Shown in pieces: positions 1 through 64,000 of a stretch of DNA of 64,000 bases (the stretch's first letter is position 1; each line of letters starts with the position of its first letter). Position numbers and translations under genes: made by a program. Location: contig JAFZLD010000009.1 of NCBI GenBank assembly GCA_017553505.1, positions 62,001-126,000 of the forward strand, written 5' to 3'. Under the pieces are notes generated by a model that saw nothing but the letters and a program-made list of their open reading frames with translations, did not search any database and had not been told where the DNA came from. Source of the stretch: Lachnospiraceae bacterium. Lineage in GTDB: Bacteria; Bacillota; Clostridia; Lachnospirales; Lachnospiraceae.

Positions 1-1235
1 TAATCGGACAGCGGCCGTCCCATAAGTTCCATGACTTTAAGCTCGTCTCTTGCATCATAAAGCGCATTATGAGTCTCTGCAAAACTTACATCGCCACTCA
101 TTCGCCTTATCATGGCGCCCACACCGAAATCACGCTTAAGCCTGCCATCCTTATTGCACGCTTCTCCCGGCGCTATTGCGGGATTGTGCTGCTTGTACGC
201 CGCAAGTTGCATGATATCATACCACTCAAATTCATTAAGTTCCGGCAACATATCCCTATCAAATGCCGCATTGTAAGCATATATCGACCTTACGTTATTA
301 TCCCGTAAAAAGAAAGCGATTTTCTCCATCGCCTCTTCTCTGGAAATCGCGGGCGAATTAATACAGTCGCCGGTACGAAGTTCTTTTAAGAACATTCCTC
401 CCGCAAGATTCTCCGGAGTAATAATATAGTATCGCTCATCCTTAATCCTGTAAGTGTCTGCATCGGCCACAACAGCGCCTACAGACATCACTTCGTTGTT
501 CTTGTTAAGTTCCGCGTCGACAACCGCTATCGGCACACCGTCGCCCAGGCGTGTAATTGTTTCTTTCCTATCGCTTCCTGACTCTTCCCTGTACTCGTCG
601 GGAAGACCCATCTCTTCGTCTTCATCGTAATCGCGGTCGGCTCTCCCCTTCTTGTGCGTATCGGCAGCCGAGTACATGGATATCTCATAGCAGTTCTTAA
701 AATGAATCTCTTCGTGCTCTCCTAAAAGTTCGTCCGCAAATATCTTGGCATCAAACTGCGCCTTGTCATAGTACTTATTCTCTGTATTGCCTGCCAGTAT
801 AATCTGCAGATCGCCGCACTGCGCCTTTATAATCTTAAGCATTTCCGACATTTCAGCGTCGATAAACTGAAACTCGTCGACAATAAGTACGTCATATCCC
901 GATACATTGGGTCTGGTCTTGATAAACAGATCCGGCAATTCGTGCGTTTCGCCGTATACGCCTATCTTCTTAAGCTCCTTAAAGGCGAACCCGTAAGAAT
1001 ACGTAACCGACACGTTATGCCTGCCGATTGCATCTTCCACTTCGTTTCTGGCCGCTCTGTCCACGGCAAAAAAAAGTATCTTCTTTCGCCCCGGAAGCCT
1101 GTCACACAGTTCGATAAGCGCAGTTGTCTTACCGCAACCTTCGGAGGCGTCAACAAGCACATTCTTGCCCGCCGACACCTTTTTTATGAAATTTAATTGT
1201 TCTTCCGATAGCATGATCGATTTTTTCTCTGCCAT
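1..1235 (-). CDS. SF1-type ATPase fused to a DEDDh exonuclease domain (3' end at window edge)
   Basis: The reading frame runs from ATG at 1235 for 411 codons to the left edge; the next codon starts TA, so it may stop right there. Residues 1-165 look like the first RecA-like half of a UvrD/Rep-type SF1 helicase: Walker A SEGCGKTT at about 31-38, Walker B VLIVDEFQFID at 116-126, and ILAGNTENKYY like motif III. A charged linker (about 190-230) follows. Residues 235-405 look like a DnaQ-type exonuclease: VVDAEL gives D240 and E242, AAFDRD gives D326, and HNALYDARD gives H389 and D394, the DEDDh set. The second helicase half (motifs IV-VI) is not seen. DNA or RNA processing is inferred; the substrate is unknown. 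Confidence 0.75.
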   Translation of the reverse strand, partial: MAEKKSIMLSEEQLNFIKKVSAGKNVLVDASEGCGKTTALIELCDRLPGRKKILFFAVDRAARNEVEDAIGRHNVSVTYSYGFAFKELKKIGVYGETHELPDLFIKTRPNVSGYDVLIVDEFQFIDAEMSEMLKIIKAQCGDLQIILAGNTENKYYDKAQFDAKIFADELLGEHEEIHFKNCYEISMYSAADTHKKGRADRDYDEDEEMGLPDEYREESGSDRKETITRLGDGVPIAVVDAELNKNNEVMSVGAVVADADTYRIKDERYYIITPENLAGGMFLKELRTGDCINSPAISREEAMEKIAFFLRDNNVRSIYAYNAAFDRDMLPELNEFEWYDIMQLAAYKQHNPAIAPGEACNKDGRLKRDFGVGAMIRRMSGDVSFAETHNALYDARDELKVMELMGRPLSD

Positions 1236-1348
1236 GTTCTTTCTTTCGCGCGCACTTTCTTAATGTAAATAATAGCAAAAGACTGATAACAAAAAATTTA
1301 TACTGTGCGCCCCTGATTTCCGTTTAATTATTCTAAACACTTTCTCAC

Positions 1349-1354
1349 TATAAT
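1349..1354 (+). promoter_or_regulatory. Candidate -10 box (TATAAT) ahead of the small membrane gene
   Basis: A perfect TATAAT lies 23 bases before the ATG at 1377. No convincing -35 hexamer sits at 17 bases, so the promoter is tentative. Confidence 0.35.
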
Positions 1355-1376
1355 GGTTACAAAGGGGGATAAACTA

Positions 1377-1529
1377 ATGCCTAAGAAAAATAACATGTTA
1401 ATCACCGATGACGGAACATACGTCAACAAAAAAGACACTCATTCAATGATGTTTGTCGCGCTTTGCAGAGTTCTTACTTTTGCTCTTATAGTTCTTGGTT
1501 TGATTGCTTTTATAACCGGAAACATGTAA
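1377..1529 (+). CDS. Small single-span membrane protein (50 aa)
   Basis: ATG at 1377 follows a GGGGG ribosome binding site at about 1363. The product begins MPKKNNMLITDDGTYVNKKD and ends with one hydrophobic helix (about residues 22-46) and almost no tail. It sits 25 bp before the potassium channel gene on the same strand, so the two are probably co-transcribed. A role as a small partner of the channel is possible but is only inference. No family was recognised. Confidence 0.6.
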   Translation: MPKKNNMLITDDGTYVNKKDTHSMMFVALCRVLTFALIVLGLIAFITGNM

Positions 1530-1554
1530 AGCAACTTAAGGAGAGGGTATTTAT

Positions 1555-2283
1555 ATGTATGATTTAAAGAGAAGAATGTACGAAGTAGTGGAAGCCTCCG
1601 GAGTCGGAGACGCATCCAGTAAGGCCTACGATATACTGATGGCCACCACGATTATCGTAGGAATGATACCGCTTACGTTAAGAAAAGACAACTATTTCAC
1701 CATGGCGATAGAAATTGCGACATGTATCATTCTTTTTATCGACTACTGCGCAAGAGTATATACCGCCGATTACAAGATGGGCTACAAGAGCTTCAAGGCG
1801 TACGTCGCCTATATCTTCACGCCGCTTGCAATCTTCGACCTGTTGTCCATCGTCCCGATTATATACCTGTTCCTTCCGGTATCATCATCAATCGGACTTC
1901 TTAAACTTTTCAGGGTATTCCGTGTGGTTAAGCTCATACGTTACTCTAAGACGATGGTCATCATATCGAATGTATTCCGTAAGGTGAAAACACAGCTTGT
2001 GGCTGTTGTAATACTTATCGTGATATACATTATTGTTGCGGCAATGCTCATCTTCCAGTTTGAGCCGGACCTGTTCAGAAACTTCTTCGACGCAATATAC
2101 TGGGCAACAATTTCCATCACCACCATCGGTTACGGCGACATCTCGCCACAGACCGACGTCGGACGCTTAATTGCCATGATATCGGCAGTTATGGGTGTCG
2201 TCGTGATAGCGTTACCTTCCGGCATGATAACTGCTGCGTACATTAACGAAATCAACAAAAAGAAAACGAAATACGAGTTGTAA
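1555..2283 (+). CDS. Voltage-gated potassium channel (six-TM Kv type)
   Basis: This 242-residue protein is an ion transport family member of the inner membrane that would conduct K+ as a tetramer. S1-S3 lie at about 26-41, 50-68 and 88-108. S4, at about 114-130, has basic residues every third position (LFRVFRVVKLIRY). S5 is at about 147-168, the selectivity filter TIGYGD at 190-195, and S6 at about 204-229. There is no RCK/TrkA-N domain; the tail is only about 15 residues. A GGAGAGGG ribosome binding site precedes the ATG. It follows the 50-aa membrane gene closely and is followed by a hairpin terminator. Length matches short prokaryotic Kv channels such as KvAP relatives. Confidence 0.92.
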   Translation: MYDLKRRMYEVVEASGVGDASSKAYDILMATTIIVGMIPLTLRKDNYFTMAIEIATCIILFIDYCARVYTADYKMGYKSFKAYVAYIFTPLAIFDLLSIVPIIYLFLPVSSSIGLLKLFRVFRVVKLIRYSKTMVIISNVFRKVKTQLVAVVILIVIYIIVAAMLIFQFEPDLFRNFFDAIYWATISITTIGYGDISPQTDVGRLIAMISAVMGVVVIALPSGMITAAYINEINKKKTKYEL

Positions 2284-2287
2284 ACTT

Positions 2288-2327
2288 AAAAGCGCACTCC
2301 GTGAAATACCGCGGGGTGCGCCTTTTC
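2288..2327 (+). terminator. Rho-independent terminator of the K+ channel gene
   Basis: GCGCACTCCG pairs imperfectly with CGGGGTGCGC and is followed by CTTTTC, right after the channel stop codon. Confidence 0.75.
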
Positions 2328-2337
2328 TAATTCAATA

Positions 2338-3573
2338 TTATTCGTTTAACAGATATACATCGTCGGGAGTGATTCTTCCCTCAGGCGTATAGATTATCCA
2401 GTCTGTGATATCTTCGTACGGATACAGCGCCGTGTCGCCTTTCTTAAGACCCGATATGTAATACGGCTCATTGGTAAGCGTCGCAACAATTCCGTCTTCT
2501 CTCACCTCTTTAAGATCGAACCACATGTGCTCTTTCTGCGGAGTGTCGCCGTTCCAGTGCTCCTTGTCCGTGATGACACCGATCTTGACTATCACTACAT
2601 TGTCCTTATTTTTAAAGCCTTTCTCGGCAAAAGAAAATCTCTCTATCGCCAGGCTCTTCATCCTCTCCGTCTCCTGAGTGGATAAAAGGAATACGGGATT
2701 CTGCTTAAGAAGCGGATTGAATGCCTGCACCTGCGTATAATTACGTTTCTCGGCATCATCGGTATTGCGATACAGCATAATAACGCAAGTGTCCTCATCG
2801 TGAACACCGTCTTCTCTGTCTTCCTCGGTACCGACTTTGATGTTCGGATAGTACTGAAGCGCTTCCTTCCAGTCAACAGCCGTGCCCACAAGGTAATGTC
2901 CCGCAGCCTGACCGATATATACGGGGTCGCCGGGGAATGTACTGCCGCCGTTTTCAAGAAGCCGGTATGCAAAAGTCTCTATAATCTGATAATGCGTGTT
3001 GTAAGTGTCCTCATCGGAACCCAGAATCTCAAGCTCATACATACCCGCGCGCTTAAGTCCGTGAGAATGTAACCACACCTCTCCCGACTCATCGGAAACC
3101 GCCTGCACGGTAAATAAGTATCTGGGTGAGGGTAACGTCTCCGACTCAGCCGCCATAGCCACCCATCTTCCCGACAAAAGCTTCTCGGAAGGACAGTCAA
3201 GCACCGCCAGAATCTCCGGGAACATCGCATTTATAATGCGAAGCTGGTCGTGAAAGCACAGAGCCGTATCGCCCGCAAAATCCATTGTCACGGCAAGTCC
3301 CGACTCCGCCGCATCAATCGCCTCGGACTCTTTCTTGGTAAAAGAATGCACGGAGCGAACATAGCTCGGAATCTGCACCATAGTAGGATAAGCGACTATC
3401 TGATATGAGCGGTCTTCAACGCACAAATCAATAATAAGCCCGCGTCCCTCGTCCATATTCGTATCTACAAGCGTGATAAACTCAGATTTTTCGAGATTTG
3501 AAAGAAATACCCCCGGATCGTGAATATCGTCTTGTTTCTTAGGTATAACAATCATGAATGACGGTTCTCGCAT
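2338..3573 (-). CDS. DUF4026/DUF2314 domain protein
   Basis: The start was placed at ATG 3573 (MREPSFMIVIPKK) because AAGGGG precedes it; an in-frame ATG 25 codons upstream lies next to the terminator of the neighbouring gene and has no ribosome binding site. The product is about 411 residues. The N-terminal two thirds resemble DUF4026. The last ~95 residues (HMWFDLKEVREDG, NEPYYISGLKKGDT, DITDWIIYTPEGRI) match the DUF2314 pattern. There is no signal peptide or membrane helix, so it is probably cytoplasmic. The function of both domains is unknown to me. Confidence 0.7.
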   Translation of the reverse strand: MREPSFMIVIPKKQDDIHDPGVFLSNLEKSEFITLVDTNMDEGRGLIIDLCVEDRSYQIVAYPTMVQIPSYVRSVHSFTKKESEAIDAAESGLAVTMDFAGDTALCFHDQLRIINAMFPEILAVLDCPSEKLLSGRWVAMAAESETLPSPRYLFTVQAVSDESGEVWLHSHGLKRAGMYELEILGSDEDTYNTHYQIIETFAYRLLENGGSTFPGDPVYIGQAAGHYLVGTAVDWKEALQYYPNIKVGTEEDREDGVHDEDTCVIMLYRNTDDAEKRNYTQVQAFNPLLKQNPVFLLSTQETERMKSLAIERFSFAEKGFKNKDNVVIVKIGVITDKEHWNGDTPQKEHMWFDLKEVREDGIVATLTNEPYYISGLKKGDTALYPYEDITDWIIYTPEGRITPDDVYLLNE

Positions 3574-3617
3574 ATATAACCCCTTAAAAAGATTTCTGAA
3601 TAGATTTAGTATACCAC

Positions 3618-3646
3618 AAAAAAGGGTCGATGCATTGCACCGACCC
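3618..3646 (-). terminator. Rho-independent terminator of the MCP gene
   Basis: GGGTCG (3624-3629) pairs with CGACCC (3641-3646); on the minus strand the stem is followed by a run of T. It sits between the MCP stop and the DUF4026 gene. Confidence 0.8.
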
Positions 3647-3656
3647 ATAAACTATT

Positions 3657-5384
3657 TTAAATCTTTGTAAATATGGCGGTTTCTTTATCCAACTCGCCCG
3701 CAATACGCTGATTCTCATCCATACGCTTTGTAATGTTATCCATGTCGTATACCAGATTCTGCGTACTTTCGGCTGCGGAAGAAACGCCCTTAACACCTTC
3801 ATCTATGGAGGTTGTAATATTGCTAATCGACTCGGCAATCTCATCAAATGTAGCCTTAAAGCCTTCCGTCTTGTCGGTAAAGTCTGCCATTACGGATTCA
3901 ATGTAGTTTGCATTATCTCTGTATTCCTCACCGTCTTTTACAAATCGTTCAAACTCCGGAAGAATTGAATTCTGCATATAATCCACAAGGTCGTTGGCGC
4001 TGCCCGACAAGTTATGAACAGCATTTACAACAACAGAGTTAATCTGCTGAATGTTACTTGCCGTCTGGCGGCTGTTCTCCGCAAGTACACCGATTTCGCC
4101 GGCAACAACCGCGAAACCTTTACCCATCTCACCCGCTCTTGCGGCCTCAATGGAGGCGTTAAGAGAAAGAAGGTTCGTCTTACTTGCAATGCTCATTATT
4201 TCATCGGTAAGAGTATTGACCTGATCTACGCTTTCGCTGTCCGAAATTGCCTGATTAAGGTCTGAAAGAATTGCTTCCACCTTGTTGTTGGTCTCTTCCA
4301 TGTTGGTTCTTGCGGTTTCTTCCATGGAGTTGGCGTGTTCTTTCATACGTTTTGAGTATTCGTTAATATCACGGCTCTTGGCTGCCATCTCATCAACTTC
4401 TGTCCTGACAGCTTCGGTATTCTTATTGATTACACCCGCGCTGTTTGCCACTTCTGACATCGTAGCAGCCAGTTCTTCGGTAAGTGCCGACAAATCCGAT
4501 GCACTGTTATTTGACGTCTGTACGCTGCCCAATACGTCAGATACAACTTTGTCCATCGCGGATGAGTTATTGGTAATCATCTTAAATATTGACTGCAGTC
4601 TATCGATAAATTCGTTGATACCGCTGCTTAACGCACCGATTTCATCTCTTGAATTTACAGAGATTCGCTTGGTAAGGTCACCTTGTCTTTCGCTTATGCC
4701 CCGGATAATATCCTGAAGTTCTGATTCCGCCTTAATAACGGGTCTTATCACAAACCTTATTACCACAAAGATTGCTATAAGCACTGCCACTACGCTTATG
4801 GCAACTACGGTTACACTTGATATATTGGCAAGCCTGAAATTCGTTGCCAAAGCACTTCGCTCAGTAGCGGTGTTATTCTTAATAGCTGTAATGATGGAAG
4901 CGATATCCTCATCAAGTTTCTCCGAACACTCGGCTACTTCACCGTTGGCGGTCGCATAAGCATCTTTGGTCTTCTGATTGGCACTCTGCGCAAGAAGAAT
5001 TCTTACCGCACCCTTAAGGCTTTCATAGTCAGAAAGCATACTATCGTAACTCTTTGCTATGGATGCATCGCTGTATTTTTTGAAATCTATTATCGCATCA
5101 TACAAAACAGCTTCTTTGGCCTCAATCTTTCCTACAACGGAAGTCATGGTTTCAAAATCCGTAGCCACAATGTGGGAAAGTGCCAAAGCATGTACGTCCT
5201 TGGCTGTCTGTCCGATAGTATCAAGTTCCGATATCGCCGAAAGGTATTCATCCGATATCCTGGTTGCTGTATTATTAACCTTCTTAAGGCTCGACATTGC
5301 GAGAATGTTTGAAAGAATGGATACCATTCCCAAAATAAGAACCGGCCCCATAATCAATGCACGAATACTTGTTTTTTTCTTCAT
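3657..5384 (-). CDS. Methyl-accepting chemotaxis protein with 4-helix-bundle sensor
   Basis: A transmembrane chemoreceptor of about 575 residues. The start at ATG 5384 ([14 protein letters not shown]) has AGGAG seven bases upstream; the ATG 14 codons earlier has none. TM1 is near residues 10-30, followed by an extracellular mostly helical region of about 150 residues of the 4HB_MCP type. TM2 is near 195-220, then HAMP ([17 protein letters not shown]) and a cytoplasmic signalling hairpin with tip [20 protein letters not shown]. It would pass ligand signals to CheA/CheW. It lies 42 bp after a sugar-binding lipoprotein gene on the same strand, so that protein may present ligand to it. Confidence 0.92.
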
Positions 5385-5426
5385 ATTTGCACTCCTGTTC
5401 TTTTGATTGACCCGTCTTTGCCTCAA

Positions 5427-6722
5427 TTATTCACCTGCAGCTTCAATCGGATCTCCTGTAGATTCTTCGTCTGTTATCCCTTTTACCATCTCGTTAAGAA
5501 GAACCTGCAGGTCTTTGCCCGAAGGATTACCGTTACAGATTTCATTACCGAAAGTACTTGCCGCATCCCAGTATTTACCGCCTACCCGCTGAAGGCTTGA
5601 ATAGGGAGCTTGTGCCTGAAGTGCCTGAATTGCCTTGGACTCAGCTACCGCGCCCTGTGCCGAAGCGGCTGTATTGGAAGGACCCTGTCCTCTCATTTCA
5701 AATCGTAAAGTCTGATTCTTTTCATTGGTCATCCAGTCTGCGAACTTGGCTGCCCATTCTGCGTTCTCAGAGTATGAATTGACTCCCACAAGCTTATAGC
5801 CTGCATAGCTTGACATTTGAAGCTGCGAGCCCGCAACCGTATATGTGGGAAGCTTGGCGGCCGCATAGTTGTCGCCCCAGGCCTCTTTGATTGCATTTTC
5901 ATCCCAAATACCGCTGACGCCCGCTACATACAAATCATCGGCAGCTCCCTTGGTAAATCCCTCCGGAGTTGTAGCGGTAAAAGAAGGATTTGTGCCGATA
6001 TTGAGCATTCCCTCCGCTACCTGTACGCCGGTTGTATTGGTATACTTGGCATTCCAGTTACAGTATGTGGATATTCCGTCATCGTTAAGACCTATTTCCA
6101 TATCCGTGTTGCCAAAAAAAGCATACATATACCAGCCCGATGTCATTTCCATGAACACTTGCTTTTCACAGGCTTCCGCCGCTTTCAAAAGCCCGTCCAT
6201 GGTTGCTGCGTCGGACTCGGTTACATACTTTTTGTTATAAAAAAGGAAATATCCGTTATCTGCCGTAAGCGGATATGCGTACAATTTGCCCCCGATAGAT
6301 GCCGCATCACTCGATGCCTGAAGATTGCGTCCGTAAATTGTCGAAGAATCCGCAACTTCTTTTAACACGCCGGAAGCCACAAGCGCCATTAACTGATCGT
6401 CCGCAAAAGTAAAAACATCAGGCGCATTCAAAACATCGCCTAAAATGTCATCTTTACAGTTAGCCTCGCTGTGTGCTTCGTAAGTAATATTAAACGTGGC
6501 CTGTCCGGCATACTCCGCCTTGAAGCTCTCGATTATATTACTCACTAACTCCGTATCTTCTTCAGAGCCCCACACTCTTAATGATATATTTCCCGAAGGT
6601 GCACTCTCCGATGCTGTGGCTGTGGCGGTTGCAGTCCCTGTACCCGTTTTTTCCGCGCATCCCGTAAGAAGTGCCGCAATTGTTATAAATAAAAGTAAAT
6701 GTTTTATCAGCTTTTTATACAT
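5427..6722 (-). CDS. Extracellular sugar-type solute-binding lipoprotein
   Basis: A family 1 (maltose/UgpB-like) binding protein of about 431 residues. The start at ATG 6722 (MYKKLIKHLLLF) has GGAGG eight bases upstream; the ATG five codons earlier overlaps that site. The signal peptide ends in lipobox LLTGC, so it should be anchored outside the membrane. It has the SBP fold pattern, with LRVWGSEEDTE early and AAKFADWMTNEKNQTLRF late. No ABC permease or ATPase gene is adjacent; the next gene downstream is a chemoreceptor. This favours a sensing role or a transporter encoded elsewhere. The ligand is unknown. Confidence 0.85.
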   Translation of the reverse strand: MYKKLIKHLLLFITIAALLTGCAEKTGTGTATATATASESAPSGNISLRVWGSEEDTELVSNIIESFKAEYAGQATFNITYEAHSEANCKDDILGDVLNAPDVFTFADDQLMALVASGVLKEVADSSTIYGRNLQASSDAASIGGKLYAYPLTADNGYFLFYNKKYVTESDAATMDGLLKAAEACEKQVFMEMTSGWYMYAFFGNTDMEIGLNDDGISTYCNWNAKYTNTTGVQVAEGMLNIGTNPSFTATTPEGFTKGAADDLYVAGVSGIWDENAIKEAWGDNYAAAKLPTYTVAGSQLQMSSYAGYKLVGVNSYSENAEWAAKFADWMTNEKNQTLRFEMRGQGPSNTAASAQGAVAESKAIQALQAQAPYSSLQRVGGKYWDAASTFGNEICNGNPSGKDLQVLLNEMVKGITDEESTGDPIEAAGE

Positions 6723-6809
6723 AGAAAAAACCTCCAATCCTTCAAAATCATATCAAAGAGCTGTAATTCCCCAATTAACGGCGCGCAACTAAATTTATCG
6801 TCAGCGCGC

Positions 6810-6835
6810 AAAAAAGCCACCGCAATAACGGTGGC
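6810..6835 (-). terminator. Rho-independent terminator
   Basis: GCCACCG (6816-6822) pairs with CGGTGGC (6829-6835), with a T run on the minus strand. It ends the transcript of the membrane protein gene that starts at 8263. Confidence 0.85.
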
Positions 6836-6916
6836 TTAACCTCAATATGTTTATTTTTTGATTACTACCTACGGTACGCAATACCTCTCACAAAGCCCTG
6901 TATACGGGAACCGTAA

Positions 6917-8263
6917 TTAAATATCCAAAATCATCTGCTTGGCCTTCATCTGATTCTCCATGGTGTAACCCATAAGAGCGCCGGGGCATTTCTCTGCAAT
7001 CTGATTGTAAATGCTTTCAACTTCACCGTTGCGGTTCTTAGCGGCGGGAAGTCCGAGGATTGTGCTTTTGCCAAATTTGGGACCGCATACCGCGATACCG
7101 CTGTTGGTAAGAACACCGTTCATGTAGTGATTGGTAGGATACATCCATGTGATATCCTTATATCTTGCAAAAAGCGTAACGTTGTTAACATCGGTTGTAT
7201 CCTTGTAAGCCGAATAAGGCTCTAACATTACGATATAGTTCTCTGTAAGGAACAATCCCTGAGGATGACTCTTAGTGGTGCTTGAAGCCATCTCTCGCTC
7301 AATCATGGAGTACTCGGAATCGCTGTATAATCTTAAACCGTTAATCATGTGTCTAAGCTTGGAAAGTGCGGAGAATCCGAATACCACACCACATACGATA
7401 AACACGATAAGGCTTGACCAAATTGCTGTAATTGTCTCTGTTGAAAAATCAGGATTAACAAAAGTCTTATATGCGTACATTCCTGCCGTTGCAACTATCA
7501 ATAATCCGGTCAAAGAAAACGGTACGGTAGACCAGATTTTTAACTTGTTGTAGCACTTTCTGATGTGTTCTTCGGTAATTCTTGCTTCAGCTTCTTTATA
7601 AGAAACAAGATACTTGTCGGACAAATCTACGGCCATGGACTTATTGGCCTTGGCAGCATTCATGTTTCGAACAATAAATCCAATAACAAGAACGAGAAGT
7701 CCCACCAGTACCATAACGCCGGAAACGATTATGTTGTGCTTAAGTCCGGAACCGTTTGTGTAATCAAGGAGCACTTCCCTGATGGTGAAATCGTTGTCGG
7801 TGATGTTCATTTCATCCAAAAGATCGTGGTAATATTTCTTAACCTCGGCGCCCATGGACTCAGCCTTAACTACGCCCGCATAAGGAATCGGTGCAAATGT
7901 ATTGGAGTTACCGTAAATATACTCCCATGTAGCATCCACGATAGCATCAAGCTTATCCTGGTCGCTGGGATAAACTGCAACAGCCGCGATAGTATCATCG
8001 TCAAGCCATACAACATAGTAAGTCTTTGTTACTTTACCGTTTTCTTTCATATCGGCAAAGCCACCGAAAGCAGCATCCATGGACAACTCATAGTATCCGT
8101 TCGGAATACCGTTTATCGACTCATCAAACAATACATCGTCGACATTTTTGTAATTTCCTTTAAAAGTTGTTTCAATGTAATTTCGGTTGGAAAACAAACC
8201 GAGAAAGCCCATCATCATAATCATGACGGCCAGAAGAATAAAAGAACGTGAACCTTTTTTCAT
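6917..8263 (-). CDS. Membrane protein of unknown function (four predicted helices)
   Basis: The start at ATG 8263 (MKKGSRSFILLAVM) follows AGGGATAGGGG; an earlier in-frame ATG has no such site. The product is about 448 residues. TM1 lies at about 8-25. An extracellular domain of about 150 residues follows. Then come a helix near 180-205 (GVMVLVGLLVLVIGFIV), two more near 245-290, and a C-terminal cytoplasmic domain of about 150 residues. The layout looks like a surface or stress-sensing membrane protein, but I do not recognise the family. It is a single-gene transcript, with a terminator after it and a divergent sigma factor gene upstream. Confidence 0.7.
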   Translation of the reverse strand: MKKGSRSFILLAVMIMMMGFLGLFSNRNYIETTFKGNYKNVDDVLFDESINGIPNGYYELSMDAAFGGFADMKENGKVTKTYYVVWLDDDTIAAVAVYPSDQDKLDAIVDATWEYIYGNSNTFAPIPYAGVVKAESMGAEVKKYYHDLLDEMNITDNDFTIREVLLDYTNGSGLKHNIIVSGVMVLVGLLVLVIGFIVRNMNAAKANKSMAVDLSDKYLVSYKEAEARITEEHIRKCYNKLKIWSTVPFSLTGLLIVATAGMYAYKTFVNPDFSTETITAIWSSLIVFIVCGVVFGFSALSKLRHMINGLRLYSDSEYSMIEREMASSTTKSHPQGLFLTENYIVMLEPYSAYKDTTDVNNVTLFARYKDITWMYPTNHYMNGVLTNSGIAVCGPKFGKSTILGLPAAKNRNGEVESIYNQIAEKCPGALMGYTMENQMKAKQMILDI

Positions 8264-8471
8264 ATAGATACCCCTATCCCTTCTTTTTATGTCAAACAAT
8301 GTAATTTTATGAAAAAGGGACACGTATGTCAACTGCGGAGTTAATTGCGCTTTTTCACCATTTACGGAAAAATTATGATAAAATCTTTCCTGTAACCCAT
8401 AAAATTAGGGACATCGAATCGTATCACAAGTAAGGAACGGTTCTGTCTTAAAAAAATAAAGGAGTAAGCAA

Positions 8472-9026
8472 TTGACAGAGGCGACATTCGACGCCTGCAT
8501 TCAAGCTATCCTAAAGGGCGACAAGCAAGGGCTTAGAGACATCTACGACGCTTACCTTGACTACATATACCGTATTGTCTACGGTGTGGTCGGAAGCCGT
8601 GAAGATGCGGAGGATATTACTTCCGAGTTCTTTATAAAGCTCTGGCAACAGGCCGACAGGTACAAAGCGGGAAGCGGGCACAAAGCTTATCTTGCGACCA
8701 TCGCAAGGAACATGGCAATCGACCATACCAGAAAGTACAAGAAAGAAGTTCTTGAGAGCTTTACACAGGAATCCGATGATGATGTGGTCATCGAACCGGT
8801 AAGCTCCGACAACACCGAGGCCGAGGTAATCGAAGACATTGCGATTAAGGAAGCCATCGGCAAGCTTAATCCCAAGGAGCAGCAAATCATCAATATGAAA
8901 ATCCTGTCTGAAATGACCTTTCAGGAAATCTCGGATATTCTCAAATGCCCGATGGGCACGGTAACCTGGCGCTACCGGGAAGCCATCAAAAAATTAAGGA
9001 GGTACGGCTACTATGAAGAATCTTGA
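8472..9026 (+). CDS. ECF-type RNA polymerase sigma factor
   Basis: An ECF subfamily sigma-70 factor of 184 residues. Translation starts at TTG 8472, preceded by AAAGGAG. Region 2 (YLDYIYRIVYGVVGSREDAED, then DITSEFFIKLWQQ) spans about 20-90 and region 4 (LNPKEQQIINMKILSEMTF, then a helix-turn-helix CPMGTVTWRYREAIKKLR) about 130-180. It overlaps the next gene by 14 bp, which encodes an anti-sigma-like membrane protein, so the pair is translationally coupled. The vWA lipoprotein gene downstream is a likely part of the same regulon. Confidence 0.92.
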   Translation: MTEATFDACIQAILKGDKQGLRDIYDAYLDYIYRIVYGVVGSREDAEDITSEFFIKLWQQADRYKAGSGHKAYLATIARNMAIDHTRKYKKEVLESFTQESDDDVVIEPVSSDNTEAEVIEDIAIKEAIGKLNPKEQQIINMKILSEMTFQEISDILKCPMGTVTWRYREAIKKLRRYGYYEES

Positions 9027-9825
9027 AAAAGAATATAAAGACCAAATCGACCGTGAAGTGCCGGACCTCTGGAGCCGCATAGAGGCAGGCGTGGATGCTT
9101 ATGAGGCTGAGAAGAAGGCTGCCGGCACCGCTCCCTCTTCAACACCCGTAACCGAAACACCCACCAACATCACACCCATTCGTAAAAAGAACGTGATAAG
9201 CATCATTACAAGAATAACAGCCGTTGCGGCCTGCGTATTGATTCTGGCAGCAACAGTTAAGGTAACGCAGCGTACCAAGAGCGAATCCGCCGCTCCCGCC
9301 GCAGATGCCGCTATGAGTGAGATGCCTCAGAACACTAACGAGCCTGAGAACATCCAACACGCCGAAGAAGCCTCCGAGGCTACGGAAGCTCCCGATTATA
9401 TCTCACCCATTACCGAGGCTGAAGCCGACGCGGAACCGTCCAACTCTTATAAGCCGATTGCGGGAGCCGATTCCGATAAGAACGCATCGCCTTCTCTCTC
9501 ACCTTCCGAATCGGCGGTAATCAAAGATCCGGTGACCTTTGACGATGCAAGAGACGATCTTCTTCCGCAGCTTGAGGCGCTGGGCTTTAAATTGATTAAG
9601 GACTTTGTCTTTGAAGATTCTGTTGATAAGCGTTCTTTGTCAGATGATGTGATAAGTGATGACATCGATATCCGTGTGGCAAGCTTCACAGACAGTAAGA
9701 CTTCCGATAAGTATTACGTCGTCTACACTGTTAACGACGACGGCGCGGCCGACATTCTGATAGTCAGAAAGGCCGATAATACGGGCGATATTCTTTATAC
9801 AAACCCGTCTTACAAAAATAAATAA
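9013..9825 (+). CDS. Anti-sigma-factor-like single-pass membrane protein
   Basis: This 270-residue protein has a cytoplasmic N-terminus (MKNLEKEYKDQIDREVPDLW, about 60 residues), one TM helix (IITRITAVAACVLILAATVK, about 62-81), an Ala/Glu/Pro/Ser-rich extracellular linker, and a C-terminal domain of about 95 residues. Position right after, and overlapping, an ECF sigma gene plus this topology are what is expected of an anti-sigma factor; no zinc-binding HxxxCxxC motif is present, so it is not a classic ZAS protein. Function is inferred from context. Confidence 0.75.
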   Translation: MKNLEKEYKDQIDREVPDLWSRIEAGVDAYEAEKKAAGTAPSSTPVTETPTNITPIRKKNVISIITRITAVAACVLILAATVKVTQRTKSESAAPAADAAMSEMPQNTNEPENIQHAEEASEATEAPDYISPITEAEADAEPSNSYKPIAGADSDKNASPSLSPSESAVIKDPVTFDDARDDLLPQLEALGFKLIKDFVFEDSVDKRSLSDDVISDDIDIRVASFTDSKTSDKYYVVYTVNDDGAADILIVRKADNTGDILYTNPSYKNK

Positions 9826-9930
9826 AAATTTTTTAAAAACCCCCCATAAATTTCCGGATGTGGATTCGTATCTATAGCATAAGGGTACAGAACCCACACA
9901 AACATACCTGGAATATGGGAGGTTTTTATT

Positions 9931-11634
9931 ATGAAAAGAAGAAAAGTTTTAGCATTATTAATGGCAATGACAATGGCAGTATCAACAACAGTAGCATGCG
10001 GCGGCGCGAAGACCGATACCGCTCCGACAGCAATGGTGGATGTGGCAAGAGAATCGCCTTCCAACTACGCTTACGAGCCCTCACCCGCTCCCGCTATCAA
10101 AGGAGAAACAAACAGTGCTCCCGCAGCCGAGTACTATGTCACCGATGCAGAGTACGGCGCGGACTACTACCTCGAGGTTGAACCCTACTACGAGCGCGAG
10201 ACCTACAACGTTCTTGAAGAAAAGGGCTTCAGCGACGTAAGCCTCTCTCCTCTTTCAACCTTCGGAGCAGACGTTGATACCGCAAGCTACTCCAACATGA
10301 GAAGATTCGTTAACTCAGGTTACGGTCTCGGCGATTTCGACGGTGTTGCAATCAGAGCCGAAGAATTGATCAACTACTTTAAGTACGACTACAAAGCGCC
10401 TAAGAAGGGCGAAATCTTCGGAGTAGACGCAACCGTATCCGCTTGTCCTTGGAACAAAGATCACAAGCTTATGGTGCTCGGCGTTAACACCGACACTTTA
10501 CAGGAAACAGAGAAGCCTGATTCCAACATAGTCTTCCTTATCGATATTTCAGGCTCCATGAACAGTGCCAACAAGCTTCCTTTGCTCAAGGATTCCATGG
10601 AACTTCTTGTTAAGAATCTTTCCGAAAATGACAGAGTATCCATCGTAACTTACGCAAGCGGCACCAGAGTCGTTATGGAAGGCGTGCCCGGCGACAAGAC
10701 CAAGAAGATCAACAAAGCCTTCAAGAACCTCTCTGCAGGCGGCGGCACCAACGGCGCAGGCGGAATCGAGCTTGCATATGAAATCGCAGAAAAGAACTTT
10801 ATCGAAGGCGGCAACAACCGCGTAATCCTTGCAACCGACGGTGACTTCAACATCGGCAAGTGTCGCGGCGACGAGCTTAAAGAGCTCATCAGTGAAAAGA
10901 AAGAGACCGGCGTATTCTTATCTGTTCTCGGCTTCGGCATGGGTAACTACAACGACGTAACCGCAGAAACTCTCGCAGACTCCGGTAACGGTAACTACTC
11001 TTACATCGATACTCTCGCAGAGGCCAAGAAGGTCCTTGTGGATGAATTTACTTCAACTTTATACACCGTAGCCAAGGACACCAAGCTTCAGGTTGAATTT
11101 AACCCCGCAATGGTATCCAAGTACAGACTTATCGGTTACGAAAACAGAGCACTTAACGCAGAAGACTTTACAGACGACACCAAGGACGGCGGCGAGCTCG
11201 GCGCAGGTCACCAGGTAACCGTTATTTACGAACTCGAACTTGCCAAGGATAACTCCGGTTCAAGCCTTAAGTATCAGGAAAACGCTCTTACCGATAAAGG
11301 TCGTGCCAAGGACGAATGGTGCACACTCTCCATCGCCTACAAGGACCCCGATGCAGATACCTCCAAGTACTTAGAGTTCCCTATCGGCAAGGACAACTAC
11401 ACCGATAAGCCTTCGGACAACTTCATCCTTGCAACTTCCGTAGCAGAATACGCTATGGCTCTTAACGACAGCGATTACCTTGCTGACAAGACAGCCGAAG
11501 AAGCTCTTGAGCAGGCTATCAAGAACGTTGAAAAGCTTGACTGCGAAGATGAAATCGTAGAAGAATTCTTATCACTTATGCAGTGCGTAGCTGAGAAAGA
11601 CTACGATGATGACGATTACAACTGGTATGAATAA
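9931..11634 (+). CDS. YfbK-like von Willebrand factor A lipoprotein
   Basis: This 567-residue protein begins with a signal peptide ending VACGG (lipobox). The YfbK N-terminal domain (FGADVDTASYSNMRRFV, AEELINYF) lies at about 105-160, and a vWA domain with a MIDAS motif DISGSMNSA at about 205-215. The C-terminal part fits DUF3520 (PAMVSKYRLIGYENRALNAE). It should sit on the outer face of the membrane and bind a divalent metal and a protein partner. GGGAGG precedes the ATG. It lies 105 bp after the anti-sigma-like gene in the same direction. Confidence 0.88.
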   Translation: MKRRKVLALLMAMTMAVSTTVACGGAKTDTAPTAMVDVARESPSNYAYEPSPAPAIKGETNSAPAAEYYVTDAEYGADYYLEVEPYYERETYNVLEEKGFSDVSLSPLSTFGADVDTASYSNMRRFVNSGYGLGDFDGVAIRAEELINYFKYDYKAPKKGEIFGVDATVSACPWNKDHKLMVLGVNTDTLQETEKPDSNIVFLIDISGSMNSANKLPLLKDSMELLVKNLSENDRVSIVTYASGTRVVMEGVPGDKTKKINKAFKNLSAGGGTNGAGGIELAYEIAEKNFIEGGNNRVILATDGDFNIGKCRGDELKELISEKKETGVFLSVLGFGMGNYNDVTAETLADSGNGNYSYIDTLAEAKKVLVDEFTSTLYTVAKDTKLQVEFNPAMVSKYRLIGYENRALNAEDFTDDTKDGGELGAGHQVTVIYELELAKDNSGSSLKYQENALTDKGRAKDEWCTLSIAYKDPDADTSKYLEFPIGKDNYTDKPSDNFILATSVAEYAMALNDSDYLADKTAEEALEQAIKNVEKLDCEDEIVEEFLSLMQCVAEKDYDDDDYNWYE

Positions 11635-11660
11635 ATAAACCCCCATTCATGCCTCCTGAA

Positions 11661-11694
11661 AAAAACCCCGGCACTTCTCCCGTGCCGGGGTTTT
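11661..11694. terminator. Bidirectional terminator between convergent genes
   Basis: AACCCCGGCAC pairs perfectly with GTGCCGGGGTT around a short loop, with A run before and T run after. It serves the vWA gene (+) and the ABC permease gene (-). Confidence 0.9.
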
Positions 11695-11705
11695 AAACTG
11701 TCTTA

Positions 11706-12905
11706 CTATTCTGCGCTCACGCGCTCGTATTTTCTTTTGCCCGTAAAGAATAATGCAGTTCCGACCAATAAGTAAATTATCGGCACGACCTTCCACGAAA
11801 TAAGGCACTTTCCCGCAATGGGAAGCGTTCTTTCATCGAACATGTTCCAGATAGCGGGATAGTTGGTGGGAAGCCAGTCCCAAATCTGTCCGACTGCTCT
11901 CATGCTTGCGGGGAAGGATATCATGCCTCCCGCAATAATAAATACCATGGATATTGCAAGTGTCGCTATACCGTTTTTCAAAAACTCGGACATTACCATC
12001 ACGATTATCGCCCATAACAGCACTGCTGCCTGCAACACCAGATAAGCTATCACGCAAGCCTGCCCTACCGAAATGTCGATTGCTGACACACTGAATACCA
12101 TAATAAAGGGAAATTCAAAACCTTGCGTGCCATAGTACCCCAGGCACTCTGCGAACAGTAGGGCACTTAAGATTAGCGAACAACCGAGTGAAACCGTAAT
12201 TCCCGCCAACAGTTTGGCCTCAAAAGTAGATTTGCGTCCCAGAACGTTTGACAATATCAATTGGTCGGTCTTTAACACTTTTTCATTAGGGAAAAGTCCC
12301 GACAATACAATTGCTATAAATGCCATAACAATGACCGAAACCGTCTGAAACGAATCAATCAGTATCTCATACGCATCGTGGTAAGTGTAAGTAAAGGGTC
12401 CGTCGATTTTATCATTCTTTTCTTTCCAGAACTTAAGCTCCGCATCGGTAATGAAGCTTTCTTCAAAATAGCGATTGAGGGTTTCTTTTCTGCTCTTATA
12501 CAGTTCCTCTTCATCCGGCTCCCAGGCTTTGATAGCCTTAAAATCCATTCCGGTAGACATGCGTATAAAAGCAAATATCTCGTTGTAACCGATAGCATAC
12601 TCTCTGTACTCGGGTGTTGATGTATACCTTAACTCGTCGGGAACCTGCCTGTAAGCCTCGACCGTCTCTTTAAGTAACTCGTAATCTATCGTTCTGCCCG
12701 ACAAAGCCATCTTGCGACTCTGCTCTATCTTGTATATGTCCAGGCTGCTTCCTACCGGCTCACCGTTTTCATAATATGCACCGAACAGGCCCGAAAAGGG
12801 CGTTAACGCAATCAATACGAGCAAAAGAACGCACATCACAACAAAGAGCTTTTTGCAAACTATTTTTTTGACCTCATACTTATACAGCGTTCCGAAATTA
12901 TTCAT
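11706..12905 (-). CDS. ABC-2 type transporter permease
   Basis: A membrane protein of about 399 residues starting MNNFGTLYKYEVKKIV. The start at 12905 overlaps the stop of the ATPase gene by 8 bp (ATGAATAA) behind a GAGGAGG site. TM1 is near 17-38, a large extracellular loop of about 160 residues follows, and then five to six helices cover the C-terminal half (for example VSVIVMAFIAIVLSGLF). This is the ABC-2 exporter pattern. With the adjacent ATPase it would form an exporter; the substrate is unknown. Confidence 0.85.
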   Translation of the reverse strand: MNNFGTLYKYEVKKIVCKKLFVVMCVLLLVLIALTPFSGLFGAYYENGEPVGSSLDIYKIEQSRKMALSGRTIDYELLKETVEAYRQVPDELRYTSTPEYREYAIGYNEIFAFIRMSTGMDFKAIKAWEPDEEELYKSRKETLNRYFEESFITDAELKFWKEKNDKIDGPFTYTYHDAYEILIDSFQTVSVIVMAFIAIVLSGLFPNEKVLKTDQLILSNVLGRKSTFEAKLLAGITVSLGCSLILSALLFAECLGYYGTQGFEFPFIMVFSVSAIDISVGQACVIAYLVLQAAVLLWAIIVMVMSEFLKNGIATLAISMVFIIAGGMISFPASMRAVGQIWDWLPTNYPAIWNMFDERTLPIAGKCLISWKVVPIIYLLVGTALFFTGKRKYERVSAE

Positions 12906-13605
12906 GGTCCTCATCCTCCTCAAACTGACTGAGGTAGAAGTCCTCAAGGCTCATTTCGCTGTCATTCCACTTGCCCTGGAAAATAAAGCTTCCGTCTTTC
13001 ATTATCATTACTTCGTCGGACAGATGCTCCACATCCGAAACAATGTGTGTCGATAGAATAACGATACAATCCTTGCCAATGCTTCCCAGAAGATTTCTGA
13101 AACGTACCCGCTCCTTGGGATCGAGTCCCGCAGTAGGCTCATCAAGCACCAATAGTTTCGGCCTGTTAAGCAATGCCTGCGCTATTCCGAGACGCTGTTT
13201 CATTCCGCCCGAGAAGGTCTTTATTTTCTTATTCGCAACATCCGAAAGCCCCACAAGTTCGAGCAATTCCGCCACACGCTTTTTGGCTTCTTTTTTCGGA
13301 ATAGCTTTAAGTGCGGCTATATACAAAAGAAAGTCCTTGGCCGAAAACTCCGGATAATATCCGAAATCCTGTGGAAGATACCCAAGTATAGCCCTAAAGG
13401 CTTCTTTGTCCGAATCAATACCGTCAAAGGTAACCGTGCCGCCGGTGGGCTTAAGTATTCCGCATATCATCCGCATAAGCGTGGACTTGCCGGCTCCGTT
13501 GGCACCGAGTAACCCGTATACCCCTTTATTTAACTTAACCGAAATCCTGTCAACGGCAATCTTGGCGCCGTATTGCTTGGATAATCGATCTATCACCAAT
13601 TCCAT
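12898..13605 (-). CDS. ABC transporter ATP-binding protein
   Basis: A 235-residue ATPase. Walker A GANGAGKST lies at about 34-42, the Q-loop in YLPQDFGYYPEF, the signature FSGGMKQRLGIAQAL at about 132-146, Walker B LLVLDEPTAGLD at about 152-163, and the switch His in ILSTHIVSDVEHL. GGAGG precedes the ATG at 13605. It overlaps the upstream membrane protein gene by 13 bp and the downstream permease by 8 bp, so the operon is tightly coupled. It is most like ABC-2 exporter ATPases. Confidence 0.93.
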   Translation of the reverse strand: MELVIDRLSKQYGAKIAVDRISVKLNKGVYGLLGANGAGKSTLMRMICGILKPTGGTVTFDGIDSDKEAFRAILGYLPQDFGYYPEFSAKDFLLYIAALKAIPKKEAKKRVAELLELVGLSDVANKKIKTFSGGMKQRLGIAQALLNRPKLLVLDEPTAGLDPKERVRFRNLLGSIGKDCIVILSTHIVSDVEHLSDEVMIMKDGSFIFQGKWNDSEMSLEDFYLSQFEEDEDHE

Positions 13606-14306
13606 GTTATTTCCTCCGTGTTTTTAATAAGCATAGCAGTCTGCTTTACCATGGCAACAAGCGCAAGCAAAGCAATCAGCCCCCAGTATTTGACCGCATC
13701 CTTAATAAATAAGCTTGCAAATCTGTCGCGACTTAAAAACATAAACAAGCTTATGAACAAAGAAACCGCGGCCACCGAATAAAGTGCGGTGTTGCCTTTC
13801 ATGACTCTTACGATATAAAGCCCGGCCGACGCCGCCACCAAAAAAGGCGTAACGATATAGAGCCCCGATGCCACGGCAGAATAATCGCCAAAATGAGTAC
13901 TTACAGGTATTGCTATAACTATAGCCACCAGATTGACAGTCCCCATCAAAACCATTCTTGCGAGAAGCACACTTCTTAAAGAAAAACGCGTCGCCGATTC
14001 TATCTCCGCCATCTTATGCCTCATGGAACGATTGCCCTCGGAAACCATCAAAAGCGCAAGAAGCGGCATCAGTCCCGAAACGAACCATATAACCGAACTG
14101 TCGATGATAAACGGAACCGCTGTGATTCCCACTATCACAAGCGAAAACAGTATCCAGGTCAGCTTTCTTATATATCCTGCCTGAGATATTACGAATCGGG
14201 CAAAAGATATCTCGGAAGGCGCCAGACTGTTAATGAACTCTTCTTTTCTCTTAGGCGCGGGTGCCTTGAAATATTCTTTTATTCTGTGGTCCAAATTATT
14301 CATAAG
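13593..14306 (-). CDS. Polytopic membrane protein of the ECF-ABC operon
   Basis: About 237 residues. The start at ATG 14306 (MNNLDHRIKEYF) sits behind AAAGGAGG and overlaps the sigma factor stop by 11 bp. The N-terminal ~55 residues are soluble; five or six hydrophobic helices follow. Position between an ECF sigma factor and an ABC exporter suggests an anti-sigma or sensor role, which is inference; no known domain was recognised. It starts with the same MNN and ATGAATAA overlap layout as the permease two genes on. Confidence 0.7.
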   Translation of the reverse strand, partial: LMNNLDHRIKEYFKAPAPKRKEEFINSLAPSEISFARFVISQAGYIRKLTWILFSLVIVGITAVPFIIDSSVIWFVSGLMPLLALLMVSEGNRSMRHKMAEIESATRFSLRSVLLARMVLMGTVNLVAIVIAIPVSTHFGDYSAVASGLYIVTPFLVAASAGLYIVRVMKGNTALYSVAAVSLFISLFMFLSRDRFASLFIKDAVKYWGLIALLALVAMVKQTAMLIKNTEEITWNW

Positions 14307-14751
14307 CGTCCTCCTTTCGAAGTTCTTCCTCCAGTCGTTTCCTTGCCGCAAGTATTTTTCTTCTGACGGCAAATCGGGAAATATTGTATATGGCAGCCAT
14401 AGCGCCTATTCCTACGTCATTGGCATATCTTAGCAGTAATAATTCCCTGTCTTCCTCCGACAATTTACTTATGGCGGCTTTTATGCTTAAATTATCAATT
14501 ATGTTGTCCTCGTAGGGCATCTCCGCAATATCTTCGGTACTTACTGGCTTTTGCTTCCTGTATTCGTCTATGCATAGATTTCTTGCTATTGTATATAAGT
14601 ATTTAAGAGTCGTTTCGCTTGAAGTGAATTCGTAGTGTTCCAAATACTTTAAGAAGGTTTCCTGTGTAATATCTTCAGCCAGTTCTTGATTATATAGTTT
14701 GAAATAGCAATATCTGTATATTTTGTCGTATTGTTCCTGCAGGTCTAACAA
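14296..14751 (-). CDS. ECF-type RNA polymerase sigma factor
   Basis: A 151-residue sigma-70 of the ECF group. It starts at TTG 14751 behind GAAAGGAGG. Region 2 (YDKIYRYCYFKLYNQELAED, then ITQETFLKYLEHY) covers about 8-75 and region 4 (LSEEDRELLLLRYAND, then IGAMAAIYNISRFAVRRKI) about 100-145. It heads an operon with a membrane protein and an ABC-2 exporter, so it probably controls that exporter in response to an envelope signal. Confidence 0.9.
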   Translation of the reverse strand: MLDLQEQYDKIYRYCYFKLYNQELAEDITQETFLKYLEHYEFTSSETTLKYLYTIARNLCIDEYRKQKPVSTEDIAEMPYEDNIIDNLSIKAAISKLSEEDRELLLLRYANDVGIGAMAAIYNISRFAVRRKILAARKRLEEELRKEDAYE

Positions 14752-14814
14752 GTTATCTGAAACCTCCTTTCATATAGTAATACGTTTATCATACATCAAA
14801 TGTGCGCCTTAAAT

Positions 14815-14847
14815 AAAAAAAGAACTTATCTTTTTGATAAGTTCTTT
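14815..14847 (-). terminator. Rho-independent terminator overlapping a stop codon
   Basis: AAAGAACTTATC pairs perfectly with GATAAGTTCTTT around five T, with a T run on the minus strand. The stem reaches into the stop codon of the gene ending at 14846. Confidence 0.85.
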
Positions 14848-15739
14848 AAAACAGATCCAAGCTGCTGTCCAAATATATCTCTTCTCTTACCTTAAGCCGA
14901 TACTCGGGCTTCGTCATGTAATAGAGCAAAAACTCAAGTACCACAGCACTTCCGAGGCTTCGGCCTTCAATCTTGAAATGCTTAAACCCTGCGGGTTCGT
15001 ACACTTTCAAAATATCTTCCGTGCCGATAAAGCCGGGATTCTCCATTGCGTCTGAGAATCTGTAGCCCCTTTTTGCTGTGGGTGATACACATACATGGTC
15101 TTCACAGTCTTCGCCGAGGCTCTTCCTGCTTACGTTCTCGTAGCAGTTCTTGCGATCGTAACATCCGAACCAGCAGCATTCGTTACATAAGAATTCAACC
15201 TTTTTCTTAAGACTTGAAGGCAGTTCGTTAAGTTCGGAGAATGCTCTGTTAAGCCTGAAATCGGGCACCACATAGCGAAAATCGTCTCGCAAGAGCTCTT
15301 CCTTAAGTTTATTAAAATCCGTAAGTACCTTAGTGGTAGACGATACGAAATAGAATCCCGGGAAGTGACCCTTAATATAATCCATAAGAAGGTCCGAATG
15401 CACTATTATTCCGCTCTCCGCCTTCCCGTTATGCTCAAAAAGTTCGCACAAAGCATTGCATTTTCTGTCCGACAAATGCTCGTCTTGCAACAAAGAATTG
15501 CTGAAAGTAAGTCTCGCGGAAATATCGTACTCGCGCATCAAAACCGCCACATCGGAAGGCTTGGCATCGCCGAATCCCACGCGGCCGCCGCCCCACATGC
15601 AATCGCCGGGAGCGCCGTATATCGAACCTATCTCGCACCAATCATAGAAGTACTCCCTATGCTCGCGAAACAGCGGCAAAAAAACGCTGTAAAGCTCATA
15701 GAACTCAAACAGCCCCGGCAGATGATAATATATAGCCAT
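14846..15739 (-). CDS. Cys-containing protein of unknown function, U32-peptidase-like (paralogue A)
   Basis: A 297-residue soluble protein paralogous to the one at 16858-17790. Shared landmarks: YHLPGL / WHLPGL at the start, SIYGAPGD / SVYGTFPG, VSSTTKVL / LSSTTKRIL, and NECCWFGC / NETCQPHC near residue 190, followed by further cysteines. The alternating strand-helix layout and the NE-x-C-x3-C motif recall U32-type TIM barrels such as UbiU/UbiV that bind iron-sulfur clusters; that link is an inference. Its ATG is one base after the stop of the WYL regulator gene, so it is co-transcribed with it. Confidence 0.6.
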   Translation of the reverse strand: MAIYYHLPGLFEFYELYSVFLPLFREHREYFYDWCEIGSIYGAPGDCMWGGGRVGFGDAKPSDVAVLMREYDISARLTFSNSLLQDEHLSDRKCNALCELFEHNGKAESGIIVHSDLLMDYIKGHFPGFYFVSSTTKVLTDFNKLKEELLRDDFRYVVPDFRLNRAFSELNELPSSLKKKVEFLCNECCWFGCYDRKNCYENVSRKSLGEDCEDHVCVSPTAKRGYRFSDAMENPGFIGTEDILKVYEPAGFKHFKIEGRSLGSAVVLEFLLYYMTKPEYRLKVREEIYLDSSLDLF

Positions 15740-15740
15740 A

Positions 15741-16736
15741 TTATCCCTCCATGCCCTTAAGGAATTCCCTCGCGGCTTTCTTCATTTCCTCCACCACATC
15801 CTCGGGGCCTACCACCTTAACATCGTGGCCGAGACTGAATATCCAGCCGAAGAACTGAGGGCTTACATTAACGTCCACAAACACCGTACTGTGCCCGTCT
15901 CCCGCAGGAAAAATTGAAATATCCTTACCGAACCTGTCTATAAACACTCCGCACATGTAATCCGCGAACTCTATCTTAACCTTGGTCTTGCGCCCCTGAT
16001 ACATACCGAAAGTCGCCTTGGAGTACTCGGCCATGTCGAAGCCTTCAAACTCGGCCTTACCTTCGCGCTTCTCATCAGTCACTGCAATGTGCATCATCTT
16101 GTCCACGCGGTAGTGCTTTATTCTTTTGTCAAGGTCGTCAAAAGCAACCATATAGTAGTTCTCGTCGTCCCATGTAAGCGCCCACGGACTTACCGTGAAC
16201 CACGCTCCGTTGTGGCGTTCCACAAGCTTCTTGTTGATGTCCCACTTGTAGTATTTAAACTTTATTTTGACATTACCGTTTATGGCGGCATGAATATCAT
16301 CGACGTTATAGTAAACGCTTTCATTCATGGTCTTGACGCGGTCGTTGATAAATACCTGGCGCTGCAACTGACCGGCCTGGTGCTTGCTTACGAACTTTTT
16401 AATCTTGCCTATAAGCTCGCGGGACTTGGCCTGCGTAATGAACTTCGAGGACTGAATCGCATCGATTAAAAGCTTAACTTCAGCGAGTTCAAACTCTCGC
16501 GGGCCCACATGATAAAGTGTTTCGTTGCCCACATGCTCCTTGATAATCTCAAGCCCGAACTTGTCGGTCATATCCTGAAAATCCGTATAGATACTCTTAC
16601 GCTCTGCCGTAACATCGCGTTTCTCAAGTTCCGCAATAATCTGCGACATGGAAAGCCCATGCTCGTCATCGGTTTCTTCAAGCATAATCTGACAAAGATA
16701 AGTGAATTTGAACTTCTGATTCTGACCTCGCGCCAT
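15741..16736 (-). CDS. WYL-domain transcriptional regulator
   Basis: About 331 residues. The start was set at ATG 16736 (MARGQNQKFKF) because GGAGG lies seven bases upstream; the ATG 13 codons earlier lacks a site. A winged helix-turn-helix (LSMSQIIAELEKRDVTAERK) occupies about 25-60. A WYL domain with YYMVAFDDLDKRIKHYRVDKM lies at about 185-215, and a WCX-like C-terminus ends in EDVVEEMKKAAREFL. WYL proteins sense ligands, often nucleotides or nucleic acid. It is flanked by two paralogous Cys-containing genes, one downstream and one divergent, which it may control. Confidence 0.88.
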   Translation of the reverse strand: MARGQNQKFKFTYLCQIMLEETDDEHGLSMSQIIAELEKRDVTAERKSIYTDFQDMTDKFGLEIIKEHVGNETLYHVGPREFELAEVKLLIDAIQSSKFITQAKSRELIGKIKKFVSKHQAGQLQRQVFINDRVKTMNESVYYNVDDIHAAINGNVKIKFKYYKWDINKKLVERHNGAWFTVSPWALTWDDENYYMVAFDDLDKRIKHYRVDKMMHIAVTDEKREGKAEFEGFDMAEYSKATFGMYQGRKTKVKIEFADYMCGVFIDRFGKDISIFPAGDGHSTVFVDVNVSPQFFGWIFSLGHDVKVVGPEDVVEEMKKAAREFLKGMEG

Positions 16737-16857
16737 AGCAACCTCCGTGGCAAAAGAATATGTTTCTTTTTCCATAATAACACAGAAATACCCGTTTGAC
16801 TTACATGTGGCGTGCGGGTATACTAACTAAAGTATAAAATGTATTTGAGGAGTTTAT

Positions 16858-17790
16858 ATGGCACAAGAAACTATCTGGCATCTGCCCGGTCTATGCACCT
16901 TCGGAATGATCAATCACGTATTGTTCGATACGATGAAAAAATACCCCGAAATGTTCAGAGAAAACATGAAAATCGGTTCTGTATACGGGACTTTCCCCGG
17001 TGCAATCTGGAACGGAGGCCGTAACATCATAGAGGGATTTACGGGTAAGAAAGAAGTCGAAAAGATTATAGGTTCTTACAACGCTCTCGGCATTCCGGCG
17101 CGTTTCACCTGGACCAATGTTTTACTCGAAGAAAAGCACACCTACGACACCTACTGCAACATGATTATGAACGTGGGCAATAACGGTATGAATCAGGTAC
17201 TCGTTAACAGTCCCGCGCTTGAGGAATACATCCGCAAGACCTATCCCGACTACAAAGTATTATCTTCCACCACCAAGCGCATTTTAAGCTTAGATCGTCT
17301 TAAGGAAGAGCTTGGAAAAGACTATTACCTTGTGGTACTTGATTATGACCTGAATCACGATGAAAAGGTTCTCAAAGAGCTTGAGCCCTGCGCCGACAAG
17401 ATAGAGATTCTGGTCAATGAAACCTGCCAGCCGCACTGTCCGTTAAGAGCGGCTCACTACAAGGAAATTTCCAAGTATCAGCTTGAATATGATACCCGCA
17501 TTCGTTTTATCTGCAGCGATCCTTCTCCCGAGAAGAGACTTTTCAAAGGCTGCATGAAGCGACCTTCTTTCATCTCTTACGATCAGATAGACGAGTATGT
17601 TGCAAGAGGCTTTAAGAACTTTAAGATTGTAGGCCGCGGCGAGGGTAAGGAATTCTATGTGGATTCACTCATCTACTACCTTGTAAAGCCCGAGCACAAG
17701 GACTTCATCCGTAAGTATTTTAACGGTGTCCTCAACGGTCTCGGTGGCGGAATCGACCCCAACGACAACGGCAGACGTAAGATTGTATAA
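16858..17790 (+). CDS. Cys-containing protein of unknown function, U32-peptidase-like (paralogue B)
   Basis: A 310-residue soluble protein, paralogue of 14846-15739. GAGGAG precedes the ATG. It has NETCQPHCPLRAAHY near residue 190, FICSDPSPEKRLFKGC, and a C-terminal KNFKIVGRGEGKEF where paralogue A has KHFKIEGRSLGSA. It is divergent from the WYL regulator across about 120 bp, so both are probably controlled from the same region. The NE-x-C-x3-C motif suggests metal or iron-sulfur binding; the reaction is unknown. Confidence 0.62.
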   Translation: MAQETIWHLPGLCTFGMINHVLFDTMKKYPEMFRENMKIGSVYGTFPGAIWNGGRNIIEGFTGKKEVEKIIGSYNALGIPARFTWTNVLLEEKHTYDTYCNMIMNVGNNGMNQVLVNSPALEEYIRKTYPDYKVLSSTTKRILSLDRLKEELGKDYYLVVLDYDLNHDEKVLKELEPCADKIEILVNETCQPHCPLRAAHYKEISKYQLEYDTRIRFICSDPSPEKRLFKGCMKRPSFISYDQIDEYVARGFKNFKIVGRGEGKEFYVDSLIYYLVKPEHKDFIRKYFNGVLNGLGGGIDPNDNGRRKIV

Positions 17791-17802
17791 AAGAAATAAG
17801 AA

Positions 17803-17839
17803 AACGGCAGAATCTGTATTCGCTACAGGCTCTGCCGTT
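17803..17839. terminator. Terminator between convergent genes
   Basis: AACGGCAGA (17803-17811) pairs with TCTGCCGTT (17831-17839), followed by CTTTT on the plus strand and preceded by AAAA. It can serve both flanking genes. Confidence 0.8.
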
Positions 17840-17851
17840 CTTTTATGCTTA

Positions 17852-19189
17852 TTAGTATTTGTTGGGGTAATATACGTCTAAGTCCACGTCGCCCGCGATA
17901 CCGTCGATACGACCGGTGCTGGAGTGCTGCCACATGAAGTACTCGCCTTCGTAATTGGTGGAGGTGTTGTACTGGGCGAGCCATACGGGGTTCTTCTTAG
18001 GCTTCGTCCAGATAGTGTTCTGGGCGTTCTTACTGCCGTATAAGCAGGCTTTGTAGCCGTAAGACTCAACTTCCTGCTCGAAGTATACAAGGAGGTTGTT
18101 TAAGTCCTGAAGGTTCATGCCGTAGTTCTCAAAGTTCTTGTAGTCTTCCCAGTCGTAAGCTATCGGGAAATCAAGCTTCTGGCCATTAAGCACTCCCATA
18201 AGGTACTTAACACTTGCCTTAATCTCCTCGGGACCGCTCTCCTCGGCGTGCCAGTAGATGCCTACCTTCATGCCTGCTGCCAGAGCACCTGCCATATTCT
18301 GTACATAGTATCTGTCGGTGTAGTGTTCTTTCTCATCGTATCCGCCGAGTCGCATGTAGACAAATTCACATCCGGCGTTCTTACACTTCTGGAAATCTAT
18401 GTCACCCTGCCATCTGGATACATCAATGCCGAGCATTGTATTCTCGTTCTTGTAATTAGCTATAAAATCCGAGAACTGTTCCTTGCCTGTGGGGTTGTCC
18501 TCTCCGGTACCGCCACCGCCTCCGCCTGCGGCTATAACTTTGACTTCCATGTTCTTGGATGTCGAGCGTCCTACGTCGTCGGTAATTGTAATAGTGAGAT
18601 TATATGTGCCAAGAGTAGAGGTATCAACCGTACCCTGCACGTTAAGGTCGACGTTTCTGTCTACGTCGTCCGCATATCCTATGAATGAATGTACGTTGAA
18701 AGTATCGCCCTGCTTAATCTTGGGATTGGCTCTGTAATAGAGGAACACGGGGGCTTTGGTATCCTCGCCCGTCTGCTTAAGCGCTTCCTCGGCTGCCTTG
18801 GCTCTGGCCGCTTCTTCCTCGGCCTTTTTCTTGGCTTCTTCTTCAGCTTTCTTACGGGCCTCTTCCTCGGCCTTGGCCTTAAATGCTGCCTGCGCTACAT
18901 TGTCGGCTTCTGTCCATGCGGTGCTGAGTGCCAAAACGGTGGTCTTCGTAGCCGCCTTCATAAGCTCGGCTCGCTCCTCGTGAGTAAAGCCTTCTTCGAC
19001 CGGCTCAGGTTCGGGCTCGGGCTCCTCTGAAACCGACACCACCTCTATGGTCGTCTCCGGCATCAATTCGACTATCTCACCGTCGTTATTACTCTGTACT
19101 TCCGAAAGTACTATAGCTGCCAGAACACCCACACCGCTTAGCAGTGCAAGTACCACGACAGTTGTCAGGATAACTTTCGCTTTCTTCAT
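17852..19189 (-). CDS. GH25 muramidase with Ig-like domain, membrane-anchored
   Basis: About 445 residues. The start at ATG 19189 has GGGGAG six bases upstream; a TTG directly before it is in frame. An N-terminal helix (about 5-28) anchors it. A charged coiled coil rich in AEEEARKKAEEE repeats spans about 95-140, a DUF5011-type Ig-like domain (TLGTYNLTITITDDVGRSTS) about 145-225, and a glycine linker follows. The C-terminal GH25 domain starts at LGIDVSRWQGDIDF and contains AYDWEDY, giving the catalytic Asp/Glu pair. It would hydrolyse peptidoglycan outside the cell, in wall turnover. Confidence 0.9.
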   Translation of the reverse strand: MKKAKVILTTVVVLALLSGVGVLAAIVLSEVQSNNDGEIVELMPETTIEVVSVSEEPEPEPEPVEEGFTHEERAELMKAATKTTVLALSTAWTEADNVAQAAFKAKAEEEARKKAEEEAKKKAEEEAARAKAAEEALKQTGEDTKAPVFLYYRANPKIKQGDTFNVHSFIGYADDVDRNVDLNVQGTVDTSTLGTYNLTITITDDVGRSTSKNMEVKVIAAGGGGGGTGEDNPTGKEQFSDFIANYKNENTMLGIDVSRWQGDIDFQKCKNAGCEFVYMRLGGYDEKEHYTDRYYVQNMAGALAAGMKVGIYWHAEESGPEEIKASVKYLMGVLNGQKLDFPIAYDWEDYKNFENYGMNLQDLNNLLVYFEQEVESYGYKACLYGSKNAQNTIWTKPKKNPVWLAQYNTSTNYEGEYFMWQHSSTGRIDGIAGDVDLDVYYPNKY

Positions 19190-19258
19190 CAACTTCTCCC
19201 CTCGGTCACTCTCGGCAAGCCAAGCAACAACCCATAATCAATTATTCGATATCACACA

Positions 19259-19275
19259 TATGCTATTATAGCATA
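19259..19275 (-). promoter_or_regulatory. Palindrome containing a -10 box upstream of the GH25 gene
   Basis: TATGCTAT T ATAGCATA is a perfect 8+1+8 palindrome. On the minus strand it contains TATAAT, placed to transcribe the muramidase gene. TCGATATCA occurs as a direct repeat on either side (19246-19254 and 19286-19294). A regulator covering the -10 region is plausible. Confidence 0.45.
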
Positions 19276-19305
19276 ATTTCCAATATCGATATCAAGAGGT
19301 GGGGT

Positions 19306-19443
19306 ATGGTAGTTTCTTATTTCATTCTTAATTTTTTACCCTTAATGATTCTGCTTGCTCTCATCAGTATGATGTTTGTAAACAGCGACGCTAAGATTCC
19401 GCGCTGTGATAGCGTGGGTTATCTATTGTCGAATAGACTTTAA
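19306..19443 (+). CDS. Possible small membrane protein (45 aa)
   Basis: ATG 19306 follows AAGAGGTGGGG. The product, MVVSYFILNFLPLMILLALI then a short polar tail, is one hydrophobic helix with a Cys-containing tail. Its TAA abuts exactly the stop codon of the convergent lipoprotein gene. It is short and of no known family; the ribosome binding site is the main support. Confidence 0.4.
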   Translation: MVVSYFILNFLPLMILLALISMMFVNSDAKIPRCDSVGYLLSNRL

Positions 19444-20322
19444 CTACTTTGATTTAACTACTATATTGTCAACCCTTTCATTCGTGTCATCATATATAGT
19501 ACTGAATCTGATTCTCTCTTGCTTGTTGCCATCACCATCAATATACTCAACAAAGACTATGCTGTAATAGATATCGCTTCCGCCGGCATTGAGTACCGAA
19601 GTCTCAGACATATTCATGCCATAATCGTACTCTTGCACTTCACGTTCCACAAGAACAAATTCCTTCTTTTCTCCAAACAAATCTGTTGTTATAAAAACAA
19701 TGTTTCCGGGAAGAACTTTGACTTCTGCCGTACCTTCTGTTTCATGAGAAAATAAATTGCTTGTAACATATTGTCCTTCCCAATTAACCTTAAGTTCTTC
19801 TCGGCCAAGCCATTCTCCTGCCAACTTTGCAAGTTCGCTTTCATCTATCTTAGTGACTTTTTTAGAAGGTTTAATCTTCGTAAGGGGAGTTTCTGACCAT
19901 GTGCTCGTCTCCGTAAGAGTTAATTCAGCCTCATCTATATTGTCCAAAAGATGTCCTGCTCCGTCACCGTAAAAAGTAGCAAAATAGCTGTTTTCCGTTA
20001 TTTTGAAAGTATCCCACGCATAAAAGGATTCAGATTCATCGCCCTCAAGCTTATGCCAAAAACTGGCTGTCGTGGAAGTAAAGTGAATGTTTTGGCTAAA
20101 GTCAGCCGCTTCAAGTTCCATCTCATATTGAGCCTTGTCCTTCCCCGCTTCGGGTATAAGCTTCGCACAATCTTCGCCTTGTATAAGCACCGCCAAAGTG
20201 TTGTCTCCGCAAGCATAGAATTCAACGGTAGGACCCTTCTTACCGCATGCAGCCATAACAAAGGCAAAAGAACAAACAAGAACCATTAAGGCTATGTTCT
20301 TGGCTTTTCTGATAAATTTCAT
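19444..20322 (-). CDS. Lipoprotein of unknown function
   Basis: This 292-residue protein starts MKFIRKAKNIALMVLVCSF and has lipobox VMAACG, so it should be lipid-anchored outside the membrane. The rest is beta-rich with no recognised domain (for example LAGEWLGREELKVNWEGQYV, which resembles lipocalin-like strands only loosely). AGGAGG lies ahead of the ATG. It has no close operon partner: the upstream gene ends 45 bp away. Confidence 0.7.
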   Translation of the reverse strand: MKFIRKAKNIALMVLVCSFAFVMAACGKKGPTVEFYACGDNTLAVLIQGEDCAKLIPEAGKDKAQYEMELEAADFSQNIHFTSTTASFWHKLEGDESESFYAWDTFKITENSYFATFYGDGAGHLLDNIDEAELTLTETSTWSETPLTKIKPSKKVTKIDESELAKLAGEWLGREELKVNWEGQYVTSNLFSHETEGTAEVKVLPGNIVFITTDLFGEKKEFVLVEREVQEYDYGMNMSETSVLNAGGSDIYYSIVFVEYIDGDGNKQERIRFSTIYDDTNERVDNIVVKSK

Positions 20323-20366
20323 TTTTAATTGTATCCTCCTAAAAGTAAACTCGAGTTATTATATCA

Positions 20367-20664
20367 TCATTTGTCAAGTAAGTTCGTTTCTCTGTCTTCC
20401 TCGCGGCGCTTATTTCTTACCGTAATCACCACGTTACCGATTATCAGCGTAAGCGCAAGTGCTATTAACTGCGCTGGGATGAATAACTGGAATGCAAAGG
20501 CTGGCCACATGAAAGTCTGATGATGTGAGTGCCGATGCAACTTCTATCGCGATTACCGCAAGTGTTGCAAGAACGGTTATAAGTGAGAAAATAGATTTCT
20601 TCTTAACCAAGAAAAGCAACAGTAAACACATCAACGGGCATAAACAGATGATTACCAACTCCAT
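20367..20664 (-). pseudogene. Frameshifted small membrane protein gene
   Basis: From ATG 20664 the frame encodes MELVIICLCPLMCLLLLFLV and a second hydrophobic stretch up to about 20525. It then turns into unlikely sequence, whereas the +1 frame continues with good membrane-protein sequence (FMWPAFAFQLFIPAQLIALA, then NVVITVRNKRREEDRE) to a TGA at 20367. Joined, the two frames give a normal ~99-residue protein with three helices. A single-base indel near 20518-20528, within a run of TCA repeats, explains this. It follows the zinc-ribbon gene by 15 bp in the same operon. A sequencing error or programmed shift cannot be excluded. Confidence 0.7.
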
Positions 20665-20679
20665 TTACGTATCCCCCTA

Positions 20680-21945
20680 TTATCTCTTCTTAATGTCGTA
20701 CAAAGCCCAATCCTCGTACTCGGGTCTGTATTCGGTGCCGCAGTACGGGCACTTATTAGTCTTGTAGGCATTAAAGCTTCCGCCGCAGGACTTACACCCG
20801 ATTTCCGTAATTGAGAAGTTGGTGGTAAAAGGAACGTCGAGCCTTCTTCCGGCGGTAACACGGTAGGTTTCTCTCTTAGCCTTAATCTTAGTGTCGCAGT
20901 CACGCTCAGTCTCTACGTAAAGGTCTGCGGTGACATAGACCATGTTGTCTCGTACTCTTACCTGCTTGCAGGTAGCCATTCCGCGGAAAGTTATATCTGT
21001 AACGTCATCAAAGAGGGTGCCCAAGTCTTTTCCTTTATAGAAAGGAAGCTCATCGTCGCGGTCCGAGTAAGCCACTATCTTTAAGAGCGACATCATTCTG
21101 GCCGAGAACCGCTCGAAGGTGTACTCAGGACAAATCTGCGACATTCTGTAGGCAAAGGCCTTGCGGGAAGTTATGATTGAAAAAATCAGTGGCAGGTCCG
21201 TTATCATTGCCTTTAAAGCCATGCCGAACATGTGTAAAAAGAAACCCATGTATCCTACAATCGGCGTCATAATTACCATGCACACAAGCATCCATAAAAG
21301 CTTGCCCGGATTTGCCATATAATCATTAAACGAAACACCGTTTTCAGAGTAATTGGTCCAAAACAGCAACGCGGCGGTAAAAGGCATCAGACACAGCCCA
21401 TGCTTTAGCACAGTCTGCCACAATTCCTTGCCGTTTCCCGCGATATCGCGCACGTAAAAGAAATTGGAAACCTTAGGATAAAGCTCCGTCATCTTGAAAG
21501 ACGTACCGCAATGAGGGCATCCTTCCTGAAGTGCTGCGATAGTCGATACCGCTCCGCAGTTGGGACAGCAATAATTATCGTCACTTACATCCTCGCCGTC
21601 ATGCACATCCACAACAGTCTCGTAGATTAACTGTTTTCCGTTCTTTTTGTAAATGCGCATACCGTCTCGAGAGTATGTCTTCGTATGCTCTATATTATCA
21701 ACGGCCCACGTAGTCCGGTAATGGCCGTCATTCCAAGAGCGAATGTTATTACGGGGACTTTCAAATACTCCCCTACGAACCATTTCCTCCGTGCAGCTTA
21801 GTTTCTTTTTACTGAGTCTGTCTCTCTGAAGCTCAAAGCAGAATCTAAGCTCCCTGTCCGCCGACATAACCTTGGCGCCGGGCTCGTAGGCATGCTTGAT
21901 TTCTTCACGAAAGTCGTTGATTATTTTCTCTCTGTTATCGGACAT
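20680..21945 (-). CDS. Zinc-ribbon membrane protein
   Basis: A 421-residue protein. One zinc ribbon (CCPNCGAVSTIAALQEGCPHCG) lies at about 127-148 and a second (CKSCGGSFNAYKTNKCPYCG) close to the C-terminus. Two hydrophobic helices (MPFTAALLFW and LLWMLVCMVIMTPIVGYMGF) lie between about 190 and 245. The segment FERFSARMMSLLKIVAYSDR, with a following ligand-like beta domain, resembles Tim44/Mba1-type domains; this is a weak inference. It is encoded 3 bp after a small membrane protein gene, in the same operon. Function unknown. Confidence 0.65.
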   Translation of the reverse strand: MSDNREKIINDFREEIKHAYEPGAKVMSADRELRFCFELQRDRLSKKKLSCTEEMVRRGVFESPRNNIRSWNDGHYRTTWAVDNIEHTKTYSRDGMRIYKKNGKQLIYETVVDVHDGEDVSDDNYCCPNCGAVSTIAALQEGCPHCGTSFKMTELYPKVSNFFYVRDIAGNGKELWQTVLKHGLCLMPFTAALLFWTNYSENGVSFNDYMANPGKLLWMLVCMVIMTPIVGYMGFFLHMFGMALKAMITDLPLIFSIITSRKAFAYRMSQICPEYTFERFSARMMSLLKIVAYSDRDDELPFYKGKDLGTLFDDVTDITFRGMATCKQVRVRDNMVYVTADLYVETERDCDTKIKAKRETYRVTAGRRLDVPFTTNFSITEIGCKSCGGSFNAYKTNKCPYCGTEYRPEYEDWALYDIKKR

Positions 21946-21948
21946 AGT

Positions 21949-22281
21949 TTACTCTTCTCTCCTGTACTTTCTATAAATCTTTCCGTATACAATCGGAAGC
22001 ACGGGTACGCATAAAACGCATCCTATAAGCATAATGAGCCCTGCAATCTTCATGCTTACGAATCCCAAAATCGTGCAAGCCCAGAACAATAGCGAAAATA
22101 CAATCCACATGATTCCGTTAGCTCTGTTGTATGCAGGAACATTTGATATTTCTTCTTCCCCGACAGTACTGCCCGACCAAAACCACATGGGCTTTACGCG
22201 CTTCCATGCATACACCCCAAGTGCTGTAAAGCAGACGCTCATCGGAACCATTATAACCAACCAAATAATTACACTACCCAT
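21949..22281 (-). CDS. Small three-helix membrane protein
   Basis: A 110-residue protein with helices at about 4-24, 54-72 and 77-98 and a basic C-terminus (YRKYRREE). The ATG follows an AGAGGTAAACGT sequence. It precedes the zinc-ribbon membrane protein gene by 3 bp and is probably translated with it. No family was recognised with confidence. Confidence 0.65.
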   Translation of the reverse strand: MGSVIIWLVIMVPMSVCFTALGVYAWKRVKPMWFWSGSTVGEEEISNVPAYNRANGIMWIVFSLLFWACTILGFVSMKIAGLIMLIGCVLCVPVLPIVYGKIYRKYRREE

Positions 22282-22308
22282 ACGTTTACCTCTTATTTAC
22301 CTTAGTTG

Positions 22309-22977
22309 CTAAACGTGGAATCGCTTCTGGAACTCCGCTATTACGGCCTTTCCCTTAAATATAAGTGCTCCCGCAAACAGCACAACACTTATCATCGTGC
22401 ATATGGACCACGCAAGCGGCATGGAATCTCTTACAAAGAACTGTATCACGCTCGGCACCACTCCAAGGAACAGCGCCGAAAGAAGGTACGACATGGTGTT
22501 ACCGTTTTTGTCTATCATAACAAGTATGAAATTGGTTATGATGACTGCTGCCAGGGCGCTTGGAACCGCTATATCAAGCGTAACCTGCATGAACCCGAAG
22601 TAGTAGGCGGTAACGCACCACAATGCGATGGTAAAAAGCGTAAGCGTCGTTACCTTGCCCGCGGAACCGGTGCCCGGTTTAAACTGGCGCATAATGCCGA
22701 ATTCAAAGGTCACAAGCCACATGGCAAGAAGCACACTCCAGTGAAGGGTCGGATACGACGGAAGTCTTATGCCTACCATGAAGTCAAGACCGATTCCGAC
22801 AATCAGTACTACCCACACAAAGAATAACTGAAGCTTATATATTATCGACCGCTTCTTCTGAGCCTCTAACTTGGGAAAATAAGGTTCTTCCACGGTTCCC
22901 ATTAACTTGCTTTGGCATAAGGGGCATTTATAGAGGTCGCCCGTGATTTCAACTTTACAATAAGGGCATCGTCTCAT
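22309..22977 (-). CDS. DUF6320 zinc-ribbon membrane protein
   Basis: A 222-residue protein. An N-terminal zinc ribbon (CPYCKVEITGDLYKCPLC) is followed by six to seven hydrophobic helices. This layout and its place after an alcohol-acetyltransferase-like gene match DUF6320. It overlaps that gene by 4 bp (ATGA), so it is coupled to it. It may be a membrane partner for a lipid or wall modification; function is not established. Confidence 0.75.
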   Translation of the reverse strand: MRRCPYCKVEITGDLYKCPLCQSKLMGTVEEPYFPKLEAQKKRSIIYKLQLFFVWVVLIVGIGLDFMVGIRLPSYPTLHWSVLLAMWLVTFEFGIMRQFKPGTGSAGKVTTLTLFTIALWCVTAYYFGFMQVTLDIAVPSALAAVIITNFILVMIDKNGNTMSYLLSALFLGVVPSVIQFFVRDSMPLAWSICTMISVVLFAGALIFKGKAVIAEFQKRFHV

Positions 22978-24224
22978 TTGATCACCTCCGTTGCGCTTAC
23001 CGTAATGTCCACTCCCGACTCTGATAAGTATCTTACAAAGTTCTTCACAACTCCGGTATTGATATAAGCGTAGGAAACGCCCAAAGTAAGCTTGTCGCCG
23101 TAACTGAACATAGTTGAAAATACTGTGTTTGTACTGCAGAAGCCGCTGTAATTATCAACCCTTTCGGCAACTTCAGCCGGCGGTCTCTGCACACCCATGT
23201 TGGAAAATGTCAATGACACCTTCTTGGCAGCTTTCCGAGCAAAGAATCTGACCACGCGCTGCTTGATAATAAGCGGAACCACTCTTACTGGTGCAACATA
23301 TTCCATGGTCTCAAAGTTGTCCATCTGCTTCTTAACGTTTTCTTCAGTAAGCTTACTCTTAAACTCAGCATCAAACTCAGCCGCAAGTTCTTCAAGCGTA
23401 ATATCGCTGTCAAAGACATGCGTTACCGTCACGCTGTTAAAGAAATTTCTTGCGGTCTTCGACGGATAATAGTTACGAAGATTAACGGGAAGCGAAATTG
23501 TCACCGGCATATTTCTCCGGCGCGGAGGCATCTCGTCACGAATTGCAAGCATCCAAAGCGCTCCCAGGTAACTGGTCAAAGAAACCTTAATCTCCTTGGC
23601 CCTCGGAAGCACCTGAGAGGTCGGAAACATTATTTCAAAAAACTGCAACTGATTGTACGGAAGCTTAATTCCGCCGGGATGATATGCCACCTTATTATCG
23701 GAACTTCCCGATAAATTCTTGCTTCCGAAAAACTGCCTGTAGCTGTCCTGATTAAGCTCTCCGTCAGATGCCCCGGAATGAACGGTTATATCCGTAAACT
23801 TACCGGGATACTTAAGCCTTAAATAATCAAGCACTATGATGTTAAGAAACTCCATCGCACCCGTTCCGTCGGTGAGCACATGAAAAATGTCCAGATTGAT
23901 TCTACGACCGAAGTACGTCACCTGATAGTGAAGCATAGTCTTCGACGGAGTATAAAGAAGGGGGCAAATCCTGTCGTCCTCTTCTCTCACCGTAGGAAGA
24001 ATACTCGTATCCTCCATATAGTGCCAGAAAAGGCCGCGACGAATCCTCACCTGCATCTGCGGGCGATCTTCGATTGCGGAAAGAACCGCCTGCTTAAGAA
24101 GCTCAGGGTCGACCTCCTCCTTAAGCGTGCAGGTTACACGCATCGCTCTTGTGTCTCTCTTATCAACCGTGGCAAGAAATACCTTGGCCACGTTATCGAT
24201 TTTGTACCAGTTAGTGCTTTCCAT
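22974..24224 (-). CDS. Condensation/WS-DGAT-like acyltransferase (alcohol acetyltransferase family)
   Basis: About 416 residues. The chosen start, ATG 24224 (MESTNWYKIDN), overlaps the hydrolase stop by 14 bp; upstream in-frame alternatives exist and none has a strong ribosome binding site. The fold is that of chloramphenicol-acetyltransferase-like condensation enzymes. The expected HHxxxDG motif appears as HVLTDGTGAMEF (about 150). DIFHVLTDG and LTFSNMGVQRPP (late) support the family. It would transfer an acyl group to an alcohol or amine acceptor. It lies between an HSL-type hydrolase gene and a DUF6320 gene, a recurrent trio in Lachnospiraceae as far as I know. Confidence 0.75.
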   Translation of the reverse strand: MESTNWYKIDNVAKVFLATVDKRDTRAMRVTCTLKEEVDPELLKQAVLSAIEDRPQMQVRIRRGLFWHYMEDTSILPTVREEDDRICPLLYTPSKTMLHYQVTYFGRRINLDIFHVLTDGTGAMEFLNIIVLDYLRLKYPGKFTDITVHSGASDGELNQDSYRQFFGSKNLSGSSDNKVAYHPGGIKLPYNQLQFFEIMFPTSQVLPRAKEIKVSLTSYLGALWMLAIRDEMPPRRRNMPVTISLPVNLRNYYPSKTARNFFNSVTVTHVFDSDITLEELAAEFDAEFKSKLTEENVKKQMDNFETMEYVAPVRVVPLIIKQRVVRFFARKAAKKVSLTFSNMGVQRPPAEVAERVDNYSGFCSTNTVFSTMFSYGDKLTLGVSYAYINTGVVKNFVRYLSESGVDITVSATEVIK

Positions 24225-25110
24225 ATATCTCGTCTGAAACATGTGAGGCAAGACGCTTCATGGCCTCGCGGGCCATTGCAATAGGCATCTGCTGATATAC
24301 ATGCCATCCTTTCTCCTCTATGTCAATGAGAGCCGTTCCGCCCTCTTCATCAATCTTCTCCTTAAGTCTGATACTGTCATCTAACAGTATCCCGTTTCTC
24401 CCCGCCATAATGTACACGTGCGGAAAGCCCTTAAAGCTTCCGAACAGCGGGCTGTATACCGGATCCTCGGGGTCGCCCTCACCCATATACGCACGAGCTG
24501 ACTCTATTACGAATTCTTCGTTAAGAATCGGGTCTATATCCTTATTGGCTTCATAGCTCGGAGCCGTTCCCGTCATATCGGTCCAGGGACTGAACAAAAG
24601 AAGCGCCCTCGGCACAGCCTTCCCTGCTGCTATCAGCCTCTGCGTAAGGCACAATGCCATATTGGCGCCCGCCGAGTCCCCCGCAAGCAGCACATGGTCC
24701 GCTTCCGCAACATTCTCTGTAATATACTGCCACATAGCATCCGCGTCCTCAGCCGCCGCCGGATAAGGATGCTCCGGAGCCAGTCTGTATGCAAAAGAAT
24801 ATGTCGTGAAGCCCGTAGCAAGAGCCAGCTTCACCGCAAGGTTACCCGCGTAGTCGAGACCTCCGCTTACATATCCGCCACCGTGACAATAAATAATAAC
24901 ATAGCAGGGATTGTGCGCAAAGCAAGGCGTAATCTCCTCACAACGCATCTTTCCTATCTTAAACTTACGTTTCTCAACATCTCCCTTAGGCGTAGCCAGA
25001 TGCCCCGCCCACTCCGCAAGCTTACGGTGTCTCTTAAGCTCAGCATCCGTGGCGGTCTTGCCCGACATGAAATTCACAGCCTTCAAGGCTTTTGTCAATG
25101 AATTGCTCAT
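24211..25110 (-). CDS. Alpha/beta hydrolase, hormone-sensitive-lipase family
   Basis: A 299-residue esterase or deacylase. The oxyanion motif YCHGGGYVSGG lies at about 73-83 and the nucleophile elbow GDSAGAN at about 143-149. The acid residue is likely in the EDPVYSPLFG or GILLDDSIRL region, and the catalytic His is in GWHVYQQMP. There is no signal peptide, so it is cytoplasmic. It is the first gene of the operon with the acyltransferase and the DUF6320 protein. The substrate is unknown. Confidence 0.88.
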   Translation of the reverse strand: MSNSLTKALKAVNFMSGKTATDAELKRHRKLAEWAGHLATPKGDVEKRKFKIGKMRCEEITPCFAHNPCYVIIYCHGGGYVSGGLDYAGNLAVKLALATGFTTYSFAYRLAPEHPYPAAAEDADAMWQYITENVAEADHVLLAGDSAGANMALCLTQRLIAAGKAVPRALLLFSPWTDMTGTAPSYEANKDIDPILNEEFVIESARAYMGEGDPEDPVYSPLFGSFKGFPHVYIMAGRNGILLDDSIRLKEKIDEEGGTALIDIEEKGWHVYQQMPIAMAREAMKRLASHVSDEIYGKH

Positions 25111-25193
25111 TACGTCTCCCCGTTACCGTTCTGTTTGGTCACATCTTAAGACCACATAGATGATTATACTTCAAGACACCTAAATTGCCAATA

Positions 25194-25247
25194 AACACGT
25201 TAATAACGTGTTATAACGAGCTCTCTATAATATATAACTAGAGTTAT
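25194..25247 (+). promoter_or_regulatory. Operator-like palindromes and -10 box upstream of the dCache chemoreceptor
   Basis: AACACGTT AAT AACGTGTT (25194-25212) is a perfect 8+3+8 palindrome. TATAAT lies at 25226-25231, about 77 bases before the start codon. A second palindrome, ATAACT AG AGTTAT (25234-25247), sits just downstream. The first would overlap the -35 region, where no good hexamer is seen, which fits an activated or repressed promoter. Confidence 0.5.
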
Positions 25248-25307
25248 TTAATTTTTCTGAAAAAGAAGAGTCTTAGTACCCTTACATAAAAGGAGGAGTA
25301 ATACTCT

Positions 25308-27380
25308 ATGAGAAAGATAAACAGTCTCAGAATCAAACTGACAGCATTCTTCCTGATTCCCGTAATCTTCATTGTAATAGTAGGCGTAACCGCCTATTCC
25401 ATTGCATCTCAGGGAACACAGGAAACGTACCAAAGCAATGCCATCACTGCCCTCGAGCAGGTGGCCAAGTACTACGAGCTTACTTTCTCTATTGTAGAAA
25501 GCAAGACCGATCAGCTTGCAAGTCTTTCGGAGCTTAAGAACCTCTACGGAGGTGCTTACAGTGACAGCGACGAGTTAAGAAGCGCGCTCTCCAGTATCTA
25601 CAGAAGCGCCAAGAACCTTGCAGAGTCGGACCGTATCGTTGAGGACTTATCAATCCTCGCCTTCAAGCAGACTTCTTTCTCGGTAGCAAACGGTAACTAT
25701 CTTATGGCCGATTATATCGGCTCGTCTACCGCTGCCGAATTTGAAAAAACAAGCGACTACAGTCTCATGAGCGGTGGTGATACCGGCACATGGATGGGCG
25801 TAAGAACATTTATCGATTCTTACGAAGCTTCCAAGGGCATCGCGACCCAGCCTTACTGTGCTGTTTATGTTAAGCCTTTCTATAACTCGCTTAACGAAAA
25901 ACTCGGATATATCACCATGAATGTTAAGCTCGATATTTCCCTTGATGCTTTGGGCAGTATCGATCTCGGAAGCGGAAGTTCTTTTGCCTTCATTACTCCC
26001 GACGGTGTAGAGACTACCAGAGACGGTAAGAGCGAAGTCAATCAGACAATCTTCTCTTACACAACATTCTATGATGATTTAAAGGCATCGTCACAGTCTT
26101 CCGGTTACGAATGGATGCAGGATGCTTCAGACGGAAAAGTATACCTGTACGCTTACGCGAAAATCGGTGAGTCGGGCGCGGTTATCTGCGGTCGTATACC
26201 CGAAAGCGTAATCAGCGCCAGCGTTAACACCATAAGAACCACCTCCATCATCGTGGTTATTATTGCGGCAGTTGTATCTTCACTCGTAGGTGTTTTCGTA
26301 TCAACCAGTATGGGTCGCGCCGTTAAGGGTATTTCAAACGGCTTCGAGCAGGCAGCCAAGGGCGACCTTACCGTTTCCATCAATACCAAGCGTAAAGACG
26401 AATTCGGTGCACTTTCGGCTTCTGCCAATAAGATGATTGAGAACACCAAGCGTCTGCTTCTTAAGGTATCTTCCACTGCAGAATCGCTTAAGCAGTCTTC
26501 GGATGATATCGGCAGCGCATCAGATGCTTTGGTAGATGCATCTACGAATATTACAACTTCAGTTAACGAAATCAGACAGGGTCTTGATACTCAGGCTCAG
26601 GATGCGGCTTCATGTCTCATGGCTGCCGATCAGTTAACCGAGAAGATCGAAGTTGTAAGAGAAAACGTTAAAGTTATCGACAGCATGGCAGCCGACGCCG
26701 ACTCTTCAGTTAAGAGCGGTATCAGCGCAGTTGAAAATCTTAAAGTTAAGGCCAACGAAACCAGTGATGTTACCAAGGGCGTAATCGTAGACATCGAGGC
26801 TCTTGCCCGCGAAACATCCACTATCGAAAACATCGTTGCCACCATTAATGATATTGCAAGCCAGACCAATCTTCTTTCACTCAATGCTTCCATCGAGGCT
26901 GCAAGAGCCGGTGAAGCGGGCCGCGGATTTGCGGTAGTTGCGGAAGAAATCAGAAAGCTTGCCGAGCAGAGTGCGGTTTCGGCCGGTGAAATCGGAGACA
27001 TTATTTCTCTTATTACATCCAAGACCGAAAAGACCGCAACTGCAGCCAAGCACGCCGAAGAAATCGTTAAGCAGCAGGAAGATGCGGTTTCCACAACGCT
27101 TACAGAATTCAATGTTATCAGTGAAAACGTCAATACTATTGCCAGCCACCTTAAGGACATCGGCCTTCAGGTTGCCGAAATGGAAAAGGCAAAAGTCAAT
27201 ACACTTTCAGCCGTTGAAGGCATTTCCGCGGTTTCGGAAGAGACAGCGGCATCCTCTGCGGAGGTTGAGAACACAGCTCTTACCTCTCAGAACGCAGCGA
27301 AGGATCTTAATGATGTCACCAAGAACCTTCAGAGCGCAGCCGACTCCCTTACCACAGAGCTCAAAGGCTTCAAGTTATGA
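25308..27380 (+). CDS. Methyl-accepting chemotaxis protein with dCache-type sensor
   Basis: A 690-residue chemoreceptor. AAGGAGGAG precedes the ATG. TM1 is at about 10-32, an extracellular domain of about 250 residues with dCache features ([36 protein letters not shown]) follows, and TM2 is at about 302-325. HAMP ([20 protein letters not shown]) comes next, and the signalling hairpin tip contains [20 protein letters not shown]. It is followed 40 bp later by a peptide-type binding lipoprotein gene, the second receptor plus binding-protein pair in this window. Confidence 0.93.
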
Positions 27381-27420
27381 TTTGACATCTAAGCATGTAC
27401 TTACAAGGAGGATTTCGCAC

Positions 27421-29481
27421 ATGAAGAAAAAACTGATGGCGCTGTCTGTTGCAGTGGTTATGGTTTTATCTGTATCGGGCTGTGGCAATAGCAAGAATAT
27501 AAAATTAAACCAGAGAACTCAGACATTTGACGTAACAACCACCACTCAGACAACTACAGCAAGTTCCGGTACTGCTACTGCTACCGTTGCACCCAAATCG
27601 GTGGATGTAAGCACGCTTTCTTTTGCAGAGGCACCTATGCTTTCGGCTTTGGTAAAAGCAGGAACCCTTCCCTCTGTTGAAAACAGAATTCCAAAGAGAG
27701 ACAGCGTTTTCGTAGCTACGGCAGATGCTCTCGGAAACGGCCTTGAAATAGGCGAATACGGCGGAAGCTACAATATGGGCGGAGGTGGCGGTTCCTGGGG
27801 AATCGCTAGACCCGTGCTTGAAAGTATCATCCGTTACAACAACGACGGTACTTACTACCCCAACGTAATTAAGAGCTATGAATATAACAGCGATTATACC
27901 GTCTGGACCTTCCACTTAAGAGAAGGCATGAAGTGGTCCGACGGCGATGATTTTAATGCAGATGACGTTACATTCTGGTACTACATGGCTCATATCAATA
28001 ACTTTGATACCAAGGCCAGCTGGGATGCGCTTAAAGATGTTAAGACCGGCGAATTTGCAACACTTAAGAAGGTAGACGATTACACCGTTACCTGGACGTT
28101 TGAAAATCCCAAGAAGCCGGGTGCTTTTATCGAAAGCGGTGACTTTAAGTGGTGCTGGGCTCCTTCCCACATCTTAAAGGACATTATTCCCGCATCGATT
28201 TACGTAGAGAACGAATACTGGGAAAACACCGGTCTTTCTGACGATCAGGCACTTGCCAATGCGGCAGAAAAAGGCTTTTCATATGATTCAGTTAAGGATC
28301 TTGGCAAGAACTTATGCTACTACTTCTGGAATGTATCGGGACTTCCGACCGTGAATTCATTTGTTCTTTCGACTGAAGAAGGACATAACTCCAAGGATTC
28401 AGAGGTATGTATCCTTGAAAGAAATCCTTATTACTGGAAGGTAGATGCAGAAGGAAATCAGTTGCCTTATTTTGACAGCATCAACATGAAGGCTAACATC
28501 GAAGATCAGACTGCGGCACTCATAAAGGGTGACCTTGACCGAATCGATATCGGAATGGAGCAGGTTTCATCACTCCTTGCCGAATATGGCGATGCCGTAA
28601 CACTTAAGACTATCCTCGGTTCCAACTGGGGCTCTTATCAGATAACATTTAACTATACGAATGCAAACAAGAAATATGCCGAGCTCTTCGCCAACAGCGA
28701 CTTCCGTCAGGCAATGTCGCTGTGCGTAGACCGTCAGGAAGTATCACTTCGTACTTCGGAAGGCTTCTTAAGCCCCGGACAGTGCGCTCCTACGGCCGGT
28801 AACTTCGGTTACGATGAAGAATGGTCCAAGAAATGGACAGACTACGATGTAGCCGCATCGCAGAAGCTTCTTGAAGGCTGCGGCCTGAAGCTGGGCGCCG
28901 ACGGATATTATGACTTTTCAGACGGTTCCGACTTCACGCTTGACTTTATGACTATCGACGGAAGTGGCGATTACTTCTACGGCATCGTAAAGAGATATTA
29001 TGAGTCGGTTCACATTAAGACTACTCTTACAAGCTATGATTCAACCACTTACGACCAGTTGGTTGATGACAATAACTGGGTAGCGGTTATGTGTCCTCAC
29101 ATGTCGGCCGGCGGCTTGTCGTTAAAAGAAAGAGCAGCTTCTTTCGTACCTTGTGCTCAGGCAGCCGAGTGGTACGGCGACTACGGTACTTACTATACCG
29201 ACCACACCCTTGGTGTTGCTCCTACCGGCGATATGGCTAAGCTTGTTGAGTATTACGAACAATGGATTGATACCGCGGACAACTCCGAAAGAGACGCAAT
29301 TGAGCTTAAGATTTACGAGCTTCACAAGAACAATCTTTGGTCAATTGCTTACCTTGAAGGTGCCAACTCCTACAGTCTTGTGAACCCCGCGCTTCACAAC
29401 TATTCGGACAAGCTGATAAGTAACGACCTTTATCAGTACAACAATATTTACCATTTCGAGACATTGTTCAAAAAACAGTAA
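27421..29481 (+). CDS. Family 5 (oligopeptide-type) solute-binding lipoprotein
   Basis: A 686-residue SBP_bac_5 protein. ATG 27421 has AAGGAGG eleven bases upstream; the open frame extends further 5' inside the chemoreceptor gene but that part is a shadow. The signal peptide ends SVSGC (lipobox). Family signatures: NGLEIGEYGG, YTVWTFHLREGMKWSDG, DDVTFWYYM, and SDFRQAMSLCVDRQEV. At 686 residues it is longer than the usual 520-600. No transporter genes are adjacent; its partner appears to be the chemoreceptor just upstream. The ligand may be peptide or oligosaccharide. Confidence 0.9.
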   Translation: MKKKLMALSVAVVMVLSVSGCGNSKNIKLNQRTQTFDVTTTTQTTTASSGTATATVAPKSVDVSTLSFAEAPMLSALVKAGTLPSVENRIPKRDSVFVATADALGNGLEIGEYGGSYNMGGGGGSWGIARPVLESIIRYNNDGTYYPNVIKSYEYNSDYTVWTFHLREGMKWSDGDDFNADDVTFWYYMAHINNFDTKASWDALKDVKTGEFATLKKVDDYTVTWTFENPKKPGAFIESGDFKWCWAPSHILKDIIPASIYVENEYWENTGLSDDQALANAAEKGFSYDSVKDLGKNLCYYFWNVSGLPTVNSFVLSTEEGHNSKDSEVCILERNPYYWKVDAEGNQLPYFDSINMKANIEDQTAALIKGDLDRIDIGMEQVSSLLAEYGDAVTLKTILGSNWGSYQITFNYTNANKKYAELFANSDFRQAMSLCVDRQEVSLRTSEGFLSPGQCAPTAGNFGYDEEWSKKWTDYDVAASQKLLEGCGLKLGADGYYDFSDGSDFTLDFMTIDGSGDYFYGIVKRYYESVHIKTTLTSYDSTTYDQLVDDNNWVAVMCPHMSAGGLSLKERAASFVPCAQAAEWYGDYGTYYTDHTLGVAPTGDMAKLVEYYEQWIDTADNSERDAIELKIYELHKNNLWSIAYLEGANSYSLVNPALHNYSDKLISNDLYQYNNIYHFETLFKKQ

Positions 29482-29501
29482 TATAACTCATTAGATACAA
29501 C

Positions 29502-29537
29502 AACTGCCCGGAAGTGAAATGCTCCCGGGCAGTTTTA
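29502..29537 (+). terminator. Rho-independent terminator
   Basis: AACTGCCCGG pairs with CCGGGCAGTT and is followed by TTTATT, just after the binding protein gene. Confidence 0.85.
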
Positions 29538-29558
29538 TTATTGTGTCGCTATGTTATG

Positions 29559-30104
29559 TTAACCTTTATAGTTACTTCCGAGCCAGATTCTTGCAATCAG
29601 GTCTATCATGAAAAGTGCCGTGATTATAATAAAACCTATGTTGTGAGGCTTGGAATCCCTGAACTTGTTCTGAAGCTTCTTAAGTCCCGGCTGAATCAGG
29701 CACATCGCCACGAATATCATAAGGCCGAACATTAAGTCGGGCACCAGCGCTATTCTTCCCTCAAAGTTTAAGAAGTAACCTGTGTAGTCCCACATACGCT
29801 CCCCGATAGTCGCCTCTATGATATAACTTGCAATCAGTTCCGCAAGCGTCGCAACCACCGTTCCGACTACAAATACCCATACGGGCTTCTTGACCTTAAG
29901 AAGCGTAAATATTCCCAGTATTACAAAGAAACCGACTCCGTATATCGGAAGCCACGGTCCGAACAGATATCCTCTGTTGATGAATCCTCTGTGGTGGTAT
30001 ATCATGCAGCACCACACCGATTCATATACCCATCCGATTATCGCATATACCAGGAAATACTCCATGTAATCCCTGAAAATGTTCCATAACTTCTTACCGT
30101 TCAT
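29559..30104 (-). CDS. CmpB-type putative ABC transporter permease
   Basis: A 181-residue membrane protein with five helices. The start MNGKKLWNIFRDYMEYF, then IGWVYESVWCCMIYHHRGF, INRGYLFGPWLPIYGVGF and LIASYIIEATIGERMWDY, is characteristic of the PF06541 family (ABC_trans_CmpB). Despite the family name there is no ATPase gene nearby and transport has not been shown for most members. A single gene, 24 bp after a small membrane protein gene in the same direction. Confidence 0.8.
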   Translation of the reverse strand: MNGKKLWNIFRDYMEYFLVYAIIGWVYESVWCCMIYHHRGFINRGYLFGPWLPIYGVGFFVILGIFTLLKVKKPVWVFVVGTVVATLAELIASYIIEATIGERMWDYTGYFLNFEGRIALVPDLMFGLMIFVAMCLIQPGLKKLQNKFRDSKPHNIGFIIITALFMIDLIARIWLGSNYKG

Positions 30105-30127
30105 TTTGTTACCCCCTGCCTGTGTAC

Positions 30128-30403
30128 CTATCTCTCGCTATTTCTTTGGCCGATGATTGCCAAAGCTATCCTCGGAATGAGACCGATTGCAAATGTAATC
30201 AGACCGACCTTGAACAATTCGTCGCCGATGCCCATGTTGATAGCATATTTAAGGCGCAGCTCTTCCGTCGGGTCCTGATACGGTATTCCCGCCTTTATAA
30301 TCCAGTAGTATAAGCCTACGCCAAGGATAATGATTCCGGCGATTATTAGACCGTTTAAGGCGTTCTTACAAAATCTCAAATCGCGTGTTTCTTTGTGTTC
30401 CAT
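30128..30403 (-). CDS. Small two-helix membrane protein
   Basis: About 91 residues. Start ATG 30403 (MEHKETRDLRF) follows AAAGGAGAG; an earlier in-frame start would overlap the methyltransferase gene upstream. Helices lie near 17-36 (LIIAGIIILGVGLYYWI) and 66-84. It is followed 24 bp later by the CmpB-type gene. No known family. Confidence 0.6.
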   Translation of the reverse strand: MEHKETRDLRFCKNALNGLIIAGIIILGVGLYYWIIKAGIPYQDPTEELRLKYAINMGIGDELFKVGLITFAIGLIPRIALAIIGQRNSER

Positions 30404-30429
30404 GTGTACTCTCCTTTGCTTAAGGAAAT

Positions 30430-31047
30430 TTATTTGGAAATCTTCAAAATTCCTGAGCAAAATGTTACCTTCTCAAAGCTTAAGCCCGGGAATGCCTGCC
30501 TTAATTCATCGGCAACACAATAGATTTCTTCGTCGTCCCATTCGTCACCGCTTATCTTTCGGCATTTGTTAAGTTCGTCGCGATTTTCAAAAGCAACATC
30601 TCCGATTATAATCATGCCGCCTTCTTTGACATGCTCAAGCAAATCCTTTAAGAATCTTACCTTTTGTTCATCCGTCAAATGATGTATGGAATAAGTCGCA
30701 ACTATAAAATCATAAGAGTTCTCTCTAAGCGGCTCCACCAATCCTTGCGAAAAATCTCCCTGATACAGATGCGCACCGGGCATCTTTTCGGAAGCGAGCT
30801 CAATCATTCTTGACGAAAAATCCTGCCCGTAAACAGTGCACCCGTTCTCATACAGTTTCGTAGTCAGTGTAGCCGTTCCAAAGCCTATATCCAGCACTGT
30901 TGCGTTCGGCTTATTCATTATCAATTCATAAATACTTCCCAGTATTTTCTTGTATCCTGCAAACGGATAAGTGTCATCTTCATCAGATAAACCCACTGAT
31001 TCATCATATCCGTCTGCCCATAAATCAAATCCTTTGTTGTCTAACAT
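30430..31047 (-). CDS. Class I SAM-dependent methyltransferase
   Basis: A 205-residue protein with the Rossmann motif I VLDIGFGTATLTTKLYE at about 51-67, the acidic residue after beta2 in GQDFSSRMIE, and motif II/III near YDFIVATYSIHHLTDEQ. This resembles small-molecule methyltransferases of the YrrT/UbiE-like group. The substrate is unknown. It is the first of a run of small accessory genes on the minus strand. Confidence 0.85.
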   Translation of the reverse strand: MLDNKGFDLWADGYDESVGLSDEDDTYPFAGYKKILGSIYELIMNKPNATVLDIGFGTATLTTKLYENGCTVYGQDFSSRMIELASEKMPGAHLYQGDFSQGLVEPLRENSYDFIVATYSIHHLTDEQKVRFLKDLLEHVKEGGMIIIGDVAFENRDELNKCRKISGDEWDDEEIYCVADELRQAFPGLSFEKVTFCSGILKISK

Positions 31048-31076
31048 ATATACCTCTTTAAATTTTTCTTATGCAA

Positions 31077-31262
31077 TTATTTATTCAATACAGCTAAGTC
31101 AGATTTCTCATAGCGATTATGCCAGATTCTCTTGCATGTTTCTAAATGAGAAAGCTTATAGCCCCGCTCGCCAAGCTCATTAACGCCTTCATACATTGAT
31201 TCAAAATCTATTACGTCTTCTTTGGCCGGTTCCTTTTTCTTTAACCAAGATAATAATCCCAT
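31077..31262 (-). CDS. Small hypothetical protein (61 aa)
   Basis: Starts at ATG 31262 (MGLLSWLKKKEPAKED) after TTGGAGA; an ATG four codons earlier overlaps that site. Charged, no membrane helix, with GYKLSHLETCKRIWHNRYE in the second half. It lies 17 bp after the gene ending at 31280 in the same direction. No family was recognised. Confidence 0.5.
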   Translation of the reverse strand: MGLLSWLKKKEPAKEDVIDFESMYEGVNELGERGYKLSHLETCKRIWHNRYEKSDLAVLNK

Positions 31263-31279
31263 TATTGTCTCCAATCATC

Positions 31280-31624
31280 TCAAATCGAATATCCTAAATT
31301 AATATCAAACGGTGCAATCAGAAGTTTTTGTAATTCCTTATTATAGCTGTCAAAGAAAGCTTTAATAGCCTTGCCATAGTTTTCTTTGGTATCAAACTCC
31401 CAGTATGAATAGTATTTAACGCACTTTACTATCTTGGTTAACTCTCTCGGAGGTTCTCCAAGTTCGATTCCGTCTATAGTGTAAAAGCGTTTGAAATACT
31501 TAAGCGATATACAACCTTCGCATTTCAACTGACTAGCAGTCATTTCCTCAATCTTTGCTTCAAATTGTTCAAGTTTATCAGGCTTTACCTGAAAGAGTTT
31601 CATTTCAATAAAAGTCTTTTCCAT
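31280..31624 (-). CDS. Monooxygenase-like dimeric alpha-beta barrel protein
   Basis: A 114-residue protein. MEKTFIEMKLFQVKPDKLEQ and the following helix, then SLKYFKRFYTIDG and YSYWEFDTKENYGKA, fit the ferredoxin-like fold of antibiotic-biosynthesis-monooxygenase or NIPSNAP-type proteins. No catalytic residue can be assigned. It lies in a run of small accessory genes and its function is unknown. Confidence 0.5.
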   Translation of the reverse strand: MEKTFIEMKLFQVKPDKLEQFEAKIEEMTASQLKCEGCISLKYFKRFYTIDGIELGEPPRELTKIVKCVKYYSYWEFDTKENYGKAIKAFFDSYNKELQKLLIAPFDINLGYSI

Positions 31625-31649
31625 TATGCATCCCCCATATAGTTCACGA

Positions 31650-32063
31650 CTATCTCCCTATAGACCCTTGATTCATCTTTTCATTTAGCAACTCTATATA
31701 ATTATTGATATCTTCATCCTTGCAATTCATCTTTGGTTTGAGAAACAGCAAAGCTTTCTCAATTGTTTTAATCCAGAATGATTCTTTTTCCTTTTCATCC
31801 ATACCGCTATAGCTATCAAAGTCAAACGGAATTACTATTTCCGGATAACCGGGCGACAGTTCCGAATAGACGCGTATATTTTGAGCGGAGTCGGAACATT
31901 TTATATTCAGCTGTTTCAAATATGCATTATCGATATACTTCAACTTTTGGGCAAATACAAAATCCAAGAAATTAGAATCTGCTCTTAATTGTCCTGTTCT
32001 TTCTCTTGTTTTTTCTGTGTCACCTAAGTAATCAGAATACACGTTTATACTTTTTAATCTCAT
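31650..32063 (-). CDS. Hypothetical protein (137 aa)
   Basis: Starts MRLKSINVYSDYLGDTEKTR and has no membrane helix. ELSPGYPEIVIPFDFDSY looks like a beta core, followed by a helical C-terminus. I do not recognise a family. It lies between the TrmO-like gene and the barrel protein gene, all in the same direction and 25-30 bp apart. Confidence 0.5.
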   Translation of the reverse strand: MRLKSINVYSDYLGDTEKTRERTGQLRADSNFLDFVFAQKLKYIDNAYLKQLNIKCSDSAQNIRVYSELSPGYPEIVIPFDFDSYSGMDEKEKESFWIKTIEKALLFLKPKMNCKDEDINNYIELLNEKMNQGSIGR

Positions 32064-32090
32064 ATTTAGTTACAAGCTCCGATTTGCCTA

Positions 32091-32543
32091 TTAAAAATAA
32101 TGCTCCATCAAACGATCAACCCATTCCGGAACTGAAGCATCTTTCCTGTCATATACAGGGTAATATGGCTTTATATCTAAAACAGGAGTGCCATCTACAG
32201 CATCAAGTCCTCTAACAATAAGTGTATCTTCAGAAACAGAGATCACTTTAACGGAAGTCATTCCGATACGGTTGGGTCTGTCTTTTCCACGTTGGGAAAA
32301 AATACCGACTAATGGCATATCATCTCTATTCTGAGGTCTCCTTTGAAGGTGCTTTTCCTTTTCATACTTTGCTTTATCAAGATGATAAATAATAGTCACA
32401 TGAGAAAAATCTTCAAGTCCCTTCAAACCTGAAATATACTCTTCATTCAAAACTATAGAAGAAATATCTTCTCCCCAGGAAACATCTTTTCTGTCCTTTA
32501 CTTCATTTCTGACATAGCCAATTGGTTCCATTTCGATTTTCAT
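32091..32543 (-). CDS. trmO: TrmO/TsaA-like SAM-dependent tRNA methyltransferase
   Basis: About 151 residues. ATG 32543 follows GAGGAGA. PIGYVRNEVKDRKDVSWG at the start, the central LEDFSHVTIIYHLDKA, VGIFSQRGKDRPNRIGMTSV and LDAVDGTPVLDIKPYYPVYD are the conserved blocks of the TsaA-like (TrmO) family. Characterised TrmO N-methylates t6A37 in tRNA. At ~150 residues it is the short form lacking the C-terminal domain of the E. coli enzyme. Some members of this family act elsewhere, so the exact substrate is uncertain. Confidence 0.8.
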   Translation of the reverse strand: MKIEMEPIGYVRNEVKDRKDVSWGEDISSIVLNEEYISGLKGLEDFSHVTIIYHLDKAKYEKEKHLQRRPQNRDDMPLVGIFSQRGKDRPNRIGMTSVKVISVSEDTLIVRGLDAVDGTPVLDIKPYYPVYDRKDASVPEWVDRLMEHYF

Positions 32544-32611
32544 GACCATTCTCCTCATATCTGGATTTGCCTTAGCTATTTATCCGGCAAGTTAATCATT
32601 ATCCCCAACAC

Positions 32612-33814
32612 CTAAACCATCACGTTCTCGATCAGTCTGACTGCTTCACCAAGCCCATCCTCTTCTCTGATCTTGTCAGATAAAGACTTAGCAATTTCTT
32701 TCTTGTTGTCATAGGTGCGATTCATTTCCTCGATTGCAGATATGATTGCTTCCTCAGACAGATTCTTTGATTTAATATGTTTTACTGCGGTTCCGGTTTT
32801 TTCAAGCTGCATTGCAAAACCAAGCTGATCCAGCACATGAGGAACCGGTATGGATGGGATTCCATAAGCAAGTGTTGCTGAAGATGTTCCGAATCCGCAA
32901 TGATGGATTACAAACTTACCTTGCCTGAAAAGCCAGCTGTGAGGCACGCTTCCGCATGCAATCATAGTACCGGGCAACTCGTAATCAGCAAGTGTCTTCT
33001 GAAATCCCTGAATAATGGCTCTGCATCCGGTCTTCTGAAACGCCTTTACAAACATATCAAGTTTTTCCTTTTCGGATTCTGCTTCAAAAGACATGGCACC
33101 AAGAGCCAGGATAGCGGGCCTTTCACCGTCTTCAAGAAATTCTGTAAGTTTATCATTGGGAGTATAGTTTTCTTCTTCATCAAACCAATACCCTGTCAGA
33201 ACATTCTTCTCTTCCCAATAAGGATTTCTCGCAATTACATATTTGCTGATGGGAATAAGATTCAATTTATCTGACATGATTTCTTCTGCGGACTTGATCG
33301 GTTTTAACCCATATACTTTTCTAATCTTGTTATAAGGTCCGGCAGCAAAGTGCGATATCATTCCGCCAATCAGTTTCTCAGTAAACTTTTTATCTTTCAG
33401 TTTTTCTCCGATCATTTCTGTTTGAAGAGTAACATTTACAGTCGGTATACCAAGAACTCCGGCTTCTACGGCCCCCATTTGACTGTGAGTAACGATTATA
33501 AGATCTTTACCCTTACATATCTTATAAACTTCTTGCGTAGAGCCCTGAATTATCTTCATAATAAAGTTCATACATTTTATTATGCTGATGGCAGGGTTAG
33601 AAGTTTTCCCCCGTATTATGGCAGCTTCTTTCTCTATATCAATATCCGGCCCGACGGGCACGAAAACAATACCGGCATCCTCAACAAGCTTTCTCCAGCA
33701 AGGATGCGACCCAAGCGTAACTTCATGTCCTCTTCCCATCAAAGCTTTGGATAAATAAATATAGGGCTGAACATCTCCGCGAGTGCCCATTGTAAACATT
33801 GCTATCTTCTTCAT
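32612..33814 (-). CDS. GT1-type glycosyltransferase (MGT/UGT-like)
   Basis: A protein of about 400 residues with a GT-B fold. The N-terminus MFTMGTRGDVQPYIYLSKAL binds the acceptor side. The C-terminal donor-site block HHCGFGTSSATLAYGIPSIP and then HVLDQLGFAMQLEKTGTA fit UDP-sugar glycosyltransferases of family 1. The start ATG 33814 shares a base with the upstream stop (TGATG); a GTG three bases earlier is also possible. It is coupled to a methyltransferase gene. Related enzymes glycosylate macrolides, sterols or natural products, so drug inactivation or a tailoring role is possible. Confidence 0.85.
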   Translation of the reverse strand: MKKIAMFTMGTRGDVQPYIYLSKALMGRGHEVTLGSHPCWRKLVEDAGIVFVPVGPDIDIEKEAAIIRGKTSNPAISIIKCMNFIMKIIQGSTQEVYKICKGKDLIIVTHSQMGAVEAGVLGIPTVNVTLQTEMIGEKLKDKKFTEKLIGGMISHFAAGPYNKIRKVYGLKPIKSAEEIMSDKLNLIPISKYVIARNPYWEEKNVLTGYWFDEEENYTPNDKLTEFLEDGERPAILALGAMSFEAESEKEKLDMFVKAFQKTGCRAIIQGFQKTLADYELPGTMIACGSVPHSWLFRQGKFVIHHCGFGTSSATLAYGIPSIPVPHVLDQLGFAMQLEKTGTAVKHIKSKNLSEEAIISAIEEMNRTYDNKKEIAKSLSDKIREEDGLGEAVRLIENVMV

Positions 33815-34599
33815 CACGGTTTAATACCATTCACTTTCCTTGCTTTTATGCAAAAAGAAATCGGCAACATTTGGGCCTTTCTTGTCTTAAGATCCGTTTT
33901 ATCTGCCGCTTCCTCTGAATCGGTGTCGCTCTCTTCAATAAACTGCTCTATGACAAATCCGGCCTTAGCCAATGCATTTATGTAGGTGGAAATTTTACGA
34001 TTGCACAGTATAATTTCGCTGTCGTGAACCGGCATCTTAAAGTATGATTCGTCAAAGTAGCTTCTTGTCATAACAAGCTTATCGTCTTCTATGACATCTT
34101 CTCCGTCCTCACAAGAGCGCGCTATGCAGTAGTTCAGCGTATGGTGCCAGCTGAAAATGAATATTCCGTCTTTTTTCAGATACGATGCTATTTTATCAAA
34201 CGTCCCCTGCAAGTCTGTAGTCCAGCCTATACCATAGATAGAATACGCATAGTCGAAATATTCGTGAGGAACATCCAGCGTGTCCTCCATTCTGGCGCAT
34301 TGCAGGTGTGCTGAGTAACCGTTTTCTTTTAACAGCTTAGATGCATTCTCAAGCTGTTTCTCGGAGAGGTCTATTCCCCATAGCTCTCCGGCGCCTCTTT
34401 GCGCGTTATAGAGTAGAGAATGACCGCTGCCACAGCATATTTCCAGCATCTTCTTACCGGTTACGTCCCCAAACAGATGCAAGTCGTCTTCCGTAGGAAA
34501 GCGAACGCCGTACTTCGGAAGTGCAGTCGTCCCGAACCACAGGTCGGCGTGGTCATTCCAGTAATTTTTATTGATTTCAATTATTTCCTCGTTACCCAT
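33814..34599 (-). CDS. Class I SAM-dependent methyltransferase
   Basis: About 261 residues. The start was set at ATG 34599 (MGNEEIIEINKNYWNDHADL) behind AAAGGAA; the open frame extends 59 codons further but that part has poor coding character. Motif I is MLEICCGSGHSLLYNAQ, followed by GIDLSEKQLENASKLL and DYAYSIYGIGWTTD. The fold is that of UbiE/BioC-like enzymes. It overlaps the glycosyltransferase start, so the two enzymes may act in one pathway. Confidence 0.85.
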   Translation of the reverse strand: MGNEEIIEINKNYWNDHADLWFGTTALPKYGVRFPTEDDLHLFGDVTGKKMLEICCGSGHSLLYNAQRGAGELWGIDLSEKQLENASKLLKENGYSAHLQCARMEDTLDVPHEYFDYAYSIYGIGWTTDLQGTFDKIASYLKKDGIFIFSWHHTLNYCIARSCEDGEDVIEDDKLVMTRSYFDESYFKMPVHDSEIILCNRKISTYINALAKAGFVIEQFIEESDTDSEEAADKTDLKTRKAQMLPISFCIKARKVNGIKP

Positions 34600-34631
34600 A
34601 TGAATTCCTTTCAATCGTCCGAAGATATATT

Positions 34632-34724
34632 CTATCGTTTGGAAAACCCTGATATAAACGCCACTAATATCAAAACAAAGAATAAAGCCGCGCTTATCCA
34701 TAGCGGGCTGAATACCCAGAGCAT
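34632..34724 (-). CDS. Possible 30-aa membrane peptide or remnant
   Basis: In the gap between the kinase-like and methyltransferase genes, one minus-strand frame reads MLWVFSPLWISAALFFVLIL and a short basic end (GFSKR), then stops. AGGGGG lies directly against the ATG, too close for a good ribosome binding site. It may be the C-terminal tail of a lost membrane protein gene. Confidence 0.3.
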   Translation of the reverse strand: MLWVFSPLWISAALFFVLILVAFISGFSKR

Positions 34725-34760
34725 CCCCCTTGTCGGTACTTGGAAAAGTTATCCTCAGCG

Positions 34761-35690
34761 TTATCTCTTCCAACATTCCCTATAATCCGACACCATCTTG
34801 TCGAATATTCCGCGTACTCTTTCGGTATCGTTACCGTGTAAAAAATTGTGCCAGAATCTGAAAGAAGTAATTACATTCGCAGCTTTGATGTGTCGCTCCA
34901 ATTCGCTCGGATCTACAGTCTCGCCGGTTAATCTGTTGTATTCAGACGCATACCAAGACAGAAACTGAAGACTGTCAACGGATATTCCATCCGCACCCAG
35001 CCTGCTCATAAAGAAACTTAAATCCTCCGATGCGCCACGCACTCCGACTCCCTGCCAGTCGCATACTATTAGCTCGCCGGCATCACCCGTTAAAATGTTG
35101 TCCCAGTGGAAGTCACCGTGAGAAAGGATTCTTTTTTCAGAATCTTGCCAGCCGATGATATCGTTTATATCTTGTGAAATCTTATCAATCACAGAATCGT
35201 CGAATGCCCCGGGATGCTCATCCAGGACGCTCTGCCAGCCTTTTGCGCAACCGGCGATATCGTCTTGCGACAGTAGGTTGGTGCGGGCGTCGTTATCAGT
35301 CAAGAACTCGGGAACAGATTCGGAATGAATGCAAGCCAATACTCCGGCGATTTTCTTTAGCAAATCTTCGCTAAAATCAGCTCTGTTCAGACTATTGTAC
35401 TTCTTCATTACAATGATTATTTCATCGGGAAGTATCTCAAGATTATCCACTTTGGGAAGAAATGTCCCCGGGCATTTTGCTTGATAAAACAAAGCTTCTT
35501 TGACATAGGTATCGAACATCCCGTTATCGATTTTGTCGCGAATAACATGCTTCAAAATCCGGGTGCCGTCCAATTCATATACGATAGCGCCGCTTTGTCC
35601 CAGATTGATTTCTTTAATAGTGTTGTTTTTCTTTCCTTCTTTTATCATTTCAGCCAAAGAAGGAGCCATGCTTGTACCATTCAAATTCAT
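34761..35690 (-). CDS. Aminoglycoside-phosphotransferase-family kinase
   Basis: A 309-residue protein. The catalytic loop LSHGDFHWDNILTG lies at about 190-204 and the metal-binding Asp in VCDWQGVGVRGASEDLSFF at about 215. The N-lobe has SGAIVYELDGTRILKHV. This is the APH/choline kinase fold. Such enzymes phosphorylate aminoglycosides, macrolides, homoserine or other small molecules; the sequence does not tell which. A TATAAT-like element (GTATAATTT on the minus strand near 35743) lies upstream. Confidence 0.82.
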   Translation of the reverse strand: MNLNGTSMAPSLAEMIKEGKKNNTIKEINLGQSGAIVYELDGTRILKHVIRDKIDNGMFDTYVKEALFYQAKCPGTFLPKVDNLEILPDEIIIVMKKYNSLNRADFSEDLLKKIAGVLACIHSESVPEFLTDNDARTNLLSQDDIAGCAKGWQSVLDEHPGAFDDSVIDKISQDINDIIGWQDSEKRILSHGDFHWDNILTGDAGELIVCDWQGVGVRGASEDLSFFMSRLGADGISVDSLQFLSWYASEYNRLTGETVDPSELERHIKAANVITSFRFWHNFLHGNDTERVRGIFDKMVSDYRECWKR

Positions 35691-35799
35691 AACAGACCCC
35701 CATTATTCGTTAATGTACATATTCTCTCCCCGAAATCCAAATTATACAATCAACTGTCGGTATAGTACGCTACCGGATTGTTCGTCCAAACGTGCTCTT

Positions 35800-36309
35800 C
35801 TATATTATTTTCTGCATTACTACAGCGTCTTTAAACACACCGTTTACATAGAAATAGTCTTTATATATTCCTATATCGACAAAGCCCATTTTATGGTACA
35901 AATTGATGCCTCTTGTATTTTCAGAGATTACTTCAAGCTCTATAACTCTAAGCTTCATCTCCCTTGCTTGCTCGATAATTTCTTTTAACATTTCTGTTCC
36001 TATTCCACGATTCCAGCAGTCCTTTCTTACCGAAATCGAGAACCGGGCTCTGTGGCGAATTCTTGCCGGATAATATCCGTCTAATTCTGCCCTCGCAATA
36101 ATCTGCCCGTCTTCAAGAGCTATCAGAATAATGCTGTTCTCCGACTCTTTAGTCATAGCCAGTTTCCGCTTTACGCCTTCAATCGGAACAGTGAATTCAT
36201 CTTTTCCATATAACATGTTGTCGGATTCGCCATTTACCTGATTCAGATATGAAATCATTTTCTCGGCATCATCCGGAACAGCCTCTCTGATTATATATGA
36301 GTTATCCAT
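35800..36309 (-). CDS. GNAT-family N-acetyltransferase
   Basis: A 169-residue protein. Motif A, in WNRGIGTEMLKEIIEQAREM, follows SISVRKDC, and the C-terminal ENTRGINLYHKMGFVDIGIY is typical of GNAT enzymes. Most similar in layout to SpeG/RimJ-like and YhhY-type acetyltransferases. The acceptor is unknown. It lies among other single small enzyme genes. Confidence 0.85.
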   Translation of the reverse strand: MDNSYIIREAVPDDAEKMISYLNQVNGESDNMLYGKDEFTVPIEGVKRKLAMTKESENSIILIALEDGQIIARAELDGYYPARIRHRARFSISVRKDCWNRGIGTEMLKEIIEQAREMKLRVIELEVISENTRGINLYHKMGFVDIGIYKDYFYVNGVFKDAVVMQKII

Positions 36310-36342
36310 CTGATTCCTTAACCCTCCTATAACTGCACATAT

Positions 36343-36822
36343 TTATTCAATGCTTTGGTTAGCAGCGTCGTATCCGTTCTCAAACTCTCTGCCTTTATCG
36401 TATGCCTCAATCTCGGATGCCGACAAATCGCCTTTCCCGTCGTAACGATAAAAACGTCCGCCGTCGGCTACAAACTCTAATATGCAGTAGTCTTCATCTT
36501 CTACACCCTTCGGGTAGTACTTTTCATCGCCTTCATTCCAAAGAAGCTCTCTATACTCCTTCTCAAAATGAACCACAAATTTACCAAACAGACAGAGCCC
36601 CTCAAACGTCGAATCGTCAGCGAAATAAAGACAGGCATTATCGTTCTTTTGCAGACTTTGAACGTGAGCTGAGCTTGTATTTGTTGAAATCAAGTGTCTG
36701 CCGAGTCCCTTGTGCCATACGCAGAATACTCTTCGCACATTCTGCCTGCCGGCTTCATCGGTATAGCCAATCGTTGCGCAAAGAGAACGATTGACGAGAT
36801 TCATTAATTCTTCTTTTGTCAT
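36343..36822 (-). CDS. Pyridoxamine 5'-phosphate oxidase-like flavoprotein
   Basis: About 159 residues. Start ATG 36822 (MTKEELMNLVNRSLCATIGY) follows GGGGG. The split-barrel signature ATIGYTDEAGRQNVRRVFCV, then LISTNTSSAHVQSLQKNDNA and CLYFADDSTFEGL, places it in the PNPOx-like FMN-binding family, GBS-type. Likely FMN-binding reductase or oxidoreductase; substrate unknown. Confidence 0.8.
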   Translation of the reverse strand: MTKEELMNLVNRSLCATIGYTDEAGRQNVRRVFCVWHKGLGRHLISTNTSSAHVQSLQKNDNACLYFADDSTFEGLCLFGKFVVHFEKEYRELLWNEGDEKYYPKGVEDEDYCILEFVADGGRFYRYDGKGDLSASEIEAYDKGREFENGYDAANQSIE

Positions 36823-36851
36823 ATTTACCCCCATAAGTTTTATATAGTTTA

Positions 36852-37616
36852 TCATAGATGAATCAGAAACCCTTCGAATTCAAAAACACCTTCGCCCTGT
36901 TTTAATCTGCCATTCTTATCCAATGTCTCGAACCCTGACTTTATTTTATCAATGAGTGAAGTATCGATGTTTAACTCATGATGTCCGGGATATATATTGT
37001 CTATTACGTATTTATCGAGTTTTTGTATTGACCTATAGTAAGCTTGCGGATCTGTAGTAGGATAAAATGCATCAAGACAGCCTTTATAAATCAGATCTCC
37101 TGAATACAGTCTTTTCTTATCAGATTCGTAAAAGCAGCAGTGGCCGGGTGAATGGCCCGGAGTGTGTACCACTTCAAGAGAACGTCCACCTATATCCAGA
37201 ATATCTCCGTCGCGAAAAAGCCTATACGGTTCACCCTGAAATAGCTGATAATCGTTTATGTTGAACTCTGTAGGAAATTCACAGGTTTTCTCCGTTAAGT
37301 TCTTCTTCACGGCTTGCAGTGGTAACGGAAATTTAGTTGTAATCCATTCTTTTTCCAGTTCATGAACTGTAAATTTATCAAATAACCTGTGTCCGCCGAT
37401 ATGGTCCCAGTGGACGTGAGTCGTTAAAACCGTCACAGGCAAAGAAGTCAACTTATCGACAACTTTCCGAATGTCGGAAACACCCAAACCGCTATCTATA
37501 AGCAAAGCTTCTTCGGCTCCGCACAACAAATAGCAATGGGTTTCTTCCCAATGTTTGTATTCACTGATTATAAATGTTTGCGAATCTATCTTTTCAATAG
37601 TAAACCAATCATTCAT
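36852..37616 (-). CDS. Metallo-beta-lactamase-fold hydrolase
   Basis: About 254 residues. The zinc motif THVHWDHIGGH lies at about 77-87, with later metal ligands in HTPGHSPGHCCFY and LYSGDLIYKG and the final His in YPGHHELN. The start ATG 37616 follows GGTGG; a GTG three codons earlier is an alternative. It is a glyoxalase II-like or generic MBL hydrolase. A perfect palindrome about 80 bp upstream may be its operator. Confidence 0.85.
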   Translation of the reverse strand: MNDWFTIEKIDSQTFIISEYKHWEETHCYLLCGAEEALLIDSGLGVSDIRKVVDKLTSLPVTVLTTHVHWDHIGGHRLFDKFTVHELEKEWITTKFPLPLQAVKKNLTEKTCEFPTEFNINDYQLFQGEPYRLFRDGDILDIGGRSLEVVHTPGHSPGHCCFYESDKKRLYSGDLIYKGCLDAFYPTTDPQAYYRSIQKLDKYVIDNIYPGHHELNIDTSLIDKIKSGFETLDKNGRLKQGEGVFEFEGFLIHL

Positions 37617-37695
37617 ACTATCCACCGATTATCTTGTGTTCCTCAGCCATCAATATCATCAGCAAACAAATCCGGCACACCTTGCTCCTTCAATG

Positions 37696-37712
37696 AAAAG
37701 CAGCCTGCTTTT
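37696..37712 (-). promoter_or_regulatory. Perfect palindrome upstream of the MBL gene
   Basis: AAAAGCAG C CTGCTTTT is a perfect 8+1+8 palindrome. With a one-base centre it cannot fold into a hairpin along its full length, so an operator is more likely than a terminator. Confidence 0.4.
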
Positions 37713-37726
37713 TACCTATACTCTAA

Positions 37727-37957
37727 TTAATCGCAAGAGTATCCGGGTTCTTTGTACAGGTTTTCTTTGTCAGGAACAATCTTTTTGTCCCAGACTGATT
37801 CTTTCCAGTCGTCTTCGGCTATTTCTTTAATGGCTACCGAAACGCTTGATGTCTTGCAGCCAAGAGTTTCTGCTATTACATCAGCTATTTTCTCGGCACA
37901 AGCCTTCTTTTGTTCATCACTCCTGCCCGGAAAGCAGTTGATCTCAACATGTGGCAT
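37727..37957 (-). CDS. 4-oxalocrotonate tautomerase-family protein
   Basis: A 76-residue protein starting MPHVEINCFPGRSDEQKKAC. The catalytic Pro follows the initiator Met, as needed for this family. AAGGAGG lies ahead of ATG 37957; an open frame extending 30 codons further 5' lies in the repeat array and is not used. It is slightly longer than typical 4-OT proteins (62-70). Its upstream region is the inverted-repeat array at 37,994-38,324, which would lie in its promoter or leader. Confidence 0.8.
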   Translation of the reverse strand: MPHVEINCFPGRSDEQKKACAEKIADVIAETLGCKTSSVSVAIKEIAEDDWKESVWDKKIVPDKENLYKEPGYSCD

Positions 37958-37993
37958 GGGCGCCTCCTTTATAAATTTGAAGTTGTTCTCTTT

Positions 37994-38324
37994 GACATGC
38001 GAATCTGATATTGAGTCAAATTTGCGTGTCCACATCTGCGTGACCAAAAAGTTAAAAGCATGCGAATTTCGTGCCTATTCTTTTCCTCATGTATGTATCT
38101 ATTACATATTCGAAACGCGAACATGCGAATAATGATTCATGATGTTTTTGCATGTATTACCTTACATGCTTATTCTGCTCGAGGGTCACTTCGCATGTAT
38201 TCATTTGCAACCAATCCCAAATATGAACATGCGTATTTAGCTTCGTTGAGATCTCGCATGTCTTAACCAATAATCATGTAAAAATCCATACACGTATATT
38301 CCAACCACTTGTCTGCTCGCATGT
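37994..38324. repeat. Tandem inverted-repeat array, 63-bp period (six units)
   Basis: Each unit has a left arm like ACATGCGAAT, a 15-nt variable loop, and a right arm like ATTCGCATGT. Left arms start at 37995, 38058, 38121, 38164, 38227 and 38290; right arms at 38020, 38083, 38146, 38189, 38252 and 38315. Spacing is 63, 63, 43, 63, 63. Arms are 10 nt; match to the perfect complement is 6-8 of 10 in units 1-5 and about 4-5 in unit 6. In unit 1 both mismatches would be G-U pairs in a plus-strand RNA. Loops and the 28-nt gaps are not conserved. It occupies the gap between the RNA-ligase-like and tautomerase genes. I know of no named element like it. Confidence 0.8.
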
Positions 38325-38373
38325 AATAATATCCATAAACAGGATATCGGCCGTACAAATCTCGATTTCTGTA

Positions 38374-38880
38374 TCATCCTTTGAGTTGCACCGACATAAT
38401 ATGCCTGGTAGGCCAGAACTCATATAGGTGGAGCGTGGTAACTGTTCCGGTTGGAATCGGCAGTTCGCTTAATACTATCTGTGTGGCCTCGGCTATTACG
38501 TCGGGCTTGTCTATTATCATTGTAGTGTGGGCCGACCAGCCAAATGGGTCTTCGCTGTCCATGAATTCGTCCTTCAAAAGAAGCATTTCTTTGCTCACTT
38601 CGGGTGCCACAAAAAGAACATCGTTCGCAGGCAGTCGGAAAAGGCCTACGTGGTTAAACTCCGCCCGGAAAGGCTTGTGAGTGTCGGATATTCGGCGAAG
38701 GCGCTCCTTGAGTTCTTCTTCTTTGGCTGTGTTGTAGGAGCCCATGGTGAAATGCATGGGGATGTCCTTGGTCTGAACGCCGCTAAAGCCTTTTTCGTAT
38801 AATTTGTTCTGTATTCCGGACAGGAGTTTCTCCGTGTCGTCATCATATCCCGCAAGGACGTATAAAGCCTTGTCTGCCAT
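38374..38880 (-). CDS. 2H phosphoesterase (2'-5' RNA ligase/LigT-like)
   Basis: A 168-residue protein with the two histidine motifs of the 2H superfamily: HFTMGS at about 43-48 and HTTMII at about 119-124. The fold and spacing match LigT/YjcG-like proteins. It would be cytoplasmic and act on 2',3'-cyclic or 2'-5' phosphodiester bonds; the substrate is unknown. The ATG follows GGAGAGATAATACC. Confidence 0.82.
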   Translation of the reverse strand: MADKALYVLAGYDDDTEKLLSGIQNKLYEKGFSGVQTKDIPMHFTMGSYNTAKEEELKERLRRISDTHKPFRAEFNHVGLFRLPANDVLFVAPEVSKEMLLLKDEFMDSEDPFGWSAHTTMIIDKPDVIAEATQIVLSELPIPTGTVTTLHLYEFWPTRHIMSVQLKG

Positions 38881-38902
38881 GGTATTATCTCTCCTGATTC
38901 AT

Positions 38903-39373
38903 TCAATATTTGTAGCGCATGTCGCGGTATCTGTGTTCTTGGTCCTTAAAGCCGACCTTGGCGTAGATCGGGTAGCCTGCGTCGGTAGCTGAGAGGTCGA
39001 TGCGGCCCAGACCTCTTCTTTTGCCATATTCGACAAGGTTCTTCATAAGCTGGGTGCATATTCCCTGCCCGCGATAAGCAGGCTCTGTGTAGACGCTCAG
39101 GACGTCGGCGTACAGGCCGTTTAAGAGGATGGAATTAGCGGGCATTTCGATGATGTGCAGGTATGCAACGGACACGATTCTGTCGCCTTCCTTGGCCACA
39201 AAAGCAATCAGCTCGGTGCCGAGCTTGCGATTGAAATAGTCAGGGAGCTGTGCTTCCATGCCTTTACGCTCTTCGTCGGTAACCGACCCAAAATCATCTA
39301 TCATATATTCGATACGCATGCGTATCAGTTCGTTAATGTCTTCCCTGGTAGCTTCACTGTATACAATACTCAT
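38903..39373 (-). CDS. GNAT-family N-acetyltransferase
   Basis: A 156-residue protein. DVLSVYTEPAYRGQGICTQL contains the acetyl-CoA motif (RGQGIC), followed by LVEYGKRRGLGRIDLSATDA and YAKVGFKDQEHRYRDMRYKY. A general GNAT acetyltransferase; acceptor unknown. It lies 22 bp before the 2H phosphoesterase gene in the same direction. Confidence 0.87.
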   Translation of the reverse strand: MSIVYSEATREDINELIRMRIEYMIDDFGSVTDEERKGMEAQLPDYFNRKLGTELIAFVAKEGDRIVSVAYLHIIEMPANSILLNGLYADVLSVYTEPAYRGQGICTQLMKNLVEYGKRRGLGRIDLSATDAGYPIYAKVGFKDQEHRYRDMRYKY

Positions 39374-39391
39374 GTTTATTCTTCTGCCTGC

Positions 39392-39643
39392 CTAGTGCCA
39401 GTATGGCTTCTGGTCCTTGTGACGGAACTCTTTCATTTTTTCTTTGTATATGCCCACAATCGAGTCGTACTTCTCTATCACCGCCGCCTTCGCGTTACCG
39501 GTGCTCTTCATCTCTTCGAGGGCTTCCTCAAGCTCCTTGAGGTTGTCCTGCGCATTATCTTTATAATTGTTCGACATGTTTATCTGCAGCCGCAGGATGA
39601 TGCTGTCGAGTTGCTTTTCTGCTTTGGATTTAAATAGGCCCAT
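39392..39643 (-). CDS. Small coiled-coil protein (83 aa)
   Basis: MGLFKSKAEKQLDSIILRLQ and the following NLKELEEALEEMKSTGNAKA are strongly helical and charged, giving a predicted helical hairpin. GGAGG precedes the ATG. It is 15 bp after the FliB-like gene and probably co-transcribed. No known family. Confidence 0.6.
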   Translation of the reverse strand: MGLFKSKAEKQLDSIILRLQINMSNNYKDNAQDNLKELEEALEEMKSTGNAKAAVIEKYDSIVGIYKEKMKEFRHKDQKPYWH

Positions 39644-39658
39644 GGTAGTCCTCCCGTT

Positions 39659-40747
39659 TTACATCCTTATAATCGGGTGCTCGTCCATGTACCTTTCGGT
39701 TGCAAGGACATTGGGCACCGAGTGTTCCAGTTCTCTTGCGTATAAGTAAGTGAAGTAAATTACATCTTCGGTACTGATGGCGCCGTGCGTCTTGAAGTGC
39801 GCCATGGCAAAATCTTTTATGTGAAGGCAGGCGGCCACGGCGAGCTGGGCCTGGCCGTAATAGTACTCGTCGTAGGCGGAGCCGCAGAAATAGATGTAGA
39901 GGAAATAGTGAAGGATTTGCTCGGTCACAATGTCCCAGTCCATGCCTTGAGAAGAAAAGGAAGCCCGCATTTCACTGTCCAGGGTAGCCTCATCCTGCCG
40001 GCGATCTTTGTACAGTGCTTTCTCGGTCAGCTTAAGCACTTCTTTAAACTCGTCGCCGGTGTATTCCCACTTTTTCATGACTTTGAAGAGCTCGTAACGG
40101 AGGTCGGGAGTGATTTCCAAAGGCTTATAGTCTGCTGCTATTGCGCCTTCAACATCCACTGATTCTATGTCGCCGTCACTCATTAAAACGTCATCGGTTT
40201 GATTCTGGAATTCTCTTGCGATTGCAAGAATCCTTCCTGCTTTCGTGGCAAAAGAAAGCGTCCTGTTAAGCACGATTTTAAAGAATTCTTCACGAAGCGA
40301 ATACAACTTTATGTAAACCAGCTGCTCTTCACTGTCATACTCTTCCGTATCAGTTTCTCTATCTTCAACCGTTCTATACGTCACGGGTTCTTTGCGTTTA
40401 AGAAGGTACTGAGCAACTTCCGGGCAGGAAATGCTGAGGGAATACTCGCGCACATTTTCAAATTCCTCGATGTGGCGCGGGAAAAGCCTGCACGTGTTGC
40501 ATAAGATATCTTCGCCATGCGCCAGAATCAACTTGCAAAGCCCTTTTTCGTTAAGGTTTTTACAGCGTTTTTCTTTGTCCTGATAAAAGCATTCGTGTTT
40601 AAAATCAACAGTCTCAATCTTCTTGTCTCGATACCGCTTTAATGCGTCTGTATCAATTTCTATCTGCCAGCCGGCGCAGCAGGTCTGCGGACATTTGTCG
40701 GCTATGCACACAAAATCATCGTAGTAATCGGGGTAGGTACGTTTCAT
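39659..40747 (-). CDS. fliB: FliB-type flagellin lysine-N-methylase
   Basis: A 362-residue protein. The N-terminal block YYDDFVCIADKCPQTCC and then AGWQIEID, with further cysteines in CFYQDKEKRCKNLNEKGLC and CNTCRLFPRHIEEF, is the FliB family signature: a cysteine cluster likely to hold an iron-sulfur centre. FliB methylates lysines of flagellin in enterobacteria; many Firmicute homologues exist and some may have other targets. No flagellar genes lie in this window. Confidence 0.8.
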   Translation of the reverse strand: MKRTYPDYYDDFVCIADKCPQTCCAGWQIEIDTDALKRYRDKKIETVDFKHECFYQDKEKRCKNLNEKGLCKLILAHGEDILCNTCRLFPRHIEEFENVREYSLSISCPEVAQYLLKRKEPVTYRTVEDRETDTEEYDSEEQLVYIKLYSLREEFFKIVLNRTLSFATKAGRILAIAREFQNQTDDVLMSDGDIESVDVEGAIAADYKPLEITPDLRYELFKVMKKWEYTGDEFKEVLKLTEKALYKDRRQDEATLDSEMRASFSSQGMDWDIVTEQILHYFLYIYFCGSAYDEYYYGQAQLAVAACLHIKDFAMAHFKTHGAISTEDVIYFTYLYARELEHSVPNVLATERYMDEHPIIRM

Positions 40748-40820
40748 ATGTTAAATTCTCCTATGCGGATTATACCATAAGTGCCGCGCAGCTAGTGGGT
40801 ATTTCTTATTTTTTTAAGAC

Positions 40821-40859
40821 AAAAAAATACCTCCACCACATTTCTGCAGTGAAGGTATT
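40821..40859 (-). terminator. Rho-independent terminator of the third MCP gene
   Basis: AATACCT (40826-40832) and AGGTATT (40853-40859) are the outer arms of an imperfect long stem, with a T run on the minus strand. Confidence 0.75.
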
Positions 40860-40877
40860 AATCTTTGTAAACAATTA

Positions 40878-42347
40878 TTACTTGTTTCCGCTTCTGCTGA
40901 TTTCCAGAATCTTATTGAGAATATCCTTAGTGGCAGCCATGTCCTTCTTGCAGTCTTCGCTAATCTCGATGGCGGACTGGGAAGATGCCGCAACTTCTTC
41001 GGATGTGGCTGATAGGTTGCTGATGGCGTCCATGACTGCGGTGTTGGCTGTTACACAGGCATCAACGTTGTCGGAGATTTTGGACGCTCTGGTGGTGAGG
41101 TCGGAGACCTTTTCGAGGATGACTTCGAACTTCTCACCGGTGCGGGCGATGATTTCGCCTTGTTCGTTGGCGGATTCAACGCTTCGCTCCATGTTCTTGG
41201 AGGCGGTGTTGACCTTATCGAGAAGGTCATCGATGGTGGAAGCGATTTGCTCGGCGGATTGCTTGGTGTGCTCGGAGAGTTCTCGTATTTCGTCCGCAAC
41301 GACCGCAAAGCCTTTTCCTGCTTCTCCCGCTCTGGCCGCTTCGATGGAGGCGTTTAAAGCAAGGAGGTTGGTCTGTCCCGATATAGAAAGAATTGCGGCT
41401 ACGATATCTTTTACCGTTCCCGCGGACTTCTGAAGGTTTGTGGTCATTTCAGCGGTCTCTTGGTTGATGACGGAAGCTTCCTGAGCCTTAGTTGTGAGTT
41501 CTTTTACTAAAGTGTTGCCGTCTTTAATGTTGTCGGTAACTTCGTCTGCGTTGCTACGCATTTCGGTTGACTGATGGGCTATGTCCTCAAGCGATTCCGT
41601 GATGTTGGCATTCATTTCGGTCTGAGTCTGGATAGCCTCGGCAGTTAACGTCACGGATTGTGATATTTCCTCGGAAGCGTCGGCACTGGATGTAACCTTC
41701 AAAGAAAGTGACTCCATAGCTTCGTTGGCTTCTTCAAGCTTCTCGCCGATTTGGATGCCTATGGACTTAATGACCTCGGCATCTTCTTTTTGCTGCCTTG
41801 CGGCTTCCTGAATCTCGTCAATGGTCTCGGCGTTTTGTCTGTTGCTTAACCGCACATAAAATACTGCCATCAAAGCCAGCAACAAAGCATAAACCACGTC
41901 GGTGAAAACCATGTTCTTTCTTTCGGAAGGATCCGCAGCCAGTGATAAATACAGCACTGCAAACAGCAAATTGATGGCCACTACGGAGCATGCCGTAATA
42001 ATTGTCAGCTTGGGGTCTTTGTAGAGCAGCACCAAAATCAGCAGTCCGGGTCCGAACGCCCACAGATAAGGCACGTGCACGATGCCCAGTATTACCACCA
42101 GGTAGTTAGCTATCATGCAACCCATAATCAGATATTTGCCCTTCTCGTCGTGGCTAAACTTTATGTAGCTGAAGATAAAAAGCGCCAGCACAATGAATTG
42201 CAATACCAACATTGCAGTTGTGTTCAAAACGCCCACTCTGTCGGCTCTGTAGACGATGGTGGAAAGAATTTCAAAGACATTTATGATGCAGGCCAGTTTG
42301 AAGGCCAGCAGGTTGCTTTCGTAGATTTGCTTTTCTTGCAGAGTCAT
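40878..42347 (-). CDS. Methyl-accepting chemotaxis protein with six-helix membrane sensor
   Basis: About 489 residues. Start ATG 42347 ([18 protein letters not shown]) follows AAAGGATCGG; a GTG three codons earlier is an alternative. The first ~185 residues are six hydrophobic helices with almost no extracellular domain. A coiled cytoplasmic part follows, with signalling tip [20 protein letters not shown]. There is no HAMP domain. Such receptors are thought to sense membrane state or small permeant ligands. Followed by its own terminator. Confidence 0.88.
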
Positions 42348-42422
42348 ATTTTTCACCGATCCTTTCATAAAATACAGTAGCATGCAATGATTAAACTACC
42401 GCTAACTCGGTGCTTTCGGGGC

Positions 42423-42464
42423 AAAAGAAAACCCTCACTTCATTTCTGAAATGAGGGCTGTTTT
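42423..42464 (-). terminator. Rho-independent terminator
   Basis: CCCTCACTTCATTT pairs with AAATGAGGG around a short loop, followed by T-rich sequence on the minus strand. It ends the gene starting at 43207 and is nearly identical in its stem to the ppdK terminator about 1 kb away. Confidence 0.8.
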
Positions 42465-42472
42465 CAAAACTC

Positions 42473-43207
42473 TTATTCGGCGTCGAGCCACTTGTTCACA
42501 AAAATGTCCGGTTCGTCCTTATGGCTAAACTTCACAATCAGCGTGTCGGTAGCGGAATCGTAAGTCCATTGCTCCATGGTAGTCTTATAGTTCTTGCCAT
42601 CCTTCTTTCCGTCCGGCGTCCACATCTTACTGTAGCACAATGTTTCGGACTCCAAATCCTTCATCAACACCGGAATCGCCTGATCCACTATGGCTTTTCT
42701 TTGTTTTTGATCCATGTTGTATTTATATTTCTGCGGCCAAAGATCGTATACCACATCGTAAATAATGTACCCGTATGCGTAAATGGCAGTGTCGCCGTCA
42801 GAGGTTACGCGCTTGTAACGCTCTTTCTTTTGCATCACTTCCTCGATGTAAACTTCGGGCGTGTAGGCTTCTCTCGCCTTATCAACCTTCGCGGAATAAA
42901 CCATCTTTAAAATAGCGTCCAATGCGAGGGGGATAAGCGGCAAAAGAATAATCCATTTGGGCATGTCCAGCCTGAATACGCGGACAATGCTGTATATCCA
43001 GAGCGCGGCGTAAGCTATATATCCTATGATTGCGAATATCTTGATGAAGATTCCGGTCAGTAAAGCCGCTCCTACTCCATCGATGCCGTGCCCGTGCCTG
43101 TTGGCGGATACATCCGCGATGAGCTTCGCAAATAACGCTATCAGGAAGGGAAGCGCCACGCATATTGCCAAAAGAATGTAGGTGATTGTTCTGCTTGATT
43201 TGTCCAT
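42473..43207 (-). CDS. Membrane protein of unknown function (244 aa)
   Basis: Helices lie at about 8-28, 45-75 and 83-105; the C-terminal ~135 residues are soluble and charged (EVYIEEVMQKKERYKRV, then YGYIIYDVVYDLWPQKY). No family was recognised. It stands alone between two terminators. Confidence 0.65.
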   Translation of the reverse strand: MDKSSRTITYILLAICVALPFLIALFAKLIADVSANRHGHGIDGVGAALLTGIFIKIFAIIGYIAYAALWIYSIVRVFRLDMPKWIILLPLIPLALDAILKMVYSAKVDKAREAYTPEVYIEEVMQKKERYKRVTSDGDTAIYAYGYIIYDVVYDLWPQKYKYNMDQKQRKAIVDQAIPVLMKDLESETLCYSKMWTPDGKKDGKNYKTTMEQWTYDSATDTLIVKFSHKDEPDIFVNKWLDAE

Positions 43208-43347
43208 ATTTTATCTGCCTTTACTATTCATATTGAATTCCCGGTTTTCCGTTCATAAGTAAATTGTACACCCTTCGAGGAGTTTTCTCCATGAACAGAT
43301 TGGCAAGATAATGGGGGGTATTTTGCCGGAATCGGTGCATTTCTGAG

Positions 43348-43470
43348 TTACTTCTTAGCATTTGCAATAACCACATTCATAGGCTCAACTTCAATCTTTT
43401 CCCAAACCTTTTCTATAACGTAAGGTTCGTTGGCAAGGTAATCGTCAAGTTGTGCGCTTGGCTTTTCCGG
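43348..43470 (-). pseudogene. Remnant of a YciI-like (YCII domain) protein gene
   Basis: A minus-strand frame with no start codon reads QLDDYLANEPYVIEKVWEKI, then EVEPMNVVIANAKK, and stops at TAA 43350-43348. The pattern of a small residue, [NE]-x-PYV and a final EPMNVVIA closely fits the C-terminal half of YCII-domain proteins (DPFVKAGL...RPWNVVIG). The 5' half is replaced by the ppdK terminator. This is best read as a truncated gene. Confidence 0.55.
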
Positions 43471-43472
43471 AC

Positions 43473-43511
43473 AAAAAAAGACCCTCGCTTCATTGCTGAA
43501 ATGAGGGTCTT
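43473..43511 (-). terminator. Rho-independent terminator of ppdK
   Basis: AGACCCTC and GAGGGTCT form the base of a stem extended by CTTCATT/AAATG, with seven T on the minus strand. Confidence 0.88.
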
Positions 43512-43527
43512 GATCTGCTATAACTTA

Positions 43528-46152
43528 TTATTTGTTATTGATAGCAGCCTGTGCTGCTGCAAGTCTTGCAATCGGAACACGGTAAGGTGAGCAGCTTACG
43601 TAGTCGAGGCCAATCTTGTGGCAGAACTCTACGGAAGTGGGGTCGCCGCCGTGCTCACCGCAGATACCGCAGTGAAGGTTAGGTCTCTGAGACTTACCTT
43701 TCTCGATAGCGATTTCCATGAGCTGGCCTACACCGCTCTGGTCAAGCTTAGCGAAGGGATCGTTCTCGAAAATCTTAGCCTTGTAGTAAGCTTCAAGGAA
43801 CTTACCTGCGTCATCACGGGAGAAGCCGTAGGTCATCTGGGTTAAGTCGTTAGTACCGAAGCAGAAGAATTCAGCTTCCTTGGCGATTTCATCGGCAGTA
43901 AGAGCTGCACGAGGGATTTCGATCATGGTACCTACTTCGTACTTGAGGGCTACGCCGGAAGCTTTGATTTCAGCTTCTGCGGTCTCGTTAACGGTCTTCT
44001 TAACGTATGTGAACTCCTTAACGTCGCCGGTAAGGGGAATCATAATCTCGGGCTCAACCTTCCAGTCAGCATGTGCCTTCTGAACGTTGATGGCTGCACG
44101 GATGATAGCCTTGGTCTGCATAACTGCGATTTCAGGATAAGTTACGGTCAAACGGCATCCTCTGTGACCCATCATAGGGTTGAATTCCTTAAGGTTCTCG
44201 ATGATAGCCTTAATCTGTTCTACGGTCTTACCCTTAGCCTTAGCAAGCTTCTCGATGTCTTCAGCTGCTGTGGGTACGAACTCGTGAAGCGGGGGATCAA
44301 GGAAACGGATGGTAACGGGGTTACCTTCCATAGCGAGGAACAACTTCTCGAAGTCGCCCTGCTGAAGAGGAAGAATCTTCTCAAGAGCTTCTTCACGCTC
44401 TTCCTTGGTATCGGAACAGATCATCTCACGGAATGCATCGATACGGTTCTCTTCGAAGAACATGTGCTCGGTACGGCAAAGACCGATACCTTCTGCACCG
44501 AGTTCACGAGCCTTCTGAGCATCACGAGGAGTGTCTGCGTTAGTACGAACTTTAAGCTTACGGTACTTGTCAGCCCAAGCCATGATGCGGCCGAACTCAC
44601 CTGCGATGGTAGCGTCAACGGTTCTGATAGCGCCATCGTAGATAAGACCTGTGGTACCGTCAAAAGAAATCATATCGCCTTCGGTGTAGGTCTTACCGCC
44701 GAGGGTGAATGTCTTAGCTTCTTCATTCATGATGATATCGGAGCAACCGGATACACAGCAGGTACCCATACCACGAGCAACAACTGCTGCGTGAGAGGTC
44801 ATACCGCCGCGAACGGTGAGGATACCCTGAGCGGCCTTCATACCTTCGATATCTTCGGGGCTGGTCTCAAGACGAACAAGAACTACCTTCTCGCCTCTTG
44901 CTGCCCAATCCTTGGCATCGTCTGCAGTAAATACGATCTTACCGCAAGCAGCACCGGGTGCTGCGCCGAGGGCCTTACCGATAACCTTAGCTGTAGCAAC
45001 TGCATCCTTGTCAAACTGAGGATGAAGAAGGGTGTCAAGGTTACGGGGATCGATCATTGCAACTGCTTCTTCTTCGGTTCTCATGCCTTCATCTACAAGG
45101 TCGCAAGCAATCTTGAGTGCAGCCTGAGCGGTTCTCTTACCGTTACGTGTCTGAAGCATGTAGAGCTTACCGTGTTCAACGGTGAACTCCATATCCTGCA
45201 TATCTCTGTAATGGTTCTCTAAGTTCTGGCAAACTTTCTTGAACTGCTCGAAAGCTTCGGGGAACTTCTGCTCCATTTCAGTAATCTTCATAGGTGTACG
45301 AACACCTGCAACTACGTCTTCACCCTGTGCATTGGTAAGGAACTCTCCGAAAAGTCCCTTCTCACCTGTAGCGGGGTTACGGGTAAATGCTACACCGGTA
45401 CCACAGTCATCACCCATGTTACCGAATGCCATGCTCTGTACGTTAACAGCGGTACCCCATGAATAAGGGATATCGTTGTCGCGGCGGTAAACGTTAGCAC
45501 GGGGATTGTCCCATGAACGGAATACTGCCTTTATAGCTTCTTCAAGCTGAACTCTGGGATCGGTGGGGAAGTCCTCACCAAGCTTAGCCTTGTATTCAGC
45601 CTTGAATTGATTAGCGAGTTCTTTAAGATCTTCGGCTGTAAGTTCAACGTCCTGAGTAACGCCCTTACGAGCCTTCATCTGATCGATTAATTCTTCAAAG
45701 TACTTCTTGCCGACTTCCATAACAACGTCGGAGAACATCTGAATGAATCTTCTGTAGCAGTCCCATGCCCAGCGAGGATTGCCGGACTTCTCTGCCAATG
45801 TATTAACAACGTCTTCATTCAATCCAAGGTTAAGGATTGTGTCCATCATACCGGGCATGGACGCACGTGCGCCGGAACGTACGGATACAAGAAGAGGATT
45901 CTCCTTGTCGCCGAATTTCTTACCTGTCATTGCTTCAAGTTTAAGCACATACTCATCAATCTGTGCCTGAATTTCGGAATTGATCTTCTTTCCGTCTTCG
46001 TAGTACTGGGTACAAGCTTCTGTAGTGATTGTGAATCCCTGGGGTACAGGCATGCCGATGTTGGTCATCTCTGCAAGGTTAGCGCCCTTACCGCCAAGAA
46101 GATTACGCATGTCAGCTGAACCTTCCTCAAAAAGGTAAACCCATTTTGTCAT
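43528..46152 (-). CDS. ppdK: Pyruvate, phosphate dikinase
   Basis: An 874-residue enzyme interconverting pyruvate + ATP + Pi with PEP + AMP + PPi, key in PPi-linked glycolysis of anaerobes. The N-terminal ATP-grasp domain covers about 1-340 (GGKGANLAEMTNIGMPVPQG; SVRSGARASMPGMMDTILNL). The phosphohistidine swivel domain contains GGMTSHAAVVARGMG at about 450. The C-terminal PEP/pyruvate TIM barrel has CRTEHMFFEENR, GTNDLTQMTYGFSRDDAG and the active-site HCGICGEHGGDP. Full length. GGGAG precedes the ATG. It has its own strong promoter and terminator. Confidence 0.97.
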   Translation of the reverse strand: MTKWVYLFEEGSADMRNLLGGKGANLAEMTNIGMPVPQGFTITTEACTQYYEDGKKINSEIQAQIDEYVLKLEAMTGKKFGDKENPLLVSVRSGARASMPGMMDTILNLGLNEDVVNTLAEKSGNPRWAWDCYRRFIQMFSDVVMEVGKKYFEELIDQMKARKGVTQDVELTAEDLKELANQFKAEYKAKLGEDFPTDPRVQLEEAIKAVFRSWDNPRANVYRRDNDIPYSWGTAVNVQSMAFGNMGDDCGTGVAFTRNPATGEKGLFGEFLTNAQGEDVVAGVRTPMKITEMEQKFPEAFEQFKKVCQNLENHYRDMQDMEFTVEHGKLYMLQTRNGKRTAQAALKIACDLVDEGMRTEEEAVAMIDPRNLDTLLHPQFDKDAVATAKVIGKALGAAPGAACGKIVFTADDAKDWAARGEKVVLVRLETSPEDIEGMKAAQGILTVRGGMTSHAAVVARGMGTCCVSGCSDIIMNEEAKTFTLGGKTYTEGDMISFDGTTGLIYDGAIRTVDATIAGEFGRIMAWADKYRKLKVRTNADTPRDAQKARELGAEGIGLCRTEHMFFEENRIDAFREMICSDTKEEREEALEKILPLQQGDFEKLFLAMEGNPVTIRFLDPPLHEFVPTAAEDIEKLAKAKGKTVEQIKAIIENLKEFNPMMGHRGCRLTVTYPEIAVMQTKAIIRAAINVQKAHADWKVEPEIMIPLTGDVKEFTYVKKTVNETAEAEIKASGVALKYEVGTMIEIPRAALTADEIAKEAEFFCFGTNDLTQMTYGFSRDDAGKFLEAYYKAKIFENDPFAKLDQSGVGQLMEIAIEKGKSQRPNLHCGICGEHGGDPTSVEFCHKIGLDYVSCSPYRVPIARLAAAQAAINNK

Positions 46153-46197
46153 ATTCTTTTTCTCCCTCTATGAAAATTGCCGATGCGTAGAAAACAA

Positions 46198-46261
46198 CCT
46201 GTACATGTGTACAGGATGCTCGCACAGAACATATTATATCACAAGAATGTCCGCCATGCAA
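46198..46261 (-). promoter_or_regulatory. ppdK promoter with downstream palindrome
   Basis: On the minus strand, -35 TTGCAT (46261-46256) and -10 TATAAT (46238-46233) are separated by exactly 17 bases. About 17 bases past the -10 lies a perfect 18-bp palindrome, CCTGTACA TG TGTACAGG (46215-46198), in the predicted leader. It may be an operator or RNA hairpin controlling ppdK. Confidence 0.7.
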
Positions 46262-46338
46262 GAACATGGCTCTTGACAAAAAAACGAATTGAATTGTCGC
46301 TTTTGTATCTCGTATCGTCAAAAGTTCCAAAAATTTTA

Positions 46339-47346
46339 TCAATTCGAAAAATTTGAGACACCTTTAACCGAGTCGCGAATGATTATCTCTCCGCTTATGA
46401 CTCTGCGTATACGGTCGGTGTTCGGGTTCTTAATCTTCTCTTCCATAAGACCCACGGCCGCGCGGCTCATTTCACGCATGTCTACGCTGAAAGTGGTAAG
46501 CTTCGGGTCGCAGAAAGTGGCGAATATATAGTCGTCAAAGCCCACAACTGAGGCATCTTCGGGGATGCGGAGCCCTTTCTTTTGCAGATATTTCACAAGG
46601 TGGTAGGCGGTCTCGTCGCAGTTGCAGACAAAAGAATCCGGCATGTCTTCCGGGAGTTTGAACTCGTCGGTTAAGATGCCTTCGGCGTCGCGGTCGGGGA
46701 TGAGGTAATCCTCGCGGGTCGCGATTCCGTGCTGCATGAGAGCCTTCACGTAGCCTAAATATCTGTCGGTGATGGAGTTAGTCGCGCTCACGGTGCCGAC
46801 AAAAGCAATCTTGCGGTGACCTTTGTTAATAAGATAAGTGGTGAGCATGTGGGAGCCGTAGACATTGTCGCCGACTACGCAGTCGATGATGTCTTCGGGG
46901 GTGTAATTGTCCACAAATACCACGGGAAGGTCGAGGTGAAGGACCTTGTCCATGCAGGACTTGATGATGGGGCCTAAGACTATGGCGCCGTCAACCTTGC
47001 CGGAGGTGATTGCGCCGGGCAGATTGCCGCTTGTCTCGGCCTTGTGGCTTAATATCTCGAGGGTGCAGTCGTGGCCCCGCTTCATAAATTCGGAGGCGAT
47101 GCACCCAAAAAGTCTTGAATAAAAGGAATTCTCTGAGAAATATGTCTCGGATACCATGACGCGGATGCTTAAGGATTTGTCGGGGGACTTGGGGGCGTAG
47201 TTGTAGCCCAGTTCGTCGGCAATCTTAAGAATCTCGGCGCGAAGGCTGTCGCTGACGCCTTCGTGGCCGCTTATGGCCTTGGATACCGATACGGCACTGA
47301 TATTCATTTTCTTCGCAATGTCGCGCATCGTAACGTTCTTGCTCAT
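46339..47346 (-). CDS. LacI-family transcriptional regulator
   Basis: A 335-residue regulator. The DNA-binding helix-turn-helix and hinge lie at the N-terminus (VTMRDIAKKMNISAVSVSKA). The periplasmic-binding-protein-like sugar domain contains DGAIVLGPII, GHRKIAFVGTVSATNSITDR, DASVVGFDDYIFATFCDPKL and the final EMSRAAVGLMEEKIKNPN. It is the last gene of the mannose/galactose oligosaccharide run and likely controls it; candidate sites are noted upstream of the esterase and GH130 genes. The ligand is unknown. Confidence 0.93.
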   Translation of the reverse strand: MSKNVTMRDIAKKMNISAVSVSKAISGHEGVSDSLRAEILKIADELGYNYAPKSPDKSLSIRVMVSETYFSENSFYSRLFGCIASEFMKRGHDCTLEILSHKAETSGNLPGAITSGKVDGAIVLGPIIKSCMDKVLHLDLPVVFVDNYTPEDIIDCVVGDNVYGSHMLTTYLINKGHRKIAFVGTVSATNSITDRYLGYVKALMQHGIATREDYLIPDRDAEGILTDEFKLPEDMPDSFVCNCDETAYHLVKYLQKKGLRIPEDASVVGFDDYIFATFCDPKLTTFSVDMREMSRAAVGLMEEKIKNPNTDRIRRVISGEIIIRDSVKGVSNFSN

Positions 47347-47362
47347 GATGGTCGTGCCTCTG

Positions 47363-48316
47363 TTATGCCTCTCTTCCGGGAGTGGCTGCGATAATTGTCA
47401 TGTTACCTGTAAGTGTAAGGGGCGCCTGCCCTGCGGTTAAGAGGAAGCTGTCGCCTTTCTTAATGGAGATTCCGTCTGCGGTACCTTCGCCTTCGGTGAC
47501 AAAGAATGTAGTGAAGGTGTCGCCTGCTTCGAAGGTCTCGGTGCCGGCTACGTTGATACGGAATTCGTCAAAGTACCTGCAGGATGCTATCTTGTGGGTT
47601 CCGGGAGCGTCGGGTGTTGATACTGCCTTGCAGTCGTCGCCTTCGACGTTGATGGTGGCCTTGGCCTTCTCGGTGTGGAGCTCGCGTTTCTTACCGTCGC
47701 GGATGCGGTCGTAGTCGTAAATTCTGTAAGTAATGTCGGAATTCTGCTGGAGCTCTAAGAGCATCACGCCGCCTTTGATGGAATGCACGGTGCCTGCCTT
47801 AATAAAGAGGCAGTCGCCGGGATTGACCTTGACGGTGCGGATGAGCTCGCAGGTACGACCTTCGTCGATGAGCCTGTTAATCTCCTCCCTGGAGTGAGCG
47901 TTGTGGCCTGCGATGAGTTCTGAGTCGGGTTCGCAGTCGAGGACGTACCAGCATTCGGTCTTGCCTGAAGCGCCGTTCTCATGATCTCTGGCGTACTCGT
48001 CGGTGGGGTGAACCTGTACGGACAAGTTGTCCTTGGCGTCGATTACCTTGAGGAGTAAGGGGAACTCACCAGTGGCGTTGCTCTTGCTTTGGCCCTTGGT
48101 GAAAAGTTCGGGGTGCTCGAGCCAGAGTTCGGAAAGCTTCTTACCCTTGTAATCGCCGGTGATGCAGGTGCAGTCGCCGTGGGGGTGGGCGCTTATCTCC
48201 CAGCACTCTCCTGTCGTGGATGAGGGGATTGGATAGCCGTATTCTTTTGCCAATTTATCGCCGCCCCAGATGAGGTCTTTAAATACCGGGGCGAAGAAAA
48301 GAATGTTATTGTTCAT
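47363..48316 (-). CDS. manA: Mannose-6-phosphate isomerase, class I
   Basis: A 317-residue cupin enzyme interconverting mannose-6-P and fructose-6-P. Zinc ligands are visible in QVHPTDEYA (Gln and His), with Glu in GKTECWYVLD and His in AGTVHSIKGG. CWEISAHPHGD and KDLIWGGDKLAKEYGY are family blocks. It is the short Firmicute form. It lies 28 bp after the GH130 phosphorylase gene; mannose-1-P from that enzyme would reach ManA after a phosphomannomutase encoded elsewhere. Confidence 0.94.
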   Translation of the reverse strand: MNNNILFFAPVFKDLIWGGDKLAKEYGYPIPSSTTGECWEISAHPHGDCTCITGDYKGKKLSELWLEHPELFTKGQSKSNATGEFPLLLKVIDAKDNLSVQVHPTDEYARDHENGASGKTECWYVLDCEPDSELIAGHNAHSREEINRLIDEGRTCELIRTVKVNPGDCLFIKAGTVHSIKGGVMLLELQQNSDITYRIYDYDRIRDGKKRELHTEKAKATINVEGDDCKAVSTPDAPGTHKIASCRYFDEFRINVAGTETFEAGDTFTTFFVTEGEGTADGISIKKGDSFLLTAGQAPLTLTGNMTIIAATPGREA

Positions 48317-48343
48317 TGTGTTCAGAGTATATCCTTTGGGTCG

Positions 48344-49369
48344 TTACTGGAGGCCGAGGCTTGTGTCTACAGCGTTGGTAACGGAATTTTTCTTAATGTA
48401 GTCTACGACTTCGTCGACCTTGGTGAATGCGAGGCCTACGTAGGAGTCGGCGCAACCGTAGTAAAGGGCGATGCGGCCGGTCTCTGAGTCGTGGATGGTG
48501 GCGCAAGGGAAGCATACGTTGGGTACGAATCCGCGCTCTTCATATTCCTCTTCGGGAGTGAGGAGGAAGTTGGTACAACGATACTTAACAATCGAAGGGT
48601 TGTCAATGTCTAAGATGGCGCCGCCGATGGAATATACGTAACCGCTGCAGGTTCCGCATACACCGTGGTAGAAAAGGAGCCAGCCTTCGGTGGTCTCGAT
48701 GGGAGCTGCGCCGCCGCCGATCTTAAGTGATTCCCACCACTCGCTTCCGCGGCTCATAACGTGACGATGATGTCCCCAGTATTCCATGTCGGGGCTTTCG
48801 CTTACGAAGATGTCGCCGAAAGGTGTGTGTCCGGAATCGGAAGGTCTGGAAAGCAACATGAACTTGCCGTTTATCTTACGAGGGAACAGCACTGCGTTTC
48901 TGTTAAAAGGAATGAAAGGATTCTCGATTCTGGTGAAGGTCTTGAAATCCTGAGTCTTAGCCATTCCGATTGATGCTCCGAAGAAATCGCCGCACCAGAT
49001 AATATAATATGTATCTTCAACTTTAACAAGTCTGGGATCGTATGCGTAATTGGGCATGAAGGGCTCGCCTTTTTCATTGACGAACTGAACCTTCTCGGGC
49101 TCGAACTCCCAATGAATGGCATCCTTGGATCGTCCTAAATATACATAAGGGATACCGTTGGTCTGCTCGCCTCTGAATACGCCGATGAAGCCGTCTTCGT
49201 AAGGAGCTACCGCGCTGTTAAAGATACGTGCTACGCCTTCGATAGGGTTTCTCTTTATAATTGGATTCTCGCTGTATCTCCAGACAGGAGCATTCTTAAG
49301 TCCTGCGGGCTTGTCCTGCCAGGGCATGTTCTTAACTGCGGGGCTGTTTAAAATCTTAACTTCACTCAT
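48344..49369 (-). CDS. GH130 beta-mannoside/mannooligosaccharide phosphorylase
   Basis: About 341 residues. Start ATG 49369 (MSEVKILNSPAVKNMPWQD) follows AGAGGA; an ATG six codons earlier is less well placed. Five-bladed propeller features of GH130 are present: NPIIKRNPIEGVARIFNSA, IGVFRGEQTNGIPYVYLG, YAYDPRLVKVEDTYYIIWCG and GGGAAPIETTEGWLLFYHG. The family uses inorganic phosphate to release mannose-1-phosphate from beta-mannosides. No signal peptide, so it acts on imported oligosaccharides. Whether it prefers mannosyl-glucose or longer mannooligosaccharides is not clear from sequence alone. Confidence 0.9.
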   Translation of the reverse strand: MSEVKILNSPAVKNMPWQDKPAGLKNAPVWRYSENPIIKRNPIEGVARIFNSAVAPYEDGFIGVFRGEQTNGIPYVYLGRSKDAIHWEFEPEKVQFVNEKGEPFMPNYAYDPRLVKVEDTYYIIWCGDFFGASIGMAKTQDFKTFTRIENPFIPFNRNAVLFPRKINGKFMLLSRPSDSGHTPFGDIFVSESPDMEYWGHHRHVMSRGSEWWESLKIGGGAAPIETTEGWLLFYHGVCGTCSGYVYSIGGAILDIDNPSIVKYRCTNFLLTPEEEYEERGFVPNVCFPCATIHDSETGRIALYYGCADSYVGLAFTKVDEVVDYIKKNSVTNAVDTSLGLQ

Positions 49370-49420
49370 ATTGCATAATCCTCTCACATTTTGTTGTATT
49401 TGTCTTGTGTTGAATTCTTA

Positions 49421-49473
49421 ATAATAACTTAATTTAAGTTACAGTCAGAATTTGTTAGGTTTTTGTAACTTAA
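49421..49473 (-). promoter_or_regulatory. Candidate GH130 operon promoter with palindromic operators
   Basis: On the minus strand, CTGACT (49448-49443) and TATTAT (49426-49421) are 16 bases apart. The spacer holds the palindrome AACTTAA T TTAAGTT (49426-49440). TTAAGTTACA (49434-49443) and TGTAACTTAA (49464-49473) form a larger perfect 10-bp inverted repeat around 20 bases. A further GTTAAGTTAC lies at 49601-49610. These are consistent with repressor sites. Confidence 0.5.
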
Positions 49474-49701
49474 CAAATCTCTTCCTATATCACAGTACTA
49501 TCTTATCGGCGCAATTGCAAGTGTTTTCGGGAAAGTTTGTCAGAATGTGGCAATGAGATTTTGTCGGGATTGTAGAGAATTGACAGAGGATTTGGTTTTT
49601 GTTAAGTTACAAAAATTTATTGGTGGCGGGGTGGCGAAATTTGGGCGGTGCGGGCGTTTTACGGTACGCGGTCGGACGGGTTGAGGCACGTGAGGAGGTT
49701 C
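49474..49701. other. Noncoding stretch with one operator-like copy
   Basis: No gene is supported here. It holds GTTAAGTTAC at 49601-49610 and a GC-rich patch with repeated GGCG/GGGCG (about 49624-49656). The first unit of the inverted-repeat array starts at 49702. Confidence 0.5.
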
Positions 49702-50372
49702 TTTTCCCACCTTATGGTAGTTTTTCTGCGCAAGGTGTGAAAGGTTAGGTTTACATAACTTTGTCATTTCGCACCTTTTGTTGATTTTGGCTTCTGAGGT
49801 GGGAATCTTAGGACTTCTTCAATGGTATGAATTCACACCTTTTTGTCGATTTAAGTCATAAGGTGTGAATTGTAGCTGTTGTGTTGAGCTTTCTTTTCCC
49901 ACCTTTTGACGGATATGGGGCTTAAGGTGTGAAATATGATTGGGGTAATGCTTACTATTTTCCCACCTTATGATAGAAACCTGCTCCGAGGTGCGATTTA
50001 CGTAAAAAAGGAAGTTTCCTGCTGTCCCACCTTATCCATAAAAGTAGCTTGGAGGTGGGATTTTCATCTTTGAATGAAGAATAATCCCATCCATATTTGA
50101 TGGAAATTGCCATGGAAGGGGGCGACGCGGATGCTAAATGTTAGGTTTTACCCTTCCATATAGCTAACTTTGGCATGTAGATGGGGTTTCGATGAAGCCA
50201 TGATAGAAAATACCCCCCTCCATATGAGCATTATTGGCTCCGTGGTAGGGGGAATATTTCTTTTCCGCCCCTGCCATTTCTTTGTTTAATGCAACATGGA
50301 TGGGGTGGCTGACGAAATGATATACGAAAATGCCCCATCCATATATGTAATTCTGTCAATTTGGTAGGGTTC
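49702..50372. repeat. Tandem inverted-repeat array, 64-bp period (eleven units)
   Basis: Each unit is a left arm, a 15-19 nt loop and a complementary right arm, then about 22 nt of spacer. Units 1-6 have arms like TTTTCCCACCTT and AAGGTGTGAAA; left arms start at 49702, 49766, 49830, 49894, 49958 and 50022, exactly 64 bp apart. Unit 3 is perfect over 12 bp (AATTCACACCTT/AAGGTGTGAATT). Units 7-11 switch both arms together to a second class like CCCATCCAT and ATGGAAGGG; arms start near 50083, 50148, 50212, 50266 and 50331 (spacing 61, 65, 64, 54, 65). Loops share a loose pattern, often TTGGCTTC before the right arm. It lies between the GH36 terminator and the GH130 promoter. Not a CRISPR: no constant repeat and no cas genes. 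Confidence 0.88.
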
Positions 50373-50386
50373 GCAGACTTTTTGAG

Positions 50387-50434
50387 GCAAAAGAAGCCCC
50401 TTCCTTTAAGGTCAAACAGGCAAAAAGGAAGGGG
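50387..50434 (-). terminator. Rho-independent terminator of the GH36 gene
   Basis: CCCCTTCCTTT (50397-50407) pairs perfectly with AAAGGAAGGGG (50424-50434), followed by CTTCTTTTG on the minus strand. The stem resembles the second arm class of the adjacent array (ACCCTTCCAT). Confidence 0.8.
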
Positions 50435-50458
50435 TATGCGTTATATATATGTGATTAT

Positions 50459-52651
50459 CTAGACTTCTTCAAGATGGATCAGCGTGGACTTGAAGTCGCC
50501 CCAGCTGCGGGGGATGGGGAGGCCGGCGTACATTAGGGTGTCGGCGCCGTAGTTGCGGCCGGATTCGCAGTCGCGGTAGGTCTTCTGCGGGTCGAGGCCT
50601 TGGAGGCAGAGGGTGCGCGACTTGAAGTTCGGGTGGTTGAGCACCTGAACGAAGGTCACGAGAATCTCGCGCTCGTCCTGCGACTTCACCATCCAGGCGT
50701 CGTATTCGCCGTTGTCGGCCAAAGAAGCCAGACGGTAATAGTCACCTTCGCGAACGAGGTCATTGTACTTGTGATACTGCGCCACTTGAATCGGTATCTG
50801 GGCGCGGTCTTCCACCGAAATCTTGGTGATGTCGAGTTCGTAGCCGAAGGTGCCTGCGAGGGCGACGTGGCCGCGGGTCTTGAAAGGTGTGACGCGACCG
50901 ACTGCGTGGTTGGGGCAATCGGAGACGTGGGCGCCCATTGTGGAAAGCGGATAAATCAGCGCTGTTCCTTCCTGAATGGAGAGGCGCTCGATGGCGTCGG
51001 TATCGTCGGAAGTCCAAATCTGCGGGCTGTAATAAAGCATGCCGGGATCGAAGCGAGCGCCGCCGCCGGAACAATTCTCTATCAATAAATCAGGAAACGT
51101 AGTAACCAGCTTCTCCTGCAGGCGATAAACTGCAAGCACATATCGATGATAAAGCTCGCCCTGTCTGTCGGCGGGAAGGCCTGCGCTGTAAAGGTCCGCA
51201 AGCTGGCGATTCATGTCCCACTTGAGGTATTCAATGTTGGCGCTCTTAAGAACTGTCTCGATGCTATGCCAGGTATGCTCCCACACTTCGGGGCGGGTTA
51301 AGTCAAGCACGAGCTGGTTGCGCGAAAGTCCGGGCGCGCGCCCGGGTATCTGAATCGCCCAGTCAGGGTGCGCTCTGTAAAGGTCTGAATCCGGGCTCAC
51401 CATCTCGGGCTCCATCCAAATGCCGAACTTAAGGCCGAGCTTGTTAACTTCGTCCACGAGGTACTTTAGCCCGCCCGGCAACTTTTCTTCGTTGACCGTC
51501 CAGTCGCCGAGAGCCCTGTTGTCGTCGTAACGATTGCCGAACCAGCCGTCGTCCATAACGAGCATCTCGATGCCGAGTGCCGCCGCGTCTCTTGCTATAG
51601 AAAGAAGCTTCTCCGTATCAAAATTAAAGTAAGTCGCTTCCCAGTTATTAATAAGAATGGGGCGCTTTTTATGTAAGAATTTGCTTCTGATTAAGTGATT
51701 TCTGTACAGATTATGGAAGCTTCGTGTCATCGCTCCTAGGCCTTCAGCCGAGTACGTCATTACTGCTTCGGGAGTGGCAAAAGAATCTCCCGCTTCAAGC
51801 TTCCACTTAAAGTTATAGGGGTTAATGCCCATCTCTGCATGAATAAAATTAAACTGATCGAGGTCGGCCTGCGCTACGAAGTTACCTGAATAAATAAAAT
51901 TGAAGCCGTAAACTTCGCCTTGCGTCTCCGTCAGGTTCTTGTCGGTAATGGCCATAAAGGGATGTTCCTGGTGACTTGACTCGCCACGTCTTGAAGAAAC
52001 TCCCTGGAAGCCGTGGGCAATCTTTCTAAACTCTTTGTGACGCTCTCGCGCCCATGAGCCGTGAAGTGTAAGCAGATTATAATCTTTGTTCTCGAGGTTT
52101 AATGTGGTTGACATAACTCGAGTAATAAATACCGGGCTGGCACCGTCATTTATAATCCGTGCGCTGCGTGTAATACAATCGGTATCGGCGAAAACTGAGT
52201 ATGAAAGAATGACTGTGAGCTTAATAATAGGATCTCGTAAAGTCACTTCCAACGTCTCAACCGACTTCTCGTCACCAAAAGTTGCGGGTAATCCCTCGAG
52301 CGGATTCTTGCCCTTATAAATCTTATGGTTTACATATTGAAGCTCGGTGGCAGTTGTCCCGTCGGCAAGTTCAATCTCAAGCGCGTGACTCCTGTAATCG
52401 CCGATTCCGCCCGTAGAATACTCAAAAGGAGCAAAATCAAGAAAGCTGTTCTTGTCCTTAGTATTGACTCCCGGAAGGATATCGCCGTCGTAGAGCCTTG
52501 ACACATAACGTGCGTTATCTATATCATTTCTAATCTTGTGGCCGTAGTAATAATGAATCAGATAGCCGAAGTCATCGTCTATTCCGAATATATAGCTGGT
52601 ATGAGGAGTGTCTAACTTAAAGATTCTTTCTGCGTCGTTGTAAGTAATCAT
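50459..52651 (-). CDS. GH36 alpha-galactosidase
   Basis: A 730-residue enzyme removing terminal alpha-galactose, for example from galactomannan or raffinose-type sugars. The N-terminal beta-sandwich lies at about 1-320. The TIM barrel holds NNWEATYFNFDTEKLL, MLVMDDGWFGNRYDDNRALG, the nucleophile Asp in YLKWDMNRQ (about 480) and the acid/base Asp in IWTSDDTDAIERL (about 550). The cysteine motif ENCSGGGARFD is present. No signal peptide, so it is intracellular. The ATG follows AAGAGG; four direct repeats lie upstream. It sits between an SGNH esterase gene and the GH130 gene. Confidence 0.95.
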   Translation of the reverse strand: MITYNDAERIFKLDTPHTSYIFGIDDDFGYLIHYYYGHKIRNDIDNARYVSRLYDGDILPGVNTKDKNSFLDFAPFEYSTGGIGDYRSHALEIELADGTTATELQYVNHKIYKGKNPLEGLPATFGDEKSVETLEVTLRDPIIKLTVILSYSVFADTDCITRSARIINDGASPVFITRVMSTTLNLENKDYNLLTLHGSWARERHKEFRKIAHGFQGVSSRRGESSHQEHPFMAITDKNLTETQGEVYGFNFIYSGNFVAQADLDQFNFIHAEMGINPYNFKWKLEAGDSFATPEAVMTYSAEGLGAMTRSFHNLYRNHLIRSKFLHKKRPILINNWEATYFNFDTEKLLSIARDAAALGIEMLVMDDGWFGNRYDDNRALGDWTVNEEKLPGGLKYLVDEVNKLGLKFGIWMEPEMVSPDSDLYRAHPDWAIQIPGRAPGLSRNQLVLDLTRPEVWEHTWHSIETVLKSANIEYLKWDMNRQLADLYSAGLPADRQGELYHRYVLAVYRLQEKLVTTFPDLLIENCSGGGARFDPGMLYYSPQIWTSDDTDAIERLSIQEGTALIYPLSTMGAHVSDCPNHAVGRVTPFKTRGHVALAGTFGYELDITKISVEDRAQIPIQVAQYHKYNDLVREGDYYRLASLADNGEYDAWMVKSQDEREILVTFVQVLNHPNFKSRTLCLQGLDPQKTYRDCESGRNYGADTLMYAGLPIPRSWGDFKSTLIHLEEV

Positions 52652-52668
52652 GTGAGTGTCCTCTTATT

Positions 52669-52765
52669 TTGTTATGTAAACCATTATGAACTGCGGTCCA
52701 CTTTGTTATGTAAACCACACGCTCACCATAGTTATGTTAACTATATTCCATGTTATGTTAACTAG
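52669..52765 (-). promoter_or_regulatory. Four direct repeats (GTTATGTWAAC) upstream of the GH36 gene
   Basis: On the plus strand, TTGTTATGTAAACCA occurs at 52669-52683 and again at 52703-52717; GTTATGTTAACTA follows at 52731-52743 and 52753-52765 (approximate ends). Each copy is a half-palindrome GTTA-x3-AAC. They fill the 122-bp gap between the esterase and GH36 genes, so they probably form the GH36 operator. The core GGTTTACATAAC recurs in the opposite orientation at 49748-49759, inside the 64-bp array. Confidence 0.65.
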
Positions 52766-52773
52766 TCTTCTTT

Positions 52774-53910
52774 TTACAGATTTCCTTCCGGCTCCCTGTA
52801 CTCCCTGCCGAACTTCTGCGACAGGTACTCTCCCAGCACTCGCGCCGACTCAATATGCGACTTATAGCCGGGGTGGCTGTGTGAGCCGACGGTCACTTCA
52901 TCGATATTGGGAAGGTCAAGAAATGCTACGTTGTCATCGCCGGTGTCTGCACGGAACTTGTCCATGGCTTCAAGAATCGCGGGCTTCATTTCGTTGCCCA
53001 GCATTCCGTAAGCCCACAGAATGTGGCTCGTAGGATTCAAGCGACGAAGCAGCAAAAGAAAGTCATACACCGCATCGATAAACTTCTGCAAATCTTCCCT
53101 TACAAACGACTCGTCGGGATTGCGACGATTCTTAAACGTTCCCATGCCCGGAATCTCGAGCGGGGGCGTGTTAAAAGAAGAATTGTCGTTGGTGCCGAGG
53201 TTAACGATTATAGCATCGGGTTTCCAAGCTTCGTAATCGTTAGCTCTGCCGGCGCCTAGTTTTTCGTTAATCGGGCCCCAGGAAAGTCCGCAAATCGGTT
53301 CATACACTTTCGGTATCTGATGTCGCACATCGTTGTCCCAGCCTGAGTATACGCCCCAACCGCCCTGCGAAATAATGCGTACGTCAGCCTTCATAGCCTT
53401 TTCGATGATATTGGCGTAGTGACGGCTCGAGCTCATGTACATTGCAAGCCAGTCAGTGTCTCCGTTGGCGCCGTAAGTGCCTTCGCCGGAAGTTACGCTG
53501 TCGCCGATGAACTCGAGTTTAAAATCATTCTCGGGTACCGGAAAGAAGTTGCCGTCGGTGCGAAAGCCCTTAACCAGCACATGGCACAAATCGTCCTCGC
53601 TCATGGCCTGGAGCTCCCGGTAGAACTTAACGTTCTTGACAACTCCCGGAGTCATGGAGCGGAAAAGGCAGACCGACCTGTCTTCTTTGAGCAACATGCG
53701 ACGGCTCATGAGGGCACCGTTTAACTCTATAGCAATCCAGGGCTCGTGGAAGCCGTGGTCCACCTCTAAATCTATCCATAGTTCGGAACCGTCACAGTTC
53801 ACCTCAACGCCGGAATGGTTCCAAAAAAGCGGAAGCGGCGATGCGTCCTGCACCGTGCGGCCGTGAATCTTTTTATTTGCAATTTCCCGAATATCGTATG
53901 CTTTAAGCAC
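52774..53910 (-). CDS. SGNH/GDSL carbohydrate esterase (CE2-like)
   Basis: A 378-residue protein. A GTG start at 53910 follows GGGAGG. The N-terminal ~125 residues look like a beta-sandwich (NHSGVEVNCDGSELWIDLEV); the C-terminal SGNH domain has block I FIGDSVTSGEGTYG (Ser), IIVNLGTNDNSSFN (Asn) and a late SHSHPGYKSHIESARV (Asp/His region). Jelly-roll plus SGNH is the CE2 layout, and CE2 members remove acetyl groups from mannan or xylan. No signal peptide is visible, so imported acetylated oligosaccharides are the likely substrate. Context with GH36 and GH130 favours acetylated galactomannan; that specificity is inferred. Confidence 0.85.
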   Translation of the reverse strand: MLKAYDIREIANKKIHGRTVQDASPLPLFWNHSGVEVNCDGSELWIDLEVDHGFHEPWIAIELNGALMSRRMLLKEDRSVCLFRSMTPGVVKNVKFYRELQAMSEDDLCHVLVKGFRTDGNFFPVPENDFKLEFIGDSVTSGEGTYGANGDTDWLAMYMSSSRHYANIIEKAMKADVRIISQGGWGVYSGWDNDVRHQIPKVYEPICGLSWGPINEKLGAGRANDYEAWKPDAIIVNLGTNDNSSFNTPPLEIPGMGTFKNRRNPDESFVREDLQKFIDAVYDFLLLLRRLNPTSHILWAYGMLGNEMKPAILEAMDKFRADTGDDNVAFLDLPNIDEVTVGSHSHPGYKSHIESARVLGEYLSQKFGREYREPEGNL

Positions 53911-53959
53911 TTGTAACCTCCCACGCCCTGAGAAAGGGCTTCTTTTACTGACAATTCTG

Positions 53960-53981
53960 ATTATATCAAAAAACGTTTCAC
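53960..53981 (-). promoter_or_regulatory. LacI/CcpA-like operator and -10 box for the esterase gene
   Basis: The CG-centred palindrome AAACGTTT (53971-53978), extended as GTGAAACGTTTTTTG on the minus strand, lies just upstream of -10 TATAAT (53965-53960). CG-centred palindromes are typical LacI-family and cre sites, and a LacI gene closes this locus. Confidence 0.5.
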
Positions 53982-53995
53982 TTTCTACAGGGGAC

Positions 53996-54023
53996 TTGCA
54001 AAAATCACGATTTTCTGTAAAAT
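53996..54023 (+). promoter_or_regulatory. Candidate promoter of the ABC-F gene
   Basis: TTGCAA and TAAAAT are separated by 16 bases, about 50 bases before the ATG at 54071. Confidence 0.5.
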
Positions 54024-54070
54024 AAAAAAGGTTAAACGTTAATTGTATTATTTATAAGAAAGGTTTTTAC

Positions 54071-55708
54071 ATGATTGCAGCTAATAATGTAACCTTCAGA
54101 GTGGGCAAGAAAGCCCTTTTTGAAGACGTAAATATCAAATTTACCGAGGGAAACTGCTACGGTCTTATCGGTGCCAACGGTGCCGGCAAGTCCACATTCC
54201 TTAAGATTCTCTCCGGTGCGCTTGAGACCACTTCCGGCGATATCACCATCACCCCCGGCCAGCGTCTCTCCGTCCTTGAGCAGGACCACTTTAAGTACGA
54301 TGCTTTCCCCGTTATGGATACGGTTATCATGGGTAACAAGCGTCTCTACGATATTATGAAAGAGAAAGACGCAATTTATGCCAAAGAAGACTTCTCTGAC
54401 GAGGACGGTATCCGCGCTTCCGAGCTTGAAGCTGAGTTTGCAGAGCTTGACGGTTGGGAGGCTGAGTCCAATGCGGCTATGCTTCTTAACGGTCTTGGTA
54501 TCGAGACAGAGCTTCACTACTCCATGGTCGGCGACCTTGACGGTAACCAGAAGGTGAAGGTGCTCCTTGCGAAGGCGCTTTTCGGTAACCCCGACATTCT
54601 TCTTCTCGACGAGCCCACTAACCACTTGGACCTCGACGCTATCGCATGGCTTGAAGAGTTCCTTATTAATTTTGAGAACACCGTTATCGTAGTCAGCCAC
54701 GACAGATACTTCCTTAACAAGGTCTGCACACACACCGCAGACATCGACTACGGCAAGATTCAGCTCTACGCCGGCAACTACGACTTCTGGTACGAGTCTT
54801 CACAGCTTCTCATCAAGCAGATGAAAGAAGCCAATAAAAAGAAAGAAGAAAAGATCAAAGAGTTACAGGAATTCATCTCCCGTTTCTCCGCCAACGCTTC
54901 CAAGTCCAAGCAGGCTACTTCACGTAAGCGTGCTCTTGAGAAGATTGAGCTTGACGAGATTAAGCCTTCTTCACGTAAATATCCTTACATCGATTTCAGA
55001 CCCGAGCGTGAAATCGGTAACGAAGTCCTTACTGTTGAGGGCCTTACCAAGACTATCAACGGTGAAAAGGTTCTTGATAATGTGTCATTTATCCTTGGTC
55101 ACGACGACAAGGTTGCTTTTGTCGGTTCCAATGAGCTTGCCAAGACTACTCTTTTCAAGATCTTAGCCGGCGAGATGGAGCCCGATGCGGGAACATTTAA
55201 GTGGGGCGTAACGACTTCTTTGGCCTACTTCCCCAAGGATCCCGGCGATGAGTTCAACAACGACTACACCATCGTTGACTGGCTTACAGGCTACTCTCCC
55301 ATCAAGGACGTAACTTATGTGCGTGGTTATCTCGGTCGTATGCTTTTTGCGGGCGAGGACGGTGTTAAGAAGGTTAAGGTTCTCTCCGGTGGTGAGAAGG
55401 TGCGTTGCCTTCTTTCCAAGATGATGATTTCCGGTGCGAACTGCCTTATCTTCGATGAGCCTACCAACCACCTTGACATGGAATCCATCACCGCTCTTAA
55501 CAACGGTATGATTAAGTTCCCGGGTGTTGAGCTGTTCTCCTGTCACGACCACCAGGTTGTGGAGACCACCGCTAACCGCATCATCGAATTTCTTCCTAAC
55601 GGAACCATCATCGACAAGGTTACCACCTACGACGAATACCTTGCCAACGACGAAATGGCCAGAAAGAGAACCGTCTTTGTGGCTAACCGCGAGGATGACG
55701 AAGAATAA
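54071..55708 (+). CDS. ABC-F family ATPase (YbiT/YkpA-like)
   Basis: A 545-residue soluble protein with two ABC domains and no membrane segments. First domain: Walker A GANGAGKST at about 36-44 and Walker B LLLDEPTNHLD. The linker between domains is charged and helical (KQMKEANKKKEEKIKELQEF), as in ribosome-binding ABC-F proteins. Second domain: the P-loop is degenerate (GSNELAKTT), with signature LSGGEKVRCLL and Walker B LIFDEPTNHLD. A degenerate second P-loop of this kind is normal in this subgroup. AAAGGTTTTTAC lies ahead of the ATG. Housekeeping translation role likely. Confidence 0.93.
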   Translation: MIAANNVTFRVGKKALFEDVNIKFTEGNCYGLIGANGAGKSTFLKILSGALETTSGDITITPGQRLSVLEQDHFKYDAFPVMDTVIMGNKRLYDIMKEKDAIYAKEDFSDEDGIRASELEAEFAELDGWEAESNAAMLLNGLGIETELHYSMVGDLDGNQKVKVLLAKALFGNPDILLLDEPTNHLDLDAIAWLEEFLINFENTVIVVSHDRYFLNKVCTHTADIDYGKIQLYAGNYDFWYESSQLLIKQMKEANKKKEEKIKELQEFISRFSANASKSKQATSRKRALEKIELDEIKPSSRKYPYIDFRPEREIGNEVLTVEGLTKTINGEKVLDNVSFILGHDDKVAFVGSNELAKTTLFKILAGEMEPDAGTFKWGVTTSLAYFPKDPGDEFNNDYTIVDWLTGYSPIKDVTYVRGYLGRMLFAGEDGVKKVKVLSGGEKVRCLLSKMMISGANCLIFDEPTNHLDMESITALNNGMIKFPGVELFSCHDHQVVETTANRIIEFLPNGTIIDKVTTYDEYLANDEMARKRTVFVANREDDEE

Positions 55709-55714
55709 TAATTT

Positions 55715-55743
55715 AAAGGGAAGCTTGCGCTTCCCTTTATTTC
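55715..55743 (+). terminator. Rho-independent terminator of the ABC-F gene
   Basis: AAAGGGAAGC pairs perfectly with GCTTCCCTTT around TTGC, followed by ATTTCT. Confidence 0.85.
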
Positions 55744-55791
55744 TAGCCAAGTTTATCGATAGGGTCCGAAATAATAAAGGGAGGTCAGCTT

Positions 55792-57450
55792 ATGGTTGAC
55801 TTACATGTACATTCAACTAAATCAGACGGAACATATACACCGACAGAATTAGTTGACTACGCAATTGAAAAAGGGTTATCTGCATTTGCTCTTACTGACC
55901 ATGATTGTATAGATGGTCTTGATGAGACTATCAAATATGCGGAGAAACTTCGCGCTGCCGGTAAGAATGCGCCCGAGGTTATACCGGCGATTGAAGTGTC
56001 GACGGATTATGAGGGTACCGAGGTTCATATCGTCGGATTGTATATTAATCACAAGAGTGATGCGTTCCGTAAGTATCTCGTAGAATTTGCAGAGTCCCGT
56101 GAGAACAGGAATCGTACGATGTGCCGGAAGTTTACCGAAAACGGTATGCCTATGGATTTCGATGAGTTATGTAAACTTTCTCCTAATTCGGCGGTTATTA
56201 CTCGTGCGCATTTTGCGAGGTATCTGTTTGAGCATGGGTATGTTAAGAGTATGAAGGAGGCGTTCGACCGCTATATCGGTAACGGTAAGCCTTTTTATAT
56301 TCCACGCGAGAAGGTTACACCCGAAAAAGCTATTGAACTGATTCTCGCTGCAGACGGAATTCCGGTACTGGCACATCCTATGCTCTACGCTATCAGTAAG
56401 GATAGACTCGATGCACTGGTAGGTCAGTTAAAAGAAGCCGGCCTCTGCGCCATTGAAGGAATCTACAGTACTTACACTACTGCCGATGAACGCTTTGTAC
56501 GAGAGCTTGCTGATAAATATCACCTGTTATTGTCAGGTGGGAGTGATTTCCACGGAGCCAATAAGGTTGGTATAGATTTGGGTGTGGGATACGGCAAATT
56601 ATATATTCACGATTCAATCCTTGAGAATATTAAGAAGCTTCGTAAGAATGTTCTTTTTACAGATATGGATGGTACTCTCCTGCTTAAGGACAGTACAGTC
56701 AGCGCCGATATGAAGGCTGCGCTTGATAGAGCGGTCGCTTCCGGACACAGATTGGTGCTTACCAGCGGAAGACCTTTGCCCAGTATTAGAGAACGCATTA
56801 TTAAATTAGGATTTAATTACCCCGATACATACATTATCGCTTTCGGCGGTGCTCTTATATATGACCTCGAAGCCGGTAAAGTGATTCATTCTTATAAGGT
56901 TCCGCAGGTGGCCATTCGTGGCATTGCGGCGCTTTGTGAGGAAGCGGGTATCTATATTCAGGGATATACCGATGAAGAGATTATTCTTACCGCCGCTACC
57001 GAGGAGACCGATTACTACAGGCAGCGAGTCAACATGCCTTATCGCGAGGTTCCTGATCTTGCTGACTATCTGACAGACGGTTCTTCCAAGCTTCAGATAA
57101 TTCATCTTACCGACCACGAGAAGCTTGAAGCTCTCCGCGCTAAGATTGTGGCTCAGTACGGCGAATATGTGGACACTTTCTTTTCCAGCCCCCGCTATCT
57201 TGAGATTCTGCCTAAGGGTGTGAGCAAGGGTGTGGCTGTGAAGTTCATGACTTCGTATCTTTCGGTTCCTGTGTCGCATACTTTTGCCGCGGGTGACGAG
57301 GATAACGATATTTCGATGCTTAAGATTGCCGGTCACGGAGTTGCCATGGCCAATGCATCCGAGCAAGTAAAAGCCGCCGCAGATATTATCACGGTGAATG
57401 ACAATAACCACGACGGTCTCATAGAAATTCTTAACAAGTATTTTAATTAA
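55792..57450 (+). CDS. PHP phosphoesterase fused to a Cof-type HAD phosphatase
   Basis: A 552-residue fusion. Residues 1 to about 275 are a PHP domain: metal ligands in DLHVHSTKSDGTYT (HxH), LTDHDCIDG, a Glu in PAIEVSTDYEGTEVHI, HPMLYAI and GGSDFHG. Residues from about 283 are a HAD-IIB (Cof) phosphatase: motif I FTDMDGTLL, motif II LTSGRPLPS, the Lys of motif III near PKGVSKGVAV, and motif IV GDEDNDISML. The two phosphatases would be cytoplasmic and act on small phosphates, perhaps nucleotides or sugar phosphates. GGGAGG precedes the ATG. The joined arrangement is uncommon. Confidence 0.9.
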   Translation: MVDLHVHSTKSDGTYTPTELVDYAIEKGLSAFALTDHDCIDGLDETIKYAEKLRAAGKNAPEVIPAIEVSTDYEGTEVHIVGLYINHKSDAFRKYLVEFAESRENRNRTMCRKFTENGMPMDFDELCKLSPNSAVITRAHFARYLFEHGYVKSMKEAFDRYIGNGKPFYIPREKVTPEKAIELILAADGIPVLAHPMLYAISKDRLDALVGQLKEAGLCAIEGIYSTYTTADERFVRELADKYHLLLSGGSDFHGANKVGIDLGVGYGKLYIHDSILENIKKLRKNVLFTDMDGTLLLKDSTVSADMKAALDRAVASGHRLVLTSGRPLPSIRERIIKLGFNYPDTYIIAFGGALIYDLEAGKVIHSYKVPQVAIRGIAALCEEAGIYIQGYTDEEIILTAATEETDYYRQRVNMPYREVPDLADYLTDGSSKLQIIHLTDHEKLEALRAKIVAQYGEYVDTFFSSPRYLEILPKGVSKGVAVKFMTSYLSVPVSHTFAAGDEDNDISMLKIAGHGVAMANASEQVKAAADIITVNDNNHDGLIEILNKYFN

Positions 57451-57451
57451 A

Positions 57452-57700
57452 TTATGCTTCAATCACCAGGAATCTTCCGTCCCCGATGTCGAATACTTCG
57501 TCTGCGTCGAGGACGGTTTTTTTGTCATAATCGATGCCCTCTTCTTCAAAGTAGTCTATAACTTCCTGCTTGCCGTTTAACACCTGAGCGAAGCACTCCT
57601 CCAGAAACTCTGCCGCCTCTTCGTGAGTGGTGGCAACGGGCTTGGGAAAGAGCTTAAGCTGGTTGTCGATAAAGCACTGAGTTACTTTCTTGTCAAACAT
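57452..57700 (-). CDS. Small conserved-looking hypothetical protein (82 aa)
   Basis: MFDKKVTQCFIDNQLKLFPK and then EEAAEFLEECFAQVLNGKQE; acidic, helical, no membrane segment. Its stop is one base from the end of the convergent PHP-HAD gene. AAGGGGG precedes the ATG. It lies 29 bp after maf in the same direction and is probably co-transcribed. No function known to me. Confidence 0.6.
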   Translation of the reverse strand: MFDKKVTQCFIDNQLKLFPKPVATTHEEAAEFLEECFAQVLNGKQEVIDYFEEEGIDYDKKTVLDADEVFDIGDGRFLVIEA

Positions 57701-57729
57701 TTGTAATCCCCCTTTGATTAAATCCTGAT

Positions 57730-58341
57730 TTACGCGCGGCCCAAAGCTTCCTTGCAGCCGAGCTTTTTAATCTCGTGATAGAGTCTTGCGATGGGAAGTC
57801 CCACAACGTTGGCGTATTCGCCGTTGATTCCCTTGATGTATTTGCCAAAGAAACCCTGGATGGCATAAGCGCCAGCCTTGTCCATGGGCTCACCTGTTGC
57901 TATGTAAGCCTCGATTTCCTCGTCTGTTAAATCGTATACGGATACTTCAGTCTTCTCGAAGAAGCGAACCTGTTTCTTTTGCCCTTGGTTAACATAAGTC
58001 AGTGTAACGCCTGTTATTACGTCGTGGACATCGCCGGAAAGTTCCTTAATCATGCGGAAGGCGTCAGCCTTGTCCTTGGGCTTGCCGAGGCGCTCATCCT
58101 TGAAGAATACGAGGGTGTCGGCGGAGATGATAAGAGTCTCGCCGGTCTTGTCGATGCGGCCTTCGCGCTCCAGTCTTTCGTATACGTCCTCGCCCTTGCG
58201 CTGTGAAAGCTCCATAACGATTTCCGCGGGAACGGTCTTGGTAGGTGTCTCGTCGGCATCCGAAGTGATAACTTCGAAGGCGATTCCTGCCTGAGTCAAA
58301 AGTTCTTTTCTACGGGGCGAACCCGATGCTAATATTACCAT
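57730..58341 (-). CDS. maf: Maf-type nucleoside triphosphate pyrophosphatase
   Basis: A 203-residue house-cleaning enzyme that hydrolyses dTTP/UTP or modified nucleotides. Family blocks: ILASGSPRRKELLTQAGI at the N-terminus, then SDADETP, ISADTLVFF, LGKPKDKADAF and the C-terminal NVVGLPIARLYHEIKKLG. Length is typical. It precedes the 82-aa gene and follows the DUF815 ATPase gene by 14 bp. Confidence 0.94.
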   Translation of the reverse strand: MVILASGSPRRKELLTQAGIAFEVITSDADETPTKTVPAEIVMELSQRKGEDVYERLEREGRIDKTGETLIISADTLVFFKDERLGKPKDKADAFRMIKELSGDVHDVITGVTLTYVNQGQKKQVRFFEKTEVSVYDLTDEEIEAYIATGEPMDKAGAYAIQGFFGKYIKGINGEYANVVGLPIARLYHEIKKLGCKEALGRA

Positions 58342-58355
58342 TTCTAAACCTCTCT

Positions 58356-59645
58356 TTATCTGTTACCCAGTAAGTACTGGATGAATTGCTGTGCACATCT
58401 GCCGGAGGGACCGCCATGGGTAATCTCCCACTGATTGGCCTTAAGGAGTAACTCGTCCTCGGGCATCATAATCTCGTTACGCTTCGCAAGCTCCGTCACG
58501 ATATGATTGAATTCCTTGTGGCTCGGTGACTCAAAGAAAATCGTCACGCCGAAACGATTGTAAAGCGATAACTTCTCCTGCATGGTATCTCTGAAGTGTA
58601 CCTCATCGTCCGCATTGCCGCGCTCCGAGAATTTCTCATTAATTAAGTGGCGGCGGTTCGATGTTGCATAGATTAACACATTCTTCGGTTTCTTTTCAAG
58701 GCCGCCCTCGATGACAGCCTTAAGATACTTGTACTCTATCTCGAAATCTTCGAAACTCAAATCGTCCATATAAAGAATGAACTTGTAATTTCTGTTCTTA
58801 ATCTGCGCAATTACGTCGTTAAGATCCGAGAACTGGTGCTTATAAATCTCTATGATGCGAAGGCCTTCCTCGTAGTACATGTTGGCAATCGCTTTAATGC
58901 TCGAGCTCTTACCGGTGCCGGCATCACCAAAAAGAAGGCAATTGTTGCAGGGCTTACCCTTCACAAAAGCAGAAGTATTGTCGGTAAGCTTCTTCTTGGC
59001 GCTTTCGTAACCTACCAGGTCGTCAAGCTTCACATGCGCGATATTGGTAATCGGCACAATCTCAGCGCCGTTGTCCGTATGCTGAACTCTGAAAGCCTTG
59101 TGCAGACCGAACTTGCCTACACCGTAGTCGCGGTAGAACTCGGTAAGCACACGCTTCATCTCAATAGGCGTCGCAGCTTTATTGAATCTGTCGGCGAGCT
59201 CAACAATTCTCTTGCAGATACGGGTATTGTAAACCTTACTCTCGCGCGTCGAGCAACTATAATTGAGTGCCAGTTCGAAATCATGTATTCCGAGCGCATT
59301 CACCATGTCGGAGAAATCATAGTCATAGAGTTCCTTGAGGATTACGATGTCGTGAAGCACCGCTTCATTAATGGTACCCTCAATCTCGCCTACCACCTCA
59401 CAAGCCATGGAGTAGCTGTTCTCATTGTTAACAAGAAGGTTAGACAGATAGCAGTGCCAGAGATTGCCATAGAAGCCGTACTGTCCCGCAAGCTCAAGCA
59501 ATTTATGGAAGCACTCATAAAATAACGTCTGTAATTCAAGTGTATCACGGTCATTCTTTTTGTAATTCTCGATTAAATAAACCATGTCCTTAAGCAGAGC
59601 GCCGTCTTCGAAGTCTCTGTATACTATCAGTTCCTGTTCTCTCAT
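58356..59645 (-). CDS. DUF815 AAA-type ATP-binding protein
   Basis: A 429-residue protein. Walker A is LLFGDAGTGKSSSIKA at about 235-250, Walker B LYMDDLSFEDFE at about 292-303, with ATSNRRHLINEKFSERGN (sensor-like) and the final ITHGGPSGRCAQQFIQYLL block. DUF815 proteins are AAA+-like ATPases of unknown role. It is probably transcribed with maf. The ATG at 59645 follows AAGGAGATTTCC. Confidence 0.9.
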   Translation of the reverse strand: MREQELIVYRDFEDGALLKDMVYLIENYKKNDRDTLELQTLFYECFHKLLELAGQYGFYGNLWHCYLSNLLVNNENSYSMACEVVGEIEGTINEAVLHDIVILKELYDYDFSDMVNALGIHDFELALNYSCSTRESKVYNTRICKRIVELADRFNKAATPIEMKRVLTEFYRDYGVGKFGLHKAFRVQHTDNGAEIVPITNIAHVKLDDLVGYESAKKKLTDNTSAFVKGKPCNNCLLFGDAGTGKSSSIKAIANMYYEEGLRIIEIYKHQFSDLNDVIAQIKNRNYKFILYMDDLSFEDFEIEYKYLKAVIEGGLEKKPKNVLIYATSNRRHLINEKFSERGNADDEVHFRDTMQEKLSLYNRFGVTIFFESPSHKEFNHIVTELAKRNEIMMPEDELLLKANQWEITHGGPSGRCAQQFIQYLLGNR

Positions 59646-59762
59646 GGAAATCTCCTTTTTTGCAAAAGAACTTCTTTCGCAGATATCTAATTCTACATCT
59701 TTTAAAACTTGATAGCAAGCGCCACTAAGGGGTATAATCTAATTAAGAAAGGGGGTATAGTT

Positions 59763-60806
59763 ATGTCGAGTCTTTCCAAGAAAATAATCGCAATAGCCGG
59801 CGCACTTCTGCTGATTGCTTTTACCGTATTCTACATAATTCGTACTACCCACAAAGTCGACATTCCTCCGGGAACCGTGGGTGCCACTGCAGGTAACCTC
59901 TATAACGACGGATTGTTCTGTGAGGAAGGCGGCAAGGTTTATTTTGCCAATTCTTACGACGATGGATGTCTGTACGTTATGAACCCCGACCATACCGAGA
60001 TGAAAAAGCTCTACAATCTCGAGTCTAAGTTCATAAATGTGGGCGGAAATTTCGTGTTCTTTTACGGTAAAGTCATTTCACAGAGTCAGGGCCTCGGTTC
60101 CGTAGTGTCCAAGCCCGGTATGTACATGATTAACAAGAACGGCAAGAACCTTCTGGCGCTTACCAAGGACAAGTCCCAGTGTATGCTCCTCGTGGACGAC
60201 TACATTTATTATCAGCACTACACGCAGAAGGGCGGCGCGGACTTCGAGCGCATCAACCTTCACAAGCGCGAAAGTGAGCCGTGTCTTGATTATTTCATCA
60301 CCCCGGCCAGCTACTATAACAGCAATATCTACTTTAACGGTCAGTACGATGACCACCATTTATACACCTACAATGTAGCTACCGGCGAGGTCACCGATGT
60401 CTGGGGCGGCGATATTTGGAACCCCATCTGCACCGGCGATTACGTCTACTACATGGATGTCCGGCATAACTACAGGCTCTGCCGCTACTCGATGTCCTCC
60501 AATACCATCGAGATTCTTACTAAGGACCGCATCGATTTCTTCAACGTATACGGCAACATTATCTACTACCAGAAGTCATCGACCACCGACCCCGGCCTTC
60601 ACCGCATGAACATCGACGGCAGCAACAACGAACTCATCGCCGAGGGCGTATATAACAGCATCAACATCACTTCTTTGTACACGTACTTTAAGGAATTCGG
60701 CAACGACGTGACCACTTACTACACTCCCACCGTCGGCCTCGTAGATGTTAGGGAATTCACCGCTGCCAGAGACGCAGCTATCGAGAACATTAAGAAGAAT
60801 AAGTAA
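59763..60806 (+). CDS. DUF5050 beta-propeller membrane-anchored protein
   Basis: About 347 residues. ATG 59763 (MSSLSKKIIAIAGALLL) follows GGGGG; an ATG 18 codons earlier lacks a site. One N-terminal helix (about 7-26) anchors an extracellular domain with repeated blades (GGKVYFANSYDDGCLYVMNP, VDDYIYYQHYTQKGG, GDYVYYMDVRHNYRLCRYS, YGNIIYYQKSSTTDPGLHRM). This repeat pattern is the DUF5050 type, likely a six- or seven-bladed propeller. Function unknown; surface sensing or wall binding possible. Confidence 0.8.
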   Translation: MSSLSKKIIAIAGALLLIAFTVFYIIRTTHKVDIPPGTVGATAGNLYNDGLFCEEGGKVYFANSYDDGCLYVMNPDHTEMKKLYNLESKFINVGGNFVFFYGKVISQSQGLGSVVSKPGMYMINKNGKNLLALTKDKSQCMLLVDDYIYYQHYTQKGGADFERINLHKRESEPCLDYFITPASYYNSNIYFNGQYDDHHLYTYNVATGEVTDVWGGDIWNPICTGDYVYYMDVRHNYRLCRYSMSSNTIEILTKDRIDFFNVYGNIIYYQKSSTTDPGLHRMNIDGSNNELIAEGVYNSINITSLYTYFKEFGNDVTTYYTPTVGLVDVREFTAARDAAIENIKKNK

Positions 60807-60812
60807 CATACG

Positions 60813-60849
60813 TAAAAAGAAGCCGCTCCGCAAGAAGCGACTTCTTTTG
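60813..60849. terminator. Bidirectional terminator between convergent genes
   Basis: AAAAGAAG-CGCT pairs with AGCG-CTTCTTTT with an A run before and T run after. It separates the DUF5050 gene (+) from folB-folK (-). Confidence 0.75.
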
Positions 60850-60859
60850 TATTGCAATT

Positions 60860-61687
60860 TTATTTCTGAAGTTTCGCAAGCATTTCGCCTGCTCTTAAGC
60901 CCATTATCGGATGTCTTACGTACGGATCTACCTCAGCCAGAGGCTTAAGCACGAACTCGCGGTTAGCCATGTCGACGTGCGGTATCGTGAGTCTCTCTGT
61001 ATCTATCACAAGATCGTCGTAATAAATAATATCGAGATCGATGGTACGCGGTCCCCAGTGAATTACGCGCTCGCGACCGAGTCTATGCTCTATCTCGTTA
61101 AGCTTCTTAAGAAGGTCATCCGGCGGAAGAAGCGTCGAAATCTTCCAAAGTCCGTTGATGAAATCGGGCTGGTCGGTTACGCCATAAGGCTTAGTCTCGA
61201 TAAGCGCCGATTCAGCCAGCAGTTCATTGCCCTCTACCTTGAGGAGCATCTCCTGCGCCGTCTTGATGGTGTCTTCGCTCTCTCCGAGATTGGAGCCTAC
61301 AGCTATGTAAGCCGTGTGGCGAGCCCGAGTTATGTAAACCGACACATTCTCAAAGTCAAGCGGAATAGGCGCATGAGGCTTGAACACTTCAACGTCCACA
61401 CGGTCCAGTAACGAATACTTAAGTAACAGTGCGGCGGCCACTTCCTCGGCAGCGGTCTCTATAAGATTGTAGGCATACTTGGTAAATACTTCGTGGGCAA
61501 GCTCGCACGCTTCGGAATAATTGACAGTCTTCTCCAGATTGTCGGTTATCCCTGCCGGCGTAAGATTAAGGTGAAGCGTGATATCAAGAGTGAACTCCTG
61601 ACCCTTCGTACGCTCCTCCTCAAGGCAGCCGTGGTAAGCATATACCTTAAGCCCTTTTATATTGATTCTGTCGCCATAATCAAGCAT
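60860..61687 (-). CDS. folBK: Bifunctional dihydroneopterin aldolase / HPPK (FolB-FolK)
   Basis: A 275-residue fusion. Residues 1 to about 122 are FolB (INIKGLKVYAYHGCLEEERT, then VNYSEACELAHEVFTKYAYN), which cleaves 7,8-dihydroneopterin. From about 127 comes FolK (AYIAVGSNLGESEDTI, then the pyrophosphokinase signature GPRTIDLDIIYYDD). Together they convert dihydroneopterin to its hydroxymethyl-pterin pyrophosphate. It overlaps folP by 8 bp. Fusion of these two is known in Firmicutes. Confidence 0.95.
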   Translation of the reverse strand: MLDYGDRINIKGLKVYAYHGCLEEERTKGQEFTLDITLHLNLTPAGITDNLEKTVNYSEACELAHEVFTKYAYNLIETAAEEVAAALLLKYSLLDRVDVEVFKPHAPIPLDFENVSVYITRARHTAYIAVGSNLGESEDTIKTAQEMLLKVEGNELLAESALIETKPYGVTDQPDFINGLWKISTLLPPDDLLKKLNEIEHRLGRERVIHWGPRTIDLDIIYYDDLVIDTERLTIPHVDMANREFVLKPLAEVDPYVRHPIMGLRAGEMLAKLQK

Positions 61688-62486
61688 TCTTTATAGCCTC
61701 CATCATGGTGATAAAGCGTTTGTTTTCTTTGACATCGTGCACGCGGACAAAAGAAGCCTTATTAAGCACTCCCAGCGCCGTCGTCGCAAGCGTACCTTCC
61801 AGACGCTCATCCGTAGGAAGATCGAGTGTCTTACCGATTACGCTCTTGCGGCTGGTACCGAGAAGCCACGGGCATCCGTAACCGTTCATGACTTCCAGAT
61901 GATTAAGCACATAAAGATTGTCCTCATAAGTCTTGGCAAATCCGATGCCTGGATCGAGAATAATCTTATCCTTGCCGATACCCGCTTCGATTGCGGCGTT
62001 ATAAATCGCCTGCAGATCAGTCACGAATTCTTCTTTGAAATTCTTGTAATTGTACTCAGCCCTGTTGTGAGTAAGGCAGCATACGCACTCGGCATCCGCG
62101 ATAACCTTAAGCATTGCAGGCCAGTCGCAGATATTCTTAACATCATTGACGATGTCCGCTCCCGCTCTCAATGCCGCAGCCGCAGTCTCCGGCTTGTATG
62201 TGTCTATAGATACAGGGATGTTAAATTCTGATTTAATTCTCTCAATTATCGGTGTGGTTCGCTCAATTTCCTCGGGCGCCGTAACCTCGATAAATCCGGG
62301 TCTTGTGGACTCTCCGCCCACATCGATAATGTCCGCGCCTTCATTAATCATCTTCTCCGCATGCTTAAGCGCCGCATCCAGAGTATTGTGCATGCCCCCG
62401 TCGGAAAAAGAATCCGGCGTGACATTCAAAATCCCCATAATATATGTGTGATTACTTAAATCAAACTTCTTGTTCCCAATAATCAT
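61680..62486 (-). CDS. folP: Dihydropteroate synthase
   Basis: A 268-residue TIM-barrel enzyme joining the pterin pyrophosphate and p-aminobenzoate; the sulfonamide target. Blocks: MGILNVTPDSFSDGG (about 17-31), DIIDVGGESTRPGF, PVSIDTYKPETA, DPGIGFAKT and LLGTSRKSVIG. Length is typical. It follows folE by 8 bp and overlaps folB-folK. Confidence 0.96.
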   Translation of the reverse strand: MIIGNKKFDLSNHTYIMGILNVTPDSFSDGGMHNTLDAALKHAEKMINEGADIIDVGGESTRPGFIEVTAPEEIERTTPIIERIKSEFNIPVSIDTYKPETAAAALRAGADIVNDVKNICDWPAMLKVIADAECVCCLTHNRAEYNYKNFKEEFVTDLQAIYNAAIEAGIGKDKIILDPGIGFAKTYEDNLYVLNHLEVMNGYGCPWLLGTSRKSVIGKTLDLPTDERLEGTLATTALGVLNKASFVRVHDVKENKRFITMMEAIKNA

Positions 62487-62494
62487 CGTACCGA

Positions 62495-63052
62495 TCAGTC
62501 CTTAATCATATCGAAGAATTGTCTTCTTAAATTCTCGCTGTCCTTAAACTCGCCGCGAGTTGCGATTGTCTGAGTCTTGCTTCCGGGCTTCTTGATGCCG
62601 CGCATAGTCATACACATATGCTCAGCCTCGGCCAGTACCATAACTCCCTTCGGATGCAGATTATCCATAAGCGCATCCGCAATCTGAGCAGTCATCTGCT
62701 CCTGAATCTGAGGACGCTTCGCATAAACTTCCACCAATCGTGCAAGCTTGCTTAAGCCCACAACCTCGCCGTCAGGAATATACGCTATATGAATCTTCCC
62801 GTAAAAAGGAAGAAGGTGATGCTCGCAGGTGGAATAAAAAGTAATATCCTTCTCAAGCACTATCTCACTGCCCGTCACCTTAAAACGCTTCTTAAGAATC
62901 TCCGCGGGATCCATATCGTATCCGCCGTAGATTTCCTCATACATCGCAGCTATACGCTTGGGGGTCTCCGCAAGTCCCTCGCGGGTCACATCCTCGCCGA
63001 TTCCCTCGAGCAATAATTCAATTGCCTTTTCAACTTTACTCTTGTCTATCAT
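62495..63052 (-). CDS. folE: GTP cyclohydrolase I
   Basis: About 185 residues. ATG 63052 ([20 protein letters not shown]) overlaps the folC stop by 4 bp (ATGA), with GGAG seven bases upstream; an earlier in-frame start within folC is less likely. Zinc and active-site blocks are complete: [20 protein letters not shown] and the C-terminal [19 protein letters not shown]. It forms dihydroneopterin triphosphate from GTP, the first step of folate synthesis. Confidence 0.96.
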
Positions 63053-64000
63053 CGCTTCGCTCCGTGACAATCTATTTTAAATGATTTTCTGTTATCAACC
63101 GTTTCCTTGATACGCTTAAGATGTGACAGCGACCCGAATGCCAGAATCACCGTGTCCTTGTCCTGCGACGCCATCATGAAAGCCATCTCGACGGCTTCCT
63201 CAATCGAGTCTACGCTTGTAACCATCGGGTTAAACTCCCTCACAACGTCCGCAAGTTCATACGCCGAAAGTGTCCTCGCCGCATTGGGTGTCGCAACCGT
63301 GAATACGCACTCCGCCAGGTCGACGGTGTTCCTAATCACGCTCGTAACATCTTTATCACGTAACATTCCCATTATATAAATAATTTTCTTCTTTGTAAAA
63401 TAAGTTTTAATACATTCCCTAAGCGCAATCGACGCCGGTTCATTGTGCGCTCCGTCGATATAGAAAAGCGGCTTGTCGCATATCTTCTCGAACCTTCCCG
63501 ACTCTCTTGCTTCCGTGAGCCCCTTACTTACAGCCTTCTCAGCCAAAGAAACCGCCCCGGCCACCTCCACCGCAACACAAGCATTCACAACCTGGAACTG
63601 CCCGCGAAGGTTTATCTCAAGCCCCGAAAACTTCTTATAAGCGAAGCTTGTTTTGTTTAAGCCTAATTTAACTTTGCTCACAGCATTACTGTCTGCCGCA
63701 ACACACTCAGCCCCAACTTCCGCCGCTTTAGCCCTGATAACCTCCATAGCTTCAGGCACTTGCGGTGCCGTCACCACTACACAACCGGGCTTAATAACAC
63801 CTGCTTTCTGCTTGGCTATCTCAGCTACAGTCTCTCCAAGGTAATCTCTGTGGTCCATGCCGATAGGAGTTATCACCGCCGCCACTGTATCGGTCACAAC
63901 ATTGGTGGCATCCATAAGTCCTCCCATACCTGCTTCAATAACCGCTATATCGCAGCCCCGCTCCTTGAAGTACGCAAAAGCCATAGCCGTCTCAACTTCG
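63049..64000 (-). CDS. folC: Folylpolyglutamate / dihydrofolate synthase (5' end outside window)
   Basis: The frame is open to the right edge and reads [20 protein letters not shown], then [13 protein letters not shown], so about the first 100 residues lie outside. Seen: [20 protein letters not shown] (Mur-ligase-like), [19 protein letters not shown] and a C-terminal domain with [13 protein letters not shown] and [15 protein letters not shown]. It adds glutamate to folates and makes dihydrofolate from dihydropteroate. First gene seen of the folC-folE-folP-folBK operon. Confidence 0.93.

Follow-up and report, generated by a model that had tools for sequence, protein, structure and literature searches.

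What purpose a long row of short inverted repeats could serve between two genes of a Lachnospiraceae bacterium is the question raised by a locus in the DNA analysed here, a window of 64,000 nucleotides. Such a row might be read as RNA hairpins, as binding sites for a protein, as operators of the adjoining genes, or as a repeat without any function for its host. The array was followed up in the genome of the window (G000), in two sister species (G013 and G002), and in further genomes of the genus and the family.

Anatomy of the array in the window

The array extends over positions 49705-50433, between a GH130 gene (48344-49387, minus strand) and a GH36 gene (50459-52651, minus strand), both assigned by Pfam, and comprises 12 dyad units, none of which is given a strand. 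Block A (49705..50060) consists of six units of the form CNNACCTT ... AAGGTNNG at steps of 64, 64, 64, 64, and 64 bp: unit 1 (49705..49740, with its CC beginning at 49710), unit 2 (49769..49804), unit 3 (49833..49868, the arms of which are complementary throughout), unit 4 (49897..49932), unit 5 (49961..49996), and unit 6 (50025..50060). Their left arms begin at 49706, 49770, 49834, 49898, 49962, and 50026, exactly 64 bp apart, just as the earlier note had read them. After a step of 61 bp from unit 6 to unit 7, block B (50086..50433) adds six units of a second arm type (CCATCCAT-like ... GGAAGGGG-like), distinct from that of units 1-6, at steps of 65, 64, 54, 65, and 64 bp: unit 7 (50086..50120) and unit 8 (50151..50185), both with a loop of 21 nt, unit 9 (50215..50250), unit 10 (50269..50304, 54 bp after unit 9), unit 11 (50334..50369), and unit 12 (50398..50433). 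The last had been taken for the terminator of GH36, and the units had been counted as eleven; this hairpin, behind a gene transcribed from the minus strand, stands in phase with the array, 64 bp past unit 11, and is its twelfth unit. The claim that the arms do not vary is correct only in part, as the two blocks differ in their arms, and several units have mismatched ones.

A pattern of the two-unit geometry, composed only once the units had been seen, matches seven times in the window and in none of 100 dinucleotide-preserving shuffles, which bears out the array as real. A matrix built from units of the whole family gives no score of at least 11 bits in positions 1-49000 or 50501-64000. Coding sequence was rejected, as had been anticipated, since the period of 64 is no multiple of 3 and, among open reading frames of 60 aa or more, just one, of 75 aa, reaches the array, at its edge. 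Searches against Rfam 15 give no match in the window at the gathering score, the best sub-threshold match reaching 19 bits against the 53.1 demanded.

Besides the array, the region upstream of GH130 holds an 18-bp perfect inverted repeat (TTTTTGTAACTTAACAAA) at 49460-49477 and 49598-49615, 120 bp apart, which is conserved in G013 and is possibly the operator of a nearby LacI-type regulator.

Further loci and the catalogue of units

The covariance-model search that the earlier note had proposed was productive: in G000, a model of the units gives 49 matches at E <= 1, 48 of them within six arrays (five beyond that of the window), and more arrays were found in the sister species and in G316, a genome of another genus. 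Arrays are present at six loci in G000, five in G013, and four in G002, with single weak matches outside them at G000:C1, G013:C12, and G013:C34 (E 0.03). The loci are named after the G000 or G013 contig and their neighbors, and orthologous sites were placed by flank searches. All three genomes carry arrays at C3 (between RNHCP and SpoU methylase genes), C5 (between a GH39 gene and one without a Pfam family), and C22 (between shikimate kinase and amino-acid kinase genes). C11, between a gene without a Pfam family and an HTH_3 gene, has arrays in G000 and G013 and none in G002, and C18, between a PadR gene and an unnamed one, has them in G000 and G002 and none in G013. The locus of the window, C13, carries its array in G000 and one leftover unit in G013, its site not being located in G002. 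C9, between DHH and Flavodoxin_4 genes, has an array in G013 and none in G000 or G002.

The neighboring genes are of unrelated function and can be divergent, co-directional, or convergent. Divergent genes flank C22 and, as judged from the G000 ortholog, C9; the C3 array lies between convergent ones, beginning directly behind a stop codon. A tie to the use of mannan, in whose locus the earlier note placed the window array, is not supported, given that the remaining six loci flank unrelated genes. As a separate observation, the gene adjoining the C5 array (L173:8416-9210, L165:3833-4708, L166:3599-4402) is strongly divergent in G000 from the versions of the sister species, in otherwise similar surroundings, and the G000 protein has no Pfam match.

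The catalogue drawn from these seven intergenic loci in the three sister species holds 15 arrays with 104 curated units and 89 steps, the number of units per array ranging from 3 to 12. It was obtained with a hand-made arm score at a cut-off of 19, after removal of 11 named background-like entries. Lowering the cut-off to 17 brings 280 hits elsewhere in the window, over 62,000 bases, so single weak units, though not the arrays, may be wrong. With position 0 set at the first C of the left-hand CC, the consensus reads C(-4), CC(0,1), W(2), T(3), an A/T-rich center at 11-14, W(23), GG(24,25), and G(29). The loops had been described as variable, which is true of their sequence and not of their length, as 22 nt separate CC and GG in 85 of the 104 units and 21 nt in the other 19.

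The spacing of the units is similarly narrow. A step of 64 bp occurs 64 times, 63 and 65 bp nine times each, 54 bp four times, and 55, 61, and 62 bp once each, so that 82 of the 89 steps measure 63-65 bp; without the C18 and G002 PadR arrays, the counts in the same order are 53, 9, 7, 4, 1, 1, and 1. The repeat of 64 bp corresponds to about six helical turns, and the five steps of 54-55 bp are one turn shorter. Each of the five leads on from the third unit in an array of type B, and one inherited event may therefore underlie them. Along the unit, the A+T content peaks near -7, 3, 12.5, 22, and 32, with about 10 bp between peaks, and the linker shows a flat profile. In the 85 units with a 22-nt loop, the strongest A+T period is 9.75 bp, and likewise in the type-A subset (61 units); in the type-B subset (14 units) a period of 7.0 is strongest and one of 10.25 ranks fifth. 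The whole pattern is reminiscent of a bent dyad site, about 44 bp long, joined to a linker of some 20 bp in which length is what matters.

Conservation of arms and spacing

The C3 (SpoU-locus) array of G013 offers the clearest view of what is kept. Its arms are 97% identical between units and all six steps measure 64 bp, despite loops that are 33% identical (30% expected from composition) and linkers that are 30% identical (27% expected). Arms and spacing thus look selected in this array. Over all arrays, the mean identities are 0.81 for arms, 0.40 for loops, and 0.38 for linkers, against expectations of 0.25, 0.28, and 0.27. When the C3 array of G013 is compared with its ortholog in G002, differences occur at 3 of 126 arm positions, 11 of 126 in loops, 13 of 120 in linkers, and 9 of 56 in the A/T flanks (Fisher P 0.010, arms against loop plus linker), and one of the six steps differs, by 1 bp.

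Three arrays depart from this picture. The linkers of the C18, G002 PadR, and G013 XRE arrays are well above chance in similarity, so that part of their regular spacing results from recent duplication: whole units were recently duplicated in the first two, and the G013 XRE array, with a linker identity of 0.50, keeps traces of duplication. Along an array the half-sites are alike, as would be expected if a single protein bound them: CCCACCT/AGGTGGG is found in 7 of 7 units of the C3 array in G013 and CACACCT/AGGTGTG in 8 of 9 units of the C5 array in G002. Loops and linkers at C5 cannot be aligned between G013 and G002, yet the CACACCT type is common to both (3 of 7 and 8 of 9 units).

Pairing within and between units

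Whether each unit is maintained as a hairpin of its own can be judged by comparing the pairing of its two arms with that between arms of neighboring units. The alignment used comprised 42 gapless two-unit windows chosen among the 82 steps of 63-65 bp, with a step of exactly 64 bp, both loops of 22 nt, and less than 80% identity to earlier windows. The proportion of cells with a standard pair is 83.8% between the two arms of one unit (covariation 0.233) and again 83.8% between a right arm and the left arm that follows it in the neighboring unit (covariation 0.230). Both values exceed column shuffles, as is expected when arms are alike within arrays.

Across the 104 units, Watson-Crick pairing of own arms at variable positions is 0.644. 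It falls to 0.619 when right arms are re-dealt within their array (P 0.026), to 0.617 when the shuffle never pairs own arms (P 0.077), and to 0.489 when they are dealt across arrays, where none of 2000 shuffles reaches the observed value. At single positions, own-pairing excess is seen at -5, -1, and 2 (P 0.043, 0.009, and 0.015). With its mixture of two arm types, the window array has the greatest excess (0.67 vs 0.45); the other 14 arrays show none in nine cases and a small one in five, at P 0.13-0.39. Mismatches of the wobble type, summed over arrays, amount to 38 G-T and 27 A-C and follow no single direction throughout. The stretch 49652-50364 folds better than its shuffles on either strand (z -4.9 on plus, -5.2 on minus, 50 shuffles), and the folding of single-unit hairpins is uneven, with z from -0.1 to -5.2 (200 shuffles, 11 units, both strands). 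Because the arms are alike throughout an array and pairing across units equals that within them, phased protein half-sites are favored over individually selected RNA or DNA hairpins.

Turnover among the sister species

Several sites appear to have lost their arrays. At C13, the stretch 49652..50363 is missing from the orthologous site of G013, where the flanking alignments are 94% and 93% identical. Unit 12 is the only whole unit left there, accompanied at the deletion junction by unit-11-like arm sequence (the right-arm-like GGTAGG). A simple insertion into G000 was rejected on account of these two remnants, which make a loss in G013 likelier. At C9, G000 and G002 retain the last right arm just before TATAAT, with the rest of the array gone. 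Given the arm remnants at array-less sites, the C9 and C13 arrays probably predate the species split and were lost later.

At four loci, the arm type has also changed in one lineage. At C3, C5, C22, and C11, the arrays are of type B in G000 and of type A in G013, and G002 has type A at C3, C5, and C22. Comparing G000 with G013 over the first 400 bp on each side, the flanks are 92-98% identical at C3 and 94-100% at C22, and an exchange of arm types together with long flanks was rejected on these grounds. The C11 flanks are 91-99% identical over their first 400 bp and less so farther out, and at C5 the left flank is 86-97% identical and the right side cannot be aligned. Recent copying of type B among loci was likewise rejected, as blastn finds no B-to-B similarity of at least 50 bp at E 1e-3. 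The C18 array, for its part, resembles the C9 array of G013 (72-76% over 107-171 bp).

Distribution in the genus and the family

Of the 18 genomes of the genus, three yielded arrays: G000, G002, and G013. Completeness reaches at least 90% in six genomes, namely these three and G006, G011, and G017, which showed none; the other twelve genomes are less complete or more contaminated. The one match in G006 (E 0.047) lies in sequence that reads as coding. No unit is present at the PadR locus in five more distant congeneric genomes, nor at the C22 locus in more distant congeners (six genomes, seven loci), and the regions upstream of five loci out of 80 (L005-L009) show no array by reading.

In the family, a first model, R2, matched only the genome of the window among 200. 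Little can be concluded from this result, given the narrowness of R2: the arrays that G013 and G002 carry at C3, C5, and C22 escaped it at E <= 0.01. A broader model, R3, was run on 396 genomes of 317 genera under strict filters, with 10 candidates scored per genome, and matched 24 genomes besides G000 at E <= 0.01. The matched stretch was read by eye in 19 of these 24, that is, in all except G156, G171, G259, G404, and G408. One of the 19 holds true relatives, namely G316, with three units at 64-bp steps at one locus and, at another, a pair separated by one such step; its half-sites, CATACC/GGTATG, switch orientation at intervals of 31-33 bp. The two-unit array is directly adjoined by a tandem repeat of 19 bp (CATCTTCTTACGC-like; L223:1638-1790). 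In G254, from another genus of the family, three loci (L204:60-230, L225:1516-1700, and L226:1433-1620) carry looser palindromic repeats, CCAACCTT/AAGGTT(T/G)GC and GCAAAC.../GTTTGC, with half-sites 28-31 bp apart and irregular steps (about 59-75), which are perhaps a looser cousin of the 64-bp arrays.

The remaining R3 matches that were read are, by eye, coding sequence, terminators, or, at L216, a CRISPR array; this last (L216:1441-1680, in G376) has a repeat near TTTCAATCCACACCTTCCTCGCAGAAGGTGAC and matched through its CACCTT/AAGGTG arms. A further 40 genomes near G316 gave four weak matches at E <= 0.02 (G054, G025, G032, and G033). The one that was read, in G054 (L207), shows no 64-bp array; at L207:1506-1640, a terminator-like hairpin behind a gene is followed by two right-arm copies at 48 and 43 bp. 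An origin as a phage or plasmid element was rejected, blastn giving no match at E 1, and the one exact-pattern hit in viral_contigs lies in sequence that is coding by eye and holds no array.

A proposed mechanism and its alternatives

The reading preferred here, with a probability of roughly 0.52, is that the array acts in cis as a row of two-fold-symmetric sites for a putative dimeric DNA-binding protein, or for two related ones. Each unit would present two inverted half-sites, about ATAAGGTNNGAA in type A and about ATGGAAGGGG in type B, read outward, with the GG/CC cores some 24 bp apart around an A/T-rich center and units following every 64 bp. Dimers would then sit in phase along the DNA and touch their neighbors over a linker fixed in its length but not in its sequence, building a nucleoprotein row. 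This row might serve the chromosome as a landmark, boundary, or anchor, rather than one operon, a guess prompted by the variety of gene orientations and functions around the loci. Phased sites for several dimers should place half-sites at helical-turn distances over unconserved linkers, and this is the arrangement found. Binding by a protein is also favored by the steps one turn shorter, the likeness of the half-sites, and the A/T-rich dyad center, and the 64-bp steps are retained in another genus, in G316. Of the two possibilities raised in the earlier note, phased binding sites or serial RNA hairpins, the former is hence preferred and the latter disfavored. Against the protein reading stand the half-site letters at -3 and -2, which are array-specific in a manner that one protein alone would not demand, the dispensability of arrays at several loci, the chance that all steps of 54-55 bp go back to one event, the slight excess of own-arm pairing over the within-array shuffle, the A+T period of 7.0 that leads in type-B units, and the well-above-chance linkers of the C18, G002 PadR, and G013 XRE arrays.

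The main rival holds that the array is a selfish or neutral repeat, grown by tandem duplication of units, with arms homogenized by template switching or recombination and with no host function. The recent whole-unit duplications fit it, as do the range of unit numbers, the absence or reduction of arrays at several loci, the array-specific arms, and the similarity of C18 to the C9 array of G013, according to which arrays may be copied between loci. Neutral drift, however, should leave linker indels of every size, and the persistence of arms and a fixed spacing over loops and linkers near chance is not readily explained in this way, which leaves a selfish origin rather doubtful. Serial hairpins of RNA or single-stranded DNA, for instance a guide array, would account for the complementary arms of each unit and the folding of the whole stretch, and TIGR stem-loop arrays are, in the portion of their description available, likewise regularly repeated palindromes (PMC12045711). 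They are nonetheless improbable, considering the equal pairing across units, the 14 non-window arrays, nine of which show no own-arm pairing beyond their within-array shuffle and five an excess that is not significant, wobble-type mismatches that favor no one strand throughout, and the 18 proteins scanned near the G000 loci, none of which has a Nop domain.

An equally improbable alternative takes the arrays for multi-dimer operators, each controlling a neighboring gene. Several arrays do lie close upstream of likely promoters (as recognized by eye), and the C9 arm before TATAAT was retained without the rest of its array; the C3 array, though, follows a stop codon between convergent genes, and the neighbors share no function. 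Six to nine dyads in a row are also more than a usual operator has. Local operators are possible at some loci, above all at C9.

Returning to the proposed row of dimers, it could tentatively be extended to a chromosomal nucleoprotein lattice of a kind not yet described, in which a dimer reads alternating half-sites with a built-in repeat of 64 bp (six turns) at a few fixed addresses, its half-site preference having shifted between sister species. The geometry of these arrays seems to be maintained independently of their sequence, as linkers whose similarity is near chance hold their length across many units. The prediction that follows is that a dimeric protein repeats every 64 bp, which, if true, would represent a new mode of marking or organizing the bacterial chromosome in a family common in the rumen and gut.

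Comparison with known systems

No described family was found to match the arrays, and no such array was found in the open-licence literature, a thin coverage from which most subscription journals fall outside. PurR-type operators of Bacillus consist of two inverted boxes about 16 bp apart bound by a dimer, as proposed for the units of the array, but they occur as one site per promoter, with another sequence and unarrayed. CRISPR arrays are defined by near-identical repeats, unrelated spacers, and cas genes. Here, only the arms of about 10 nt are conserved, as inverted pairs, and no cas-like Pfam hit appears among 18 proteins, which upholds the earlier view that the array is not CRISPR-like. 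These proteins were scanned near the six G000 loci and one orthologous site, and two of them have no Pfam family.

TIGR-Tas arrays are also made of tandem palindromic units of regular length. In the part of their description available, they carry dual spacers of 8-12 nt and box C/D motifs, adjoin a Nop-domain gene, and give rise to processed guide RNAs (PMC12045711). The arms of the present arrays are, in contrast, uniform within an array, Pfam finds no Nop-domain gene beside them among the 18 proteins, and a loop of 18 nt seems insufficient to hold two such spacers plus boxes. REP sequences are extragenic palindromes that alternate at regular spacing in BIMEs; the accessible text puts them at over 100 copies per genome and ties them to a tyrosine transposase, RAYT (PMC2817692). 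The arrays number at most six per genome, none of the 18 neighboring proteins is a RAYT transposase, and no transposase was found beside them; nor are their hairpins individually conserved, given the equal cross-unit pairing.

The Neisserial intergenic mosaic elements (NIME) combine a 20-bp dRS3 unit, ATTCCC-N8-GGGAAT, present in about 700 copies per genome, with RS elements of 30-160 bp in between, and one dRS3 type is the target of phage integration, according to the part of the source available (PMC3898611). They share with the present arrays an intergenic position and short repeats with inverted ends set amid other sequence. No 64-bp phasing is described in that part, and the dRS3 pattern is not that of the arrays, where about 22 nt separate CC and GG. 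STAR elements of Staphylococcus are 14-bp direct repeats with the motif T(G/A/T)TGTTG(G/T)GGCCC(C/A) and at least 40 bp between them (PMC3532100, as far as its text was available). The text describes neither an inverted dyad nor a fixed spacing for them, and the units studied here, compared by eye, have a different consensus and do not form direct repeats of that motif. They agree, on the other hand, in being intergenic, in occupying many loci, and in combining a short conserved motif amid variable sequence with a variable number of units and a locus-specific sequence. Judged from these partial descriptions, the known kinds that come closest are STAR elements and NIME arrays.
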